Assembly (NCBI RefSeq): GCF_004114975.1
Contig: NZ_CP030052.1
Coordinates: forward strand, 372,001-436,000
Direction of reading: 5' to 3'
Source: Bradyrhizobium guangdongense
GTDB taxonomy: Bacteria; Pseudomonadota; Alphaproteobacteria; Rhizobiales; Xanthobacteraceae
DNA: 64,000 nt
Of this stretch, positions 1-64,000 are shown piece after piece. The position numbers and the translations under genes were made by a program. Positions within the stretch are counted from its first letter, which is position 1. Each line of letters starts with the position of its first letter. Below the pieces are notes generated by a model, which worked only from the letters and a program-made list of their open reading frames with translations, ran no database searches and was not told the origin of the DNA.

Positions 1-818
1 CCCCATGGGCGATCATCCATCGCATGCGCCCAGAACTGGCAGATACGAGTGCGATGTCGTCCGGGATCGAGCACCGGCATCGGCGTCTCGTCGCAGAACA
101 GCCGCGGCGAAGCCTGGATCGTCCGCAGCTGAAGCTCATAAAGACTCTTAAGCCACCATGCCGCACGCTTCACCCAGCCGGCGAGCGTCGCGCGGTCGAG
201 ATGAAGGCCCTGACCGGCCAGGATCTGCACCTGGCGGTACAGCGGCAGATACCAGGCGAACTTCGAGATCACCACGTGAGCCACGAGTGCCGTCGATGCC
301 ATGCCGCTGTCGATCAGACGCGGCAGCACCTTCGCCTGCACCACGCCGTCGGTGCAGCCGCGGCAGGCGTATTTGGGACGAATCGTGCGCAGTACCCGCA
401 GGATCGCCGGGATCACGTCCAGTACCTCGCTCACATCCTCGCCGATCCGGTGCAGAAGGCCCTGGCAGCACGGGCACGCTGTCGTGTCTGGCTCGAGCAC
501 CTGCTCGCAGCGAGGCAAATGCTTGGGTAGCGCGCCGATGTTGCGCCTCGCCTTCTTGCGCGGCTTCCCAGCCGGCTTCGTCGCAGGCAAATCGTCGTTG
601 GCTGGCGCAGGTGATGTGACGCCAGTCGCGAGATCGTCCAGTTCGAGCGCGAGCTGCTCGGCCACGATCGCCGCCAGCCGCTCTGAGCGCTTGCCGAAGA
701 TCATCTCCTTCAGCGTCTGCATCGCCACACGTAGCTTCTCGTTCTCGGCGTCAAGCGCGAGCACCATCTCGGCCAGAGCCGCTGCATCGGTCGGAAGAGC
801 TTCGGGACGAATCGCCAT
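1..818 (-). CDS. tnpC: IS66 transposase TnpC, C-terminus cut by window edge
   Basis: An open frame runs from ATG at 818 to the window edge with no stop (about 272 residues visible). It begins MAIRPEALPTDAAALAEM. It then has a leucine/glutamate-rich helical region, a basic linker, and a zinc-finger-like part with paired cysteines (CPCC, CRGC). The first DDE motif follows (CDETPMPVLDPG) close to the edge. Order and motifs match the N-terminal half of IS66 transposases (normally about 500-550 aa). The remaining D and E are off-window. It lies 50 bp downstream of tnpB. Confidence 0.93.
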   Translation of the reverse strand, partial: MAIRPEALPTDAAALAEMVLALDAENEKLRVAMQTLKEMIFGKRSERLAAIVAEQLALELDDLATGVTSPAPANDDLPATKPAGKPRKKARRNIGALPKHLPRCEQVLEPDTTACPCCQGLLHRIGEDVSEVLDVIPAILRVLRTIRPKYACRGCTDGVVQAKVLPRLIDSGMASTALVAHVVISKFAWYLPLYRQVQILAGQGLHLDRATLAGWVKRAAWWLKSLYELQLRTIQASPRLFCDETPMPVLDPGRHRTRICQFWAHAMDDRPW

Positions 819-868
819 GATCGAACGATATATCCGCCCATCACAGGCTCCAGCAAAATCTTCGCCTC

Positions 869-1223
869 TCAGCCGACAACGGCCGGCTGCTTCACAGGCT
901 TGTGTGAAACACGCGTCCACTCAAGTCCGTCGAGCAGCATCGCGAGTTGTGTCGCACTCAGATGCACCACGCCGTCGCGGACCGGCGGCCAGGTGAAGTG
1001 TCCCTGGTGCAGCCACTTCGTCACCAGCACCATGCCGCTACCATCCCATGCCAGAAGCTTCACTCTGTCCGCGCGCTTGCTGCGGAACACGAAGATGTCG
1101 CCGCAATACGAGGTTCGCGTGCAACGCTTCGCTCACCAGCGCCGACAGCGTGTGCACCGACTTGCGAAAGTCGACTGGCTGTGCCGCCAGCACCACCTTG
1201 AGGTCAGACCGTAATGCAATCAA
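869..1223 (-). pseudogene. tnpB: IS66 accessory protein TnpB, frameshifted
   Basis: The first frame starts at TTG 1223 and overlaps the tnpA stop (TTGA). It encodes MIALRSDLKVVLAAQPVDF and the conserved region as far as ALHAN. The rest (FRSKRADRVKLLAWDG, WPPVRDG) continues in another frame to 869. One extra base near 1111 accounts for the shift: CGAACCTCGTATTGC in place of the expected CGAACCCGTATTGC. The joined protein would be about 117 aa, normal for IS66 TnpB. IS66 TnpB is not known to need programmed frameshifting, so I call it broken; a sequencing error is the other explanation. Confidence 0.85.
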
Positions 1224-1693
1224 CGGATGCCCCGAAGCGCCGATAGCACTGTCGAAAGCGTCGCCAGCTCCACTCCGGGCTCGACCCGGATGCGTGCCCC
1301 GCCCAGCTCGATCTCGATCATTCCGCCAAGCTTGCCTGGAGCCGATGCCATCTGCGGCGGCACCTTATGCGCGCACGCTAACCGGTCCGACTCGTCTGCC
1401 GTCGCCGGACCGCTCTCGGAAGCGATCCGGACCGGCACGAAGCCTGGCGCCTGAAAGCTCACTGCCGTCGCGAACTTGCGCCGCCACACCGTCAGCAACC
1501 CACGGACAACGCCATGGCGCCGAGCGACCTCGGAAATATTGGCCCCTTCCTCGAAGCTCTCGGCCACGATCCGAGCCTTCTCTTCAGCCGTCCAGCGCCG
1601 TCGTCGACGCTGCCCTGTGATCACCTCGATCCGACGATAGGAGCCGCTTTCCTGCCTGGCATCAAGCCTGGCTTCATGCATGGCATCTGCCAT
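1220..1693 (-). CDS. tnpA: IS66 TnpA-like helix-turn-helix protein
   Basis: 157 aa, first gene of the element. The centre holds an HTH of the IS66 Orf1 / IS3 OrfA type: RRRRWTAEEKARIVAESFEE followed by ANISEVARRHGV and the WRR motif. The C-terminus has the IS66-typical IEIELGGARIRVEPGV segment. It is likely the DNA-binding accessory protein for transposition. Its TGA overlaps the TTG start of tnpB, suggesting translational coupling. The gene looks intact. Confidence 0.9.
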   Translation of the reverse strand: MADAMHEARLDARQESGSYRRIEVITGQRRRRRWTAEEKARIVAESFEEGANISEVARRHGVVRGLLTVWRRKFATAVSFQAPGFVPVRIASESGPATADESDRLACAHKVPPQMASAPGKLGGMIEIELGGARIRVEPGVELATLSTVLSALRGIR

Positions 1694-1757
1694 AGCCCAC
1701 CTCCAAAAAACAGTTCATGCCAGGCTGTATCGCAGCTCATTCGCGCGATGCCCAGGT

Positions 1758-1777
1758 GGGGGGCTCATGCCGGTTAC
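1758..1777 (-). repeat. Candidate terminal inverted repeat of the IS66 element
   Basis: Read on the minus strand from 1777 the sequence is GTAACCGGCATGAGCCCCCC, about 85 bp upstream of the tnpA start. A GTAA start followed by a C/G-rich tract is typical of IS66 ends. The matching right end is outside the window, so the exact boundary is inferred. Confidence 0.6.
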
Positions 1778-1869
1778 ACCCAATGTTGACCCCAGGGTTC
1801 CGCCTTCGATACCGGAATTTCTGAGGCGGCGGTAACAGGACCGAATCTGCAGCGGGCTGGCGTGTGGCT

Positions 1870-2340
1870 CTAAGCGGTTGGCTGATACAGTGTTGGAAAC
1901 CAACGATCGACAACCGCAGTTGGGAAGCCGAGCTTCACCGGCGAGCGTGTTGTGGACGAGACGAGGTAACCCTTTTCAATAAGGGAGTTGAGCACCGCCC
2001 GCGCCTGGCGCTCTTTGTAGCCGGTGAGGCCGCGCGCAGGGCCCCGAGCATATTCGCCCGCCATGACCGCTTCGCGCAGCAAAGGCCATGAACCCTTTGG
2101 AAGGCGCTTTGCACGCGTCTCCTCCTCGGTCCAAATCTCCATCCGCCTCAGTAATTCTTCCGGCTCCAAAAGCCCGGCCATGAAGTTGACCTGGTCAACA
2201 CAGGTGGCCAGGAAGAATTTGCAGAAATCAAGAAGCCCTGCCATCGTAAGATTGCCTCGGCTATCGAGGTCGCCGCGACGCGGCTCGTCAGCAGCCTGCA
2301 GATAGGCGTGGTATTCCTCGTGAAGCCAAGTCAGTCGATT
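1870..2340 (-). pseudogene. Fic-family protein, C-terminal fragment
   Basis: The frame reads from about 2340 (NRLTWLHEEYHAYLQAAD, then EPRRGDLDSRGNL) through a helical region (LDFCKFFLATCVDQVNFMAG) and a winged-helix-like end (ARAVLNSLIEKGYLVSSTTR) to a stop at 1870. This matches the C-terminal third of Fic/DOC AMP-transferase-type proteins. The catalytic HPFxxGNGR motif should lie upstream, but the frame is cut off at 2340 and meets a stop at 2368-2370. It is therefore a remnant. An ATG at 2244 could start a 124-aa piece, but that would lack the active site. Confidence 0.75.
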
Positions 2341-2642
2341 ACCTCCACGCTTTCCTATTCGATCGCATCAAAGTCGATCGCCCCTTCGTCGCGGAGCTTG
2401 GAACCAACCAGCGCTCCGACGCGATCATGCGTGCCATCGTGAGCAGGACCAGGAGTCTTGGAATACCGCTGCTGGCCGAGGGTATCGAAACGGAGCAGCA
2501 ATGGTCGTGGTTGCCCAAACTCGGCTGCAACGCAGCACAAGGCTATTTGATCGGTAGGCTAAAACTGCCACACGCCGTTTTGTCCCACATGATGAGTGGC
2601 AGGTCACGTCGACGAAAGATGGGGCTTGGGCACTCCGTGTAA
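2334..2642 (+). pseudogene. EAL-domain (c-di-GMP phosphodiesterase) C-terminal fragment
   Basis: The plus-strand frame reads DYLHAFLFDRIKVDRPFV, then IMRAIVSRTRSLGIPLLAEG, then GIETEQQW, GCNAAQGYLIGR and a stop at 2640-2642. These are the last EAL motifs: KVDRPFV with a metal-site Asp, LLAEGIET with the catalytic-loop Glu, and QGYLIGRP-like. Everything before YLHAF, including the EAL signature itself, is missing. It begins exactly where the Fic fragment on the other strand begins. No start codon or promoter context was found. Confidence 0.8.
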
Positions 2643-3310
2643 TGCACATTGTAGCATACCGTTCGGGACCGTGAAGATCATGAAGTCTGCTTGATTTGCC
2701 GATGACAGCAGATCTTTCTGGTCGCTTTCCGTGACGCGCCTTTTCTTATCATTTTTCGAAATAATTTCGATCGGGAAGTGGGCATTGCGACGACGGCGCC
2801 GGAAGGCGCGCGACCAAAAAATTCGACGGTTGCGGGCGAGGGGGCCAGACGGCTTGGCCGGCAGGTCACTACACCCCGAAACACGCCAGTTGGCTCATCA
2901 TGGTCGAGTGCGAGATCAGCGTGTTTCAGCGCCAGTGTCTTGGCCGCCGCATCGACGACCCCAAAAGGTCCCGAAACGAGATCGCAGCATGGCAAAGCCG
3001 GCGAAGCAAAACTCGAGCTCGCATCAAGTGGATGTTCGCAACCTGACAAAGCACGCGCCAAACTCGGCCGCGCCTATCCAGCCACCGCAAAGAGTCAAAA
3101 TCACTGAGCTGAACCACTAGGTGCTCGCGCATTTTAGTCGTTCCAAAAAACGTTAGGGTGATCCCGCTCAAATTTCGGAGTTTCAGTCGTTTCCGACACC
3201 GATAAGCCGGGCTAGTAAGAGCAATAACCAGAAGGCACCGTTCATTCGAACACTCCCTTCTTCTCTACGCCGAAACGACGCACTCCATCCTGCTTCGATC
3301 CGTCGCGGAA
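2643..3310. other. No gene recognised
   Basis: About 670 bp between the EAL remnant and the hairpin region. Open frames here (for example 2778-3107 plus and 2678-3061 minus) have no recognisable motifs and low-complexity composition. It looks like decayed or intergenic DNA. Confidence 0.5.
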
Positions 3311-3513
3311 CGAGGAGCGGAGCTCCTCGCCGGGGGCGCTCGGGAACGGCATGCATGCCTATCTGTAGGTTCAATCCTAATTCGGACTCCGTAACGATGA
3401 ATTAGGACACCGCGGTTAGGCGGAGATCGTCGGGTGCTTCCTCAGTCCCACCCGACACAGCTTAAATGCGTATATCGGAAAAGGGAGGTCCCGGCGGCAA
3501 ACCGGGGCTTTTT
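3311..3513 (+). ncRNA. Candidate structured RNA ending in an intrinsic terminator
   Basis: Four inverted repeats follow one another. CGAGGAGC (3311-3318) pairs with GCTCCTCG (3322-3329). TCCTAATTC (3375-3383) pairs with GAATTAGGA (3399-3407). GTCGGGTG (3429-3436) pairs with CACCCGAC (3449-3456). CCCGG (3490-3494) pairs with CCGGG (3502-3506) and is followed by a T run. No protein frame explains them. The arrangement fits a small RNA of about 140-200 nt, but I recognise no known family and can place no promoter. Confidence 0.35.
3490..3513 (+). terminator. Rho-independent terminator, plus strand
   Basis: Stem CCCGG/CCGGG with a 7-nt loop, followed by GCTTTTT. There is no intact plus-strand gene upstream, so it probably ends the candidate RNA. 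Confidence 0.55.
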
Positions 3514-3544
3514 CGTTTGGCTCAAGGCGGTAAACACAAAAAGG

Positions 3545-3586
3545 CAAAAACGCCGCCCGCTTGAAAAACCGATGCGAGCGGCGTTT
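3545..3586 (-). terminator. Rho-independent terminator for the kyn genes
   Basis: A 13-bp stem with one mismatch (3548-3560 with 3574-3586) and a 13-nt loop. On the minus strand it is followed by a TTTTT run. It lies about 170 bp downstream of the kynU stop and is correctly oriented to end that transcript. Confidence 0.7.
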
Positions 3587-3754
3587 AGCCAGCCAAGGGA
3601 AGGTGATGCAAAATCCCAGCGAGCACTAGTATGCACAGACTGTAACACGATTTTGTGTCGGGGAAAGGGACACCCGCCAGACGAGTACCTGCTATCTCGC
3701 AGCAGGGTATTGTGTGTGAGCAGACTTGGTGGAGACGCACGCATTGCTAAGCGC

Positions 3755-4969
3755 TCATGTCACGGCATGCACAACGTCATATTCTGGCCGCCGCCAAAGC
3801 TCCCGCGTAAATACCCGCTCGATCACCTCGATTGCTCTCATCACTTCGGCCTTGCCGATATAAAGCGGGGTGATACCGAACCGCATGATGTCGGGCGCCC
3901 GAAAGTCGCCGATCACGCCATGGGCAATCAGGGCTTGCATCGCTGCGTAGCCCCTTTCAAATGCGAACGAAACCTGTGAGCCTCGCTCTTCATGCGAGCG
4001 CGGCGTCACCAGCCTGAGCTGCGGGCAGAGACGCTCGACTTCGCCAATCAGCAGATCGGCGAGCTCGAGCGAGCGAGCGCGGACTTCATGCATGTCGATG
4101 CGGTCCCAGATATCGAGCGAGGCTTCCAGCGCTGCCATAGCGAGCACGGGCGGAGTGCCGATCCTCATGCGCTCAATGCCAACTGCTGGTGCATAGCCGA
4201 GATCGAAGGCGAAGGGCTTGGCGTGGCCCATCCAGCCCGACAGAGCAGGCCGCGCGTGATCAGCATGGCGCGGCGCAATGTAGAGAAACGCCGGCGCCCC
4301 AGGGCCGCCGTTGAGATACTTGTAGGTGCATCCGGCCGCGAAGTCGGCGCCAACGCGTGCGAGATCGACGGGCAACGCGCCGGTAGAATGTGCGAGGTCC
4401 CAGACAGTGACGATGCCCAGTGCGTGGGCTCTTGCGGTGAGCTCGGCCATGTTATGACGCCGCCCCGTGCGATAGTCCACCTCCGTGATATAGAGCACCG
4501 CGATTTCCTCGGACAGCGATTCCTCTATCTCCTCAGGCCGAACGAGCCGCAATTGGTGCCCGCGTCCCAAGGTCGCGATCAAGCCTTCGGCCATATAAAG
4601 ATCGGTCGGGAAATTGCCGGTATCCGACAACACGATTTTGCGATCACGATTCATCTCGAGCGCGGCGGAGAGCGCCTGATAGACCTTCAACGACAGCGTA
4701 TCGCCAACGGTGACAGACCCAGTTTCAGCGCCAATAAGCCGTGCAATCCGATCACCCAGCTTGCGCGGCTGCACATACCAGCCGGCAGTATTCCAGGCGC
4801 GGATCAGCTCGACGCCCCACTGCTGCTGGATGACGCGGCCCATTCGATCAGCCGTGCTAAGCGGCAGCGGACCAAGCGAATTGCCATCCAGATATGTCAC
4901 ACCGTCCGGAATGTTGAACAGCGGCTTTGTCTGTTCGTAAACGCGCAATCTGTTTTCTGTAGTGCTCAT
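3755..4969 (-). CDS. kynU: Kynureninase
   Basis: 404 aa, full length for the family. A PLP enzyme that cleaves kynurenine to anthranilate and alanine. Visible motifs: [11 protein letters not shown] near residue 26; [11 protein letters not shown] near 90; [13 protein letters not shown] with the PLP-pyridine Asp at about 191; and [16 protein letters not shown] with the Schiff-base Lys at about 217. Its ATG overlaps the kynA stop (ATGA, 4966-4969), so the two are translationally coupled. It ends the minus-strand cluster that starts at 11.0 kb and is followed by a hairpin terminator. No formamidase (KynB) gene is present, so the middle step must be supplied elsewhere. Confidence 0.96.
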
Positions 4970-5805
4970 AGGACCGTTCGGACGCGCCAGAGTTCCGGGA
5001 ATAGTTCGACCTCCAGCATTCGCTTGAGATAGCTGACGCCGCCGGTGCCTCCCGTACCTCGTTTGAAGCCGATGATGCGCTCCACGGTGGTCACATGGTT
5101 AAAGCGCCAACGGCGGAAATAGTCCTCGAAGTCGACGAGCTTCTCAGCAAGCTCGTAGAGCAGCCAATGCGTTTCCGGCGCCTCATAGACACAGCGCCAG
5201 GCCTCGACCACTGCATCGTTGAGGCGATGCGTTTCACGGACATCACGTTCCAGTACGGAGCGCGGAATCGCAAGCCCCTTGCGGTTGCCGAGGCGCAGCA
5301 CCTCGTCGTACAGGCTTGGGATTGTGAGCTCCCTCTCAAGAAGCCGTGTCGCCTCCGCATCATGCGCGTGCGGCTTCAGCATGGCTGGATTGCGATTGCC
5401 CAAAACATATTCGATGAGGCGGTACTGACGGGATTGGAAGCCGGACGACTGTCCGAGCTTCGCCCGGAAATGCGTATACTCGCTTGGCGTCATCGTGCGC
5501 AGCACGTCCCATGCGCTGTTCAACTGTTCGAAGATACGTGAGACGCGCGCCAGCATTTTCATTGCCGGCGCGACGGCGTCGCGTGCAATCGCGTCGCGGG
5601 CCGCACCCAATTCATGAATGGCAAGTCGCATCCAGAGCTCCGAGGCCTGATGCTGCACAATGAACAGCATCTCATCGTGCGCATCCGACAGCGGATGCTG
5701 CGCGCTGAGAATGGTCTCCAATCGCAGATAATCGCTATAGGACATCCGCGCAGCGAAATTCGTTTCTGCGCCTTCTGCTGTTGGATCGTAGTCATTGTTG
5801 GCCAT
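4966..5805 (-). CDS. kynA: Tryptophan 2,3-dioxygenase
   Basis: 279 aa, full length. A haem enzyme that opens the indole ring of tryptophan to N-formylkynurenine. Motifs: [12 protein letters not shown] with the active-site His at about 52; [13 protein letters not shown] with the substrate-carboxylate Arg; [13 protein letters not shown] with the proximal haem His at about 237; and the terminal [12 protein letters not shown] loop. It lies upstream of and overlaps kynU. About 255 bp separates it from the ABC permease gene upstream on the same strand, enough for its own promoter, though read-through is possible. The N-terminal 20 residues are the usual variable tail. Confidence 0.96.
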
Positions 5806-6061
5806 CGCGGGCGTCCTTAGTCAGACCGATCAGACAAGGGGTGAGCTCTGACCAGGGATCTCTTAGTGGGACGACTGCGCCTGCAGGGGTTGCGATTTGG
5901 CTCGACGACGAGACGACTCGGAACCTCCCGCCTGATCCGGACATCCCCCATCAGCTCGGCTTGGCAACTTAAGCTGAGACGTTCACCGCCGCCCACCCGC
6001 GCTGCGAGCGTGCCAAATTGCGCATTCATCGTCGCTGTTCCATCATCTGCCGGTCGACGAT

Positions 6062-6913
6062 TTATGCAGATCTTTCGAACTGCGGCTGCCAACGCAAGAG
6101 GTATGATTGCAAATATTGTACAAGCAGCGCCAGCATGGTTCCGACGATCATCATTATAAAGATCGCGACCATCATTTCGCTGGCATTGGCGCGTGCCTCT
6201 GCCTCAATGATGAGCTTGCCGAGGCCACGTTCAGCGCCGATAAACTCTCCGACGATCACGCCGACAAGTGCAAACGACACTGCAGGGAGCAGAGACGCGA
6301 ACACCCAGGCCAGCGCAGACGGAATGACAACGGTACGCAAGATGGTCAGCTCGCTCGCGCCCAATAGGCGGGCGGCGGCAATTTGATCTCTGTCGACCGC
6401 CCGCGTGCCTTCGAACGTATTAAAGAACACGATGAAGAACACGACGAGTGCGGCGGTCACCACCTTCGACACATCGCCAAGGCCAAACATGAGAATGATC
6501 AGTGGCACGAGCGCGATGCGTGGGATCGAATTGAACGCCAGAATGAACGGTCCAAATATGCGCGCAAGAACGTCCGAGCGTCCGAGGAGGAGGCCAACGA
6601 CGATGCCGGCGGCCGAGCCGAACAGAAATCCCCACCAAGTATTCTTCAGCGTGACAAGCGTCGCTATCCAAAGATTGTTATCGGCATTCCTGAAGCAGAC
6701 CAGAAAATCCGATGGGTCGTTGAGGCAGCTAAGCCGCAAGAAGCTCTGCCAGATCAATGACGGCTTCGCCACGAAATACGGGTCGAGAATCTTGGGAACA
6801 TAGGCTCTTGGCAGAACTGCTTTGCTCCATTCAAAGCCCCATTGCCAAATCACAAGCAGAAAAGCGAAAATTGCGATCTGCCAGAGCACGATCACCTGAC
6901 GACGGGTAGCCAT
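6062..6913 (-). CDS. ABC transporter permease, TauC/SsuC type
   Basis: 283 aa from ATG 6913; a TTG at 6919 overlapping the upstream stop is the other option. Inner-membrane permease of the nitrate/sulfonate/taurine type with about six membrane segments. The EAA loop (AARLLGASELTILRTVVIPS) near residues 195-215 contacts the ATPase. An unusually long polar loop with three cysteines (residues about 60-80) follows the first segment. It sits directly downstream of its ATPase gene. The substrate is not readable from sequence. Confidence 0.92.
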   Translation of the reverse strand: MATRRQVIVLWQIAIFAFLLVIWQWGFEWSKAVLPRAYVPKILDPYFVAKPSLIWQSFLRLSCLNDPSDFLVCFRNADNNLWIATLVTLKNTWWGFLFGSAAGIVVGLLLGRSDVLARIFGPFILAFNSIPRIALVPLIILMFGLGDVSKVVTAALVVFFIVFFNTFEGTRAVDRDQIAAARLLGASELTILRTVVIPSALAWVFASLLPAVSFALVGVIVGEFIGAERGLGKLIIEAEARANASEMMVAIFIMMIVGTMLALLVQYLQSYLLRWQPQFERSA

Positions 6914-6915
6914 GA

Positions 6916-7761
6916 TCAATCGGCCTTGGTACGGCGAAACTCTTCGCCAAGCGAATGCCAGATGTGAGAATACAGGCGGCCGAATTCGGCCGTTTCGCGC
7001 AACCCGACTGGATCTCGCGGACGAGGAAAGGGCACCTGGAAGTCATCCTTCAGCCGTCCGGGCCTTGCGGACAGGACGATGATGCGGCTGGCCAGTGTAA
7101 GCGCCTCGCCGAGGTCGTGAGTTACGAACAGCACAGTCTGCCGTTCGCGCTCCCAGATATCGAGCAATGTCTTGTGCATTTCCAGCTTGGTATGAGTATC
7201 AAGCGCGCCGAAAGGCTCATCCATCAGGAGAATTTCAGGTTCGAGGATGAGGGTGCGCATTAAGGCCACCCGCTGACGCATCCCGCCCGAAAGCATCCGA
7301 GGAAAGCTCTGGCCGAAGCCAGTCAACCCGGCCTTTCCAATCGCATCGGCAACCCGCGCGGAACGCTCCGTCTTCGTGATACCGGAGATTTCGAGCCCGT
7401 AGCCGATATTCTGCTCGACCGTTCGCCAAGGAAATAGTGTGTCGCGCTGAAACACGTAACCGACGTTGGAATTTACCTTGCCGGTATCAACTAAGTCGCC
7501 GTCGACGAGAATTCGGCCGCCTGAATGTGGCAAGAGCCCGGCCACCATGTTGAGGATCGTGCTCTTTCCGCAGCCGGAGGGGCCGAGCAAGGCAACGAAT
7601 TCGCCTTGGCGAACCTCGAATGATACATTGTCGACGGCAGCAAAATCGCCTCGACCGGCGCTGAAGCGCTTAACTAGTCCTTGCACAGCAATCCGAGTGC
7701 GACCAGCGTCCGCATTCGTCGTTTCTCGGGCAACGGCGAGGCTGGGGCCAGGCGCGGACAT
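6916..7761 (-). CDS. ABC transporter ATP-binding protein, TauB/SsuB type
   Basis: 281 aa from ATG 7761, whose first base is the last base of the upstream stop (TGATG). A longer frame reaches 7854 but overlaps the binding-protein gene. Walker A GPSGCGKST, Q-loop YVFQRDTLFPW, signature LSGGMRQRV, Walker B ILLMDEPFGALD and switch His VTHD are all intact. It powers uptake with the adjacent permease (6062-6913) and binding protein (7761-8807). Confidence 0.93.
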   Translation of the reverse strand: MSAPGPSLAVARETTNADAGRTRIAVQGLVKRFSAGRGDFAAVDNVSFEVRQGEFVALLGPSGCGKSTILNMVAGLLPHSGGRILVDGDLVDTGKVNSNVGYVFQRDTLFPWRTVEQNIGYGLEISGITKTERSARVADAIGKAGLTGFGQSFPRMLSGGMRQRVALMRTLILEPEILLMDEPFGALDTHTKLEMHKTLLDIWERERQTVLFVTHDLGEALTLASRIIVLSARPGRLKDDFQVPFPRPRDPVGLRETAEFGRLYSHIWHSLGEEFRRTKAD

Positions 7762-8807
7762 CACTTGTATTTTGCCTTCGCTACATTGAGAAAGCTCATA
7801 TCGACAACGTCCTCGTATGCAGTCTCCGGAATTTCTGTACCCTTGCGGGACCAAATTCTGCTGCCCCGATCATAGGCGGCTTTGTCGATGTTTCCGTCAT
7901 ATGCCCAAGTCAATTTGTCAAAGCCAAGCTCTGCGCTAACGGCGGTGGGATCGATTCCAGAAAACCACTTGGGCGCAACCAGTGCCTGGACTTCGGCGAG
8001 CGGCGTCGTTTTGACCCACTTCATCGCCCGATAAATCGCGTTCACGAAGGCCTGTACCGTCGGCTTGTCCTGCTCGATCGTGTCCGCCAGCGTGTAGACG
8101 ACCAGCACCGGAACCGTGCCCCCGAAATCTTTCTCAAACATCCCCGGTTGGGAGGTATCGTAGATCAGAGTGCCAAAGCCCTTTTTCTTGATTTCGATGA
8201 TCCAACTTGGCGGTGCCATGATGGCATCAAACTGCTTGGTTTCGAGAGACGGAAACATGATCTCCTGCCCGCCGCCAGCGACCCAATTCACTTTTCCGCC
8301 AAGCCCTCGTGCTTCAAACAGATAAGTGCCATAGACCCAACTGCCCGATCCGATGGCCGTGGCCGCGATGATCGGCTTGGCCCCGTCTGGGCGCTTGTAG
8401 GCCGCTAGCTTCTCGAGCGACGTGATGCCGCTTTCATAGAGGTCTTGCCGCACAACAACATTGGCGTACGAGCACGCCATTTCAGTTGCGAGCAGAATTT
8501 TGCATGCCTTGCCGCGCGCCGTGAGTTGAAGGGGGTGACTGGCGTCACCGTGGGCGAACATCGCTTGGTCCGAAGCGAGCATCTGGCGACCGAAACTGCC
8601 CGAGTTGCCTGTAATCAGTTTCGAATTGAGTCCTTCATCCCTGAAATAGTTCTTGAGCTCGGCGATCATGCCGATGGCATAGATTGGCGTTGTGGGGCCG
8701 AAGGCGAGGGTGACCGGCTTGCCTTGAGCGCGCGACTGGCTCGGCAGCAACGAGGTGCCCGCAAATGCGGAGCCCGAAACAAGGACTCGGCGCCGTGTGA
8801 TGGTCAT
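7761..8807 (-). CDS. ABC substrate-binding protein, NMT1/TauA-like
   Basis: 348 aa periplasmic binding protein. The N-terminus MTITRRRVLVSGSAFAG is a Tat-like or strongly basic signal with a cut likely after SRA (about 26-28). The mature part has the NMT1/THI5-like fold: GPTTPIYAIGMIAELKNYF, the GSGSWVYGTYLFEARGL hinge, and FVNAIYRAMKWVKT. It is the first gene of the transporter trio, 46 bp downstream of the CoA-transferase gene on the same strand. Co-location with CoA-ester and kynurenine enzymes suggests uptake of an organic or aromatic acid (inference). Confidence 0.9.
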   Translation of the reverse strand: MTITRRRVLVSGSAFAGTSLLPSQSRAQGKPVTLAFGPTTPIYAIGMIAELKNYFRDEGLNSKLITGNSGSFGRQMLASDQAMFAHGDASHPLQLTARGKACKILLATEMACSYANVVVRQDLYESGITSLEKLAAYKRPDGAKPIIAATAIGSGSWVYGTYLFEARGLGGKVNWVAGGGQEIMFPSLETKQFDAIMAPPSWIIEIKKKGFGTLIYDTSQPGMFEKDFGGTVPVLVVYTLADTIEQDKPTVQAFVNAIYRAMKWVKTTPLAEVQALVAPKWFSGIDPTAVSAELGFDKLTWAYDGNIDKAAYDRGSRIWSRKGTEIPETAYEDVVDMSFLNVAKAKYK

Positions 8808-8853
8808 GCATTACTCCCCTGCTGCTTGTTGCGAACCAGGCGCTTAAGATCCG

Positions 8854-10071
8854 TCATACGGCCGACGAGGCGATTGTCCCCGCTTTTTCTAACGCAGCGA
8901 TTTCGTTTGTCGAAAACCCGATATCGCCGAGGATGTCGTGTGTATGTTCGCCGACCTGAGGCGGGTCATTGCCATTTGCGAGGCGGCGGCCGTCGAGCGA
9001 TATCGGCAGCAAGGGGGTTTTGGTGTTACGGCCATCGGGCAAGCGGATCTCGGTCAAACCACCCGATTTATTGAGGTGGGGATCGCTGAACAAATCACCC
9101 GGTTTGTTCACGGGCGCATAGGGCAGCTCAAGTTCTTCCAGCTTCGCGGCAAGTTCGGCCTTGTTCCAGCCGCCAAATATCTTGGCGACTTCCGGGATCA
9201 GCCAGTCGCGATGATCAACTCGACCTTGAGCCGTGATGAAACGCGGATCGCTCAGCCAGGCAGCCCGATCAAACGCGAGGCAGAACGCCTGCCATTGCTC
9301 CTCCCCAACGACAGTGACGAAAAGCTTTGATCCGTCCTTTGTATCGAACAGGTCATAGATCGGCCAAGGACTGTCCTTCACCGAGTACGGAATTGAAGGG
9401 CGTCCGGTGACGACCTCGCACATCATCGCCTGTGCCATTAGAAAGACGTTGTTCTCGAAGAGGGCGCTTTGGATGTAACGACCGCGGCCGGTGCGCTGTC
9501 GTTCGGCGAGCGCGGCTTGGATCGCGATCACCCCAAACATGCCACCCATGACGTCATTCACTGAGGCGCCCGCGCGCATTGGCTGGCCCGGCAGGCCGGT
9601 CATGTAGGCGAGCCCGCCCATCATCTGAACGACTTCATCGAGCGCAAGACGGTTCTCGTAGGGTCCGGGGAGATATCCCTTGAGTGAGCAATAAATCAGC
9701 CGCGGCGCGAATGCGGCCACTGAATTGTAGTCGAGACCGACCCTCTTCATCAAACCCGGTCGGAAGTTTTCGATCAAAACATCGCTGCGCTCAGTGAGCC
9801 GGCGCGCCACCTGTTTGCCTCCCGGGCTCGACGTGTCGAGCGCGATGCTGCGTTTGTTCCTGCTGTATGTCGCAAAAAAACCCGCGGCAGGCCCCTTGAA
9901 ATAGCGAGTGCGATCGCCCTTGAGCGGCTCGACTTTGACCACATCGGCGCCCAGGTCGGCGAGGATGAGCCCACAGGTAGGGCCCATGACCATCTGACTG
10001 AATTCAACGACGCGCACGCCTTCGAGGGGGCGGGGAATTGTCGGCCCTGATGTGGGATTGCCGCCCATCAT
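8854..10071 (-). CDS. Family III CoA-transferase (CaiB/BaiF)
   Basis: 405 aa, typical length. Transfers CoA between carboxylic acids. The N-terminal RPLEGVRVVEFSQMVMGPTC and LADLGADVVKVEP motifs, YSRNKRSIALD, RSDVLIENFRPG and the segment with the catalytic Asp (ALDEVVQMMGGLAYMTGL) are visible. Its start overlaps the stop of the lyase gene upstream (ATGA at 10068-10071). The pairing suggests that an organic acid is activated to its CoA ester and then cleaved by the HMG-CoA-lyase-like enzyme. The acid cannot be named from sequence. Confidence 0.93.
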   Translation of the reverse strand: MMGGNPTSGPTIPRPLEGVRVVEFSQMVMGPTCGLILADLGADVVKVEPLKGDRTRYFKGPAAGFFATYSRNKRSIALDTSSPGGKQVARRLTERSDVLIENFRPGLMKRVGLDYNSVAAFAPRLIYCSLKGYLPGPYENRLALDEVVQMMGGLAYMTGLPGQPMRAGASVNDVMGGMFGVIAIQAALAERQRTGRGRYIQSALFENNVFLMAQAMMCEVVTGRPSIPYSVKDSPWPIYDLFDTKDGSKLFVTVVGEEQWQAFCLAFDRAAWLSDPRFITAQGRVDHRDWLIPEVAKIFGGWNKAELAAKLEELELPYAPVNKPGDLFSDPHLNKSGGLTEIRLPDGRNTKTPLLPISLDGRRLANGNDPPQVGEHTHDILGDIGFSTNEIAALEKAGTIASSAV

Positions 10072-11003
10072 GCCACCCTCCGCAACACCCTTGGAATTCC
10101 AGCCTCGTGCAGATGACCTGTCAGGTGCTTCTGCTCAACGTGCCGGGCGAGAATTTCGCGTGTCGCCATCAACCGATCCAGATCGATCCCAGTGGAGAGG
10201 CCCATCCGTTCGAGCATGAACACGAGATCCTCAGTCACAATATTGCCCCGTGCGCCCGGTGCGAAGGGACAGCCGCCAAGCCCCGAAACAGCAGCATCGA
10301 AGCGCCGGACATCCGCTTCGAGCCCCGCGACGACGTTGGCAAGACCGGCGCCAAGCGTGTCATGCAGATGTAGCCTGAGCATCATTTTTGGGCCGGTCTC
10401 GTTGCGAACCGCGCGTACGATCCGCTTAACCTGCGTTGGGGTGCCGTAGCCGACGGTATCTGCTAGTCCGATCTCGTCCGCACCCGCCTCGGCGAAACCC
10501 TGCACAAGGCGACACACCGCGGCCTCACTGACGTCGCCTTCCATTGAGCAGCCAAAAGCTGTCGCTACAGCGCCCACAAGATGCGGCCGCTCAGGAGCTT
10601 TTTGCGCGTTGATCCTCGCACGAACTACACGGAATGCTTCGAGCTGTTCCTCAATCGTGCGGCGCACATTCGCCCGGTTGTGCGTTTCGCTCGCCGAGAT
10701 CACGAAATACATGCTGTTGACTCCGGCCGCGAGCGCGCGCTCAGCACCTTTAACGTTCGGTACGACCGCGCCGATGGTCGTAGACTTATGGGTCAACGCG
10801 TGCGCAACAACTGCTCCAACGTCGCCGAATTGCGGCACGACCGTAGCCGGTACAAATGAGCCCGCATCGACCTCGCTCACCCCCGCGGCGACGATCGCAC
10901 TGATCAGCTCGCATTTTGCGCCTGTTGGCACAATGACATCCAAGTTTTGAAGGCCATCGCGCGGTGCAACTTCGCAGATGTGCACATCCGGTGAATTGTC
11001 CAT
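10068..11003 (-). CDS. Hydroxymethylglutaryl-CoA lyase family protein
   Basis: 311 aa from ATG 11003 (MDNSPDVHICEVAPRDGLQN); an in-frame ATG at 11039 would add 12 unlikely residues. TIM-barrel DRE-type lyase cleaving 3-hydroxy-3-methylacyl-CoA esters. APRDGLQN carries the catalytic Arg-Asp. LRLHLHDTLGAGLANV has the metal-binding HxHD. The Cys-loop GLGGCPFAPGARGN has the catalytic Cys, followed by VTED. The usual SFVSP reads SFVPATVVPQ. First gene of the minus cluster, coupled to the CoA-transferase. It could act on HMG-CoA or a related branched hydroxyacyl-CoA. Confidence 0.9.
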   Translation of the reverse strand: MDNSPDVHICEVAPRDGLQNLDVIVPTGAKCELISAIVAAGVSEVDAGSFVPATVVPQFGDVGAVVAHALTHKSTTIGAVVPNVKGAERALAAGVNSMYFVISASETHNRANVRRTIEEQLEAFRVVRARINAQKAPERPHLVGAVATAFGCSMEGDVSEAAVCRLVQGFAEAGADEIGLADTVGYGTPTQVKRIVRAVRNETGPKMMLRLHLHDTLGAGLANVVAGLEADVRRFDAAVSGLGGCPFAPGARGNIVTEDLVFMLERMGLSTGIDLDRLMATREILARHVEQKHLTGHLHEAGIPRVLRRVA

Positions 11004-11449
11004 TGGCGCCCTATTGTATATTCTTGCATTAAAGAACAATATGTGACATCATCTGTCAATGAAGATTCCGAACCGCTTCGGGGGCCCCGGAACGAGGCTC
11101 TGCCGGTGGGCGGCCAGGACATGATCCGCTCGCATTCCGCGGAATTCTATTTTCGGGTGAGGTTTGCATGGATTATCCTGTTGGCTGAACTGCCTGGCGC
11201 TGCCTGTTCGCGCGCCGCGCGGCGATATTCATCGGGCGTCCGCTTCAGGGGTGCATCCCGACGGAATCCTTTCGCCCTGCGGTTCTGGCGTAAGCCAAAT
11301 AGCGTTCTTGGTGAAACGGAAGCGCCGCACCAAGAATGCCTTTCGTCCACGAAGCCACGCCCGTGCCCGATTGAAGAGGCGCGCCAACTCCAGCCCTCAT
11401 TGCATAGAGCCAATGAGCCGCACAAACGATCGTTCAGTAAGGAGAAGCT
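11004..11449. other. Divergent intergenic region, no gene recognised
   Basis: About 450 bp between the lyase gene (minus) and the aminotransferase gene (plus). It must hold both promoters. GGAGAAGCT at 11441-11449 is a good ribosome-binding site for the aminotransferase. An AT-rich stretch at 11010-11045 is the likely minus-strand promoter area. Open frames here have no recognisable motifs. Confidence 0.5.
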
Positions 11450-12610
11450 ATGTTTCAAGCCCTGCCTGATCTGCCGGCCGACGCCGTGTTGGCGTTAGCC
11501 GAGGCATGCCGCAACGATCCTCGGCGGGACAAGATCGACCTGAGTGTGGGGGTCTATCGAAACGATAACGGCGTTACGCCCGTCCTGTCCGCGGTGAAGG
11601 CCGCCGAACATCTCTTGGTCGAGGGACAGGACACCAAATCATACGTAAGCCCACTCGGTGACACAAAGTTCGTCAGCCTTATCCGCGAGCTCGCGATCGG
11701 AAACATCGAGGTGGATCGACTAGGTGGCGTTCAGACACCTGGCGGCGGCGGTGCGGTCCGGTTAGCTTGCGAGGTCATAAAGCTGGCGGCACCCTTTAGC
11801 CGGATATTTGTGGGCCTGCCGACATGGGGCAACCACATTCCAATCTTTGAGGCCGTGGGATTGGAAATAGGTACGTACACCTATTACGACGTCATTTCTC
11901 AAACGCTTCGCTTCGACGAAATGCTCTCATCGCTCAAGAGCGCAAGGAGAGGGGATATCGTGCTGCTTCACGCGACTTGCCACAATCCATCGGGCACGGA
12001 TCTTAGCCTTGATCAATGGCGGGCGATCGCGCAACTTGTGGAGGAGAGAGGCCTCATTCCTCTCATCGACTTTGCCTATCAGGGATTCGGTGATGGTTTA
12101 GAGCAGGATAGAGAAGGACTAGAAATAGTGCTGTCCAGCGTGAGCGAAGCGTTCGTCGCTTATTCTTGTAGCAAAAACTTCGGACTGTATCGGGAGCGGA
12201 CCGGAGCGCTCTTCGTCTATGGCACGAACCCGGTCTCAGTAGGGCGGACTGTTCAAGCCATGGCTGCCCTAGCGAGAGTTAACTGGTCCATGCCGCCCGA
12301 CCATGGTGCTGCGGTCGTCGGCACTATCCTGTCGAACACCGCCCTTCGTCAGGATTGGCTTCGCGAGCTCACGACGATGCGGGAAAGAATTTTAAAAATT
12401 CGTGCGGCCGTCGGACGGGGTATGCCCGAATTTTCTCAGCTCGGGGCGCAAAAGGGAATGTTCTCCACCTTACCCTTGCATTCTGCCACGATCGACCGTC
12501 TCCGCAAGGATGATGCGATCTATATCGTTGGAAACGGCAGGATCAATCTGGCCGGCCTTACAACTGACGACGTGCCACGCTTTGTCGACAGTGTCCGGCG
12601 AGCAGTTTAA
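11450..12610 (+). CDS. Aspartate/aromatic-amino-acid aminotransferase (class I, AspC/TyrB type)
   Basis: 386 aa, close to the usual 396. PLP enzyme moving the amino group of aspartate or aromatic amino acids to 2-oxoglutarate. Motifs: DLSVGVYRNDNGVTPVL; SYVSPLGD; TPGGGGAVR; CHNPSGTDL (Asn for PLP); DFAYQGFGDG (Asp/Tyr for PLP); and SCSKNFGLYRERTG with the Schiff-base Lys at about 242. The C-terminal domain has KGMFSTLPL and ends normally. A GGAGAAG site precedes the ATG. It is transcribed away from the CoA-ester/kyn cluster. A role in tryptophan or aromatic amino-acid breakdown is plausible. Confidence 0.93.
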   Translation: MFQALPDLPADAVLALAEACRNDPRRDKIDLSVGVYRNDNGVTPVLSAVKAAEHLLVEGQDTKSYVSPLGDTKFVSLIRELAIGNIEVDRLGGVQTPGGGGAVRLACEVIKLAAPFSRIFVGLPTWGNHIPIFEAVGLEIGTYTYYDVISQTLRFDEMLSSLKSARRGDIVLLHATCHNPSGTDLSLDQWRAIAQLVEERGLIPLIDFAYQGFGDGLEQDREGLEIVLSSVSEAFVAYSCSKNFGLYRERTGALFVYGTNPVSVGRTVQAMAALARVNWSMPPDHGAAVVGTILSNTALRQDWLRELTTMRERILKIRAAVGRGMPEFSQLGAQKGMFSTLPLHSATIDRLRKDDAIYIVGNGRINLAGLTTDDVPRFVDSVRRAV

Positions 12611-12651
12611 GCTGTCGAAATGCAACTCGGAAACGGATCCGCCTGTGGCAC

Positions 12652-13638
12652 CTATCTGAAGACGTACACCTTAAGCGGGCGTCGAATATGACGCATCATC
12701 AGAGCCGATGCATCAGCATACCGGCGGGCCTCCAGGACGTCGAGCAGCCTCAGGTGTTCCTTCACGTGCCGGCGCATGCCGTCGCGATCAGCGAAGCTTC
12801 GGTATGCAAACAAGCGACGAATCGAATTTACGCGCTTAAGTGACTCGACGAAGAAGGGATTCTTGGCACCGCGCGCGATCTCCTCATGGAAATCACATCC
12901 CCATTGAAACACTTCACCTATCGTGAATTTTTCCAGCTCGCCATCAAAAATGCGCAGCTGGCGCTCGCGAAGTCGCTCGATGACCTCTGGCGCCAGAGCG
13001 TAACCAGGTTGAGCAATTGCTGCTGGTTCGATCACCGCGCGGAACGCCATAACTTGTGTCTGCGCTTCGGGACTTGATACAGTTTCAGCAAAACGCCACC
13101 CGTAGCCCGGTGAGCGCGCGATCCACCCTTCCGCTGCGATCCGATCCAGCAGTCGTTGTAATTCGGTGCGTGTTAGATCGTAACGGCGCAGCAATTCGGC
13201 TTCCGTGACATCGGCGGGAAGGCGCTTTGCGACCACGTCCGTTGCAATCGTCGCGTAGGCCTCTTCCGCGCGGCTTACCGCCGCCAGTGTGGATTGTGCG
13301 GCTACGCTCGTAGGGTCTCTTGTCAAGACAAAGCCGCGGTGCAATTCACCGCGCGCGAACCCCGCCTCTTCTAGAGCCTTTAAGCCTAGGCGAATTGGCG
13401 CGCGCGACAGGCCAAGCGCATCGGCAAGCTTTTGCTCGATGAGGCGATCGCCGGTCTTCATCCCATCGCGACGGACAACGGACAAAATGAGCCCAGCCAA
13501 GTGCTCGGCACGACCGAGCGGGCTCTTTTTCTTGGGCCGTCGTGAGATGGGCGACAACGGCCGAGCATCTCGATTCAAAGGTCTTTCTTTCCCGTTTGCC
13601 AGCATGTGGATGTAACTCGTGGCCAAGAGCGAAGTCAA
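12652..13638 (-). CDS. GntR-family regulator with two winged-helix segments and FCD domain
   Basis: 328 aa; an ATG at 13605 is another possible start. A GntR winged helix lies at about residues 40-110 (LIEQKLADALGLSRAPIRLGLKALEEAGF). A second winged-helix-like segment follows at about 125-190 (VTEAELLRRYDLTRTELQRL, AAEGWI, GYGWRF). The C-terminal FCD effector domain (FRAVIEPAAI, DFHEEIARGAKNPFF, HVKEHLRLLDVLE) has metal-binding His/Asp. It converges with the aminotransferase gene (41 bp apart). It is likely the regulator of the neighbouring transport, CoA-transferase and kyn genes (inference). Confidence 0.9.
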   Translation of the reverse strand: MTSLLATSYIHMLANGKERPLNRDARPLSPISRRPKKKSPLGRAEHLAGLILSVVRRDGMKTGDRLIEQKLADALGLSRAPIRLGLKALEEAGFARGELHRGFVLTRDPTSVAAQSTLAAVSRAEEAYATIATDVVAKRLPADVTEAELLRRYDLTRTELQRLLDRIAAEGWIARSPGYGWRFAETVSSPEAQTQVMAFRAVIEPAAIAQPGYALAPEVIERLRERQLRIFDGELEKFTIGEVFQWGCDFHEEIARGAKNPFFVESLKRVNSIRRLFAYRSFADRDGMRRHVKEHLRLLDVLEARRYADASALMMRHIRRPLKVYVFR

Positions 13639-14557
13639 CTTGGAGCTATTGTACTAAGGATGCGAACATTGCCGCTGTGGCAAGGCTCCAAGTCCGCCGC
13701 CTTCCAACTTAAGGAGGCGCAACGCGAAGTTTGGCGAAGCCAGTTGCGGCTTTCGGATGGACGCGTCTGATTTCGCGCTCAATCTCGTCGAGGCGCACTT
13801 CGATCCGGCGTACTCCTGGTTCGCGTCCTCCTTTCTACGTAGATGCATCGACAAACTCGGTAACAATCTTATGCGCGAGATGCTGGCATAGCCCTCCTAA
13901 TCTTGAACGCCTCAAGCCCATCGAGGTAGATTGCGCGACCGTCAACACAAGCCTTCGTCCATGGATCGAGATGAAGCGTCGGCAGATAGAACAGCCGGCG
14001 TTCCAGTTCGATGTCCTCTGATGCGGTACTTCCGGCTGCGCTCATGGCACCCCTCAACGTAACCTAATTTTTTGCGAGCAGCGTCAGCTATTTCCCGGAA
14101 GGGTATTGCTGCGGCAAGATCGCCAAGAAAGTGCCAGATCCCGAGCTGTCGTTCCAGGAAAGCGGACTTGAGGATGTCAACCATCTGGTTCGGCTGCACC
14201 CGTCCTCGGAGCTTGGGTTGCGTCTATGGACTTCTGGCCTGGGCTGCCATTCTTAATGCCGCCCGACCCGCGGGCGCGTCTCACCGCGCCCCAAATACAA
14301 CCCTCCGCGGACGCACACGCCTGAAGGGGCGGTCGGCTCGGCGAGCCACGGTGAGGAGCAGCCGAATAGTCGCCACTGGTCTGCTGATCTTTCACCGGGA
14401 AAATACGGGACCGACGGCATTCATCTCCTGCTGAAATGGCCAAGATTCTGGAGAGGGTAAGATCAAACCGGAAATCAAACGGAATATTTACGCTTCGCCG
14501 AAGTGGTCCGGTAACGCATAGAAACTATACTGCCGCTTGTCCGAGTGGCAGGTTGGA
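13639..14557. other. Long gene-poor stretch; possible decayed minus-strand gene
   Basis: About 900 bp. On the minus strand at 14057-13700, two short coding-like pieces follow one another in different frames with stops between: IELERRLFYLPTLHLDPW and then RRIEVRLDEIEREIRRVHP. They look like remnants of an unidentified gene. Nothing else is supportable. Confidence 0.35.
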
Positions 14558-15814
14558 ATGAACGAGATCGCAGTAACATTAGCTTCCGTCGACGCCTGCG
14601 TGAACGGGCGACGGACGCGATCGATCAGATTCCCCCCGGACATCGAACGGCAATTTGAAGCCGACATGCACGACAAGCGGTGTAAGCGCTTGACGATCGG
14701 ACTGCTCGTTTCGGCTCCCCTCTATAACCTTTTTCTGCTCGGAGATTGGCTGCTGGTCCCGGACGTCGTGCGGCTGGCCATGTGGGTACATTTCTCAATA
14801 GTGACTCCGTGGATGCTATTGGTCGCCTGGCTCGTATCGCGCAAACCGAGGCCCTTCGTACGGGAGCTCCTAGCAGCCAGTGTTCCGCTACTCATCATCT
14901 TGCAGATCGACCTCGGTTTTGCCCTGACGGCGAGCGAGAGCGCTGCGCACTACCAGTACGTGGTGATTCCAACTTTGCTCTACACCAATGTCTCACTGCA
15001 CAGACTCGAATTCCGCTTCGCTCGTGTCGTGACTGCCGCGATCCTGTTGCTTCACACCGCGTTCGTCATATCCGCAAGCTACATCTCCGCCCCGATAGCG
15101 GTGACCATCATCGTTCAGCTCCTCATCTGCGGTTACATCACTCTGATCGCAAACTATACAATGGAGCGCGATCTCCGTAGAGCCTACCTCTATTCGCTGA
15201 GAGATCGGCTCAGGCACGCCGATGCGGACGCCGCTTCACGCCGCGATCCATTGACGGGGTTAGCAAACCGGCTGCATCTTGATGATGAACTGTCGCGAGT
15301 TTGGTCTCGCCCCGAGTGCCGAGCATCGCCCGTTTCAGCTGTCATGATCGATATCGACCATTTCAAGCACTTGAACGATCGCTACGGACATGCTGCAGGC
15401 GACCTCTGCCTGAAACGAGTCGCCGCCATACTTCAGGCAGAGATACGAAGGACGGGTGACCTCGTCGCCCGATATGGAGGCGAAGAATTCCTGATAATCC
15501 TGCCGGATATGGCGATGATGGATGCCGTGCGGCTGGCCGAACGCATTCGCCGATCGATCGAAATTGCTGCGATCCCCAATGAAGGCCGGAGCCTCTTAGG
15601 CATCGTCACCGCCAGTTTTGGCGTCGCAGCTTGTTCGCCGTCGGATTTGTCTCCTCTGGAATTAATTGCTGCGGCCGATCACGCCCTGTATGCCGCCAAA
15701 GGCAAAGGACGTAATCAGGTCTGGCCTCCACTTGTGGCCGACGCCACCGTTCGCTCGTTGACTGAACCATTGACGTTTATGGCGTCGTCCTCAGAAGCAG
15801 CACGAGGGGTTTGA
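14558..15814 (+). CDS. Membrane-bound diguanylate cyclase (GGDEF)
   Basis: 418 aa from ATG 14558; an in-frame TTG at 14537 is the other option. The N-terminal half has about six hydrophobic segments (LLVSAPLYNLFLLGDWLLV, WMLLVAWLV, LLIILQIDLGFAL, VTAAILLLHTAFVI, VTIIVQLLICGYITLIANY), an integral-membrane sensor. The C-terminal GGDEF domain starts at DPLTGLANR, has DIDHFKHLND and the active-site GGEEF (ARYGGEEFLIIL), and ends NQVWPP. The catalytic residues are kept, so synthesis of c-di-GMP is expected. No RxxD inhibitory site is obvious. It is a single gene between gene-poor stretches. Confidence 0.93.
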   Translation: MNEIAVTLASVDACVNGRRTRSIRFPPDIERQFEADMHDKRCKRLTIGLLVSAPLYNLFLLGDWLLVPDVVRLAMWVHFSIVTPWMLLVAWLVSRKPRPFVRELLAASVPLLIILQIDLGFALTASESAAHYQYVVIPTLLYTNVSLHRLEFRFARVVTAAILLLHTAFVISASYISAPIAVTIIVQLLICGYITLIANYTMERDLRRAYLYSLRDRLRHADADAASRRDPLTGLANRLHLDDELSRVWSRPECRASPVSAVMIDIDHFKHLNDRYGHAAGDLCLKRVAAILQAEIRRTGDLVARYGGEEFLIILPDMAMMDAVRLAERIRRSIEIAAIPNEGRSLLGIVTASFGVAACSPSDLSPLELIAAADHALYAAKGKGRNQVWPPLVADATVRSLTEPLTFMASSSEAARGV

Positions 15815-16008
15815 TTTTCCTGCTTGGGCAAACCCGTGGGAAGCTGCGTAAGCCAGGGACATACGCTAAGCTCTCGATTGCTTCCGTGCCTCCCCCGATC
15901 CGGGCTGGGGTAGCCGATCTCGCGTCGAGTCTGATCCACTTGAGCAGTCATATTCAGATTCCAGGATCTGAAAAAGCGATACTCGCTCGCTGCACGGCAG
16001 AGACTTGG

Positions 16009-16644
16009 CTACGGCTCTGCTTTGCCAAATGAACCTGCGTATAACTGTTCAATCCTCTCGACTTCCTCTTGGGTCAGCGCCGCGAACTCATTGGCTCGTG
16101 CGCGGTTTGATAGCTTACCTTGATTTTGCCGAAGAAAGCCGAAGAGGTTATTCAGCGTCCTCTCGGGCATATCGACTAAACGCTCGACGCCGGCGCAGAA
16201 CGTGTCGAACCCTTGAAGAACTCTGGCTTCATTCGGAAGATCTTTCTCAGTTCAGCTCTCGACCGAGCAGCCACTCATACAGGAACCAGATGCGACGCCT
16301 GTAAAGACCGGTCAGCTTCTGTTTGACCAGCTCGACGATTTCGCCTTCGGCCACAGCAAGAAAAAGCCGCTTCAGGACGGCAAGATCCACGCCCTCGTAT
16401 TTCAGCGCAATGTTAGATGCGCCTCAAGGGAAGCTTCTGGGGCGTGCCGAGGTGTGTAAAGGCGCCAGCCATCCTGCTCTAGGATACGATGCTTGGTCCC
16501 GATCGCCGAGAGCGTCCGTGGAATTGGAGCGGAGAGGTGATAAGCGTCGATGAGGGCGGCATAGCCGGCCGGAGCACCGGCTTCGGGCAAACGCCGGTCA
16601 TGAAAAATCGTCCCTGCTCCTGAAAACTGTGCGCTCAACGACAT
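16009..16644 (-). pseudogene. Fic-family protein pseudogene, catalytic core deleted
   Basis: The start frame from 16644 reads LPEAGAPAGYAALIDAYHL and TPRHAPEASLEAHLTLR, then stops. One base over it continues ALKYEGVDLAVLKRLF, then LTGLYRRRIWFLYEWLLGRELN, then a stop at about 16243. A further frame gives KDLPNEARVLQGFDTF, VERLVDMPERTLNNLFGFLR and NEFAALTQEEVERIEQLYAG with a stop at 16009. N- and C-terminal parts match one Fic architecture, but roughly 300 residues between them, including the HPFxxGNGR loop, are gone. It carries a frameshift near 16405 plus an internal deletion near 16243. Confidence 0.8.
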
Positions 16645-16939
16645 ATTCCCGAAAGTTCAGCGGCATTAGAGGAGGCGGACGTCGCCGATCTTACGAGATG
16701 AGATTCTTCAAGGCCGGATAGCTCGCGCCGAACACGAAACCGTCCACGCTGCGGGAATCGAAGGCGAGCAACCAGAGACCTTGGGCTTCATTGCCTGAGA
16801 ACCTGAGAATTTCAAAGGTGCAAAAGCTGCGCCGTTTGGCCCGGGATTTCAACCTCTTGGATTGATGCGGCACCTCCGGGCACCTTAGGCAGGCCCATCG
16901 CTGGTGAGATCCGTCTTTCAAAGGTCGAGCACAATCGAG
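16645..16939. other. No gene recognised
   Basis: About 295 bp between the Fic remnant and the protease gene. A 76-codon minus-strand frame (16691-16921, ending ASYPALKNLIS) has no recognisable family and no good ribosome-binding site. Confidence 0.4.
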
Positions 16940-19474
16940 CTAGCGGACCGGAACGGCAATGGGCGGCGCAATCCGCGCTCGAGCCTCATTGTAGACCTCA
17001 ATGATGCCTGGCATGGCTACGGTTACAGCAACGCCGAACGGAACTTGCTCGTCTATCTTGCTGCCTCTGTCAGGCTCGCGTTGAATGATCAGCTCGATTT
17101 CAGAATCGACTGTCAGAGCCGGCGCCTTGTCGCCCAGCCAGCGCCGAGAGAAAACGGTCCCCTTGCTTGCCTGATTGACATCAGGCTGCGTCTTGGATGG
17201 CTGCACGCGGAACTGATCGATCTCATCTGAACTCGCCAAAAGCGAAAGCTTCACTGAGCGATACGATTGTCGACCGGGATGCACGGGCGTGAACCATGCA
17301 AGCGTTGCGGTCACCGAGTGGGGGAGAGATTGGCCGCTCATGCAAGCCGGTAACGGAACAACAACCGAACGTCTTGTCTCCTGCGCCAGCGTTCCGACGG
17401 CCCAAAACGTCGCCCTGTCGGAAGCGCAATAAATTGCATCGTCCGGACTAACAACGCCGTAGCCTAAGAAGCGCCGGATATTATCCTTCTGCCTGACGAA
17501 TTGCTTTGCATCAGCTGGACCTAGCACGCTCTTGATGAGCTCGGCGCTATCTTGCGGCCACGAGGCTGTATGCACTAACAGCGCCTTGAGAAGCGCGGCG
17601 CGCTGATGGTGGGGCAGGGACAGAAAGTCCTGCCCGTACGTGTCTTCCAAAGCGTCATGAATTCTGTGAGCCGTCCTGGAGGCCAGAGCTGCCGCAGCAC
17701 TTGTGCCGGAAGTGTAATGCTCCCAATTGCTGCTGCCCTCGCGCGGCGGAGCTGCAACCTTGAGCCCATGCGGTCGAGCAGGTCCACTTGGCCTTACAGC
17801 AAGCGCCGTTCCACTGGCCACCATGGTTAAATGCTCACGAGAGCCAGGCATCAAAATATCCGGTTTGACGCCGTTTGCAAATCCTGGACCCAATCCGCTG
17901 GATGGATTGGTGATGATCATCGGATGATACGGATCGACCCTGCCTCTAGCGCTACGGCGATCGGCTGCGCTAACGGCGTCGATATTGGCGGAGCCTACCG
18001 TGATCCCGTTCACTGTTTCCGACGGTGAAAGCAGCCGGCGAGAAGTGATCAATCGCGACAGCGCGGACAACGTATGTCTGGCCCGATCGGGCTGGTCCGT
18101 CGCTTCATAAGCAGCCATGGTGGGGATGGATGCTATCTCGAATGAGCCGGCGTGATTGCCGGCACTCACGCAGAACAGAATTCCATATCGATGGGCCAAT
18201 CTGTCGACCAACCTCGCCCAGGGCGACAGCCGCCCATGAAATGGCTTTCGGACATTGCCGAGCGAAAGATTGACGATCACAACTGACGGAGCGCTCGGAT
18301 CGTCGTTGCGCCGCATCGAGACCACAGCTTGATAAACCAGGTCGACAATCAGCCGGTCCTCAGGAAATTGATCAGCAGCCCCCAAGAGCGGTATGCAATG
18401 GATGCGGCGCGCCAGCGGCGGCTCATTGGTGTTTCGGTCGCCATGCACGATCAGAGAAGCCATAGCTGTGCCGTGAGCCCTTTCAGCCACGACGGCTGCG
18501 CCCTCTAAATCGAATTGATCGTCGACATTCATTCGATCACGAAGCAGAGGGTGCTGGGAAACGGGCACGCCATCCAATAAGGCCAAAATTGGTTGGCCTT
18601 CAGAAGGAAGCGGTCCCAGTCCGCCTTGGAGCTGACTGGCGTCTTCGACTTGCACCGGCGCAACAATACTCTGTGGCCGAATGTGCATGACCGGGTCCAT
18701 GCCGCTCAACCCGGTCGCGGAGCGCTCGGTAATTTGCCGGATCGCGGCAACTGGCAGGTTAGCCAAAAGGGCATGATAGGCGATGTCCGGGATCCGGCAC
18801 TGCGTCACAAGAGTGCCACCGACCGCCCTAATCTCGCTGATGACTCCTTGTTGGTTCGAAGCCGCCATGTCCTCCGACGATCGAAACACAAGCTCGATCT
18901 CAACGGGGAGAATTTCCTCATCTCCCATGAGCTCGATCTCGTGCGCAAGGATCTCTCGATCACCATCTTGAACACGATCTCCCGGCCCCCATACTCTGAT
19001 GTCACGGAGCGTCGCAAAGACATCCCGCCAGGGTGCGAACCCCTCCCCAATTGCTTGCCCGGATACCCATCTCTTCCAGAGCGACAGGATGTTCTGCAAA
19101 GCCGTGACATCTGGCACAAGAAGATAGGCCTCAGGCGACTTGTCCTTCTCATCGCCCTCCAGCTCCTCTTCATCGATGAGCTCCAGACCAGGCACTCTTC
19201 GGATCGCATTCGCAAAATTCGCAACTGCCCCCCGAACCTCAAAAACCAGCAGCCGCTCTGGCGCCAGCGCGGACGGGTCTGATCGCAAAGTTAAGCCGCT
19301 TGGGTCTCGACCCAAGACTTGTTCGAGGCGACGGAAGCGGGGGCCAAATGCTGCATTCTGTGCAGCAGCCGTGAATTTAGCCGGCCTGGGGATCGGTTGC
19401 GGCCTGCCTTTTGGTCTTGCCGCCTGATTGCCTGGCGTCAGTCGCAGCAGAGGCTTCGTTGGATCGGCCGCCAT
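16940..19474 (-). CDS. Subtilisin-like serine protease (S8), IetS-like defence effector
   Basis: 844 aa. A long N-terminal region (about 290 aa) precedes an S8 domain. The triad is visible: Asp301 in LALLDGVPVSQHPLL, His334 in RAHGTAMASLIVHGD, and Ser592 in YTSGTSAAAALAS. The oxyanion Asn is in CVSAGNHAG (about 440). There is no signal peptide, so it is cytoplasmic. Its start lies inside the 3' end of the AAA+ ATPase gene (98-bp overlap in another frame). An AAA+ ATPase with a cytoplasmic subtilisin is the architecture of IetAS, described as a plasmid-stability toxin-antitoxin pair and later as anti-phage defence; family assignment is by architecture only. Protease toxicity restrained by the ATPase is inferred. 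Confidence 0.85.
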   Translation of the reverse strand: MAADPTKPLLRLTPGNQAARPKGRPQPIPRPAKFTAAAQNAAFGPRFRRLEQVLGRDPSGLTLRSDPSALAPERLLVFEVRGAVANFANAIRRVPGLELIDEEELEGDEKDKSPEAYLLVPDVTALQNILSLWKRWVSGQAIGEGFAPWRDVFATLRDIRVWGPGDRVQDGDREILAHEIELMGDEEILPVEIELVFRSSEDMAASNQQGVISEIRAVGGTLVTQCRIPDIAYHALLANLPVAAIRQITERSATGLSGMDPVMHIRPQSIVAPVQVEDASQLQGGLGPLPSEGQPILALLDGVPVSQHPLLRDRMNVDDQFDLEGAAVVAERAHGTAMASLIVHGDRNTNEPPLARRIHCIPLLGAADQFPEDRLIVDLVYQAVVSMRRNDDPSAPSVVIVNLSLGNVRKPFHGRLSPWARLVDRLAHRYGILFCVSAGNHAGSFEIASIPTMAAYEATDQPDRARHTLSALSRLITSRRLLSPSETVNGITVGSANIDAVSAADRRSARGRVDPYHPMIITNPSSGLGPGFANGVKPDILMPGSREHLTMVASGTALAVRPSGPARPHGLKVAAPPREGSSNWEHYTSGTSAAAALASRTAHRIHDALEDTYGQDFLSLPHHQRAALLKALLVHTASWPQDSAELIKSVLGPADAKQFVRQKDNIRRFLGYGVVSPDDAIYCASDRATFWAVGTLAQETRRSVVVPLPACMSGQSLPHSVTATLAWFTPVHPGRQSYRSVKLSLLASSDEIDQFRVQPSKTQPDVNQASKGTVFSRRWLGDKAPALTVDSEIELIIQREPDRGSKIDEQVPFGVAVTVAMPGIIEVYNEARARIAPPIAVPVR

Positions 19475-20453
19475 GCAGGTTCTCTGGCTTTACTCTCGAT
19501 GACCAAAATTCGAGTTCAGTCTTGACCGCAGAATCGATCGAGATCTCACCAAGACCAAGAATTTGTCGCCGTCGAACGTTCTGACAGAAATCAAGCACTT
19601 CAGCATAGGAGGTTGCGTCAATCTTTTGCGCGAGTTCAAAAGCCGACAGCGAAGGGCGCTCGGGCCAGCCCATATAAATTCGTTCTATGAAATGTGCGAT
19701 TTCCGCAACTTGCGGAGCGGGAAATGCAATCTTTATCTGAAAACGTCTCCATACGGCTCGATCAAGCAATTCAGCATGATTCGTAGCCGCTATTGTTACC
19801 ACGTAACTGGGAAGTTTATCGATCTGCATCAAGAGAAACGAAACAACGCGCTTGATTTCGCCCGTTTCGTGATCATCTCCACGCTCTTTTCCAATCGCAT
19901 CGAACTCGTCGAAAAACAAAACGCAAGGTTGGGTTCGCGCATAGTCGAATAGCGCGCGAAGACGCGCGTTTGTTTCGCCTAGATAGCTTCCTACGAGCGC
20001 GTCGTACCGCACCACGAAAAACGGCAGAGAAAGGCCCTCTGCAATCGCTTCTGCAAAGGAAGTTTTGCCGTTGCCTGGAGGACCAGACAGGAGAACCCGA
20101 TGCCGCGGCTCATATCCGCTTGCCCGCAGCACGTCTGCCCGCACATGCTCCTCGATCAGCTGCATCCCTTCGGCGCGCGCAGGCAAGGGTAAAACCAGCT
20201 CATCGAGAGATATGCGTGGCGTAACTTCTAAAATCGTGTCGCGCCCAGCAGCTTGCGGAGACCGCTGAGAGGCAACCAGACTTGGCGGCGTCACAGCTAT
20301 CGTCTGCAGCGCTCGCTCAAGCCGATCGGCCAGCGCGTGATGACTCTTTGCGCGCTCATCAGCCACAATCGCTTCGACCGCCGAGCGCATCATTGGCCGA
20401 TCGCCGGTCACACCGGCGCGCACGAGAGATATGAGTAAGTCGCTCTTGGCCAT
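19377..20453 (-). CDS. AAA+ ATPase, IetA-like partner of the protease
   Basis: 358 aa from ATG 20453 (MAKSDLLISLVRAG); an upstream ATG at 20486 is less likely. The helical N-terminal part (about 1-110) is followed by an AAA+ module. Walker A is GPPGNGKTS at about 124-132, the pore-like loop is DALVGSYLGETNARLR, Walker B is VLFFDEFDAIG at about 178-188, sensor 1 is IAATNHAELLD, and the arginine-finger region is VWRRFQIKI. The C-terminus is a basic, disordered tail encoded over the start of the protease gene. It is the first gene of the pair; the gap upstream (20454-21068) holds its promoter. Confidence 0.85.
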   Translation of the reverse strand: MAKSDLLISLVRAGVTGDRPMMRSAVEAIVADERAKSHHALADRLERALQTIAVTPPSLVASQRSPQAAGRDTILEVTPRISLDELVLPLPARAEGMQLIEEHVRADVLRASGYEPRHRVLLSGPPGNGKTSFAEAIAEGLSLPFFVVRYDALVGSYLGETNARLRALFDYARTQPCVLFFDEFDAIGKERGDDHETGEIKRVVSFLLMQIDKLPSYVVTIAATNHAELLDRAVWRRFQIKIAFPAPQVAEIAHFIERIYMGWPERPSLSAFELAQKIDATSYAEVLDFCQNVRRRQILGLGEISIDSAVKTELEFWSSRVKPENLHGGRSNEASAATDARQSGGKTKRQAATDPQAG

Positions 20454-21068
20454 GACAGACAGCCTATTACAGGATTGCGCGCCCACGCTGCTAGAAATGG
20501 TCCCAGCTTGTGAACAACTCGCCGATAACCAAGGTTCCTTGCCGGGGTCGCTCGGCGAGCCTATCCGGCGGGGATTAACATATTGAAAAGCTGCAACAAA
20601 TAAGACTTCTCGTCCGCCGTCATGACTGGTCGAGTCTGTTCTGCCTGCTCAAGCATTCCCCGTCATCCTGTTGACTGCCTGCCTCTGACAAAACTAGCCA
20701 GCCTTCATAGCTAGCGCCGACCGAAAGTCCGGCAGAGCCTTCGAGCACTCGCCTCGCGCGCTTTGGCGCTTTATGCCCATCCGAGAGGGGTCGTCAGGGG
20801 ATTGTTCACTTTTTGTTCAATGCCGTCAAGTCGCAGTCCAATACCGGCGTTCGACCTGTTCCGGAGCGAGAATCGTGAGCAAATGGATCAAGCCCACCGG
20901 GGGCGCCGATGCTCGTATCCGTGCATAGTCGAGCTGCTGCAAGCAATGGATGACCCTAATCCCTAAAAGGCGTTGGAATCGCATGCGCTGAACTTTCTCG
21001 CGTCGATGCAAATATTCACGGCCGCCGAGCAAAGTAGCCCCCTATCGAAAGTCATGGTCCCGATTGAC
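20454..21068. other. Gene-free stretch upstream of the AAA/protease pair
   Basis: About 615 bp with no recognised gene. A short minus-strand coding-like tail ending in MTADEKSYLLQLFNML then LIPAG (about 20660-20570) might be the end of a lost regulator gene, but the evidence is weak. The promoter of the ATPase gene should lie near 20453-20520. Confidence 0.4.
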
Positions 21069-21446
21069 CTAAGCCGCAACACTTCCGCTCGCGGAGATCA
21101 GCAAATCCGCTGGAATATGGAAACGTTCGCGCAGACGCTTCACCATCGTCATGCTCAATTCGCGCTTGCCGGACATGACCTCACTGACGCGACTAGCAGT
21201 GCCCAGAAGCGGCACAAGATCAGCGCGCGTCAAACCATGTTGTTCCACCAGATAGGTTAGCAAATCGGGCAACGGCGGCGCTTTGCGCGGCCAGCGTGCG
21301 CGTTCATAAGCCTCGATAAGGCGAGCCTGAGCTACCATACGCGCTCGATCGGCAGCCTCGTTAGATTGCATCAGCTTGCCGACAAGCGCCTTGGCCGCCT
21401 CATGATCGGCCTGGTTCTGGATAATTATCAATGTTGCCTTCATCAC
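21069..21446 (-). CDS. higA: HigA-type antitoxin
   Basis: 125 aa. An N-terminal helical part (ADHEAAKALVGKLMQ) is followed by a C-terminal helix-turn-helix (TRADLVPLLGTASRVSEVMS, GKRELSMTMVKRLRERF), the HigA/XRE pattern. Its start overlaps the toxin stop by 4 bp (21443-21446), giving the HigB-then-HigA order usual for this family. It should bind and neutralise HigB and repress the operon, probably at the inverted repeat 20-60 bp upstream of higB. Confidence 0.9.
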   Translation of the reverse strand: MMKATLIIIQNQADHEAAKALVGKLMQSNEAADRARMVAQARLIEAYERARWPRKAPPLPDLLTYLVEQHGLTRADLVPLLGTASRVSEVMSGKRELSMTMVKRLRERFHIPADLLISASGSVAA

Positions 21447-21754
21447 ACCGTCTCCGCGTCCACCTTGTCACAGTCTTCATGACTGCCGAAAAAGCGGATC
21501 ATCAACACGCCATCACGATATTGAACCATGGCGATCAGGCGGTAGTCATTGGCCTTGATGTTGAACACCACGCGTCCGCCTTTCAGGATGCTTGCCTTGG
21601 GATGCGATCGCTTCACCTGTTGCGGCGTCCGCCAGTCCGAAGCCTCAGCAATTGCCAGCCATGCCCTGTATTGAGCGCGCGCTGCATCGATGCCCCGATG
21701 ACCAGAGCGTTCGGCAAAATAGCGCTCACCAAGGTCCGTGCCGACCACCAGCAT
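21443..21754 (-). CDS. higB: HigB-type mRNA interferase toxin
   Basis: 103 aa, RelE/HigB fold. Motifs: AQYRAWLAIAEASDWRTPQQ; the basic strand KASILKGGRVVFNIKANDYR; LIAMVQYRDGVLMIRFFGSH; and a terminal acidic DKVDAE. HigB enzymes cut mRNA on the ribosome. It is coupled to higA by a 4-bp overlap and preceded by a strong palindrome. The N-terminal 12 residues differ from the typical start, so a slightly later start is possible, but this ATG gives a complete fold. Confidence 0.9.
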   Translation of the reverse strand: MLVVGTDLGERYFAERSGHRGIDAARAQYRAWLAIAEASDWRTPQQVKRSHPKASILKGGRVVFNIKANDYRLIAMVQYRDGVLMIRFFGSHEDCDKVDAETV

Positions 21755-21773
21755 GAAGGGATACTACCGTCGA

Positions 21774-21814
21774 TTTCCCAAAAATGGAAGAGGGGAATTT
21801 CCATTTTTGGGAAA
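21774..21814 (-). promoter_or_regulatory. Operator of higBA: perfect 16-bp inverted repeat
   Basis: TTTCCCAAAAATGGAA at 21774-21789 and its exact reverse complement TTCCATTTTTGGGAAA at 21799-21814, with a 9-nt spacer. It starts 20 bp upstream of the higB ATG. Spacing and symmetry fit two HigA dimers, or one dimer with long arms, repressing the operon. Confidence 0.75.
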
Positions 21815-22051
21815 CGCATGCCGCCCGCCGACAGTAAGATAGTCTTGCCACTCGGGGCTAATTCACGATCCGATCGGCTCGCACTTTCGCGGCGAAGCCG
21901 AAGCCCGCCGCGAACGCTTCTAGGCACGCCCCGCGGTTGATAAATCAAAATCGCATTTCGAACTCAGAATGACGCGGTCAATTGCGACTGGACAATTTTG
22001 TGCGTTAGAAGCAAAAGAATCGTCTCGCCGCAGATGCTCTCAAGACTTCCG

Positions 22052-22513
22052 CTAGGGAAGATTGGGCGGCTGACCAATTCGCTCCAGATCGGCGAGACAC
22101 TTGTCCAGGTTGCTTTTGGCGTCCTGCAGGAACCTGCTCGTTTCGGCAAGCCGCCTGAGATCAGGCTTGACCGGTCCCTCGCTCACAGCGCTCAGCTGGT
22201 GGCAAACAGTTGCAAGATCACCCGAGATGTCTTCGAGGACGAAGGCGAGGTTTTCCAGCGGCACGAGCTCCGAAAAGAAAGACTTCAAGGCGCTTTCGTC
22301 CTGGCCAGAGGGACCTTCGAATCTGACTTCGACCAGTGGCACCAACACCTCGCGGTTGTCGCGCCCGACCCTTCCCATGCTCATGATGAGCGAGCTGAAC
22401 GTCGTCGAAACAAAGGTCAACCGATCGAGCAGGGTGTTTCCATACAATACTAGCGATTCCGATTCGCCTTGCGCCTGCTCCGTTGTCGAAGCCCCGAGAT
22501 CCTCATTCGACAT
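22052..22513 (-). CDS. Small acidic helical protein of unknown function
   Basis: 153 aa, no family recognised. It is acidic (many D/E), without a signal peptide or membrane segment. Predicted-looking helices include LLDRLTFVSTTFSSLIMSMG and DLRRLAETSRFLQDAK. Its start overlaps the end of the winged-helix gene by 11 bp (22503-22513), so it is translationally coupled and third in the operon with the nitrilase-fold gene. It could be a partner or regulator of the two upstream products. Confidence 0.7.
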   Translation of the reverse strand: MSNEDLGASTTEQAQGESESLVLYGNTLLDRLTFVSTTFSSLIMSMGRVGRDNREVLVPLVEVRFEGPSGQDESALKSFFSELVPLENLAFVLEDISGDLATVCHQLSAVSEGPVKPDLRRLAETSRFLQDAKSNLDKCLADLERIGQPPNLP

Positions 22514-23471
22514 GCTCGGAGTCCTCTCCTGCGCTCAAGTGCAGCATACCCGAAGGGAACGAGACGGGCTTTGGACTGTTCACCGCCTCAATCGATGTGG
22601 AGGCGCCGTGACCTTCGGCTTTCTTCACCTGCACGACCGTCACCGACGAGCCATGATACGAGCTCTTCGTTCGCGCCTTCATATAGCCGGGAGCTGTCGG
22701 TGCCGGCGGATGAAGCAGGTAGTCCTCCATCACCTGACGGACGCCAAGCGGGTCACGCATCACTAGTCCCGCCGCATGCAACGTAGGATGCATCGGGCTC
22801 GGCAAATCAAACAGGCTGCGAAGAACGACATTTTCTTCAGCCGTGAGGGCAGGGTGGGTTCTGAGACCCATTTTCCTGCGCATAAGCTGCGCCAATTGGC
22901 CAGCGCCCCTTGCTGTGGGCCCTTCGTGCCTTTCAAGCGCCATAAGGCCATCGCGCGTCAGCGCGAAATGAGCAAACTTTCCAGCCGCCGTTCGTTCCAC
23001 AAAACGCGCATTGGTCATCAGGCGAAGAATGCGGCTGAGATTGGCATCCTTCAGATCCAGTTTCTTAGCAATGACCGTCTTCTCCAGCTGACGCGACGGT
23101 GCATCCCGCAACAACCGAAGTATCTCGACGACATGCTGACGGTGCATGACCTCGCTTGGACGAGCAACCTTGGCGGTGTTGATCGACATCTGCAGAAGAT
23201 CGTAAAACGCTCTGAAGCGCTCGGCATAGGCGGCATTCTTCGGCGCGAGCGAGGCGCTCACCCGACGCAGAATATCAAACCATTCCCGCAGCTCCGGATC
23301 GCGGCGCCGGCTCTCCAGAGAATTCCAGAGCCAAGCCCCAAGTGTTGCGTAAATACGCTCCAGGCTGCTTTCGGATCCCTCTTTAAGGAATTCCGAAATG
23401 ACGCTCCGCGCCTCAGTCGCGGTGGCCTCGCCGCTCTCTATCTTTTCCAATGCTACGTCCGACATGGCCAT
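22503..23471 (-). CDS. Winged-helix domain protein of unknown function
   Basis: 322 aa. The N-terminal about 105 residues are helical (ATEARSVISEFLKEGSESSL, WFDILRRVSASLAPKNAAYAERFRAFYD in pieces). A MarR-like winged helix follows at about 110-185 (HVVEILRLLRDAPSRQLEKT, KKLDLKDANLSRILRLM, FAHFALTRDGLMALERH). The C-terminal about 120 residues carry no recognised domain and end in a polar tail. The gene is 70 bp downstream of the nitrilase-fold gene and overlaps the next gene. It may be a transcription factor or the nucleic-acid-sensing member of this operon (inference). Confidence 0.75.
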   Translation of the reverse strand: MAMSDVALEKIESGEATATEARSVISEFLKEGSESSLERIYATLGAWLWNSLESRRRDPELREWFDILRRVSASLAPKNAAYAERFRAFYDLLQMSINTAKVARPSEVMHRQHVVEILRLLRDAPSRQLEKTVIAKKLDLKDANLSRILRLMTNARFVERTAAGKFAHFALTRDGLMALERHEGPTARGAGQLAQLMRRKMGLRTHPALTAEENVVLRSLFDLPSPMHPTLHAAGLVMRDPLGVRQVMEDYLLHPPAPTAPGYMKARTKSSYHGSSVTVVQVKKAEGHGASTSIEAVNSPKPVSFPSGMLHLSAGEDSEHVE

Positions 23472-23541
23472 ACCCTACGTCACAACCCTTAAGATCATTT
23501 TACAACGCTTTACTCTGATTTTAGTCTCTGAATCTAGGGTG

Positions 23542-24903
23542 TCACCGGCCCCATTTGTAGGCAGTCCAAACGGTCTTTTGACCGAGTTCCCGGGCGGAAA
23601 CAGCGTTCGGCTCTTTGAGGAGGGGTAATATAGTACCAAGCCGGCCATCCCCGTAGCGGTTGTGGGTGGGATGTTGCACGACAAAACTTCGCGTGCCGAA
23701 CTTCACTTCCACCTGGCTCGCAGTCGTCTGGTGGCCCTGCATGGTGCGGTCGTTCCCCATCGAGGGGACCAGCATCACATCGACATCCAGGTCCCTGAAG
23801 GGCGTGTCGCAGACGTCACAGAAGTCGAGGCAAATTGCGACGCCAATCAGGGCGCCTTCAGTCGCAAGCACGCACATCCGCTCGCCAGCAGTTATGTTTT
23901 CGATCCCCCAGTCGTCATCGGCGTAAGGGGCGATCTTGTCGTAGACGAGCCGCTCCTCGCCATAACCGTCATAAATCCGGGCCCGATTCACAATCTCCTT
24001 GCCTGCCACCTCGTGCCACGTTCCCGGAATGACGATCTCCGGAGGCTCCAGCGGGTCGGCCACATCTCGCTCGCGGATGAACTTGACGATCTTTTCTCGC
24101 AGTCCTGGTGGTACCGTGAGCTCGGGCCAGACGATTGCGATGCAGTTCTCCTGCAACGCGTTCGCCATCTGAAGCAAGACCGCGTTCCCCGCCGCCGGCG
24201 CATCGACGCCGCTGACGATGAAACGCTTGTCCCCGTCTACCGTTGCGAACTCCGCCTCAAGCTTGAGCGCCTCGAAAAGGCAGGCGCCCATTTTCCAATT
24301 CGTGGGGTCTTGAGCGGCACTATGCAAGGTACGGCTATCGACCACCTCGACGGCATAGCCGTCAATGAAGGTGGGCAGGATCCGATGAAATAGCAGGCCT
24401 CGCTTTGAATAGGCTTGGCTCCGCCGGGCAGGGCGGCCGGCGCTCACGCCCTGTCGCGGAATGAACCAGCATCCGAGCGCCTCCAGGCGCCACTCGCCCG
24501 ATGCAATCGGCCATTGCGACCGCCGCTCGAGCAGCACGCGGTCGATGGCCCGGATGAGACCTCCAAGCGACACAGCAACCTGCTCGGGGGTCTCCTCGGA
24601 AACGGACCAAAGGAGGCGGCCTTCTCCGACGCTGTCACCGAAACTCCGGGCAGATTCTTCAAGACGCCGCTCCGAAAGATTGCGGTAAGCCTTGTACACG
24701 CTCGGCGGCGCCTTGCGGAACAACTTGTCGAGCTCGATCAGAGCCTTCCTCAGTTCGTCCCTTCTGGCATGCGTCATCGAGGCCTGTGATTGAGCAAGCT
24801 CACCAGCTGCCTTCTTCCACTTGCCGAACTCCGTTGTCTTCAGGCGGCTGTCCGCAGGCCCAGGCAAACGACTCGTCCAAACGACTTCGCCAATATGTGC
24901 CAT
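23542..24903 (-). CDS. Nitrilase-superfamily (carbon-nitrogen hydrolase) protein with extra N-terminal domain
   Basis: 453 aa. The first about 220 residues match nothing I recognise. The rest is a nitrilase fold with its triad: Glu at about 261 (AIVWPELTVPPGL), Lys at about 323 (RLVYDKIAPY) and Cys at about 358 (IGVAICLDFCD). The family hydrolyses C-N bonds of nitriles or amides. Here the unusual N-terminal half, the cytoplasmic location and the operon with a winged-helix protein and a small acidic protein argue against ordinary nitrile metabolism. It sits between AAA/subtilisin and HigBA genes and a secreted-hydrolase operon. Nitrilase domains are also known fused to some defence reverse transcriptases (DRT type 1), but no RT is present here. 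Confidence 0.82.
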   Translation of the reverse strand: MAHIGEVVWTSRLPGPADSRLKTTEFGKWKKAAGELAQSQASMTHARRDELRKALIELDKLFRKAPPSVYKAYRNLSERRLEESARSFGDSVGEGRLLWSVSEETPEQVAVSLGGLIRAIDRVLLERRSQWPIASGEWRLEALGCWFIPRQGVSAGRPARRSQAYSKRGLLFHRILPTFIDGYAVEVVDSRTLHSAAQDPTNWKMGACLFEALKLEAEFATVDGDKRFIVSGVDAPAAGNAVLLQMANALQENCIAIVWPELTVPPGLREKIVKFIRERDVADPLEPPEIVIPGTWHEVAGKEIVNRARIYDGYGEERLVYDKIAPYADDDWGIENITAGERMCVLATEGALIGVAICLDFCDVCDTPFRDLDVDVMLVPSMGNDRTMQGHQTTASQVEVKFGTRSFVVQHPTHNRYGDGRLGTILPLLKEPNAVSARELGQKTVWTAYKWGR

Positions 24904-25146
24904 TGATAGGCGTACGGTTCGCTATTTGCAATCGGCCCGACTGTGACTTACGCGCGTCTCATCATCTAGCTGCGGGCGCAGTTGCTCTGAATGTCAGAAC
25001 GCGCAGAAACTCTGCATCGAATTATACGATGGCAACGAAAAGCTGCATATGGCTTCCGATACTCTTGACGAAGCACGAGCAAAGCATTTCAATCTGGGCG
25101 GGAGATCCGCGCGCGAGCGACGCGAAGCGGACAGGGGGCACAATCG

Positions 25147-26235
25147 ATGTGGAAGATCAGCCGGGCCGCGGCTTGCCTTGGCGCCTGCTTTGCGATGGGC
25201 GGATGCACCAGCCTGTACTATGTGCACGATCCGCAGACTGGCGTGATCACAGCCGGCGAACTGCCATATTTTCTCAAATCGATCCGGTGCGAGGTCGTCA
25301 CCTTTTATCAGATCGAGCGCGAAAGGCGGAAGCACTACCTCAAGATCTACAAGACCAGGCCGGAAGAGGCGTTCGACCGCTTCGCCCATTTCGACATCGA
25401 CCCGTTCCTATACGGCACCTTCTTCCTGGAACTGAAAGTAACCGATACCGGCGGTGTCGGGTCCGGCACCGCCTTCGACTATAAGCGCGTTCTAAGTGCC
25501 ACCACCGCCGAAGTGACCCATGTCGGCCCCACGGCTTCGGCGCAGGACACCTACGACCTGATCTGGTCATTTCTCTTGAAACAGAATGCCGAGCTTGCGT
25601 CTGATACCTTGCCGCTGGCATCTAGCCCGGCAACATATGAGCGCGGCTGCTACCGGGGAACGCCGACCGAGCTCCTCGAGCTCGAAGCTCTCGCCGAAAA
25701 CAAATATCCGGAACGGGCCGCTTTCAAGCGCATCACCGTCGATGCCTCCAAGCCATTGGCGGCCTGGCTGCGCGACAATGCAATTTTGATCGCCGCCAAC
25801 AACCTGACGCCGGCTATGCCATCGGAAATAGCTGAGCCAGCGCAGATGACCTATACTTTTTCGATCCAAGTGACCGGAGGCATCGAGGCCAAATACTCCC
25901 TTACATCGGCGCGCTGGACACCGGCCGCCATCCAAGCCTCCGCATCTGCGCAGCAATTCAGCAATCTCGGTATCTACATCAATGGGCCGAATGCCGTCTT
26001 GGCCAACGGAGCAAAGTCTGGCTCGGCCAGCTATGCAGCCAAACAGCCGGCGCTCGGATCAAAGGACAATCCGATTTACACGACACCAATCCCGGGAGGG
26101 GAAAAGTCGCAGGAGTTGCCGGAGAGCGGGGGGGCCGCAGCCCGCCGGCCAAGGGCTGGTGGTGGCCCGCGGACGAACGGCTTTATCTTCGCGCCGGTGC
26201 CAGTCTTCCCGCCATCTCCAACGCCTACTCAATAA
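25147..26235 (+). CDS. Lipoprotein of unknown function
   Basis: 362 aa. Signal peptide with lipobox: MWKISRAAACLGACFAMGGC, lipidated Cys at about 20. The mature protein has a mixed alpha/beta middle (KSIRCEVVTFYQIERERRKH, GTFFLELKVTDTGGVGSG, MTYTFSIQVTGGIEAKYSLT). The C-terminal about 80 residues are Gly/Pro/Ala/Ser-rich and disordered (GGAAARRPRAGGGPRTNG). It is first in a four-gene plus-strand operon, 3 bp before the metalloprotease gene, and diverges from the nitrilase operon. It probably anchors in the outer membrane. No family recognised. Confidence 0.85.
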   Translation: MWKISRAAACLGACFAMGGCTSLYYVHDPQTGVITAGELPYFLKSIRCEVVTFYQIERERRKHYLKIYKTRPEEAFDRFAHFDIDPFLYGTFFLELKVTDTGGVGSGTAFDYKRVLSATTAEVTHVGPTASAQDTYDLIWSFLLKQNAELASDTLPLASSPATYERGCYRGTPTELLELEALAENKYPERAAFKRITVDASKPLAAWLRDNAILIAANNLTPAMPSEIAEPAQMTYTFSIQVTGGIEAKYSLTSARWTPAAIQASASAQQFSNLGIYINGPNAVLANGAKSGSASYAAKQPALGSKDNPIYTTPIPGGEKSQELPESGGAAARRPRAGGGPRTNGFIFAPVPVFPPSPTPTQ

Positions 26236-26238
26236 AAC

Positions 26239-26913
26239 ATGACTCGTTACTGCCTGCTCGGATTGCTGGTTCTTCTCGTGCTCCTCCCCTGCAGCAGCGC
26301 GAAGGCTCAGCCTGCGCTTCCCTCAGGGGTGTCGGAGATGGAGCTCTTCGGAACTGTGATCCGCAGCTCCAAATGGGACGTGAAGGAAATCCCGGTCTGC
26401 TGGGAAAACCTCAATCCTCATGACCAGAAATATGCAGAACTCGTCCGAAAAGCCGTGGCCGAGACCTGGGAAAGCGCAGCACAAGGAGGCGTTTGGTTCG
26501 CCAAGACCTGGCCTGCCTGTAAAGAGGGCGCAGCCGGCGTCCATGTGCGCATCGCCGACGAGGGCGCGCACACCGACGTCGTCGGCAAGTATCTCGATGG
26601 CAAGTCTTCGGGCATGACCTTGAATTTCAGCTTCAATCATTGGAGTAAAGGATGCATCAATAAGCGCGAATTCTGCATTCGTGCGGTCGCTGTCCACGAA
26701 TTCGGGCACGCGCTCGGCTTTACTCACGAGCAGAACCGCGACGATGCTCCGGAACAGTGCCGCAACGAGAAATTTTCAGGATCGGTCGGCGACTACAAAG
26801 TCACTAAATACGACCCCAATTCCATCATGAACTATTGTAATCCAGCATGGAACGGAAGCGGACAACTCAGCCCACTCGATATCGCAGCCGTCAGAACGTT
26901 TTATCCGTCCTGA
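26239..26913 (+). CDS. Secreted astacin-like zinc metalloprotease
   Basis: 224 aa. Signal peptide (CLLGLLVLLVLLPCSSAKAQ) with a cut after AKA. The metzincin zinc motif HEFGHALGFTHEQNR (third zinc His, then Glu) is at about 153-167. The Met-turn SIMNYCNP comes about 40 residues later. HExxHxxGFxHEQxR with SIMNY is the astacin (M12A) pattern, also seen in related bacterial M10/M12 enzymes. Four to six cysteines in the mature part suggest disulfides. Second gene of the secreted-hydrolase operon; its 3' end overlaps the start of the serine protease gene by 67 bp. Confidence 0.88.
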   Translation: MTRYCLLGLLVLLVLLPCSSAKAQPALPSGVSEMELFGTVIRSSKWDVKEIPVCWENLNPHDQKYAELVRKAVAETWESAAQGGVWFAKTWPACKEGAAGVHVRIADEGAHTDVVGKYLDGKSSGMTLNFSFNHWSKGCINKREFCIRAVAVHEFGHALGFTHEQNRDDAPEQCRNEKFSGSVGDYKVTKYDPNSIMNYCNPAWNGSGQLSPLDIAAVRTFYPS

Positions 26914-28088
26914 CCCTCGCCTTGCTCTTTGTCATCTCCGGGCAGGCGCTAGCCGATCGCGCCGCGGTGCAGATCGCCGCGCGCTATAACGTCAGGACTG
27001 TTCATGTCCAGTTTGTCGGCGTTATGTACAACGGCAAGCAGGAAGTCGGAGGCGGCTCCGGCCTTCTGATCGGCGACAACCTCGTGCTCACCAACAGCCA
27101 TGTGGTCGGACGCGAGGAAAACTACAAGAGCTTTGAGGTCGATGCTCGCCTTGGCTCGCGCAACGCAAACCCAATCAAAGTCAGCGCGATTCACCGCGAC
27201 GACGCCAACGATCTTGCCCTTCTCGAGTTGGCCCAGCCGGCCAGCAACAGCGGCGGAGCATCGCGCTGCCCAATGCCGGTCATCAATGAAAGCCAGCAGG
27301 CCCCAATGGGAACCCAACTCTATCTGCTCGGCTATCCCCTCGACCTGGATCTGAGCATATCGAGCGGCCTGATCAGCAATCAAACCAGCCCAAATGGGCG
27401 CTGGCAAACCGATACTGTCATGAACGTCGGCAACAGCGGAGGTCCCGCGTTCAACGAGTTCGGCGCGCTCCTCGGTATCGCTGTCGGCGGCATCGTCAAA
27501 TGGAACGATGCCCAGGTCAACGGAGTGAATTTCATCATTCCTGCCACGGTCATAGCCGCGAGTCCGCTCTACAAGCTGATTGCGGCTATCCCCCAACCAT
27601 CCGTCTGCTGGACCAAATGGGTCGACACTACAATCTCATTCGAGAACTGGAGCAAGCTCAACTCGACCCATGTGCAGACGCAAGCCAATCAGGGCGTGAA
27701 AATTCCCGAGATCCTGGCCGGCGCGCTTCACACGTTGCTTCCAGAAGACCGGCGGCTCATCGTCAATGTTCCGCTATCGCAACTCGTCGAGCTCAAGCAG
27801 ATCGAGCGCTCATACACCGTCGACAAGACCAAGGATGATCATCCCGTCGTGTTTGCCGAGCATTCGGCCGACTACGCCGAGACGTTCCCAGCCGAGCCGG
27901 GCTACCGTATCACCGGCTGCTCCTGGCATGTCGAGACGGCAAACGGAGCCGGCAACATTGCTTGCGCCATCAACGATGGCGGTGCAGAGGCGCGCTTCAC
28001 CTACAAGCTGACCAGTGGACCCGCCGTCGATCGGTACCGTGGATGGCTCGGTGCTACCGTCAATCTATCTCAAGTTCTTGCGAAGTAA
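26847..28088 (+). CDS. Secreted trypsin-like (S1/V8-type) serine protease
   Basis: 413 aa. The N-terminus is a long basic stretch plus a hydrophobic core (NVLSVLTLALLFVISGQALA), a signal peptide cut near residue 36. The catalytic triad is visible: His in NLVLTNSHVVGRE, Asp in HRDDANDLALLEL, and Ser in MNVGNSGGPAFNEFG. The protease domain ends at about residue 250; the C-terminal about 160 residues are an unidentified domain. No PDZ domain, so it is not DegP. The ATG at 26847 lies inside the metalloprotease gene; no better downstream start precedes the hydrophobic core. Third gene of the operon. Confidence 0.87.
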   Translation: MERKRTTQPTRYRSRQNVLSVLTLALLFVISGQALADRAAVQIAARYNVRTVHVQFVGVMYNGKQEVGGGSGLLIGDNLVLTNSHVVGREENYKSFEVDARLGSRNANPIKVSAIHRDDANDLALLELAQPASNSGGASRCPMPVINESQQAPMGTQLYLLGYPLDLDLSISSGLISNQTSPNGRWQTDTVMNVGNSGGPAFNEFGALLGIAVGGIVKWNDAQVNGVNFIIPATVIAASPLYKLIAAIPQPSVCWTKWVDTTISFENWSKLNSTHVQTQANQGVKIPEILAGALHTLLPEDRRLIVNVPLSQLVELKQIERSYTVDKTKDDHPVVFAEHSADYAETFPAEPGYRITGCSWHVETANGAGNIACAINDGGAEARFTYKLTSGPAVDRYRGWLGATVNLSQVLAK

Positions 28089-28100
28089 GGAGGAGGGGCC

Positions 28101-29450
28101 ATGGTCGTCTCGACATTGCGAGCCGATTCTTCAAATGCGCTGCACTGGCTCTCGTCGTTCCGGCAGCTCCGCGCGGCTTTAATTGCTCTGGTCTGCATGT
28201 TTGTCGTCGGCTGCGCTCATCAAGCACCTATCTCGAGACCGTCAAAGCCCCAAGCCCAAAACACGCATCAGCACCACGGGCGTGCATTGACAGGATATCA
28301 CCATCATGCCGCAAGGTATTACGGCCCGAGGTATTATGGTCCGAGACGCCATGATTATGGCTATCATCGCCCCACAACGGGTGAGGCAAGTGAGGAAGCA
28401 CCTCCCGAGAAACCGACGCCAACTGGCGCCGAGGCTCCCAACAAGCCCGCCATCAAGGGCTTGGTGCCCGTTTATTTTGCGACCAACCGCGAGGTGATGG
28501 GAGGCCCGAATCTGCAGCTGAAACAGATCACCTATGATCGTTCGGCCACGAATACCTATGGCTGCGTGACTGTGAGCATACCGATCGTTCACAAGATGGG
28601 CGAAGTCGAAACGCCAAAGACATATCTGTACGGCATTTGGACAGAGGCCGAGCAGGACGGAAAGCACTTTCGAATCCAGACTCTATCGAAGCTCTCACGA
28701 GAGGAGTTTGCCTCCGCGATCGCCAATCCTGCCGACAGCCTGATGCTGTTCGTCCATGGCTACAATGTTCCTTTCTCGGATGCAGCGTTCAAGGCCGCTC
28801 AGATTGCCTTCGATGCAAATTACAAGGGCCGCGTCATGATTTATTCCTGGCCCTCGAAAGGCGGGTTGGCGGATTACGATTACGACCGCGAAAGTGCTTT
28901 GCATGCCACCGATGGATTGTTCGATCTTCTCAAGCTCATCAAGACGGAGGGGAACGTTTCGCGGATCATCCTGATCGCACACAGCCTTGGCAGCGAAGTG
29001 GTATTGGGCGCCTTGCAGCAGGCAGCGCTGAGCCAAACAGCGCTTGGCATTACCGAGCTGATTTTCGCAGCACCCGACGTCGACCGTGACCTCTATCTGG
29101 AGCGGGCTAACCAGATCAAAGCGGCCGCGGGTGCGGTGACCGTGTACGCCTCGTCAACTGATCTGGCTCTGCTCGCCTCGATGAAGAAGGCGCAGTCGAA
29201 ATCGCGAATGGGCTATGTGACTAAGAGCGGTCCAACTCTCGTCTCGGGCATCGAGACGATCGATGTCTCTGCGGTCGGAAGCGAAATGTTCGCGCTCAAT
29301 CATAGTACCTATTCAACGAGCCGGGCGGTCCTCGACGATATCGGCCGGATCATCTCCTCATCTAGCCACCTCAAGCCACCGCAGCGGACCCCAACTTTGC
29401 GCTCGATGCCTAACGAGCTCAACGCGACCTATTGGATGTATCCTTACTAG
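28101..29450 (+). CDS. Alpha/beta-hydrolase lipoprotein, DUF900 family
   Basis: 449 aa. Signal with lipobox (LIALVCMFVVGCAHQ, Cys at about 38), then a His/Tyr-rich linker (HHHAARYYGPRYYGPRRHDY). The DUF900 hydrolase domain has VPVYFATNRE, LMLFVHGYNVPFSDAAF, VMIYSWPSKG and the nucleophile elbow IAHSLGSEVVL with catalytic Ser. The acid is probably Asp in FAAPDVDRD and the base His in FALNHSTYS. It is probably an esterase or lipase on the outer or inner membrane. Last gene of the operon, 12 bp after the serine protease gene with AAGGAGGAGG as ribosome-binding site. Confidence 0.88.
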   Translation: MVVSTLRADSSNALHWLSSFRQLRAALIALVCMFVVGCAHQAPISRPSKPQAQNTHQHHGRALTGYHHHAARYYGPRYYGPRRHDYGYHRPTTGEASEEAPPEKPTPTGAEAPNKPAIKGLVPVYFATNREVMGGPNLQLKQITYDRSATNTYGCVTVSIPIVHKMGEVETPKTYLYGIWTEAEQDGKHFRIQTLSKLSREEFASAIANPADSLMLFVHGYNVPFSDAAFKAAQIAFDANYKGRVMIYSWPSKGGLADYDYDRESALHATDGLFDLLKLIKTEGNVSRIILIAHSLGSEVVLGALQQAALSQTALGITELIFAAPDVDRDLYLERANQIKAAAGAVTVYASSTDLALLASMKKAQSKSRMGYVTKSGPTLVSGIETIDVSAVGSEMFALNHSTYSTSRAVLDDIGRIISSSSHLKPPQRTPTLRSMPNELNATYWMYPY

Positions 29451-29513
29451 TCATCTGGAACGCAAGTTCATCACATTAGTTGATGGCTCGAATCTTTGTA
29501 GAGGAGAGCGCTT

Positions 29514-30619
29514 GTGGGGAATGCAGGTGTGAGAGGCCGGCCGATCGCGCCGTTAGTGCTCAGTCCGCAGGAGCGCACGTACCTAGAGAGGCAAGTTCGT
29601 CGTCATCGTGTCGCGCGGTGCTATCTGAGCGATGCCGCGCGATCCTGCGATGTGCGGATGGCCTGCCAAGCAAGTCTGTGGCTGCTGAACTCGGCATCCA
29701 TGAACACACCGTTGGCAAGTGGCGCCGTCGGTTTTTTTAGAAGGATCGCTGTGATGGCCTGCTTGATGAAGCCCGCCCGAGCCGCCCTCGCACCATCGAC
29801 GACGATCAGGTTGCTGAGGTAATCGAGCGGACATTGCGTACGACGCCGGCCGACGCGACGCACTGGTTGATCCGCTCGATGGCTGCGGAAACTGGCTTTT
29901 CCCACACCACGATCCGCCGAATGTGGTCGGCGTTCAGCTTGCAACCGCACCGTAGCCAGACATTCAAGTTGTCGAGCGATCCACTGTTCGTCGACAAGGT
30001 ACATTGTCGGCCTTTATCTATCCCCACCGAACCGAGCCGTTGTCCTCAGCGTTGATGAGAAAGCCAGATCCTGGCACTCGATCGCGAGCAGCCGGTCTTG
30101 CCGATGATGCCTGGGATGCCAGAACGTCGCACGCACAGTTATGTGCGACATGGCACGACCACACTGTTTGCCGCGCTCGATGTCGCTTCCGGCTTTGTCA
30201 TTGGCAAATGCTACAAGCGTCATCGGGCGGTCGAGTTCTTGAAGTTCCTCAAGGAAATCGACGCTCAAATCCCCGAGGGGCTTGCGGTCCACATCGTCAT
30301 GGACAACTACGCCACCCACAAGACACCTAAGATCAAGGCGTGGCTCGCTCGCCGGCCGCACAACCATGTCCACTTTACGCCGACTTCCGCGTCATGGATC
30401 AATCAGAACGAGCGCTGGTTCGCTGAACTCACCAGAAAGCAGATCCAGCGAGGTGTTCACACCTCCGTCAGACAGCTCGAGGCCGACATCCGTACCTTCA
30501 TCGAACTGCACAACAATAACCCGAGGCCCTTCAAATGGACCAAGTCTGCAGACCAGATCTTGGCTTCCGTCAAACGCTTCTGCCACAAAGCCCAGCAGAC
30601 TTTATGCGGCGAACTTTAG
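29514..30619 (+). pseudogene. IS630-family transposase, degraded
   Basis: Pieces of one transposase appear in shifting frames. They are: LVLSPQERTYLERQVRRHR; after a shift near 29600, SERCRAILRCADGLPSKSV and ELGIHEHTVGKWRRRF; a TAG at 29738; then the same frame with LLDEARPSRPRTIDDDQVAE; shifts near 30000 and 30070; and finally the intact DDE part. DDE motifs: VDEK, VMDNYATHK and SWINQNERWF. At least three frameshifts and one nonsense codon mean it is dead. It separates the secreted-hydrolase operon from the HipA/HipB-like pair. Element ends were not resolved. Confidence 0.88.
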
Positions 30620-31168
30620 ATTCACGTGACTAGGGGGGCGTGCGCATTAATCCTCGTTGATGTGCGGCTCGTTCCTATTTCGAAGCCTTTATGTAACGGC
30701 AGCAAATGTCGCGCAGCTTTCGCGGAATCGAGCAGTCTTGCACGATAGTGAGAAGCGGGCCGTGGTGAGATCGGGGACCGTACATGCATGCGCCCGGGAA
30801 GACCACAGTTTGGATCGGGATAGCGCGCATCTCGTCGTACGAGTGCCGCTTACTCAGTTGATGGTAAAAGTCCGTTCGGGCTTTTGATGTTTGAGCGTGC
30901 GACGCTCCATCATAACAGCCAGCCTTTGCGCTTTTTAGGTCTTGCCGAAGGAGGCGCCCTCTGGGTCCTCTGGCCGGGTCCGCTCTTCAGCATGAAGCCC
31001 ATCAGAATGAGAGCTGAATACAGGGCTGCGCCGTCACCGCACTTGATCGCGGGGCGAGCATCTCTGAGGGGCCGCTCAGTCCGTGGTGGCGGCGCAAAGA
31101 TCCGGCAGGCCAAAAGCATGATGGGCAACGACTGCAGTGTCCGAACGGATCCTCCGCTATTAATACTT
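30620..31168. other. No gene recognised
   Basis: About 550 bp between the IS630 remnant and the hipA control region. Short open frames on both strands lack motifs. It may include the right end of the IS630 element. Confidence 0.45.
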
Positions 31169-31223
31169 CCATTATAATGGGTTGATTCTTGAGCTCACCT
31201 GCCATATACATCCCTAAAGGGAT
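31169..31223 (+). promoter_or_regulatory. Two palindromes in front of hipA-like gene (probable operators)
   Basis: A perfect 12-bp palindrome CCATTATAATGG at 31169-31180 and the dyad ATCCC-TAAA-GGGAT at 31210-31223. The second covers the ribosome-binding site AAAGGGA just before ATG 31230 and resembles HipB boxes (TATCC-N8-GGATA) with shorter spacing. Autorepression by the HipB-like protein is inferred. Confidence 0.5.
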
Positions 31224-31229
31224 TTGTAA

Positions 31230-32561
31230 ATGGACCTGACTGTAGAAACTTTCATAGAAGGCACGTGGCACGAGGCGGCCATTGTCAACTTGGAAGCCCC
31301 CGAAAAGGGCTACACGACGCCTTCCAGAACTAGCTACGAAATGGGCTATTTTGCCAAGTTCGGCGCCATTCCATTTGCGGAAGACCGTCCCCTTAAAGGC
31401 GTACATGCTTACTCGATCAACGCCCCAGTCGATCTGGTGGATCGCGCAGCAAGCACCTGGCCAGCTTTTCTACTGGACCTAATTCCTCAAGGTCACCACG
31501 CCGAGAGGATCGCGCGATTTCTGAACCTTCCGGTCGAGGCGCCTTCTACCCAAGTCCATCTTCTCATGAGAGCTGCGAGTTCTCCCGTCGGCAATATTCG
31601 CATCAAAGAAGCATATGATCAGGAGGTCGAACGTCTTCAGGACATATCGGTCGCGGGAATCACTATGGAAGAAATTCTCGATCGGAGCGATGCGTTTCTC
31701 GAAGTTGCTGATCGCTTTTCCTTGCTTGCCTCGGGTTCGAGTGGGCTGCAAGGTGACTGGCCCAAGGTGTCACTGACTCGCTCCCGAGACGGACTTTGGT
31801 ATCCGAATTCGATGGTCCCGGACGCGGACGCCCTCGAATTTATCATCGTAAAGCTTCTGCGTAGTGATGAGCCGGTGGATCAGCGGATCCTGGAGTCTGA
31901 ATCGGGCTATTCGGTGGTCGCAAAAGAGTTTGGCGTCAACGTCGAACGCACGAGCACCTACGGCAATGGTGTGCTTGTCATTCCACGGTTTGACCGCAGG
32001 GTGACGTCGGGTGGTCTAATCCGCTACGGACAAGAGAGTCTGGTCTCTGCGATTGGCGTTGCGGAGTTTGCATTTCAGAGCAGGCACGAAACTTATCTGA
32101 AAACAATCCAACAGGTCTCGTCGTGTCCGCTGGAGGACACGACGGAGTATCTGCTGCGAGATGTCTTGAACCTGGCTATGGGCAATCCCGATAATCATGG
32201 TCGAAACGCCGCGCTTAGAAAATTCCCGGATGGAAGCATACGTCTCGCCCCCTTGTTCGATTTCGCACCAATGAAGATCGCGACAGCGGGCATCGTCCGT
32301 TCCACAAGGTGGGGGTGCATGCTCGATGGTGGAGGACAGGACACCAATCCTGATTGGAGGCTCGTCTGTGAGACAGTTTCTAGCCCCAAGGTGCCCGCCC
32401 ACAAATTGATGTCCGCTTTGGCAGCTAAGGAAGATCTTCTCCGGGCCCTTCCAGAGATTGCAAGAAAGTGCGGCGTGCCGGTCTCCGTCGTGACGAATGC
32501 AATCATTCGCAACGAAGATATGGCGAACGGTGTTGCCAAACTGCGCAATGTGACAGATTAG
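31230..32561 (+). CDS. hipA: HipA-like serine/threonine kinase toxin
   Basis: 443 aa, normal HipA length. The N-terminal domain precedes a kinase fold: LASGSSGLQGDWPKVSLT (ATP/Gly-rich region), EFIIVKLL (lysine strand), VLVIPRFDRR, catalytic loop MGNPDNHGRNAAL and metal-binding APLFDFAPM. HipA kinases inactivate glutamyl-tRNA synthetase or related targets and cause persistence; the target here is unknown. It precedes hipB, the reverse of the E. coli order, and is 9 bp from it. The kinase motifs look intact. Confidence 0.85.
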   Translation: MDLTVETFIEGTWHEAAIVNLEAPEKGYTTPSRTSYEMGYFAKFGAIPFAEDRPLKGVHAYSINAPVDLVDRAASTWPAFLLDLIPQGHHAERIARFLNLPVEAPSTQVHLLMRAASSPVGNIRIKEAYDQEVERLQDISVAGITMEEILDRSDAFLEVADRFSLLASGSSGLQGDWPKVSLTRSRDGLWYPNSMVPDADALEFIIVKLLRSDEPVDQRILESESGYSVVAKEFGVNVERTSTYGNGVLVIPRFDRRVTSGGLIRYGQESLVSAIGVAEFAFQSRHETYLKTIQQVSSCPLEDTTEYLLRDVLNLAMGNPDNHGRNAALRKFPDGSIRLAPLFDFAPMKIATAGIVRSTRWGCMLDGGGQDTNPDWRLVCETVSSPKVPAHKLMSALAAKEDLLRALPEIARKCGVPVSVVTNAIIRNEDMANGVAKLRNVTD

Positions 32562-32570
32562 GCGAGCCTC

Positions 32571-32897
32571 ATGGCCAGATGGCGTAAACCTACGAAAGAG
32601 GAGATCCGAGATCGTCGCGCCGCAATTGCAGCCAAAGCGCGCGCGGGTACTCTCCGCTTGCCGGAGGCTGTCGCCGAGATGCGTCAAGCCCTCGGGCTCA
32701 CCCAGATTGAGTTCGCCCGACTGTTTAAGCTGACACCGCGCCAAGTCGCCGACATTGAAAGAGGAGCGGCCAATCCTACTGCGCAAACGCTAGACAAAAT
32801 AGGTCGCGCATTCGGTTTCCAAATCGGCTTTATTCCGATCGCTGCTGGGGCGACAACGGCCTCTCGCGAAGATGAGAAATCTGCCGGGCCACATTGA
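32571..32897 (+). CDS. hipB: HipB-like HTH antitoxin
   Basis: 108 aa. The basic N-terminal helix (RWRKPTKEEIRDRRAAIAAK) is followed by an XRE helix-turn-helix (VAEMRQALGLTQIEFARLFK, LTPRQVADIERGAANPTAQT, LDKIGRAFGFQIGFIP). It is 9 bp downstream of hipA, so one transcript is likely. It should repress the operon at the palindromes upstream of hipA and bind the kinase. Confidence 0.82.
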   Translation: MARWRKPTKEEIRDRRAAIAAKARAGTLRLPEAVAEMRQALGLTQIEFARLFKLTPRQVADIERGAANPTAQTLDKIGRAFGFQIGFIPIAAGATTASREDEKSAGPH

Positions 32898-33496
32898 TGA
32901 TGAGCGCGTCTCGAACCGAATAGATTCTTCCGAATGGCCATTCGTGAGGAATCTCTTTGGCGTGTTCGCAAACGGTCCGTAATGCTCTGGAGTTTTGAGG
33001 AGGCGCAAATCCGGTACGCTGGTCTATTTCAAGATGACACTGCCGGTGTGCCGGGCGAGCCCTTGGCCGACCAAAGGAGCGACGCTGATCGCAAAAAACA
33101 GCGGCAAGAGGTTGCGTCGAAGTGCAATTCTGCGAGATCTTGGCCTCTTTTCATCCACCTTGGTCGCCTTCGAACATCTTCGGCCGGTCGGCTTCCCCGT
33201 GGCGTTGCTGCAAGATCTTCGTTCAAACTTGACTGGAGGACGAATGTCTTGAACTGAAGAACTGACCTCGTACCCAGGAGGACAATGTCATAATCTTGAG
33301 CCGTGGGGTTCACAAACAAAGACAGCGCTCCATATCCCCAGCGAAAGTCGCGAGGCTTTTCGCATAGGAGAGAAGCCGAGCCCGGGCTGGATGCGCGTTA
33401 AACCCAAGCTCGCTCCAAGAGATTCGTATCATCAAATGTCGTGGAATGCGTAACCATTTGCGTCTTTTCGTTTCCGCTAGCGTTCACCGGACGACA
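32898..33496. other. No gene recognised
   Basis: About 600 bp between hipB and the leuD1 end. Overlapping frames at 32934-33257 and 32995-33252 share weak coding-like content but no family was recognised; possible gene remnant. Confidence 0.4.
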
Positions 33497-33518
33497 GAGC
33501 CTTGAATTGCCAAGGCTC
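33497..33518 (-). terminator. Hairpin downstream of leuD1
   Basis: GAGCCTTG (33497-33504) pairs perfectly with CAAGGCTC (33511-33518), loop of 6 nt, 26 bp after the leuD1 stop. No T run follows on the minus strand, so termination strength is uncertain. Confidence 0.4.
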
Positions 33519-33544
33519 CCACCACGAAACTGACGTCATCAGCT

Positions 33545-34179
33545 CTACGGCGATCGGCCAAAAGATGACGTGGGGCGACGCATCCATGGCCGCGCGACCC
33601 CGTCGAAGGCCTCGAATGCGTCGATATCGCTGACATAACGCAGCGTCAGCTGGATATCGTCGAGCCCTTCAAGCAATGCTGTCCGACGCGAAGGCGACAC
33701 GACAAACGGTATCGATAGCGAACACGACATCCTGATCTCACATCGCTCAAGATCGACCTTAATTTCACGCCCGGGGTCTTTCGCAAGCGCGCCTAGGATT
33801 TGCTCATAGTCGGCTTTGGGCAATGTGATCGGAAGAACGCCATTCTTGAAGCAGTTCTCGAAGAATATTTCCCCGAAGCTCTCGCGATAACGCAGCGAAT
33901 ACCAAATTGCTTCAGCGCCCAGACTGCTGCTTCTCGCGAGCTGCCGCAGCCAAAGTTATCGCCTGCCACGAGGATCGAGCTGCTCCGAAATGGCGGAATA
34001 TTCAGCACAAAGTCGGCGCGTTCGGATCCGTCGTCCTGAAATCGGCTGTTGGCGAACAGGGCCTTACCCAAATTAGCGTTCGCAGAACGCATGAAGCGGG
34101 CAGGGATAATTGCATCTGTATCAATATTCGGGTCCGCCAGCACTGCGGCGACACCTTCCAACGTCACAAACTTTTCCAT
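33545..34179 (-). pseudogene. LeuD-type hydratase small subunit, frameshifted (copy 1)
   Basis: From ATG 34179: [59 protein letters not shown], then a frameshift near 33884. In the next frame the sequence continues [29 protein letters not shown] and ALLEGLDDIQLTLRY to 33545. One missing base (AGAGCTTC for an expected AGAAGCTTC) explains it. Swivelling small subunit of an aconitase-type hydratase, partner of the LeuC gene 9 bp upstream. Unless the shift is an assembly error, this copy makes no functional heterodimer. Confidence 0.85.
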
Positions 34180-34188
34180 TTGCCGCCT

Positions 34189-35601
34189 CTATGCGTGCGC
34201 GAGCTTGCGAACGTCGGTGATGACACCCGTCACGGCGGCCGCCGCCACCGATGCCGGACTTGCAAGATGCGTGCGGCTATTTGGTCCTTGGCGATGCTCG
34301 AAGTTGCGATTAGAGGTCGCCATGCAGCGCTCACCTGGCGCGACTTGGTCGTCGTTGATCCCCAGACACATTGAACACCCGGCCTCTCTCCAGTCGAAGC
34401 CTGCATCGAGAAATACTTTGTTTAGACCGAGGGCCTCAGCCGCGCGCTTGACCGACGTCGATCCAGGCACAACCAGCGCCCGCACGCCTTTGGCGACCTT
34501 GCGCCCCTTGACGATGGCCGCTGCCGCCTGAAGGTCCGATAGGCGGCTGTTGGTGCAGGATCCAATGAAGGCGACGTTGATCGGAATGCCTTCAAGAGGC
34601 TGATTAGGTTTGAGGCCGATATAGTGCAGCGCCTGCTCCGCCATGGCGCGACGGACAGGATCGCCAATCAACACGGGATCTGGGATGTTTTCGTCGATAC
34701 CTACGACATCGCCAGGTGTTGTCCCCCACGTCACCTGGGGGGCAATCTCGCTACAGTTAACCCTGATTTCCTTGTCGAAGAGAGCTTGCTCGTCTGTGTT
34801 AAGAGTGCGCCACTGATCTAATGCGGCCTGCCAATGCGCACCTTTGGGAGCATAGTCGCGGCCAGCGATATATTCATACGTGGTATCGTCCGGCCCGATC
34901 ATGCCAGCACGTCCACCAAATTCAATGGACATGTTGCAGATCGTCATCCTGCCTTCCATGGACATCGCACGAATGACGGGTCCGCAATATTCGATGGCAT
35001 ATCCGCGCGCCGCCTGTGTTCCCTCTTTGCCGATCAAGTAAAGTATGAGGTCCTTGGCACAGACATCCTTTCCCAGACGTCCGGCGAACGTCACCCGTAG
35101 CGCCTTTGGCTTGCGCTGAAGTACGGTTTGGGTTGCTAGAACGTGCTCGACATCGCTTGTGCCAAAACCCCACGCATAGGCACCGAGCGCGCCATTTGTT
35201 GGTGTATGGCTGTCTGCGCAAACAACAGTCATCCCTGGCGTGATAAGCCCGAGCTCCGGCGCCACGACGTGTTCGATACCCTGCCTGGCATCAGCCAAGT
35301 CAAACAGCTCAATTCCGTGTTCGCTGCAGTTCCGTTCCATCAAGGTGATTAGCTCGCGCCCCTCGGGGTTCGAATCGACCGTGCGCCCAGGACGTGTCGA
35401 AACGATGTGATCCGTGACACCGAAAGTGAGATCAGGTCGACGCACAGATCGCGAGGCGCGCCGTAGCCCATCAAATGCTTGTCCGCTCGCCGATTCCTGG
35501 ATGATGTGGCGATCGACATAGAGCAAGAAGACGCCGTCACCCATTTCCCGGATGACATGACTGTTCCAGATCTTTTCAAAGATAGACCGCGGTTGGATCA
35601 T
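34189..35601 (-). CDS. LeuC-type (aconitase-family) hydratase large subunit, copy 1
   Basis: 470 aa from ATG 35601 (MIQPRSIFEKIWNSH); an upstream ATG at 35628 is less likely. It carries a 4Fe-4S cluster: the cysteines are in FIGSCTNSR and in AGCSMC. Other motifs: VDRHIIQE, VCADSHTPTNGALGAYAWGF, ICNMSIEFGGRAGMI, TSNRNFEHRQG and HLASPASVAAAAVTG. The family contains isopropylmalate isomerase, maleate/citraconate hydratase and dimethylmaleate hydratase. Location in a catabolic cluster with an aldolase upstream suggests a maleate- or citraconate-type hydratase rather than leucine synthesis. Copy 2 is at 47064-48473. Regulatory motif A lies about 100 bp upstream. Confidence 0.88.
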   Translation of the reverse strand: MIQPRSIFEKIWNSHVIREMGDGVFLLYVDRHIIQESASGQAFDGLRRASRSVRRPDLTFGVTDHIVSTRPGRTVDSNPEGRELITLMERNCSEHGIELFDLADARQGIEHVVAPELGLITPGMTVVCADSHTPTNGALGAYAWGFGTSDVEHVLATQTVLQRKPKALRVTFAGRLGKDVCAKDLILYLIGKEGTQAARGYAIEYCGPVIRAMSMEGRMTICNMSIEFGGRAGMIGPDDTTYEYIAGRDYAPKGAHWQAALDQWRTLNTDEQALFDKEIRVNCSEIAPQVTWGTTPGDVVGIDENIPDPVLIGDPVRRAMAEQALHYIGLKPNQPLEGIPINVAFIGSCTNSRLSDLQAAAAIVKGRKVAKGVRALVVPGSTSVKRAAEALGLNKVFLDAGFDWREAGCSMCLGINDDQVAPGERCMATSNRNFEHRQGPNSRTHLASPASVAAAAVTGVITDVRKLAHA

Positions 35602-35701
35602 GTTACACCATGGCCGAGTTGCTCCCACGCTAAGAGCGGGTAGGCTTCACGCCAATTGCGTGATCGGCGACACCGGTCTTGATGCAGGAGGAGCTCGTCG
35701 A

Positions 35702-35718
35702 CTAGTAAGAAATTGCAA
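35702..35718 (-). promoter_or_regulatory. Shared regulatory motif, site A (before leuC1)
   Basis: CTAGTAAGAAATTGCAA on the plus strand, so TTGCAATTTCTTACTAG in the direction of leuC1, ending about 100 bp from its start. It is 16/17 identical to site B (45143-45159) and close to C, D and E. It probably binds a common regulator. Confidence 0.6.
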
Positions 35719-35772
35719 TTTCGAGCGGATGAGGGCTTATGGTCCGGTCGCCCACTTTTTGATATTTAGTCC

Positions 35773-36582
35773 TTACCCCTTCAGGCCCGATGCACCGGTA
35801 ACACGGGACGGCTCTCGACTGAGCAGTCGAAACTTCTCAACCCAAGACTTGGCCTGGAACGCCAATGCGCGAGCGTCAGTGGAAAGCGTGACGAATCGAA
35901 AGCCACGCGTGACCATGCGCCACGCTTGTTCGGGACCAGGTGCGAAAATGCCTGCAATCAGACCCTTCTTAATGCACCCCTTCAAAACGCGATCGATGGC
36001 AGCGTCCACCTCGGTATCAAACTCCTCCAGCTGCGGCTTCCTGTTCAGGGACAGCGAGAGATCGCCTGGTCCGATATAGACACCATCCAGACCTGGCACA
36101 TCAAGAATACTCTCGATGTTGGCGACGGCTTCAGCGGTTTCAATCATAGCGATGACGCTGAGCTCCCGGTTCGCATGCGCAGCATAGTCCTCGCCATAGG
36201 CCGTCGCCGCACGGACGGGGCCTAAGCTGCGCTGGCCCATCGGTGGATATTTGCAATATTGGACGAGGCGCTCAGCGTCCGCTGCCGTGTTGACCATAGG
36301 GCATGTCACACCAAGAGCACCTGCATCAAGCGCTTTCATGATGATTGCCGGGTCGAGCCAGGGGATGCGTACCAACGGGAGCACGTCCACGGCCGTAATG
36401 GCTTGTAGCATCGCGACGGCGGCATCGTACCCGATGAGACCATGCTGCAGGTCAAGCGTGATTACGTCGAAGCCTTGTCGAGCATAAAGTTCTGCCGAAA
36501 ACGCATCGGGGATCGCGCAATAGCCGTTCAGTAAATGGCCATTTTCGGCCATGCGGCGATTTAGTCCTCGAAAGGGGGCCAT
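35773..36582 (-). CDS. HpcH/HpaI-family aldolase
   Basis: 269 aa, class II metal-dependent aldolase that releases pyruvate from 4-hydroxy-2-oxo acids, or acts on related hydroxy acids. Motifs: GYCAIPDAFSAELYARQGFD; TLDLQHGLIGYDAA with the catalytic His-type motif; PLVRIPWLDPA; ALGVTCPMVNTAADA; MIETAEAVANIESI with metal Glu; and YIGPGDLSLSLN with metal Asp. It lies upstream of leuC1 on the same strand (gap 171 bp containing site A). A hydratase-then-aldolase order is chemically sensible for a pyruvate-yielding pathway. A weaker copy of the motif (36770-36787) lies upstream. Confidence 0.92.
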   Translation of the reverse strand: MAPFRGLNRRMAENGHLLNGYCAIPDAFSAELYARQGFDVITLDLQHGLIGYDAAVAMLQAITAVDVLPLVRIPWLDPAIIMKALDAGALGVTCPMVNTAADAERLVQYCKYPPMGQRSLGPVRAATAYGEDYAAHANRELSVIAMIETAEAVANIESILDVPGLDGVYIGPGDLSLSLNRKPQLEEFDTEVDAAIDRVLKGCIKKGLIAGIFAPGPEQAWRMVTRGFRFVTLSTDARALAFQAKSWVEKFRLLSREPSRVTGASGLKG

Positions 36583-36833
36583 AAGGAAGCTTTCTTTGCT
36601 GTGAATATGACGACTGGCCTCGATATCCTGTTGACGGCTGCTGGCATCGGAATGTCGTCGACGCCGCGCGCAACAAGTACACCACTGACCGCGTGATCAC
36701 TTGACTGCTCCGATTGCGCCGGCAACCGCGCCTTGTTGTGCGCCGGAGCGGATTAGACCCTCAAGAACTCTAGACAAGCTTTTGCAAAAGGTCTGTCGCC
36801 AGTGGCGAACTTCTCATGCGCTCGATTTGCCAG

Positions 36834-37226
36834 CTAGCTGGTGGCTACCGCAACATAGCGCTTTGGCGTCACGCCGTGGACACGCTTGAAGTGCTTCGTG
36901 AAGTGACTTTGGTCAACGAAACCGACCTCGTAAGCTACTTGTGCCGCTGGCTCTCCCTGAAGAAGAAGATCAGCGCCGCGCGCGACGCGCCGTTTTATCA
37001 GATAGGCATGGGGCGTTACTCCCAAATCTCTTCGGAATGCCCTAATCAGTTGAAAGATACTTGCGCCCGTCTGACGCTCAAGATCGCGAAGCGTAATCCT
37101 GATCTCAGGGCTCTTCTTAATAAACGCGAGCGCAACTTCTGTAATGCTTCCGTCAGGGTCGCCGGGCGGAGCAGAGAATGCGTCTGCCGATACGACTGCC
37201 GTTTCCATCCCACAAGTCATGTCCAA
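36834..37226 (-). CDS. Short AraC-family DNA-binding protein
   Basis: 130 aa. Only the AraC/XylS double helix-turn-helix is present: ITLRDLERQTGASIFQLIRA, FRRDLGVTPHAYLIKRRV, and PAAQVAYEVGFVDQSHFTKH with FKRVHGVTPKRY. No effector domain. The frame stays open upstream to a TAG near 37344 with coding-like sequence but no ATG or GTG (a TTG at 37232 is the only other option). It may be a naturally short MarA/SoxS-type regulator or the remains of a longer one. It is divergent from the LysR gene and upstream of the aldolase gene. Confidence 0.8.
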   Translation of the reverse strand: MDMTCGMETAVVSADAFSAPPGDPDGSITEVALAFIKKSPEIRITLRDLERQTGASIFQLIRAFRRDLGVTPHAYLIKRRVARGADLLLQGEPAAQVAYEVGFVDQSHFTKHFKRVHGVTPKRYVAVATS

Positions 37227-37359
37227 CTCTTGCTGCAGTGGACGAGTTTCATCGCGGGGCTGAGGATGAAGGCGATCAGCATGCCGCGCAAAGCAAGTTA
37301 ACTGATGACTTGCATGAGTTTTTGCGATATAAGCGAAAACCTAGGGAGAATAATGGGTT

Positions 37360-38235
37360 ATGGGCCAATACTTGCCCATGAATGCGCTACGAGCCTTCGA
37401 TGCTGCGGCGCGTCATGGCAATTTCAGTCGAGCGGCGGAAGAGCTTTGCATTACCCAAGGGGCCGTCAGCAGGCATATCGCGGTACTTGAGACCCACCTC
37501 GGAATAAAGTTATTTGTTCGTAAGCATCGTCGCATCGAACTGACGGAAGAGGCTCGACGATATCATAAGCGGCTTCAGGTTGCGTTTGACGAGATAAGGT
37601 CCGCGACGTCCGAGATCTGCGCGTCGTCAAAACACAATGTCCTAAAGCTTAGGTGTTTACCCACCTTTGCCATGCGCTGGTTGATCCCTCGCCTCGCGAG
37701 GTTTCGCGAGCAATATCCGCAGGTGGAAATTCAGGTCTCAACCTCACAACAATCCCCTGCCAATTTTGAAGCGCAAGGCATCGATGCCTCGATCGAGTAC
37801 GGATTGGGCCAGTGGCCTGGGCTCGAGGCCAAACATCTGTTCGACGAACTGCTCATCGTCGTATGCGGCCCCAAGCTTGCGAATGGAATGCCGGTCCCGC
37901 GCTATCCGCACGAACTCGATCATCACGTTCTTCTCCATTCCTTGCAGCGCCCGGATTTTTGGCGGCAATGGCTCCAGACTGCAGGCGCGCCGCAGGTCCC
38001 GGCCAACACGGGCCTACGATTTGAAAACTCGGGGCTCGCGTGCCAAGCAGCTATCGACGGCCTTGGTATTGCAATTGTGCATCTTCCCTTGATTGAAAGG
38101 GATCTCGAAACCGGCCGACTGATCGCACCGTTCAATCTCATTGTCCGCAACCAGATGGCATTCTATCTCGCTTATCCAACCGAAAAGAGCGATTTGCCGG
38201 CACTTGTCGCGTTCCGCGCAATGGCTGCTCGGTGA
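37360..38235 (+). CDS. LysR-family regulator, GcvA type
   Basis: 291 aa. N-terminal winged HTH (MNALRAFDAAARHGNFSRAA, EELCITQGAVSRHIAVLETH, LGIKLFVR) with the GcvA-like RxIELTEEARRY wing. The C-terminal periplasmic-binding-like effector domain has LKLRCLPTFAMRWLIPRLAR, DASIEYGLGQWPGLEAKHLF and ENSGLACQAAIDGLGIAI. It is divergent from the AraC gene and precedes the Liv transporter genes on the same strand, so it is a candidate regulator for the surrounding catabolic units. Confidence 0.93.
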   Translation: MGQYLPMNALRAFDAAARHGNFSRAAEELCITQGAVSRHIAVLETHLGIKLFVRKHRRIELTEEARRYHKRLQVAFDEIRSATSEICASSKHNVLKLRCLPTFAMRWLIPRLARFREQYPQVEIQVSTSQQSPANFEAQGIDASIEYGLGQWPGLEAKHLFDELLIVVCGPKLANGMPVPRYPHELDHHVLLHSLQRPDFWRQWLQTAGAPQVPANTGLRFENSGLACQAAIDGLGIAIVHLPLIERDLETGRLIAPFNLIVRNQMAFYLAYPTEKSDLPALVAFRAMAAR

Positions 38236-38505
38236 GGCGGCGGCAACCGTCAGATCCATCGATCTGAAATGGACGGGAAAGAAGCGACTCTCAGCCCCGG
38301 ACATGGACCTTGTGACATCCGCGTAATATAGCGTGAGCAGCCCTTAACTGGTCTGCCCTCCGCGACCTGCGACTAACAGTCCCGGCGTCCCGCAAGATTA
38401 TACAAGAATGCACTCCTCTAATGCCCTCTATCTGGGCCGAACGATGGGCGCAGTCGTCGCCTTGCTTGCGGCGCATGGCGGTGCACAAATAGGGGGACGG
38501 AAACA

Positions 38506-39695
38506 ATGAAGCGCTTCAGCTTGCTGGCCTTCGCGGCGGTTCTTGCCTCACTGTCCATTTCTACAGATGCGCATTCTGCCGAGGTCAAGATCGGCATCAT
38601 CGGCTCTTTTAGCGGCCCCTATGCCGAGTGGGGCGTCCAATTCAAACGAGCCGTTGACCTCTATGTCGAGAAGCACGGAGGAAAGCTTGGAGGCCACACC
38701 GTTGAGGTCCTCTATCGTGATTCTGGCGGCCCAAATCCCGCTCGAGCGAAACAACTCGCTCAAGAGCTGATCACCCGAGAGGGGGTACAATTTCTCGGCG
38801 GTATGGACTTCACGCCTAACGCGGTAGCCGTTGCCGATGTTGTGACGCAAGCGAAAATTCCCTTCGTCATTTTCAACGCAAATACCGCAGATACCACACG
38901 TAAATCGCCATATTTTTTAAGAGTGGGCTGCACCATCTGGCAATTGGCGTATGGCATCACGCGCTATGCTATTGATCAGGGCAAGAAGAAAGCTGTTGTC
39001 TTTGCCGTCGACTACGCCCCCGGTCACGACGCAATTGCAGCTTATGATGCCAATTACGGCAAGCTCGGCGGCAAGATCGTCGATGTCGTAAAGGTGCCTT
39101 TGGATACAACTGACTTCTCCAGCTACTTCCAGCGGCTGCAGGACGCGAACGCTGACGTTCTATTTACGTTCGTCCCGAACGGGCCCATCTCCGTTGCACT
39201 GTTCAAAGGGTATTTCGAGCGCGGCTTGGCACAACGGGGCTTGCAGTACTTTGGCCTCGGTGAAACCGAGGAGGCACCCCTCGCGGCATTGGGACAAACC
39301 GGCGAACTGGCCATCGGTGTATATTCCTCTCTCTTTTATGGTCCTCATTCGCCAGAAAGCACCGCGAATAAGGAGTTCGTCAATGCGCTGGAAGCAAAAT
39401 ACGGGAAGGGCGCCATACCTAATATCGGGACCGTTGAGGCGTGGGACGGCATACACCTGATCGCCCATATGACCGAAGCAACCGACGGGAAACTTGATGG
39501 TGAAAAAGCCTTGGCGGCCGCCAAAGGGTACTCCTGGGAGAGCCCGCGCGGATCGATCCGGTCGAACGGGACCTGATCCAAAACGTCTATATCCGAAAGG
39601 TCGAGAAGATCGACGGCGTCCTCGTAAATAAACAGGTCGCCGTAATTCCGAATCTCAAAGATCCCTGGAAGGAGGCCAATCCTGCCTCGCGCTGA
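38506..39695 (+). pseudogene. LivK-like ABC binding protein, frameshifted near its end
   Basis: Signal peptide (LLAFAAVLASLSISTDAHSA), then a type I periplasmic fold: VKIGIIGSFSGPYAEWGVQF, GGMDFTPNAVAVADV, VFAVDYAPGHDAIAAYDANY, FFGPHSPE-like loop. The frame stops at 39576 after GYSWESPRG. A different frame carries the expected end (RIDPVERDLIQNVYIRKVEK, PNLKDPWKEANPASR, stop 39693-39695), so a small indel near 39550 removes about 40 C-terminal residues. First gene of the branched-chain-type transporter operon. A shortened protein may still fold partly, so loss of function is probable but not proved. It could also be a sequencing error. Confidence 0.82.
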
Positions 39696-39816
39696 CGACG
39701 TTTAGGCGCGCGAAAATAGGGGAGTAGAATCAGGCCGCATGACTCCAGGCCAATGCGGCGGGACGTAATGGCCATTGGCAGCATGCTTGTGATGCAGGCG
39801 GTGTTTGAGGGATCAA

Positions 39817-40689
39817 GTGAATAGCTACTGGACGACGGGTATATCGCTTTTGATCGACGGCCTGTCCTTCGGGATGATCCTCTTTCTGATCTCCTCTGGC
39901 CTGACGATCACGCTCGGCGTGATGCGTCTTCTAAACATTGCACATTGTGGTTTCGCCATGATCGGCGGTTACACTGCACTCTCGCTCGTCAATCATTTTG
40001 GCCTGGGTTTGCTCGCCGCGCTTCCGATTGCTGTTGCAATCACGGCGATACTCGGGGCCATTCTTGAACGGACCGTATATCGATGGATCTATGAGACGAG
40101 TGCTCTCGGTCAAATCCTGATGACAATTGGCCTCACATTCATAATGATCGCCTCGATCAACGCCGGTTATGGCTCGCTGACGCATACATTACCAACGCCT
40201 GAATTCCTGGCGGGAGCATGGCATTTTGAAGAGATATCGATTTCTGCTTACCGTAGCTTTCTTTCAATCGTCAGCCTGACAATCGCAGGCCTGATTTGGT
40301 ACGTCATCGAACAGACCGATTTTGGCGCCCGCTTGCGCGCCTCCGTCGATAATCCGCGCATGGCTCGCTGTGTCGGGATCAATGTGCGGCGGGTGTTCGC
40401 TCAGACCTTCGTTGCTGGGTGCGCGTTAGCGGCCATAGCCGGCGTACTTGGAACGCAGATGCTGCCGCTGCAGCCATACTATGCCACGAACTATATGGTC
40501 ATGGTTTTGATCGTCGTTGCGGTTGGCGGCTTTGGCAGTCTCAAAGGATCGCTTATCGCCGCGCTCGGCTATAGCATCTTCGATACCTATTTTCGCTATC
40601 TCTTTCCGGCGGCCGGCGCTTTCGGCATCTACATTCTTCTGGCCCTCATTCTGTCCATTCGACCTTTTGGGCTTTATGGCCGTGCTTAA
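39817..40689 (+). CDS. LivH-type ABC permease
   Basis: 290 aa from GTG 39817, which has GAGGGA 4-10 bp upstream; a TTG at 39805 is less likely. Inner-membrane permease with about eight segments. Family motifs: SLLIDGLSFGMILFLISSGL; TLGVMRLLNIAHCGFAMIGG; DNPRMARCVGINVRRVFAQT (cytoplasmic loop contacting the ATPase); and VVAVGGFGSLKGSLIAALGY. Overlaps livM by 14 bp. Liv-type systems import amino acids, amides or aromatic acids; the catabolic neighbours suggest an aromatic or dicarboxylic substrate. Confidence 0.92.
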   Translation: MNSYWTTGISLLIDGLSFGMILFLISSGLTITLGVMRLLNIAHCGFAMIGGYTALSLVNHFGLGLLAALPIAVAITAILGAILERTVYRWIYETSALGQILMTIGLTFIMIASINAGYGSLTHTLPTPEFLAGAWHFEEISISAYRSFLSIVSLTIAGLIWYVIEQTDFGARLRASVDNPRMARCVGINVRRVFAQTFVAGCALAAIAGVLGTQMLPLQPYYATNYMVMVLIVVAVGGFGSLKGSLIAALGYSIFDTYFRYLFPAAGAFGIYILLALILSIRPFGLYGRA

Positions 40690-41695
40690 GGTAACTCCCT
40701 CAAAGGACACACCTAAACGGGACATCGCCGCGTCCTTTGGATCCCACCGCTTGGGACTTAGCGATGCGCTGGTGTGGGCGCTTGCAATTTTCGCTTATTT
40801 CTTCTTGGGCGCCTATCACCAGCTCGGCACCCAAGTCATCATCATGATCATCTTGGCTCTGTCGCTCGATCTCGCCATCGGTTACTCTGGAATCGAAAGT
40901 TTAGGTCATGCCGTCTTTTTTGGTATCGGAGCCTACGCCGCCGCCCTTTTTGCGCTCAATGTTTTATCTGAACCCTTGACCGGCCTTGTGGTAGGAGGGC
41001 TAGCTGCCGGCGCGTTCGGCTTCGTCACGGGTTTGCTGGTTCTTCGTGTTCGCGGCTTGACTCAAGTCATCCTCACGATCGCCATTGGTGCCGTCGTCCT
41101 CCAAGTTGCGACAACCTGGAAATCAGTAACGGGCGGAGATGATGGCCTTGCGGGGTATCAGGTCGCACCCATCTTGGGACGTTACTCGTTCGACCTCTAT
41201 GGCCATACTGCCTATCTCTATTCGCTTTGCGTGCTGGCCTTCGTGTTTGCCCTTGCCCGGATCTTGGTAAACTCGCCATTTGGATATGTTCTGCGTGGGA
41301 TACGCGACAACGACCAACGCATGCGCATGCTAGGCGTACCGGTCGCCGCACGGTTGCTTCTCATCTATTCGATTTCGGCAGCAATAGCGGGTGTGGCCGG
41401 TGCAATTTCCGCACAAGTCACCGGGCTTGTCGCAACCGACTCACTCTCATTCCTGCTATCCGGAAACGTCCTCATCATGTTGCTAATCGGCGGGATGGGG
41501 CGCCTGACCGGCGCATTCATTGGGGGCATTATTTTCGTCATTTTTTCTGATCGGGCCGCGGCGATAGACCCCTTCAATTGGTTGTTTATGCTGGGTGGAC
41601 TCCTCATTCTCGCCGTCAGGTTTACACCTCAAGGCGTTGGTCCCTGGATTGATCGTATGGGTGGCTATCTCCTCGATCGCAGGCGGAAACCATGA
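40676..41695 (+). CDS. LivM-type ABC permease
   Basis: 339 aa from ATG 40676 (MAVLKVTPSKDTPKRDIAAS), overlapping the livH end. About nine membrane segments. Motifs: IMIILALSLDLAIGYSGIES; LGHAVFFGIGAYAAALFAL; GLLVLRVRGLTQVILTIAIG; the EAA-like loop GIRDNDQRMRMLGVPVAARL; and IGGMGRLTGAFIGGII. Its stop overlaps the livG start (ATGA). Confidence 0.93.
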   Translation: MAVLKVTPSKDTPKRDIAASFGSHRLGLSDALVWALAIFAYFFLGAYHQLGTQVIIMIILALSLDLAIGYSGIESLGHAVFFGIGAYAAALFALNVLSEPLTGLVVGGLAAGAFGFVTGLLVLRVRGLTQVILTIAIGAVVLQVATTWKSVTGGDDGLAGYQVAPILGRYSFDLYGHTAYLYSLCVLAFVFALARILVNSPFGYVLRGIRDNDQRMRMLGVPVAARLLLIYSISAAIAGVAGAISAQVTGLVATDSLSFLLSGNVLIMLLIGGMGRLTGAFIGGIIFVIFSDRAAAIDPFNWLFMLGGLLILAVRFTPQGVGPWIDRMGGYLLDRRRKP

Positions 41696-42447
41696 ATGAT
41701 ACGGTCCTCGAAATCGTCGGTCTGCACAAAAGCTTCGGTGCTCTCGCCGTCACGCGTAATATCAACTTCCGCCTTGAGATTGGTGCAAGACACGCTCTGA
41801 TTGGTCCGAATGGCGCAGGAAAGACCACCCTTGTAAATCTCATCACGGGAGCGTTGGCTCCATCCTCTGGGTCGATCCGACTTGAAGGACGTGACATCAC
41901 ACGGTATTCGCCGCAACGCCGAGTCTCTCTGGGGCTCGCGCGAACGTTTCAAATAAACTCGCTATTCCCGTCCATGACGGTGGTCGAAAATATTGCCCTC
42001 GCGGTCGTTGCAAATATGCATATCGACGCAAAACTGTGGGGCGCGCTCAATAGGCGCAAGCAGGTTCTGATCGAACTCGAGCGGCTCCTAGACGTTTTTA
42101 ACCTCAGTGGTTCGGCATGCCAATTGATTTCCAATCTCGCATATGGTCAACGGCGGCTCGTTGAGCTCGCGCTGGCGCTGGCTCTCAAGCCAAAGGTGCT
42201 CATTCTCGACGAACCTGCTGCTGGCTTGCCGAAAGAAGACAGCGGAAAACTTTCGGAATTGCTGCGGCGGTTGCCCGCCGACCTCGCAGTCATCGTCATC
42301 GAGCACGACATGCAGATCGTTTTTGGTTTCGCTGACCGTATCACGGTGTTGGCAGAGGGAAGCGTGCTGACGCAGGGAACCCCGTCCGAGATTCGAGCAG
42401 ATGCTAAGGTACGAGAGGTTTACCTCGGACAGGCGCGCAATGACTGA
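41692..42447 (+). CDS. LivG-type ABC ATPase
   Basis: 251 aa. Walker A GPNGAGKTT, Q-loop ARTFQINSLFPSM, signature LAYGQRRLVELALAL, Walker B LILDEPAAGLPKED, switch His IVIEHDMQIVF. The signature LSxGQ reads LAYGQ, as is common in LivG. It overlaps livM by 4 bp and livF by 8 bp and pairs with LivF as the ATPase heterodimer. Confidence 0.93.
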   Translation: MNDTVLEIVGLHKSFGALAVTRNINFRLEIGARHALIGPNGAGKTTLVNLITGALAPSSGSIRLEGRDITRYSPQRRVSLGLARTFQINSLFPSMTVVENIALAVVANMHIDAKLWGALNRRKQVLIELERLLDVFNLSGSACQLISNLAYGQRRLVELALALALKPKVLILDEPAAGLPKEDSGKLSELLRRLPADLAVIVIEHDMQIVFGFADRITVLAEGSVLTQGTPSEIRADAKVREVYLGQARND

Positions 42448-43147
42448 TTTGCTGAGACTGGAAGCTGTCACCGCAGGATATGGCTATGGCGCCGCGGCTA
42501 TTGAAAACGTGGCTCTTTCGCTCCCGAGAGGGTCGTCATTGGCCGTGTTGGGACGCAATGGTGTCGGCAAGACGTCCCTGCTTGCGACCATTATGGGCCT
42601 AACGCAAATGGCCTCCGGCAAGATCACATTTGACGGCGGCGAGATCGGAGGCATCGATACCTACGAGCGGGCTCGCCTGGGCCTCGGTTACGTGCCTCAG
42701 GAACGAGAGATCTTTCCTTCCCTGACGGTAGAGGAAAACCTTTCCGTTGCAAGGGTTGATCGGGGAAAGTGGAACATTGAATCCGTGTTTGAGCTATTCC
42801 CCCGGCTTGCTGAGCGACGGCAGAACTTCGGAAATCATTTGTCGGGTGGAGAGCAGCAGATGCTGGCTGTCGGCCGAGCGCTCGTCAGCAATCCCGCTTT
42901 GCTTATTCTCGACGAGCCGTTCGAAGGATTGGCTCCGGTCATTGTTGACCAGCTTGTGGAAGCGCTCAAACGCATCAGAAAAGAAAGCGATATGACGTTT
43001 ATCCTCGTAGAACACCATGTTGATCTAGCGCTGTCACTAACGGTCCAGGCCCTAATTCTGGATCGAGGCCAAGTGGTTTGGAACGGCAAAAGCAACGATC
43101 TGGCGGGCAATAAGTCCGTTCTATCGAGCCTCGTTGGCATCAGCTAG
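42440..43147 (+). CDS. LivF-type ABC ATPase
   Basis: 235 aa from ATG 42440 (MTDLLRLEAVTAGYGYGAAA); an upstream in-frame start at 42401 lies deep in livG. Walker A GRNGVGKTS, Q-loop YVPQEREIFPSL, signature LSGGEQQMLAVGRAL, Walker B LILDEPFEGLAP, switch His LVEHHVDLAL. Last gene of the Liv operon; a small hairpin follows the stop. Confidence 0.93.
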   Translation: MTDLLRLEAVTAGYGYGAAAIENVALSLPRGSSLAVLGRNGVGKTSLLATIMGLTQMASGKITFDGGEIGGIDTYERARLGLGYVPQEREIFPSLTVEENLSVARVDRGKWNIESVFELFPRLAERRQNFGNHLSGGEQQMLAVGRALVSNPALLILDEPFEGLAPVIVDQLVEALKRIRKESDMTFILVEHHVDLALSLTVQALILDRGQVVWNGKSNDLAGNKSVLSSLVGIS

Positions 43148-43164
43148 GGAGGTAGACGACCTCC
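43148..43164 (+). terminator. Short hairpin after livF
   Basis: GGAGGT (43148-43153) pairs with ACCTCC (43159-43164), loop of 5 nt, directly after the stop. No T run, so it may only be a weak terminator or a 3'-end structure between the convergent livF and SDR genes. Confidence 0.3.
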
Positions 43165-43201
43165 GATTACATACCTACCGGCAACGATACCAGTGCCGAG
43201 G

Positions 43202-43981
43202 TTACGGTACGGGACAATTGCCTCCATCGACATTAATGGCTGTTCCCGTTACGAACGAGGCTAGGTCCGAGGCTAGAAAGCAGGCCACATTCGCAACCTC
43301 GGTCACAGTTCCAAGCCGACCGAGACGCACGCTCTTTCCTTTCTGCAAAACGAAGTCTTCGTAGCTCGCTTGCGGTGCGGTGGACCGGTGCATTCGTTTC
43401 CACTGGTCGGTTTCGATCGATCCAAGGCAGATGGCGTTGATAAGGACGTTATCCGGCGCGCATTCGTTAGCCAGCAGCTTCGTCATGGATAGGCCGGCCG
43501 CCCGGCTCAGCGCCGACGGAGCGGCGCCGGTACCGGCCTTTGCCGCAATGCTGAGAATATTGACAACTCGTCCCCAGCGTCTTGCTCGCATTCCAGAGAG
43601 GCAACGCTGAGTTAAGTAAAGTGCCCCTCCGACTTTCAGCATGAAATCGGACTGGAGTGCGTCCCACTCAACTCCCGATATTGGCTCGTGGGCAGCGTTG
43701 CCTGCGTTGTTAACGAGGACGTCAACATGACTGAAGTCGGGGGAGAGCCTCGACCAGGCCTGGTCAATCTGCAATTTGTTTCCGAGATCACATGAGATTC
43801 CAATCACGCGCTGACCGGTTGTGCTACTTATCTGGTCGGCGGTATCACTCACTTGTTGTTTATCTCGGGCGAGAATTGCAACAGAAGCGCCGGCCTCGGC
43901 GAACGCCAGAGCTATCGCTCGGCCAATGCCTCGGCTTCCGCCCGTTACGATTGCGGTTCGGCTTTTCAGCGAAATCTGCAC
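43202..43981 (-). CDS. SDR-family oxidoreductase with altered active site
   Basis: 259 aa Rossmann-fold protein. The cofactor motif TGGSRGIGRAIALAFAEAG is intact; an R at the end of beta-2 (LARDKQQ) suggests NADP. NNAG and NILSIAAK (catalytic Ser) are present. The YxxxK pair is replaced: the aligned segment reads APSALSRAAG, so Tyr becomes Ser and Lys becomes Arg. C-terminal GTAINVDGG is normal. Either a divergent SDR with other chemistry or a non-catalytic member. It is 72 bp downstream of the lyase gene on the same strand, so probably co-transcribed. Confidence 0.85.
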   Translation of the reverse strand: MQISLKSRTAIVTGGSRGIGRAIALAFAEAGASVAILARDKQQVSDTADQISSTTGQRVIGISCDLGNKLQIDQAWSRLSPDFSHVDVLVNNAGNAAHEPISGVEWDALQSDFMLKVGGALYLTQRCLSGMRARRWGRVVNILSIAAKAGTGAAPSALSRAAGLSMTKLLANECAPDNVLINAICLGSIETDQWKRMHRSTAPQASYEDFVLQKGKSVRLGRLGTVTEVANVACFLASDLASFVTGTAINVDGGNCPVP

Positions 43982-44053
43982 TAAACTATCCTTGCTTGCT
44001 CTAGCACCGAGATTTCCATCGCAGCAGTCCGAAAATGCGGAACCGCGGACGAG

Positions 44054-45001
44054 TTACGTGGCGGGCGCAGAGGCCTGGGACCGGGCAACTTTGTCGAGCG
44101 CCTGCCAGTCTCGAAGTCCGACCGCCTCAGCAAAGGCCGCGCGAGCCGCCGGAAAATCGGCCAGTGCCGGGAGAGGGGACCCGTCGGCCGTGGACAACAA
44201 CAACCCTGCGAGCGCGCTCGCCATCGCTTCTGTGGTCCGCAGCATCAAATAACTCGGATAAGCGATAAGATCGTAGCCCATCACAAAGAGATCTTGTGCC
44301 CGCGGCAGTTGCGCTTTCCCATCTTCAGTTAGGGCAAGCAGCTGGTGTTTCCCCCGGAAGGCACTCCCAACCGTCACGAGATCGTCATGTGCTTTCAATC
44401 CTGGAATAAATACACCATCCGCGCCCGCGGCTAAGCTGCGCTCCGCTCGCTTTAGGGCGCCATCTAGGCCAAGCGTTGTTAAGGAGTCCGTGCGGGCGAT
44501 AATCAACATGTCGCCTGAACTGCGGGCATCAACAGCTGCCCGAAGCTTTGTTTCGAATTCTGCCATCGCGACAACAGCAGGAGCAGGATTATCGCCGGGT
44601 TGCTTGCTCGGGCGAGCCTGGTCCTCCAGGATCACGGCGCCAACACCAAGCGCCTCGTACGCGCGGATCATGCGAACAACGCTCTTGATGTCACCGTAGC
44701 CGTCATCGCCATCGGTGATGAAGGGTAGATCGGAGGCCGCCGCAATATCCTGAATACCGGCGACCATCTCGCCAAGCGCCGCAATGCCTAGGTCCGGCAA
44801 CCCGTAACGGGCAGCAAGCATTGCCGACCCACCAATTGCAAACGCTTTGAACCCAGCCCGCCCTATCAGCCGGGCGGCAAAAGCATCTTGAGCAACCGGA
44901 AGGACGAGCGGTCGTCCGGCTTCCATGACCTTGCGCAGAGGAATACGAGCTTTCAAAAGACACCCAATGATGCGAGTACGGCAACGACGCGAGTCCGACA
45001 A
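44054..45001 (-). CDS. PEP-mutase/isocitrate-lyase superfamily lyase
   Basis: 315 aa TIM-barrel protein. Family motifs: GRPLVLPVAQDAFAARLIGR; FAIGGSAMLAARYGLPDLG; ITDGDDGYGDIKSVVRMIRA (metal-binding Asp cluster); VGAVILEDQARPSKQPGDNP; and IIARTDSLTTLGLDGALKRA. The family includes 2-methylisocitrate lyase, 2,3-dimethylmalate lyase, oxaloacetate decarboxylase and PEP mutase. The KKCGH catalytic loop of C-C lyases is not present; after EDQ the sequence is ARPSKQPGDN. Beside LeuCD-type hydratases it is a good candidate for a citramalate- or dimethylmalate-type cleavage yielding pyruvate, but the altered loop leaves the reaction open. Site C lies about 105 bp upstream. Confidence 0.87.
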   Translation of the reverse strand: MSDSRRCRTRIIGCLLKARIPLRKVMEAGRPLVLPVAQDAFAARLIGRAGFKAFAIGGSAMLAARYGLPDLGIAALGEMVAGIQDIAAASDLPFITDGDDGYGDIKSVVRMIRAYEALGVGAVILEDQARPSKQPGDNPAPAVVAMAEFETKLRAAVDARSSGDMLIIARTDSLTTLGLDGALKRAERSLAAGADGVFIPGLKAHDDLVTVGSAFRGKHQLLALTEDGKAQLPRAQDLFVMGYDLIAYPSYLMLRTTEAMASALAGLLLSTADGSPLPALADFPAARAAFAEAVGLRDWQALDKVARSQASAPAT

Positions 45002-45105
45002 CCGTGAAAGCGGTTAGTGAAGGTCGCTCCAGTGCAGAAGACCATCGTTGGACTCAGCACGTTTCATAAAGCACGTGTACTATCAACCGACAGGCGCCGG
45101 CATCA

Positions 45106-45121
45106 CTAGGAGAAAATTGCA
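45106..45121 (-). promoter_or_regulatory. Shared regulatory motif, site C (before the lyase gene)
   Basis: CTAGGAGAAAATTGCA on the plus strand, 105-120 bp upstream of the lyase start. 15 of 16 bases match site D. The AGGAG inside it is not a ribosome-binding site, because the genes it precedes are on the minus strand. Confidence 0.55.
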
Positions 45122-45142
45122 CGATGGGCTGCCCCGATAGCA

Positions 45143-45159
45143 TTGCAATTTCTTGCTAG
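45143..45159 (+). promoter_or_regulatory. Shared regulatory motif, site B (facing the SDR gene)
   Basis: TTGCAATTTCTTGCTAG on the plus strand, the inverted orientation of site C 22 bp away. 16 of 17 bases match site A. The pair points in both directions of the divergent region; the SDR start is about 390 bp away. Confidence 0.55.
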
Positions 45160-45550
45160 CGGATCAGCGCCTAAAACCCTGTACTCGCGCAAAATCCTGT
45201 GGCGACACGGCGGGCCTCAGGGCTAGTACTGCTCAAGCCAGAGGAGAACGTCGCACTCTTCTTTCATGGACGAGGTCGCATGACGAGTGGCCACCTTAGC
45301 TAGCCAAAGGGTGCGCCATGCCATAGTGCACTCAGCCAAGCGCGTGGTCTCTTGGTTCGCTGGGTCAGTGTCCGACGTGACGACATGGAGTAGATCTCGA
45401 CAGGCGCCAAGGCCGGTCGAGCCTGGCCTTTTACTCAACCGAGCTCGCAAGGCACACATCTGGGCAGCTCAGACTAATGTTGCGTCCCGATGCGTGTGGC
45501 CGGTTCTGTCAACAATCCCATTCAATCGACCAGACACGGAGACTTCCACG

Positions 45551-46375
45551 ATGACAGGACACACCAAACAGGAGCCTCGCCTGGCGGGAGGCGAAGATGC
45601 GTCCCTCCGGGGCAAGGTTGCGATCGTAACGGGCGCAAGCCGAGGCATCGGTGCTGCCATTGCGCTCGAGCTCGCGCAAGCAGGCGTCGATTCCGTTATC
45701 GTCGCCCGGGATGAGGCCATGCTCAACAGCGTTGCCGAACGCGCACGATCATTTGGAACAAGGGTAGAGGTCGTTGCTGGCGACCTGCGAAACGTGGAAA
45801 CCGTTTCCTGGACGATCGACCGGGCCTTGGCCGCTTTTCAGAAGATTGATATTCTTGTCAACAACGCCGGTGCGACCACGCGGGGGCACTTCCTGGAGCT
45901 GCCCGATAGTGATTGGGAGGATGGTTTCGGCCTAAAATTCTTTGGTGCAATGCGCCTCTGTCGGGCGGCCTGGCCTACACTTGTTCAGACGAGTGGATCC
46001 GTCGTGAATATCGCCGGTGCAGGCGGCCGAACACCCGACATCTATTTCGCTATCGGTTCGCCAGTGAATGCCGCACTCAATAGTTTCAGCAAATTCCTCG
46101 CCGAGCTTGGCATTAGGGACGGCGTGAGGGTCAATTGTATCAATCCCGGCTTGGTGAGGACAGACAGATTGACAAAGCGCCTGACGCTGGAGAGCCGCGA
46201 ACGACGCATCGACCCTGCCGAAATGGAATATCAGCTCAGCCGCGAGTTGCGCATTGCGCGAATCGGCGAGCCTGAGGATATCGCGGCGCTGGTTAGATTT
46301 GTCTTGTCAGATCGCGGTCGTCTCCTGCAAGGGGCTGCTATCGATGCGGATGCAGGTCTGACAAAAACGCTTTAG
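45551..46375 (+). CDS. SDR-family oxidoreductase
   Basis: 274 aa from ATG 45551 (MTGHTKQEPRLAGGEDASLR). Cofactor motif TGASRGIGAAIALELAQAG; VARDEA (NADP-type Arg); DLRNVE; NNAGATTRG; VVNIAGAGG. Where YxxxK is expected the sequence is AIGSPVNAAL, so Tyr and Lys are replaced by Gly and Asn, a variant seen in some SDR subgroups. C-terminal INPGLVRTDR is normal. Convergent with leuD2 (38 bp apart). It may oxidise or reduce a hydroxy-acid or ring intermediate, but its reaction is not readable. Confidence 0.85.
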   Translation: MTGHTKQEPRLAGGEDASLRGKVAIVTGASRGIGAAIALELAQAGVDSVIVARDEAMLNSVAERARSFGTRVEVVAGDLRNVETVSWTIDRALAAFQKIDILVNNAGATTRGHFLELPDSDWEDGFGLKFFGAMRLCRAAWPTLVQTSGSVVNIAGAGGRTPDIYFAIGSPVNAALNSFSKFLAELGIRDGVRVNCINPGLVRTDRLTKRLTLESRERRIDPAEMEYQLSRELRIARIGEPEDIAALVRFVLSDRGRLLQGAAIDADAGLTKTL

Positions 46376-46413
46376 ATTCGCCTAACCGCGCAACTCTGGT
46401 TCGTCGGCCCCAC

Positions 46414-47046
46414 TCAGGGAGAATGCCGAGGTTCAGGTCGCGCGTATAACCAGGGCTGGCACGCTCGGCTCTTCTGCTGGAAGTCCTCAATGTCGGCGAC
46501 GAATCTTAGCGTTTGACCAATCTCGTCGAGGCCCTCTAGCAGCGTTGCGCGACGGGCAGTTGGAATGTTAAAAGCGATTGTCCTGTCGTTCGGTAATTCG
46601 ATGGTGCAGCTTTCGAGATCCACCGACATCGTCGGATCGTTCGTGGTCGCCAGGTGGTGATGGATCTCATCAACCTCTGCCTGCGGTAACGTGACGAGTA
46701 GCAGCCCGTTCTTGAACGAGTTTTCGTAAAAAATGTCGCCAAAGGTGGGTGCAATCACGCAGCGAATACCGAACCGTACCAGGGCCCAAACCGCGAACTC
46801 GCGGGAGCTGCCACAACCAAAATTGGCTCCCGCAACAATAACTTTGCTCTTGCGAAAGGGGGCGCGGTTCAAGATAAAGTCCGGCACCTCTTGGCCTTGC
46901 AGATCATACCGCCAGATCGCAAACAGGCCTTCCCCCGGATTGCTCTTCAAGCTGCGTTGCCAAGCGACCGAAATGATCGCGTCTGTATCGATGTTAGGGC
47001 GCGGGAAACTGGCCGCGACACCCTCGACACGTGTGTATTTCTCCAT
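46414..47046 (-). CDS. LeuD-type hydratase small subunit, copy 2
   Basis: 210 aa from ATG 47046 (MEKYTRVEGVAASFPRPNID). Intact swivelling domain: [82 protein letters not shown]. 17 bp downstream of leuC2, so one transcript. Same small-subunit type as the broken copy 1. Together with LeuC2 it should form an aconitase-family hydratase; maleate/citraconate hydratase is proposed from context. Confidence 0.9.
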   Translation of the reverse strand: MEKYTRVEGVAASFPRPNIDTDAIISVAWQRSLKSNPGEGLFAIWRYDLQGQEVPDFILNRAPFRKSKVIVAGANFGCGSSREFAVWALVRFGIRCVIAPTFGDIFYENSFKNGLLLVTLPQAEVDEIHHHLATTNDPTMSVDLESCTIELPNDRTIAFNIPTARRATLLEGLDEIGQTLRFVADIEDFQQKSRACQPWLYARPEPRHSP

Positions 47047-47063
47047 ACGAATTCTCCGGCGGC

Positions 47064-48473
47064 CTAGGTTAAGTACCTTCTGACGTCCGTTACCGCCCCG
47101 GCAATCGCAGCGGCGGCCACCGAGGCGGGACTGGCTAGGTGGGTGCGACTCTTTTGGCCTTGGCGCCCCTCGAAATTGCGGTTCGACGTAGAGATGCAAC
47201 GCTTACCGGGTCCTACAAAGTCATCATTGATGGCGACGCACATGGAACATCCGGCCTCCCGCCACTCAAACCCAGCTTCCAGGAAGACTTTGTCGAGCCC
47301 CAGAGATTCAGCGGCATGTTTAACCTGCGCTGAGCCGGGTACCACAAGCGCGCGTACATGCGAAGCGACCTTGCGCCCCCGCACGACTTCGGCGGCAGCC
47401 TCTATATCGGAAAGGCGGCTGTTGGTGCATGAACCGATAAACGCCACGTCGACGGTGAGCCCTTCGAGAGACTGACCGGCCTCAAGACCGAGATAAGTCA
47501 GCGAACGGTCCATTGCGGCGCGACGCGCAAGGTCGTTAACCGCCGCGGGATCAGGAATCGGATCGCTGACGCTGCCAACATCCTCGGGGGTCGTCCCCCA
47601 GGTGACCTGCGGGCCGATGCTCGTGCAATCAACATCGACCTCTCGATCGAAAACCGCTTCTGGGTCGGTCGGGAGCGAACGCCAGTAAGCCAATGACTGT
47701 TCCCACATTTCTCCCTTGGGCGAATAAGGCAGATCGTGGAGATATTCGAATGTGACGTCATCGGCAGCTATAAGTCCAGCTCTCGCACCGAACTCGATCG
47801 ACATATTGCAGATGGTTTGGCGTTCTTCTATCGACAAAGACCGTATGACGCTGCCGGCATATTCCACAGCGTAGCCACGTCCCGCCGCAACGCCGATCTG
47901 ACCAATCAATCTCAAAATGAGATCCTTGGCGTATACCCCTCGGTTGAGCTTGCCTTCGAAATTGATACGCATGCGTTTCGGCCGCCGCTGGACGATTGTC
48001 TGGGTCGCGAGCACATGCTCCACCTCGCTGGTGCCAATGCCCCAAGCCCAACAACCAAGTCCTCCACACGTTGCCGTATGGCTGTCGCCGCATACCAGTG
48101 TTGTGCCGGGCAAGACGATGCCGAGCTCAGGTGCGATTACATGGACAATGCCTTGCCGAGGATCGTCAACATCAATGAGTTCAATCTTATGAGCCTGACA
48201 ATTTTCACGTAACAGCTGCACGAATTCCCGACCACCAGCGAACGTCTCTCCCGTACGACCTTTCGCCGTGGAAAGGATGTGATCGACAACAGCATAGGTC
48301 AGTTCGGGATTACGGGTCTTGCGGCCAGCACGCTTCAAGCCCTCGAAGGCGGCAGCCGATGTGCATTCATGAACCATGTGCCGGTCCACATGAAGAAGAA
48401 ACACGCCATCTTCAATCTCCCGGATAACATGCGACAGCCAGATCTTGTCGAACAGAGTTTCGCTGTTTGCCAT
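47064..48473 (-). CDS. LeuC-type hydratase large subunit, copy 2
   Basis: 469 aa from ATG 48473 (MANSETLFDKIWLSHVIREI). Motifs as in copy 1: VDRHMVHE; VCGDSHTATCGGLGCWAWGI; ICNMSIEFGARAGLI; 4Fe-4S cysteines in FIGSCTNSR and AGCSMC; TSNRNFEGRQGQ; HLASPASVAAAAIAG. By eye clearly a diverged paralogue of copy 1, so probably an ancient duplication rather than a recent one. Lies downstream of the ring-cleavage dioxygenase gene on the same strand. LeuCD-type maleate hydratases (HbzIJ) act after gentisate cleavage in Pseudomonas alcaligenes, a good precedent. Confidence 0.9.
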   Translation of the reverse strand: MANSETLFDKIWLSHVIREIEDGVFLLHVDRHMVHECTSAAAFEGLKRAGRKTRNPELTYAVVDHILSTAKGRTGETFAGGREFVQLLRENCQAHKIELIDVDDPRQGIVHVIAPELGIVLPGTTLVCGDSHTATCGGLGCWAWGIGTSEVEHVLATQTIVQRRPKRMRINFEGKLNRGVYAKDLILRLIGQIGVAAGRGYAVEYAGSVIRSLSIEERQTICNMSIEFGARAGLIAADDVTFEYLHDLPYSPKGEMWEQSLAYWRSLPTDPEAVFDREVDVDCTSIGPQVTWGTTPEDVGSVSDPIPDPAAVNDLARRAAMDRSLTYLGLEAGQSLEGLTVDVAFIGSCTNSRLSDIEAAAEVVRGRKVASHVRALVVPGSAQVKHAAESLGLDKVFLEAGFEWREAGCSMCVAINDDFVGPGKRCISTSNRNFEGRQGQKSRTHLASPASVAAAAIAGAVTDVRRYLT

Positions 48474-48789
48474 GGCGCTAATCGACTTGTCCCAAGGGGC
48501 TTGAATTCTCACGAGGTGAGCGAGCCGTACACGAGCTTTGGGAAGTTAAGAACCTCGGACATTGCCCAATAGGAGAAAATTGCAAACACCCCTTTTGCCC
48601 GGCTAGCAAATCGATGCTGTGCGTCAGATGCGCTTAAGTACTCGCGGTCCACGCAAAATAGAACGATCGGCCTGCATCAGGCCTGCGCTATCTACAAGAG
48701 CAACTTTCTGGAAACGCGGAGCGAGCCAACGGGTATTGCCTGCGCAAACAACTACGCCGGGCACAACGATTGCAAGAGGCGAAAGCTGC
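48474..48789. other. Intergenic region between dioxygenase and leuC2 genes
   Basis: About 316 bp on a common minus-strand direction. It contains site D. The gap is large enough for a separate leuC2D2 promoter. No gene recognised. Confidence 0.5.
48569..48585 (-). promoter_or_regulatory. Shared regulatory motif, site D (before leuC2)
   Basis: ATAGGAGAAAATTGCAA on the plus strand, 96-112 bp upstream of the leuC2 ATG on the opposite strand. Same orientation and spacing as sites A and C. Confidence 0.55.
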
Positions 48790-49860
48790 CTATTGACGTC
48801 CGTTCGGATGATCTTCTTGGCGAGCCAAACCGAAAGGTTCCAATATAGGCTGATCGCTTGTCCGGAACAGAATCGATTTCTCATACGCAATATATTCGCA
48901 CCACGACCAAGCCGGCTCTGCGATCACATCGCGCTCTGACCATTCGTGCTTGACGCCATCGATAATGGTGGCACCGCTTCCCTTCGCAACAACACAAAGA
49001 CTACTCGATGTGCGTCGTCGTGCCTTCGAGTGGAAGCCTTTACGGAATCCGTTCACGTGACAGGCGATTGTCGGCATGACATGCCCACCCGTGATAGGAT
49101 TTACGTATTCGTAAACGACACCCTCGTACGGGTCATCATCGTCGCGGTCCAGTCCGGCTTGTATCATTGCTTCGGCGGCAGCCCATTTGTACACCAACTG
49201 GGGCGAGGCCGGCGGTTGCGCGCGCGTCCGACCTTGTAGCATTCCGAGCGCGCCAATATCTTCGTAAGAGCCCACAGTATTGGTATAGGGTTCTAAGGAT
49301 TTGCTAGGATGCATCTCGAAACAATCGGCTCGCATGTATGAAACGAATGGGGTATCGAGCGCATCGAACCAAACCATTGGCTCCGTCCCGCCATTGTGCG
49401 CGTGACTATGCCAGCACCCTCCAGGCGTGAGCAAAAGATCAAGCTCGTGCATATCCGCGCGCGTGCCATCGACGACCGTGAACGCACCACTTCCCGACAA
49501 GATGAAGCGCAGCGCTGAATAGGTGTGCCGGTGCGCCGGTGCGACTTCGCCAGGTAGGATCATCTGCAACGCGCCATTGAGCGTAGGCGTTGCTGCTGCG
49601 GACCGTGGCATCCCGGGATTCTCAAACAGAAGAATTCGGCGCTCAGTGCCCGGCCCGGCCAATGATGTCTTAACAGCTTCCTCGAACTCAGCGTGCAAGT
49701 CGCGCCACCGCCATACATGGCCGCGCGCCTTGTAGCCCATCTCTTCGGCGACCCCGCTGGTATTCCAGATGGGAATGATACTCAGCCGCTTCATACGATC
49801 GGCCCGCTCGGCTGTGGGATCGGCATGTTTCGGATCTGGCTGAGCCGTGCTGTTCGACAT
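48790..49860 (-). CDS. Gentisate/salicylate 1,2-dioxygenase-type ring-cleavage enzyme
   Basis: 356 aa bicupin, normal length. An Fe(II) enzyme that opens mono-aromatic rings carrying ortho OH/COOH. The N-terminal cupin has the iron ligands in PGEVAPAHRHTYSALRFILS (His-x-His) and in GGCWHSHAHNG. The second cupin near residues 270-340 (ACHVNGFRKGFHSKARRRTS, GATIIDGVKHEWSERD) has lost most ligands, as usual. WRWRDLHAEFEEA at the N-terminus is typical. The family also includes 1-hydroxy-2-naphthoate, salicylate and 5-nitrosalicylate dioxygenases, so the substrate is uncertain. GAGGAA precedes the ATG. Site E lies 61-76 bp upstream. Confidence 0.9.
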   Translation of the reverse strand: MSNSTAQPDPKHADPTAERADRMKRLSIIPIWNTSGVAEEMGYKARGHVWRWRDLHAEFEEAVKTSLAGPGTERRILLFENPGMPRSAAATPTLNGALQMILPGEVAPAHRHTYSALRFILSGSGAFTVVDGTRADMHELDLLLTPGGCWHSHAHNGGTEPMVWFDALDTPFVSYMRADCFEMHPSKSLEPYTNTVGSYEDIGALGMLQGRTRAQPPASPQLVYKWAAAEAMIQAGLDRDDDDPYEGVVYEYVNPITGGHVMPTIACHVNGFRKGFHSKARRRTSSSLCVVAKGSGATIIDGVKHEWSERDVIAEPAWSWCEYIAYEKSILFRTSDQPILEPFGLARQEDHPNGRQ

Positions 49861-49920
49861 TTTGGTTCCTCAACTTTAGTTCGAGCTTGCCGCCACGCTG
49901 CGGTTGATTAGACCTGCCGG

Positions 49921-49936
49921 CTAGCATGAAATTGCA
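49921..49936 (-). promoter_or_regulatory. Shared regulatory motif, site E (before the dioxygenase)
   Basis: CTAGCATGAAATTGCA on the plus strand in the 96-bp gap between the FAH gene and the dioxygenase gene. 15 of 16 bases match the inverted form of site B. It suggests an internal promoter or regulated start for the dioxygenase gene. Confidence 0.55.
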
Positions 49937-49956
49937 GGACGAGGACTGCGCCTCCT

Positions 49957-50865
49957 CTAATTTTTGGCTATGCGCGGTGATCGGAGCATTTCGTCCGCCG
50001 ACCAATCGCCGGCCTCGATCAGGAGCGTCATTTCGCCAATATCCTGTACGCCAACGACGACGCGGTCGCCCGGTACAATTTCGGATACTCCTTCGGGAGT
50101 GCCGCTCATGATGATGTCGCCGGGATGAAGTGTATAATAGGCGGACGCGAACGCGATCAGCTTGGGAACCGACCATATGAGGTGTCGCGTATTCGATCGC
50201 TGCTTCTCCTTGCCGTTTATGCTCAGATAAAGGTCAAGAACCCCGGGATCGGGAATCTCATCTCGCGTAACCAACCAGGGTCCCAAGACGGAATAGGTGT
50301 CGATTGATTTCCGCAGGCTCCGCTCTTCGGGACCACGGACAACCGCGTCGACAGCAACGGCGTACCCAGCGACATACTGCAAGGCGTCTGCCTGCGGGAT
50401 GTTGCGACCCCGTCGACCTATAACAACACCCAACTCGGCTTCGGGGTCGTGCCTTCGCGTCGGATCGCCCAGTCTGATCAGCGATCCCGGGCCCACTAGC
50501 GAACTATTGGCCTTCAAAAAAAGACCGGCTCTGTCGATCGTCTGAACCTCCGATCGGCCCTGCCGCAATTCTTGATTGTTCGTCCCCTCGTCGAGATGGA
50601 GCTGATAGTTGACAGGGGCAGCGATGATCTTAGACGGATTAGCGACGGGGCTATCAAGCCGAACCGAGCTCACGGGAATGCGTCGAGCGCGCCCGGCCAG
50701 CTCCTGTGCCTTGGCGATGACGCGGTCCAAATGCTCGATCATGATGTCGTGCTGCGGAAACGGCCACTTGAGGCTGGGCAGCACGTCCAGCGCCTCGGTA
50801 ACGACGAGAATTTCGCCATCTCGCACGATACCAAGCTGATTTCCATCGAAACGACAGAGCCGCAT
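49957..50865 (-). CDS. Fumarylacetoacetate-hydrolase-family protein (copy 1)
   Basis: 302 aa. N-terminal variable domain, then the FAH fold: PSKIIAAPVNYQLHLDEGTN; LGDPTRRHDPEAELGVVIGR (metal Glu/Asp motif); YVAGYAVAVDAVVRG; STYSVLGPWLVTRDEIPD; and LHPGDIIMSGTPEGVSEIVP. The family hydrolyses or decarboxylates ring-cleavage products. Next to a gentisate-type dioxygenase, a maleylpyruvate hydrolase (pyruvate plus maleate), as for HbzF, is the best guess. AGGAGAG lies before the ATG. 63 bp downstream of the hydroxylase-hydrolase fusion gene on the same strand. Confidence 0.9.
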   Translation of the reverse strand: MRLCRFDGNQLGIVRDGEILVVTEALDVLPSLKWPFPQHDIMIEHLDRVIAKAQELAGRARRIPVSSVRLDSPVANPSKIIAAPVNYQLHLDEGTNNQELRQGRSEVQTIDRAGLFLKANSSLVGPGSLIRLGDPTRRHDPEAELGVVIGRRGRNIPQADALQYVAGYAVAVDAVVRGPEERSLRKSIDTYSVLGPWLVTRDEIPDPGVLDLYLSINGKEKQRSNTRHLIWSVPKLIAFASAYYTLHPGDIIMSGTPEGVSEIVPGDRVVVGVQDIGEMTLLIEAGDWSADEMLRSPRIAKN

Positions 50866-50928
50866 ATTATTCTCTCCTATCCAGATAGAGCGGTTAGGGC
50901 AGCCAAGCCGCCGGCTTATGCCCTAACC

Positions 50929-53040
50929 CTATGGCGTCGCCCCGACGTAAGTGTTGGAGTGGGCGTGGCGCCGAATCGCGCGAAAGAACTCGTCCGTCTC
51001 CGGCAGAAACTCGAACAGCGCAAAACTATGAATGCTATCGTCGAACAAGTGCAGTTCGGCATCTCCGCCCGCCGATTTAGCAGCAGCGACCAATGCACGA
51101 GCGTCGTCAGCGAGGGCTTCTCCACGCGCCGCAAAGACGCGCATCGGTGGTAGCCCGGCAAGATTTCCGCGAAGCGGCGAAATGGCGGGATCATCGGGCT
51201 CTCGGTCTTGGATGAACGCACCAGCCAAAGTCAGTAGTCGCCGCCGGGTCATCCAGGGCTCGGTTCGTCTATTGCCGTCGATACTGGCCGCCGTCAGCGT
51301 GAGATCGGCAAAGGGCGACAGGAGATAAAGGGCGGCGGGCCGAGTGACATTCTCGTGACGGAGCTTTGCGGCGAGACTTAAAGCAAGACCACCGCCCGAG
51401 CATTCGCCACTGACTGCAACTGGGTCTGCGCGCCGCGAAAGCCACGCAAAGGCCGCTCGCACATCCTCCTGCATTTGCATTGGCGTATGTTCCGGGACAA
51501 GTCGGAACTCGGGTACCAACGCCCAGCCACCGATCGCGCGCGCTAGACCAGCTGCAAGCAAAACCGAGCTCTTAGCCGAACCAAACACATATCCTCCCCC
51601 ATGAAGATGAAGAACGGCAGGACCACTTTTCCCGCCGGGGGGAATGACGCATAACGCAGGCACCCCGTCGCAGTCGACGGTTTCTACCGACACATCCTCT
51701 GGCAACGCACATAGACTCGACATGAACCGCTCGTAAGCAGCCCGTTCGCTCATCCAGTCTTCATCTTCGAACTTGAGAGCATTCGACCAAAGATCGAACG
51801 CGCGGGCGGCGGCCGGCCGCGACGGCCGCACCAATGGACTGGCGTTAAACAGGTCGAATGGCTTGTTTGATTCGGCGACTTCATCATAGCCATAGAGCCA
51901 CGCAAACCGCTCATACCCAGCTTGGTCGAGCTTCAGCATGCCCCGCCCCATCCGTCCGTAAGCCGCCTGACGCTCGGGTGCCTTTTCATGAAATGCCGTA
52001 AGATCGCCGCGACTTTGGTGAAGCAACCGAGTGGTCCGCGGCTTCCGCCGCGCTTGAAACTCGGAAAAAGCGGCTTCCAAGTTGCTCCCGCTCCGGTGCA
52101 AACAAGCCGCCAACGCCACCGAATCTTCGAGCGCCATCGCCGCACCGGAGCCGGATGTCGGCAGCACCGGGTGGGCCGCGTCGCCAATCAGAACTATTCG
52201 CCCGCGATGCCATTCTGGCAGGGGATAACGATAATTGATCGCCGTGATGAAAGCTTCGGTTACAGCCTCAGTGATCTCTCGGACGTCTTTGCAGGCGTCC
52301 TTAAATGAGGCGCGCAAATCCGCGACATCCCCAGCTGTGGCCCAGTCCTCACGATGGATCTCATCGGCAGGTACGTAGAAGGCTGCATAAAACTGTTTGC
52401 CGCGACGAATCGGATAGCAAACCACGTGGCGACCCGCACCGCTCCACACATTGGTATCCAATGTTAGCGCTTTGCTGAGAAGCGTCGTTGGTAGAACGGT
52501 CCGCCAGGCGAGGAGGCCCGTAGATATCGACTCGCTTTCTCCAAAAATTGCGCTTCGCACCTTGGAACGCAGGCCATCGGCTCCGATTAGGAGATCGCCA
52601 AGAACAGCCTCACCCCTCTCGAGAATGACGGTAACACTTCGATCATCTTGCTTCACATCGACAACAGAGCAGTTGAGCCGGATCTCCGTTCCGTCCAAAT
52701 GTCTTGCAAGAGCGTCGATCAAATCGCGGCGATGCGTCTTGTAAAGCGGGGCGCCATACAGCTTGGCTCCCGCTTCGCCCAGTTGGGTGCGATTGCGTAC
52801 CTCACCGCTCACCATATCATAAAATGTAATCGTCTCGGGCGGCTCATCCGAGCGCTTTATCTCCGCCGCAATGCCCAGCGATTCAAGAACGCGCATAGCA
52901 TGAGGTCCAAGGACAACACCTGCTCCAACCTCGCTTAACTCCGCCGCTCGCTCGATGACGGTCACGTCGATGCCGTTACGACGCAAAGCAACCGCCGTAG
53001 CCAGTCCGGCCACTCCGGCTCCGACAATCAGGGCACGCAT
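50929..53040 (-). CDS. Flavin aromatic hydroxylase fused to an alpha/beta hydrolase
   Basis: 703 aa from ATG 53040, which has GGGAGG 6 bp upstream; an ATG at 53064 adds 8 residues. Residues 1 to about 385 are a class A FAD monooxygenase like salicylate or 3-hydroxybenzoate hydroxylase: GAGVAGLATAVALRRNG, LYGAPLYKTHRRDL, DG motif LLIGADGLRSKVR, GD motif VLIGDAAHPVLPTSGSG. Residues about 425-703 are an HSL-type alpha/beta hydrolase: HLHGGGYVFGSA (oxyanion hole), SGECSGGGLALS (nucleophile Ser at about 548), an acidic GEALADD, and His in DDSIHSFALF. Both active sites look complete. The fusion suggests ester cleavage feeding ring hydroxylation on one chain. No stop or shift between domains was seen. 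Confidence 0.88.
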   Translation of the reverse strand: MRALIVGAGVAGLATAVALRRNGIDVTVIERAAELSEVGAGVVLGPHAMRVLESLGIAAEIKRSDEPPETITFYDMVSGEVRNRTQLGEAGAKLYGAPLYKTHRRDLIDALARHLDGTEIRLNCSVVDVKQDDRSVTVILERGEAVLGDLLIGADGLRSKVRSAIFGESESISTGLLAWRTVLPTTLLSKALTLDTNVWSGAGRHVVCYPIRRGKQFYAAFYVPADEIHREDWATAGDVADLRASFKDACKDVREITEAVTEAFITAINYRYPLPEWHRGRIVLIGDAAHPVLPTSGSGAAMALEDSVALAACLHRSGSNLEAAFSEFQARRKPRTTRLLHQSRGDLTAFHEKAPERQAAYGRMGRGMLKLDQAGYERFAWLYGYDEVAESNKPFDLFNASPLVRPSRPAAARAFDLWSNALKFEDEDWMSERAAYERFMSSLCALPEDVSVETVDCDGVPALCVIPPGGKSGPAVLHLHGGGYVFGSAKSSVLLAAGLARAIGGWALVPEFRLVPEHTPMQMQEDVRAAFAWLSRRADPVAVSGECSGGGLALSLAAKLRHENVTRPAALYLLSPFADLTLTAASIDGNRRTEPWMTRRRLLTLAGAFIQDREPDDPAISPLRGNLAGLPPMRVFAARGEALADDARALVAAAKSAGGDAELHLFDDSIHSFALFEFLPETDEFFRAIRRHAHSNTYVGATP

Positions 53041-53535
53041 AGCCATCCTCCCGTAGTTGGACATCTGTGACCGATATCCTTTATTCGCAGGTTAAGCTCA
53101 CCAGTCGTCGAACCGACCAGAGCGCTGCGGGTTAAGGCGAGCTTTCCGGGCTACTCACTGCCCGGTCAATCATCGACCTACGTCGCGCTGCCGCCTTGTC
53201 ATTTTGGTAAACGTGTTTCCTATTCTGTCGTTTGTCAAGCAGCGCCCAGTCCTGGCGGCAAACCCCAAGCCAAACTCTTTCCGTCGCACAAGTATGCGGC
53301 GCAGTATTGTCCTATTCCGCTAGTCGCACCGATTGTAAGTTCCGGCGATACCCTCAAGCCCTGCGGCATGCATACGCCCGCCGCTACACAACTTTTGCTG
53401 ACCTATGAAACAGCTGATCTCTCCTGTTCGGTGCAGCTTTCCACTATGCGGGGCCGTTCAAAGCGCACCGCCGCCACATAGCAGTGCGACGTGCACCAAT
53501 CGATGCGACCCTGCTGCGAGCGAGGTTAAACAATA
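53041..53535. other. Divergent intergenic region between the fusion gene and an SDR gene
   Basis: About 495 bp, no gene recognised. It must carry the promoters of the fusion gene (minus) and the SDR gene (plus). TGCAGCTTTCCACTATG at 53432-53448 is a weak match to the shared motif, about 90 bp before the SDR ATG in the same orientation as other sites relative to their genes. Confidence 0.45.
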
Positions 53536-54279
53536 ATGGCTGGCCGTCTGGCTGGACGTCACATTTTGATCTCGGGCGGCGGAAGCGGAATCGGCCATGC
53601 CACCGCCATGCGATGCGCCGAGGAAGGAGCGGTGGTGACTGTTGTCGGACGGCGGCTCGATTGCTTGAAAGAGGTCGCCAGGTTGACGCGAGGACACGCT
53701 ATTGCGGCGGATCTTACCGACGAGGCGCAAGCATTTGCCGCGGTGAACGACGCCGCGGCCCTTATGGGCTGTCTCGATGGTATCATCAATTGCGTCGGCA
53801 ATGCCGAGGCCGCTGTTCTAGAAGATATCGACTTAGCTCGTTGGGACGCGAGTCTTCGCACCAACCTTACGTCTCACTACCTGGTCTGCAGAGCAGCATT
53901 GCCACATCTTCGAAAGACTCGAGCAGCAGCCATCGTCAACGTGTCGGCACTGGCAGGTATACGACCCGGTGTAAGCAGCGCGGCGTACGGAGCCGCAAAG
54001 GCCGGCGTCATCCAATTTACCAAGACACTTGCTGCCCAGTTGGCGCCCGATATACGAGTGAACTGCGTCTGCCCGGGGGCCGTCGATACTGAGATGATGG
54101 ACCGATTTTTGGCCGGAAAGTCAGCCTCGCAACAAGACGCTTTTCTGGCGAGGTACGCGCTGAGGCGGCTGGCAATTCCCCTAGAAATAGCAAATCTCTT
54201 GCTGTTCCTGGTCAGTTCGGAGGCTCAGTACATCACAGGCAGCAACTATGTCTGCGACGGAGGTCGGGCCTATCAGTGA
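53536..54279 (+). CDS. SDR-family dehydrogenase
   Basis: 247 aa classical SDR. SGGGSGIGHATAMRCAEEG cofactor motif; D in AADLTDEAQ; NCVGNAE (NNAG variant); catalytic Ser in NVSALAG; YGAAK carrying Tyr and Lys; CPGAVDTEM. The active site is complete, unlike the SDRs at 43202 and 45551. Likely oxidises a hydroxyl group on the aromatic side chain or a pathway intermediate. Convergent with the second FAH gene. Confidence 0.92.
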   Translation: MAGRLAGRHILISGGGSGIGHATAMRCAEEGAVVTVVGRRLDCLKEVARLTRGHAIAADLTDEAQAFAAVNDAAALMGCLDGIINCVGNAEAAVLEDIDLARWDASLRTNLTSHYLVCRAALPHLRKTRAAAIVNVSALAGIRPGVSSAAYGAAKAGVIQFTKTLAAQLAPDIRVNCVCPGAVDTEMMDRFLAGKSASQQDAFLARYALRRLAIPLEIANLLLFLVSSEAQYITGSNYVCDGGRAYQ

Positions 54280-54394
54280 TAGGGAGGTCCTACCGAACGG
54301 AACTTGTCACCTGTCCAGTCGACACTGGATCATGACGGCTAGGCTAAGGCTGGCACGCTTGGATAAGGCGACCAGCCTAATTTGCAGATGAGAT

Positions 54395-54412
54395 CGGGCC
54401 TAGACAGGCCCG
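54395..54412. terminator. Hairpin between convergent SDR and FAH genes
   Basis: CGGGCCT (54395-54401) pairs with AGGCCCG (54406-54412), 4-nt loop. It lies 116 bp after the SDR stop and 100 bp after the FAH stop on the other strand. No clear T run; possible bidirectional terminator. Confidence 0.4.
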
Positions 54413-54512
54413 CGATGGCTCGGTGTCGACAGAGCAGGCATGGCGCGCTGCCAAGCCCGCTCAGCCCTTTTGAAAGATCTGACAGTGCGAACCGCGGGTC
54501 GGACCGCTTGAA

Positions 54513-55469
54513 CTAGGTCGGCAGCCGCGAATTCGCGGGGACGATCCGCGGCGGCCCCAGAGCGCCACGCTGGGTGCGCGGCTTCTTCACGAAGTCTGCA
54601 AACTCGGCATCGACGCCGTATGGCCAGCTGCGCTTGAGAGGGTCCTCCACTAACGTCGTCAGCCGACCGAGCCCCGTTATTTCCTGAACGATGGTATCGC
54701 CATGCTGCATCGGACCTAAACCCTGACGGTTGCAGCCTGTCGCGATTATATCGCCTGGGAAGAACGTATTGAACATCGAGGCCTTGTGAATGAGCGCCGG
54801 GATTCGATGGGCCATGTCACTTGTGTGGTAGTCCTGCCGTAGCTCGCCGTTGGCCCAAAGCCGGACCTGCAGATCGTGAGGGTCCCGCACTTCATCCTTT
54901 GTCACGACCAAGGGACCAAGAGGCGCAAACGTATCCCAATTCTTTTGCGTGAAAAATGACATCTGACCGTTCGACAATATGCCGCGTGCGGACCCGTCTT
55001 GAACGATCGTGTATCCAAAAACATAATCCAACGCTTCGCTCTCCGAGACGTCCTTGCAGGTCTTGCCTATGACCACGCCTAGTTCCAATTCGTGATGGAC
55101 GATGGTCACTTCGACCTTAGGAAGAATCATTGTGTCGCCATCGCCAATGATCGCAGATGGCGATTTGTGAAAGAACTCAAGATCGCTGATATTGCCTTCG
55201 ATCCCCTCTTTATAGTTCGCTGCGGCGCACAGAATTTTAGATGGTCGCGGCAGCGGCGCTCTCAGCCGCACTTCGGAGACTGGGCGGCCCTTCGTGCGCG
55301 ACACGTAATCCTCCAAGAGCGGCCGGTAGGTCGCCCAGTTAGTCATCAGACCTTCCATCAGGTATTGAGGCCCGCATTTCGCGAGCGCGGAAACCGGCTT
55401 TGTGATGTCGACAATTTCATTCTCTTTGATTGCCCCGGGTATGAACTCGTTGAACAAAGCTAGTTTCAT
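54513..55469 (-). CDS. Fumarylacetoacetate-hydrolase-family protein (copy 2)
   Basis: 318 aa from ATG 55469 (MKLALFNEFIPGAIKENEIV); upstream frame to 55541 is not conserved. FAH fold: PSKILCAAANYKEGIEGN; VEVTIVHHELELGVVIGKTC (metal ligands); LDYVFGYTIVQDGSARG; TFAPLGPLVVTKDEVRD; FFPGDIIATGCNRQGLGPMQ. Longer and different from copy 1, so a distinct substrate is likely (for example a decarboxylase/isomerase step or a second ring-cleavage product). A weak copy of the shared motif (55588-55606) lies about 120 bp upstream. Confidence 0.88.
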   Translation of the reverse strand: MKLALFNEFIPGAIKENEIVDITKPVSALAKCGPQYLMEGLMTNWATYRPLLEDYVSRTKGRPVSEVRLRAPLPRPSKILCAAANYKEGIEGNISDLEFFHKSPSAIIGDGDTMILPKVEVTIVHHELELGVVIGKTCKDVSESEALDYVFGYTIVQDGSARGILSNGQMSFFTQKNWDTFAPLGPLVVTKDEVRDPHDLQVRLWANGELRQDYHTSDMAHRIPALIHKASMFNTFFPGDIIATGCNRQGLGPMQHGDTIVQEITGLGRLTTLVEDPLKRSWPYGVDAEFADFVKKPRTQRGALGPPRIVPANSRLPT

Positions 55470-55927
55470 CGAAGTACTCCTCGCATCCCGCTGAAAGCCG
55501 CCGCCTAAGGTGCATAAACCAAGGCGCATCCGACGCTGCACGTCGCGACCGACGCAATGTCACTAGGCGTCAAACCCACCAATCAAAATAGTATGGAATT
55601 TTGCAAGCGCTGGAACAGCGCAATTTTTTACTCGAATTGCACAGCGAAGCACCGAATACTCTGATGTAAAGCATGGCAGGTCGGGGCTTGCATGACGGTA
55701 AGGAGAGCGGCCTCGGAAAGGCGACCGGACCGTAGCTCGCGGCCAAGTCTCTGACGGGAGGGGAGTGAAGGAGCGAGCCCGCCACCTGCGCTCGGCTTCA
55801 CCTCGTCTGCGGCCATTGGCTTCCATGACCGAATGTGGACGCTGCGGCGCGGCGTGTCGAGCGGCAAGCCAATGATTGGACTTCCACAACATTCGTCCAA
55901 CTGCTGGCTCTTGCGAGACCAATGCTC
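55470..55927. other. Intergenic region upstream of FAH copy 2
   Basis: About 458 bp between IclR and FAH2 on the same strand. It contains a weak copy of the shared motif at 55588-55606 (ATAGTATGGAATTTTGCAA, 2 bp longer). Frames on the minus strand are not recognisable genes. Confidence 0.45.
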
Positions 55928-56932
55928 CTAAGTTGGCGGCTCGGCTAGGCCGCCCAGGCGCCGCGAAGCTGCTTGCGCGGCGGCGCGGAGCTTCTTTTGA
56001 AGTGCAGGTTCGCTATTGATGGACGAACCATGGACTGACCCAAAAAACGTGAGGGCCATTGGCACACGGCCGCGATGATCGAAAATCGGCGCTGCTGTGG
56101 TTTCCAATCCTAGTCTGATGACTGTGGGAAATACGGGGTCGAGCAGACCATTGCGTTGCTGCGATGGAACCGATGCTGAGAGACCGAACTCGCGAACCGC
56201 CGCACACATGCGCGTCACGTCCTGGCGCCGAATCTGCTGTTCGGGGTTCTCGCGATTCCACACGGCAAGCTCTTGCTTCACCAGCGGGGCAATTTCCCCT
56301 CCCTCGCGATAGGCCATGAGCACGCGCCCGGTTGCCGACCATAAGAGCGGGAGCACGCGGCCTTCGTCGATCCGGAAATGATAGCCCAAGCGTCCGGATT
56401 GCCAACGCACCACCGTCGGACCAAATGAGCCCCAAACGGAGAGATGTCCGTCAAAGCCGGTCTCCTCACTGAAGGCGACGAGCGCATCCACGCCGATCCG
56501 AATGTGATCCAATTGACCGAGGGCAACCAATCCTAATTCGACAACGGCTTGCCCCAAAGCGTAATGGCCTGATCTGACGTCCTGCTCCATAAAGCCCGCC
56601 GCGAGCAGGCTTGACAAATACCTATGAGCCCGGCTCGGGCTGAGTCCGCTGACGGTGGCAACATCCTTAAGCGGAAGCGGCCGGCGCTCCTTCGCGATCG
56701 CCTGTAGCATTGATAGACCAACGAGCATGGCACGGATGCCGTTGCCGGCCTCTTCCCCGTCCTCCCGTTCACGCAGCGGCATTCCCTTTGACCGGAGCCT
56801 GCCGCCAGCTGGAAGGCCCTTAGCTTTTTTCGGATCCGAGCGGAGGTTCTTTTTTCGGGCCATGTCTTTGATAGCGGTGGCTGCGCCGTGGTTCGGATCA
56901 AGATCGTTATTCGGTTCCGTGCCGTGCTTCAA
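55928..56932 (-). CDS. IclR-family transcriptional regulator
   Basis: 334 aa, with a long basic N-terminal tail (about 60 aa: ARKKNLRSDPKKAKGL). The winged HTH is PLPLKDVATVSGLSPSRAHR, YLSSLLAAGFMEQ. The C-terminal effector domain is VALGQLDHIRIGVDALVAFS, RVLPLLWSATGRVLMAY, RLGLETTAAPIFDHRG. IclR proteins commonly control aromatic catabolic genes. It is upstream of FAH2 on the same strand and one of three candidate readers of the shared motif. Confidence 0.9.
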   Translation of the reverse strand: MKHGTEPNNDLDPNHGAATAIKDMARKKNLRSDPKKAKGLPAGGRLRSKGMPLREREDGEEAGNGIRAMLVGLSMLQAIAKERRPLPLKDVATVSGLSPSRAHRYLSSLLAAGFMEQDVRSGHYALGQAVVELGLVALGQLDHIRIGVDALVAFSEETGFDGHLSVWGSFGPTVVRWQSGRLGYHFRIDEGRVLPLLWSATGRVLMAYREGGEIAPLVKQELAVWNRENPEQQIRRQDVTRMCAAVREFGLSASVPSQQRNGLLDPVFPTVIRLGLETTAAPIFDHRGRVPMALTFFGSVHGSSINSEPALQKKLRAAAQAASRRLGGLAEPPT

Positions 56933-57244
56933 GCGGCGGTCGGTTGAGACTTGGGGAGCGAGTGGCTAAAAGCCCGAGAGAAACTAACCGGCCGCTGGGC
57001 TGTTTCAAGCGCCAGGCACAACTGGGCAGCCTATCAAGATTACTGCCGGCTGAATGGCCGTGTGAGAGCGCAAACTTTGGTAGCTCCTCTGCTGGAGTAG
57101 CCGATCTGGAAGCGCAAAAGAGCCGATGTCGCCCTGCGCGGTGGCAGGTTTTGCTAGGCTACGTCGGATCAACAAACCGGACCGATGATCGTGACAGCGA
57201 CGATATCGCGGGCCGTGCCGAGCCTGGAAGGACACGAACCGACG
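56933..57244. other. No gene recognised
   Basis: About 310 bp between iclR and nhaA. I see no supported gene or strong hairpin. Confidence 0.45.
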
Positions 57245-58585
57245 TCACGAACGTCGCACGTAGAAGGCGCCCCAGCCAAGGCCGAGCGTCACGGCTATGG
57301 CCGAGCCCAACAACACGCCCAATTTTGCTGCCCTTAAAAAACCTTCACTGGAGAAGGCCAGCATCGAGATGAAGATGGACATGGTGAAGCCGATGCCCGC
57401 TAGCAGTCCGACGAGAAAGACGCCGCCCCAAGAAACCCCGGGAGCAAGGCAGCAGAACCCCGATCGTACGGCGATCCAGGCCGCTCCGAAAATGCCAAGC
57501 GGCTTTCCCACTATCAAAGCAAGTGCGGTGCCCATCGTCACCAGCAGGCCGGCAGCGGGTAGATCCGCGCCCTTTATGCTGACCCCCGAATTCGCCAGCG
57601 CAAACATTGGCATCACTCCGTAAGCTACCCACGGATGAAGTACCATCTGCACGCGCGACGCGGGCGGCAAAATCTCACGGTGAGCTATGCGAAGGTCGCG
57701 CAACGGCTGCTGCAACAAATGCAGATCTCCTGTTTTCATCGCATCGCCAGTTTTCAACTGTCCGAGCGCTTGCGACGCCACCTCCAGCGGAGGTTCTCGC
57801 ATCGCTATGGGGCGAGCCGGAGTCATCAACCCGAGCACCACTCCAGCAAGTGTTGGGTGGACCCCGGCAACGAACAATCCGACCCAAACCAACAAACCTG
57901 GCACCACATATGGCGATGCCGCACCGATCCCCATCCGCTGGAATCCCAAGACCCCGAGAACGCCAACGGCTGCGATAGCAAGGCCGCCTAATTGCAGAGT
58001 TTCGGTGTAAAAGACGGCGATGATCAAAATCGCAATGATGTCGTCGATGATCGCTAGAGCGAGTAGGAACACTCGCACATTGACCGGGATTCTTCGTCCA
58101 AGCAGGGCGAGGACGCCAACAGCAAAGGCGATGTCCGTCGCGGTCGGCACGGCCCAGCCGTGTCCCCGAGCAGCATCATTGTTGAGGCTTAGATAGATAA
58201 GCGCGGGAACGAGGACGCCACCGGCCGAAGCAATCAGCGGCAGAACGGCCTGGTCAAAGCGGCTCAGTGCGCCCTCATGAACCTCCCGCCGAATCTCCAT
58301 GCCCACAACAAGGAAGAAGACGGTCATCAATGCGTCATTCACCCAGAAATGCAGCGACTGGGAAAAGACGTACTCACCAAGGCCAATGGTGACAGGGAGA
58401 GTCCAAAAGAGGTGGTAACTCGGGGCCGCGGTCGAATTCGCCCAGATCAAGGCCGCGGCTGCTGCAACGAGAAGCACCGCGCCGCTTACTGCCTCAATAT
58501 GCAGAAATCGGTTAAGTGTGTTCGCAGCCTGTTCTGCCAATCGCTGAGCTGTCGGAAGATCGCCGAATTTAGGATCGTGGTTCAT
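57245..58585 (-). CDS. nhaA: Na+/H+ antiporter NhaA
   Basis: 446 aa from ATG 58585 ([20 protein letters not shown]); longer starts lack conservation. Inner-membrane protein with about 12 segments. NhaA motifs: [76 protein letters not shown] with the ion-binding Asp pair; and [15 protein letters not shown]. Exports Na+ in exchange for H+. Flanked by PadR (167 bp upstream, same strand) and a gene-free region; not obviously linked to the catabolic genes. Confidence 0.95.
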
Positions 58586-58751
58586 AGGCGCAGATCGTCC
58601 GCGTGGCGGCCCGACCATCGCGTTACCTGACGCCGCCCCAATGCAGCGAACACCCATGCGTCCCTATACAGGGTAATGGTGGCAATTCAACGTCGGGACG
58701 AGACCCTGGAACAAGGGCCAGCGGCAGATGGCTGTAAACTGCCGAGGGTCT

Positions 58752-59399
58752 TCATTTTGACTGTGCTCTAGATGCCTTGGCTGGCTCAGTGGCGCGCGAC
58801 AATTCGCCGGCCAATTTTCGATAGGCTTCCATAGCCGTCAGCTTCAGGTCGCGCGAGAGTCGAATGGCAGATAGCAGGCAGAATTGGCGATGATTGCTCT
58901 GTGCCGGCTCCGGCAAACGGAAACGATCAACAAAATCGACCAAGTGTAGGTTGATGGCCGCTATCTCTCCTTCAACGAGCTCGATTTGCCGGTTGAGCAC
59001 GGCCACAGCTTCACTGGGCGGAAGCAACCGCAATGCCGCCATCTTTACGCTGAACTCGTCCCGGACAGGCACATGGGTCGGACCTTTTCTCGCCCACTCC
59101 TTGAGAGCTTCGAGGCCGCGCTCCGTAACCTCGTAGACCTTCTTGTCCGGTTTGCTTTCCTGCGCAATGTCCTCGAACGTGACATAGCCGTGTTCCGCTA
59201 GCAGCTGCAGCGTCGGATAGACTTGGCTGTGCTTGGCCTCCCACATGTAATTGCGCGGGGGGCCCATCAATTGAGTCAGCTCATAACCGGTATGAGGATG
59301 GTGGGCCAAGCTCGTCAGAATGACATAACCAAGCGTCGGAATTGCTGGAGGAGTTGCCGCAGGGGCCTTCCGTTTTACGGTCGTCTTCTTCTTCGCCAT
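58752..59399 (-). CDS. PadR-family transcriptional regulator
   Basis: 215 aa from ATG 59399 (MAKKKTTVKRKAP), with a Lys-rich tail. PadR winged HTH: TLGYVILTSLAHHPHTGYEL; KHSQVYPTLQLLAEHGYV; YEVTERGLEALKEW. C-terminal helical dimerisation domain (VAVLNRQIELVEGEIAAINL). PadR proteins sense phenolic acids and repress divergent catabolic genes. Here it diverges from an aromatic hydroxylase operon, with a typical ATGT-N8-ACAT operator between them. Confidence 0.92.
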   Translation of the reverse strand: MAKKKTTVKRKAPAATPPAIPTLGYVILTSLAHHPHTGYELTQLMGPPRNYMWEAKHSQVYPTLQLLAEHGYVTFEDIAQESKPDKKVYEVTERGLEALKEWARKGPTHVPVRDEFSVKMAALRLLPPSEAVAVLNRQIELVEGEIAAINLHLVDFVDRFRLPEPAQSNHRQFCLLSAIRLSRDLKLTAMEAYRKLAGELSRATEPAKASRAQSK

Positions 59400-59516
59400 C
59401 GCTAGTTCCAAGCTCGCCTAATCTCCAAGCACAATCACGCTCTTACGGAGCATTCAGTGACCTTGCCCTGACCCTGCATAGTCTGGAGGGCGAGCTTTTA
59501 CCATCGGCAACATTTG

Positions 59517-59563
59517 ACATATGCACATTCGCCTGTTACTCACATATGTAATATATGACATAT
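59517..59563 (+). promoter_or_regulatory. PadR-type operator
   Basis: ATATGT (59544-59549), 8-bp spacer AATATATG, ACATAT (59558-59563): a perfect dyad containing the PadR consensus ATGT-N8-ACAT. A further half-site ACATAT is at 59517-59522. It lies between padR and the hydroxylase gene and likely mediates repression of both. Confidence 0.7.
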
Positions 59564-59833
59564 GGAGGAAATCGATGCTTCCCGGCGTCGAATGCCCACT
59601 AAGCCCCGTTGCGCAGCCGGCGTTCGGGTTATTGCGAGGGCCTCTGAAGAATGAGTGGCATGCCCGCAGAGGGACGTTCCGGAGAGCAGCGCGCCCGGCC
59701 AATTCTCAAAAATGCAGGGCAGGGGCATGCCTCTTGGAAAGCCTCGGTCGCTGCCGAAACACCACCTCTAGCGCCGCAGCCCATTGACCGGTGCGGCCAG
59801 ACGGTCTCCGGCGAGCAGTTCAATTCAGGAGGA

Positions 59834-61522
59834 ATGTCCGTGGAAACGATCGATACGCCCGTCTTGATAGTCGGCGGAGGGCCGGTCGGCTTGTCGCTTG
59901 CAATCGATCTCGGTTGGCGCGGTGTCGAAGCGCTGCTCATAGAGCAGGAGCGGCCGACGGCCCGGATGGTTCATCCTCGCATGGACAATGTCGGCATTCG
60001 CACTATGGAATTCTGCCGACGCTGGGGAATTGTCGAGGCCATCGAAATGGCCGGGTTTCCTCGCGATCTGCCGGTCAGCATCGTCTATGCGACGGGGGTC
60101 CTCGGCCACGAACTGGCGCGCGATGTCTACCCTGATAAAGCGCACGCGGTCCCGCCACCGTTTAGCCCGCAAAAGCACGAGCTATGCCCTCAAAATTTTT
60201 TCGACCCCGTACTCCAGAACGCAGCTTCGAGCTACTCGACCAACCAGTTGCTGTATCAGCACCGCCTAGAGGAATTCGAGGACAAGGGCGACCACGTCAT
60301 CGCTCACGTGCGCCCGCTGCTTGGTGGCGAACCACTATGCGTGCGTGCGCAGTACCTTGCCGCCTGCGATGGGGCAAGCAGCACAGTCGCACAGCGACTC
60401 TCGCTTGGTCCGACAAACAGCAAGGTATTGAGTTGTAGCACGAACATCTTCGTTCGGTGTCCGGCTCTGGCGCAGAAGACGCTCGCCCAACGGGCGTATC
60501 GGTACGTGTTAGTCGGGCCTGAGGGGGTTTGGGGAAGCTTCGTCAATATAGACGGGCGCGATACCTGGCGGCTTCAACTGCTCGGCGACGAGACCTGGCC
60601 CAATTGGAGCGAGGCGCAGATCAACACTTTTGTGCGACGAGGAATCGGAGCCGATGTTGACTACGAGGTGCTCTCTTGGTTGCCGTGGTCCCGTCGTGAG
60701 ATCACTGCGCCGAAGTTCAGCTCCGGGCGCTGCTTCCTCGTCGGCGATTCGGCCCATCAGCTCTCTCCGACCGGCGGATACGGCATGAATACGGGCATTG
60801 CCGAGGCGGTTGATCTGTCATGGAAGATCGCAGCTGTGTTGGAGGGGTGGGGCGGCCCCACACTCCTGGAAAGCTACGACACAGAGCGGCGCCCGATCGC
60901 CATGCGCAACGTGTCGCAGGCGTCCGCGAACCTAGCCGCGATGCGCTCGGTTCCTCCAGAGCCGATGCTGCTCGACCAAGGCCCTGCGGGCGAGACGGCG
61001 CGGCGCGCAACAGGAGCCTATACCCAGCAGGCCATGCAGCGGGAATGGAGGTCGTTCGGAATTCATCTTGGGGCGGTCTATCGCAATTCGCCGATCGTCG
61101 TCGCTGAATCGTTCGAACGAGCCGAGCCCGATGTCGCGAACTTCGTGCAAGTAGCCGAGGCCGGCGGCCGCGCACCTCATGTTTGGCTCTCGCCGGGCCA
61201 CTCCACGTTAGACTTATTCGGTCGTGGGTTCGTGCTGCTGGAGTTCGCATCGGAGGTGGGTGCTGCTGTGGGCGGTCTGACCCGTGCGGCGCACGCGGTT
61301 GGGCTGCCAATCCGTCATCAGCTCATCCCGGAGCCAAACACCATCGCCGTCTACGGGCGCCGCTACGCTTTGGTCCGCCCGGACGGACACATCAGCTGGA
61401 TTGGGGACGCTATTCCTGAAGAGCCGGCGCGGCTCATTGATCGCATCCGCGGCGCGGGCGGCGTGCAGGGCACGTCGGCATTAAGAACGCTTCCCTTGAG
61501 CATGGGCAGCGTGGCCTCATGA
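59834..61522 (+). CDS. FAD-dependent aromatic hydroxylase (MhpA/PheA-type)
   Basis: 562 aa from ATG 59834 with AGGAGG 5 bp upstream; an open frame runs back to 59651 but lacks family match. N-terminal FAD fold VLIVGGGPVGLSLAIDLGWR; MVHPRMDNVGIRTMEFCRRW (MhpA-type); DG motif LAACDGASSTVAQRL; GD motif CFLVGDSAHQLSPTGGYGMN. C-terminal thioredoxin-like domain about 430-560. Hydroxylates a phenolic ring using NAD(P)H and O2. Overlaps the SDR gene by 4 bp (ATGA). Under control of PadR (inferred). Confidence 0.92.
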   Translation: MSVETIDTPVLIVGGGPVGLSLAIDLGWRGVEALLIEQERPTARMVHPRMDNVGIRTMEFCRRWGIVEAIEMAGFPRDLPVSIVYATGVLGHELARDVYPDKAHAVPPPFSPQKHELCPQNFFDPVLQNAASSYSTNQLLYQHRLEEFEDKGDHVIAHVRPLLGGEPLCVRAQYLAACDGASSTVAQRLSLGPTNSKVLSCSTNIFVRCPALAQKTLAQRAYRYVLVGPEGVWGSFVNIDGRDTWRLQLLGDETWPNWSEAQINTFVRRGIGADVDYEVLSWLPWSRREITAPKFSSGRCFLVGDSAHQLSPTGGYGMNTGIAEAVDLSWKIAAVLEGWGGPTLLESYDTERRPIAMRNVSQASANLAAMRSVPPEPMLLDQGPAGETARRATGAYTQQAMQREWRSFGIHLGAVYRNSPIVVAESFERAEPDVANFVQVAEAGGRAPHVWLSPGHSTLDLFGRGFVLLEFASEVGAAVGGLTRAAHAVGLPIRHQLIPEPNTIAVYGRRYALVRPDGHISWIGDAIPEEPARLIDRIRGAGGVQGTSALRTLPLSMGSVAS

Positions 61523-62400
61523 GTCTGACCGGCAAAACCCTGTTCATTACCGGCGCAAGCCGAGGCATTGGGCTCGCCATTGCGCTGCGAGCCGCGCAAG
61601 ACGGCGCCAACGTTGCAATTGCAGCCAAGACTGTCGAGGCGCACCGGCATCTTCCCGGCACGATCTATTCTGCCGCCGAAGCCATCGAGCGAGCTGGGGG
61701 CAGGGCGTTGCCGCTGGCCGTCGACGTCCGTGATGAATCCTCCGTCGAGGCCGGCGTTGCCCAAGCGGCAAAGACGTTCGGCGGCATCGACATTTGCATC
61801 AATAATGCATCAGCGATCCATCTGGCCGGCACCCTACAAACGGATATCCGGCGCTTCGACTTGATGGCTCAAGTCAACGCACGCGGGACCTTCATCACTA
61901 CCAAGGCATGCCTTCCGCACCTGATGAAGGCAGCTAATCCGCATGTCTTGATGATATCTCCGCCGCTTGACATGACGCCCAAGTGGTTCGCGCCGCACAC
62001 CGCCTACACCATGGCGAAGTTCGGCATGAGCATGTGCGTGCTCGGCATGAGCGCGGAATTTGCCGATCGCGGTATTGCTGTCAATGCTCTCTGGCCCCGA
62101 ACCGCCATTGCGACGGCTGCCATCCAATTTGCATTGCTCGGAGAGAACGGAATGCGTCATTGCCGCAAGCCGGAGAGCATGGCCGACGCAGCCCATGCCA
62201 TCCTCTCAAAGCCTGCGCGCGCCTTCACGGGCAACTTTCTGATTGACGACACGGTGCTCTATGACGAGGGGGTGCGCGAGTTTACGCATTATAGCGTGGA
62301 TCCGGCGCTGCCTTTGATGGGAGACATGTTCGTTCCGGGCGACTTGCCGGCCCCACCCGGCGTGCAGATCAGCTCCGCTATCGATACCGCACGGAGCTAA
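61519..62400 (+). CDS. SDR-family dehydrogenase, HSDL2/citronellol-dehydrogenase-like
   Basis: 293 aa. TGASRGIGLAIALRAAQDG cofactor motif; AAKTVEAHRHLPGTIYSAA (extended region of this SDR subgroup); NNASAIHLAGT; YTMAKFGMS with catalytic Tyr and Lys; LWPRTAIATAAI. Subgroup members act on medium-chain or aromatic alcohols or ketones. Starts in the stop of the hydroxylase gene and ends 51 bp before the oxidoreductase gene. Second gene of the PadR-linked operon. Confidence 0.9.
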   Translation: MSLTGKTLFITGASRGIGLAIALRAAQDGANVAIAAKTVEAHRHLPGTIYSAAEAIERAGGRALPLAVDVRDESSVEAGVAQAAKTFGGIDICINNASAIHLAGTLQTDIRRFDLMAQVNARGTFITTKACLPHLMKAANPHVLMISPPLDMTPKWFAPHTAYTMAKFGMSMCVLGMSAEFADRGIAVNALWPRTAIATAAIQFALLGENGMRHCRKPESMADAAHAILSKPARAFTGNFLIDDTVLYDEGVREFTHYSVDPALPLMGDMFVPGDLPAPPGVQISSAIDTARS

Positions 62401-62451
62401 TGCCGGCGTGCCGGAAAGTCTTTTGCGCCAGCGCATCCAATGGAGTTGCGA

Positions 62452-64000
62452 ATGAGTAATTCCTCTATCTCGCTCGATGATCGTTATTCCAAGCGCGGCG
62501 GAACAGTTCTCCTCGGCGGAGTGCAGGCGCTCGTCCGCCTGATGCTATTACAGGCCGAGCGAGATCGGATGAATGGCTTGTCGAGCGCGGGTTTCGTCAG
62601 CGGTTATCGGGGTTCACCCCTTGGTACGCTCGATGCCGCGTTTGCCTCTGCGAAGCGGCTAACGAGCGACCAAAAGATTGTGGTGCAGCCGGCGGTCAAT
62701 GAAGAACTCGCGGCCACCGCCGTGGCCGGTACGCAGCAGATCCATCAATCACCCGGCGCCCGGGTCGATGGTGTTTTTGCGTTGTGGTACGGCAAGGGCC
62801 CTGGACTGGATCGCGCGGCGGACGCGATTAGGCACGGCAACTCGCAAGGTTCTTCGCCGAACGGCGGGGTGGTCGTCGCCGTGGGTGACGATCATCTGGC
62901 AAAATCCTCAACGGTCGCCTGCTACAGCGACGAGACTGTCGCCAGTCTCCTCCTCCCGCTGCTCTACCCGGCTGATCCCGGCGAGATCGTCAGCTATGGA
63001 CTCCACGGCTTTGCCATGTCGCGGCTGACGGGATCTTGGGTTGCGCTAAAAGTGCTGACGGAAGTGGCCGACAGTACACGCACCGTGCCGGCCGCAGAAT
63101 TAGGTAATTTGCCCGTTCGGCCCGACGTCACTGTGCCGGACATTGGCCTGCATAACCGCTGGCCTGACTTGCCGCTCGATCAGGAACGGCGGCAGCATGA
63201 ATTCCGTTTGCCGGCTGCGCTTGCTTATGTCCGGGCAAACGGTCTCGATCGCGTCGCGGTGAGGCCTAAGGACGCGCGGGTCGGTTTCGTCGCGGCCGGC
63301 AAATCTTGGAATGATTTGCGCGAAGCACTCGACCTGCTGGGCCTTCACGATTCACGGCTGATCGAGCTCGGGCTGGCTCTCTACAAGCCGGCGATGATCT
63401 GGCCGCTAGAGCCTCAGGGCCTCACAGCCTTTGCCGAAGGCCTGCAGGAGCTCGTCATCGTGGAGGAGAAGGCGCCGCTGATCGAGCGCCAAGTAAAGTC
63501 TATACTCTACGGCCGGTCACAGGCTCCCTCGGTTTGGGGCAAATGTGGACCGGAGCAACACCCGATGTTTTCTGCAACGGGCGATCTAACGCCCGAGCAG
63601 ATTGCTGTCCAGATCGCGGCGGTCATCGCAAGGATATCCGGTGATCAGGTCGTAGCAGCACGAGGCGAACGCTTGCGCCGGCACACGAACCAACGCGGAT
63701 TTGCAGATGTGCCCGCATCCCGGCGTCCATTCTTCTGTTCCGGGTGTCCGCATAACCGGTCGACAGCCGTGCCAGATGGCAGTCGAGCTCTCGCTGGGAT
63801 TGGCTGCCACGGTTTAGCCGCGCGCAATCGCCCTGACACGTTCAGCTATTCCCAGATGGGCGGCGAGGGAATCCACTGGCTCGGCCTCGCTCCGTTCACC
63901 GACGAATCGCATGTGTTTTCGAATATGGGCGATGGCACGTATTTCCATTCAGGCCTGCTCGCAATCCGCCAGGCGGTCTCTGCTAAGCTGAACATCACCT
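62452..64000 (+). CDS. Indolepyruvate ferredoxin oxidoreductase family protein, C-terminus off window
   Basis: 516 residues visible from ATG 62452; the gene runs past 64000. Matches the large fused type (normally about 1,150 aa) that oxidatively decarboxylates aryl-2-oxo acids to CoA esters. N-terminal TPP-binding core: GFVSGYRGSPLGTLDAAFA; QPAVNEELAATAVAGTQQ; LWYGKGPGLDRAADAIRH; VVVAVGDDHLAKSSTVACY. Later: FCSGCPHNRSTAVPDGSRAL, GIGCHGLAAR (Cys for Fe-S cluster) and YSQMGGEGIHWLGLAP. The ferredoxin and gamma-type parts are outside. Third gene of the PadR-linked operon; makes an aryl-acetyl-CoA-type product plausible. Confidence 0.92.
   Translation, partial: MSNSSISLDDRYSKRGGTVLLGGVQALVRLMLLQAERDRMNGLSSAGFVSGYRGSPLGTLDAAFASAKRLTSDQKIVVQPAVNEELAATAVAGTQQIHQSPGARVDGVFALWYGKGPGLDRAADAIRHGNSQGSSPNGGVVVAVGDDHLAKSSTVACYSDETVASLLLPLLYPADPGEIVSYGLHGFAMSRLTGSWVALKVLTEVADSTRTVPAAELGNLPVRPDVTVPDIGLHNRWPDLPLDQERRQHEFRLPAALAYVRANGLDRVAVRPKDARVGFVAAGKSWNDLREALDLLGLHDSRLIELGLALYKPAMIWPLEPQGLTAFAEGLQELVIVEEKAPLIERQVKSILYGRSQAPSVWGKCGPEQHPMFSATGDLTPEQIAVQIAAVIARISGDQVVAARGERLRRHTNQRGFADVPASRRPFFCSGCPHNRSTAVPDGSRALAGIGCHGLAARNRPDTFSYSQMGGEGIHWLGLAPFTDESHVFSNMGDGTYFHSGLLAIRQAVSAKLNIT

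Follow-up and report, generated by a model that had tools for sequence, protein, structure and literature searches.

Candidate single-box AraC-type operators before the transcription units of a catabolic cluster on a Bradyrhizobium symbiotic plasmid

The catabolic cluster and its regulator genes

The window, by which we mean the whole stretch of 64,000 nucleotides analysed, sits on a symbiotic plasmid common to peanut bradyrhizobia. The genes that we predict to be regulated together encode two aconitase-family large subunits, leuC1 (34189–35628, minus strand, RefSeq-derived start 35598) and leuC2 (47064–48512, minus, RefSeq-derived start 48473), an isocitrate lyase/PEP mutase-family lyase (44054–45001, minus, RefSeq-derived start 44956), the short-chain dehydrogenase SDR2 (45287–46375, plus, RefSeq-derived start 45551) and a cupin ring-cleavage dioxygenase (48790–49860, minus), which is gentisate 1,2-dioxygenase-like at a score below the curated NCBIfam cut-off. 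An IclR regulator lies at 55928–56932 (minus) and a GcvA-like LysR regulator, assigned by Pfam, at 37360–38235 (plus).

Divergent from the LysR gene is an open reading frame absent from the RefSeq annotation (36834–37226, minus), encoding a stand-alone AraC-family DNA-binding protein of 130 residues from a TTG start or 124–128 from an ATG. The double helix-turn-helix domain is present (Pfam HTH_18, 1e-21; HTH_AraC, 1.1e-14), and the ten PDB matches of the protein include MarA (1bl0) and SoxS (7w5w). It has no sensor domain and consists of the DNA-binding domain alone, with just 133 bp between the 130-residue frame and the divergent LysR start. Because the N-terminal half is missing, the gene was initially read as a dead fragment; this reading was dropped, as the frame is intact and short relatives were found, including one of 133 residues in the distant genome G998 and one of 125 residues in P. 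sprentiae. Some of these relatives come from short contigs and could be fragmentary.

Five asymmetric sites with a common orientation

The sequence-only reading had placed five near-identical sites before the catabolic units, and our searches confirm this. The pattern CTAGNANRAAATTGCA has four exact matches in the window (35702–35717, plus; 45106–45121, plus; 45144–45159, minus; 49921–49936, plus) and one with a single mismatch (48569–48584, plus). With up to three mismatches allowed, the window holds 14 matches against 6.74 (s.d. 2.46) expected, a number that none of 100 shuffles reaches. Read towards their genes the five sites are TGCAATTTYNTNCTAG. On the minus strand, the boxes TGCAATTTCTTACTAG (35702–35717), TGCAATTTTCTCCTAG (45106–45121), TGCAATTTTCTCCTAT (48569–48584) and TGCAATTTCATGCTAG (49921–49936) point towards leuC1, the lyase, leuC2 and the cupin dioxygenase, respectively; on the plus strand, TGCAATTTCTTGCTAG (45144–45159) faces SDR2 and lies back to back with the 45106 box. 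Each box is backed by pattern match, flank comparison and leave-one-out score.

All ten pairs of sites agree at 12–15 of 16 positions, while their flanks (25 + 25 bp) agree at only 10–16 of 50, so the five sites are not copies of a duplicated segment. In leave-one-out scoring of 18 upstream regions they score 20.2–24.6, and the next best candidate reaches 10.4. Beyond the five window sites, the 8.44 Mb genome contains no match with one mismatch or none, and at that stringency the motif is not scattered; with up to two mismatches there are 25 matches against 19 with a reversed-pattern control. This genome-wide restriction, together with the common orientation, supports a cluster-local regulon of the kind first proposed, under an AraC, LysR or IclR protein. 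A survey of 265 Bradyrhizobium genomes at up to one mismatch gave, among the matches listed, nine genomes with at least five matches, which form a clustered set in seven (G000, G047, G048, G147, G148, G149 and G264) and are scattered in two (G055 and G209). Loci with fusion-enzyme relatives at 37–39% (L230–L237, L239) contain no exact match to the CWAG form of the motif; apart from the fusion gene, their only other matches, to ATPase and LysR, are weak and come from L230 and L237.

Some details of the sequence-only reading need revision. The common orientation holds, but the second site is not inverted as had been described, the letters of the two central sites having been swapped: the 45106 copy (plus) shares the direction of the others and points at the lyase, and the 45144 copy (minus) faces the SDR gene. 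Each of the five sites therefore has the same orientation relative to the gene ahead of it. A distance of 60–120 bp to the gene fits the dioxygenase, leuC2 and leuC1 (60, 95 and 103 bases to the RefSeq-derived starts) but not the lyase (149). For SDR2 the gap is 391 bases, or 127 to an upstream GTG, and this distance makes it a less certain target. Among the weaker copies, only the possible box TGCAGCTTTCCACTAT facing SDR3 (53432–53447, plus) is plausible, and it is marginal and doubtful, its score of 10.4 being equalled in about 8 of 300 shuffles. Those at 36770 and 55588, which need a longer spacer, gain no support from ungapped scoring, the sole model scored; near the latter, the better copy is at 55619–55634 (two mismatches) and points away from the hydrolase gene.

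The sites are asymmetric: no choice of centre makes more than 14 of 35 cells complementary, and there is no dyad. Their columns combine GCA with a second box about one helical turn away, the arrangement of AraC/XylS-family operators of the MarA/SoxS type, and an asymmetric, oriented motif fits what is expected of a monomeric AraC-type site. Two observations count against an AraC explanation: inspection by eye placed no convincing -10 element near the sites, and the leave-one-out scoring of the 18 upstream regions found no good box before araC or lysR. A core promoter or sigma-54 element was considered for the motif and rejected, as the sites lack sigma-54 spacing and are wrongly oriented relative to the consensus.

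Assigning the sites to a regulator

Eight AraC relatives from other genomes were compared. Four have a match of one mismatch or less next to the AraC gene or elsewhere in the cluster, a fifth has a degenerate copy and the other three lack one. The first recognition helix separates these groups: it reads FQL[IV]R in the window protein and in the four with a match (G998, G926, L269 and L270), YQLIR in L268, where the copy near the AraC gene has four mismatches, and SRFAT in the three copy-less loci. In G998 the AraC ortholog (48%) is divergent from an orthologous LysR gene whose product is 47% identical to the window LysR, and a divergent gap on the same contig holds two back-to-back motif copies with one and two mismatches, matched in none of 200 shuffles. 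The sole match with up to one mismatch in the 4.2 Mb of G926 falls in the 54-bp gap between the AraC gene and a LysE gene, and the one-mismatch matches in L269 and L270 lie 11 and 3 bp past the AraC stop. Counting against the AraC explanation, the relatives other than G998 carry CAAG rather than CTAG, three of the eight have no copy near the AraC gene and a fourth has only the four-mismatch copy. In other Bradyrhizobium, moreover, an exact match to the CAAG form lies within a palindrome between sugar kinase and SorC-like regulator genes with no such AraC gene within 1.5 kb, meaning that the sequence is not confined to AraC loci.

The motif, its assignment to this type of AraC protein and, in one distant genome, the pairing of AraC with LysR are all supported by the comparison, which singles out the AraC protein among the three candidates and argues against IclR and against direct binding by LysR. 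We put the probability that the protein encoded at 36834–37226 binds the five predicted sites at about 0.83.

Binding by the IclR protein, with the motif as half of an IclR operator (TGCAAT), would find some backing in the neighbourhoods of its relatives, 12 of 14 of which are of gentisate or salicylyl-CoA type. A 17-bp palindrome ending in RYGCAAT, picked by eye, occurs in promoter gaps of 11 of the 14 loci examined (not included: L215, L217 and L229), and a weak match to it (12.5 with an asymmetric matrix) overlaps the leuC2 box. The palindrome and the motif have just (Y)GCAAT in common, however; the other half-site is absent from all five sites, which contain no dyad and match neither of the published IclR palindrome groups 1 and 2, and the palindrome itself is absent from the window, where the best symmetric score is 13.7 against 15.6–25.5 for the relatives' own sites. 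IclR is also disfavoured by its 70% identical ortholog in B. macuxiense, whose cluster lacks the motif: the surrounding 59.7 kb has no copy with up to two mismatches and four with three, and the genome is at background (19 matches, 22 with the reversed control). The promoters neighbouring that ortholog share a different stretch, AT[AC]CATTCACGA, and a pattern made from it matches the window no more often than chance (5 matches, 5.14 expected). We consider IclR binding very improbable. B. macuxiense also has one strong palindrome match (18.5, C20 position 125607), about 5 kb from a second IclR gene of 35% identity.

The GcvA-like LysR protein might itself bind the five sites and activate the genes, as relatives of 41–47% identity adjoin leuC or leuCD-lyase genes in three loci (L210, L211 and L253) and in G998 it belongs to the same conserved pair as AraC. 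GcvA sites are given as ATTAG-n5-CTAAT in PMC5002191. In the five sites, T-N11-A has no shared offset within an inverted repeat and there is no dyad, which disfavours LysR as the direct binder; further, L211 and L253 have no motif copy within three mismatches, and the three such matches in L210 lie elsewhere than the LysR-leuC gap. A CTAG occurs in the gap beside LysR in L253 and L210, at what we judge to be chance level. In G926 the motif stands beside an AraC gene, with no LysR neighbour in tblastn, the sole search made. Direct LysR binding is thus unlikely, if marginally less so than IclR binding. It is as improbable as IclR binding that the sites belong to a core promoter element or to some regulator with its gene elsewhere in the genome: a similar sequence does form part of the SorC-type promoter, but the sites are restricted genome-wide to one cluster and share an orientation, and the motif accompanies AraC genes at four other loci.

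Proposed mechanism and relation to known systems

Taking the AraC protein as the binder, we infer that a single AraC molecule would occupy each 16-bp site as an asymmetric, oriented operator. One helix-turn-helix would read TGCA(ATTT) and the other CTAG about one helical turn downstream, much as MarA and SoxS do at the marbox. The bound protein would activate leuC1D1, lyase-SDR1, SDR2, leuC2D2 and the ring-cleavage dioxygenase as one regulon. With no sensor domain, AraC is presumably regulated through its abundance. The likely sensor would be the divergent LysR, responding to an inducer by switching AraC on. For such a SoxRS-like relay the chances are about even; the gap between the two genes in the window holds inverted repeats without a defined common LysR site, and the divergent pair is kept in one distant genome. 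It is an equally balanced proposition that a ligand-domain AraC protein lost its sensor, kept its DNA specificity and came under a divergent LysR. The resulting SoxRS-like relay would run a catabolic regulon in two or more distantly related alphaproteobacteria, in one case from the peanut rhizobial symbiotic plasmid.

If this is true, an operator has been tied to its regulator from sequence alone, a regulator gene missed by public annotation has been recovered, and a defined regulon can be predicted on a plasmid common to peanut-nodulating Bradyrhizobium. The pairing of the FQL[IV]R helix with TGCAATTTYNTNCWAG would be a rule by which many AraC proteins now unassigned could be matched to targets, and AraC with LysR would offer a case for how SoxRS-type relays arise. 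A literature search of open-licence papers found no earlier report of the operator or the relay.

Among the closest known systems are the E. coli marbox regulons of MarA and SoxS, which likewise combine a stand-alone AraC DNA-binding domain with a single asymmetric, oriented box per promoter containing GCA and an A/T stretch (GCAHWWWWTGYYAAA there, GCAATTTYNTNCTAG here). MarA and SoxS are paired with MarR or SoxR and govern a stress regulon, whereas the AraC protein here is paired with a divergent LysR gene and its predicted targets are the catabolic genes of one cluster. In the MarA marbox GCAHWWWWTGYYAAA given in PMC6900184, the first seven letters accommodate the motif's GCAATTT. The second box is CTAG instead of YYAAA, and NTNCTAG in place of the TGYYAAA of the second marbox half indicates a related type of site rather than a marbox. 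GenR-type IclR regulators of gentisate genes resemble the present cluster in having an IclR gene beside gentisate-type ring cleavage, but the motif is no palindrome, unlike most of the IclR-family sites listed in PMC8222616, where GenR is given ATTCC-N7(5)-GGAAT. The XylS/Pm system shares the TGCA first box, a second box further downstream and aromatic-type catabolic genes; it differs in using two direct repeats, TGCA-N6-GGTA, where we see one box per promoter. XylS has a sensor domain, which the window protein lacks. The PF02311 ligand-domain AraC proteins next to LysE or EamA exporters (G926 and L269) have the FQL[IV]R helix and the same box apart from a single letter (CAAG in place of CTAG); unlike the window protein they keep the ligand domain, and the box is found directly behind their own gene and ahead of the following one.

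Five boxes confined to one catabolic cluster

The sequence-only reading had pointed out five sites in the window and suggested a regulon under an AraC, LysR or IclR protein, and all five positions (35702, 45106, 45144, 48569 and 49921) were confirmed. The window spans C2:372001-436000 of an 8.44-Mb genome, and a search of this whole genome with the 16-bp motif found these five as the sole matches at no more than one mismatch; two mismatches give 25 matches vs 19 for the reversed pattern, and we therefore regard that level as noise. Read towards the genes, the motif is TGCAATTT-Y-N-T-N-CTA(G/T), with 12 of 16 columns invariant across the sites, and the flanks agree pairwise at 10-16 of 50 positions, i.e. 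at chance level. Every site points at the gene in front of it, the facing units being leuC1-leuD1 (leuC1 34189-35628, minus strand), lyase-SDR1 (lyase 44054-45001, minus), SDR2 (45287-46375, plus), leuC2-leuD2 (leuC2 47064-48512, minus) and the cupin dioxygenase (48790-49860, minus), where enzyme names are based on Pfam and NCBIfam. The target of the 45144 site is the least certain of the five, as it lies 391 bp from the RefSeq-derived SDR2 start.

When 18 upstream regions were scored with leave-one-out motifs, the five sites reached 20.2-24.6 and the next region, that of SDR3, 10.4, while the three regulator genes, the ABC transporter, the fusion monooxygenase-hydrolase, FAAH1 and FAAH2 gave at most 6.6 in gene direction. 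From this split, the regulon looks like ring cleavage together with the hydratases, lyase and dehydrogenases.

The cluster holds two leuC-leuD pairs (33793-35628 and 46414-48512, both minus), whose leuC copies are 61% identical; leuD1, at only 128 amino acids, may be truncated. A fusion of an FAD monooxygenase with an alpha/beta hydrolase domain is encoded at 50929-53064 (minus) and has 155 relatives at E <= 1e-60, the closest public named one being in Bradyrhizobium macuxiense.

The clustered five-site set recurs in at least 7 of 265 genomes of the genus, each of which has this plasmid-type cluster; conservation of the motif therefore cannot be judged from close relatives. Comparison by the dioxygenase and other cluster genes located near-identical DNA on 979-982 kb plasmids of Bradyrhizobium guangxiense, guangzhouense and guangdongense and three CCBAU strains, and a 2026 paper describes an identical symbiotic plasmid common to all type II peanut strains (PMC13429744).

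An overlooked AraC protein and its recognition helix

The open reading frame at 36834-37226 (minus) encodes hardly more than an AraC DNA-binding domain, which is intact. The RefSeq annotation of the peanut plasmid (here and at L115:32560-32985) omits this gene; in its place the opposite strand is given a hypothetical protein (WP_232995546.1). We rejected the idea of a lone fragment, as a search restricted to proteins of similar length gave 53 hits at E <= 1e-15, many of them on short contigs and 13 exactly 140 amino acids long. When 22 of these proteins, the window's own among them, were aligned, the starts fell in a common region, and P. sprentiae has an annotated 125-residue member. A genome from another family of the class (G998) encodes a 133-residue ortholog (48% identity) and, divergently, a LysR with 47% identity to the window's, the same arrangement as here.

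Eight loci of other AraC relatives were each picked by protein match before the DNA was read: the two non-self matches at E <= 1e-22 among 123 genomes searched (L262 in G998 and L264 in a second genome, G926), the three best distinct organisms of a plasmid match list (L268-L270) and three from a search with a short relative (L265-L267). The motif is clear at four, degenerate at one and absent at three. In G998, copies with one and two mismatches stand back to back in a divergent gap, one facing a TPP-enzyme gene; none of 200 shuffles of the locus contained a match, and the one-mismatch copy is the best of the 5.9-Mb genome (7 matches within two mismatches, reversed control 5). In the 4.2 Mb of G926 the sole match within one mismatch falls in the 54 bp that separate the AraC stop from a LysE gene (9 matches within two mismatches, control 4). 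L269 has TGCAATTTCGTACAAG 11 bp past the AraC stop, ahead of an EamA gene, and L270 has TGCAATTTTCTTCAAG 3 bp past the stop; L268 has just CGCAACTTTATCCAAA at the corresponding place, with four mismatches. No motif within two mismatches was found at L265, L266 or L267, the first two having a three-mismatch match inside the gene preceding AraC. The window AraC and the proteins of the four clear loci have FQL[IV]R as first recognition helix; L268 has YQLIR, and the three loci without the motif have SRFAT. CAAG for CTAG was allowed only after G926 had been seen, and the original pattern scores such copies as one mismatch. Across distant genomes, then, the motif goes with one AraC recognition helix.

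Exact CAAG-form matches, TGCAATTTTTTGCAAG, also occur in other Bradyrhizobium at seven of the loci fetched (L026, L035, L036, L041, L063, L075 and L079, at 1501-1516). At L035, the sole one inspected, the match forms one arm of a palindrome flanked by the genes of an FGGY sugar kinase and a SorC-like (Sugar-bind) regulator, and this is probably the operator of that regulator; a lone match elsewhere thus need not be an AraC site. On these sequence comparisons, the five sites appear to be true operators, and the stand-alone AraC protein missed by the annotation is their best-supported binder.

LysR and IclR as alternative binders

The GcvA-like LysR (37360-38235, plus) has relatives that adjoin leuC in Mesorhizobium (L210), Terrarubrum (L211) and Paraburkholderia (L253). 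The LysR-leuC gaps of these three loci hold no motif copy, and the five sites share neither a common T-N11-A nor a dyad, making LysR an unlikely direct binder. Its gene position makes it attractive as a controller of AraC, and a relay is possible in which LysR would act on AraC and AraC on the five box-bearing units; AraC binding and activation at the boxes, LysR control of AraC and an inducer are what we infer. The AraC/LysR gap (37208-37360) contains the inverted repeats GCAAGT-N9-ACTTGC and TTTTTGCGATATAAGCGAAAA, which could be LysR sites.

IclR (55928-56932, minus) was first suspected because TGCAAT is common to the motif and to a 17-bp palindrome, WTT...RYGCAAT, of its relatives. Twelve of the 14 plasmid loci examined for such relatives lie in gentisate- or salicylyl-CoA-type neighbourhoods (L217 does not; L225 is without annotation), and the palindrome is common to the promoter gaps of 11 of the 14 (L216, L218, L219 and L221-L228). 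It may be the operator of these IclR proteins and is similar to the group 1 form described for IclR sites (PMC8222616). The palindrome is absent from the window, where the best score is 13.7 vs 15.6-25.5 for its own sites. B. macuxiense has counterparts of IclR (70% identity), of FAAH2 (74%) and SDR3 (62%), and of the fusion enzyme (57%); across 59.7 kb its cluster lacks any copy of the motif at two or fewer mismatches, AraC, LysR, leuC and leuD have no match there, and genome-wide the motif is at background (19 matches vs 22 for the reversed control). With the palindrome missing here and no motif copy at up to two mismatches in the cluster of a 70% identical IclR, IclR is disfavoured as the binder. 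The FAAH2 and fusion/cupin promoters of B. macuxiense (G912:C20) share TTGACAG and AT[AC]CATTCACGA, a candidate site for its own IclR ortholog.

Likeness to known AraC-type sites

At XylS sites a TGCA box and a GGTA box lie six apart, and this unit is present as two direct repeats (PMC5481539). MarA is described as binding as a monomer in asymmetric, oriented complexes at the marbox GCAHWWWWTGYYAAA (PMC6900184); the window motif, as GCAATTTYNTNCTAG, matches the marbox over the first seven letters and departs from it in the second half. In orientation alone, the forward-facing boxes of the window resemble those of MarA class II promoters.
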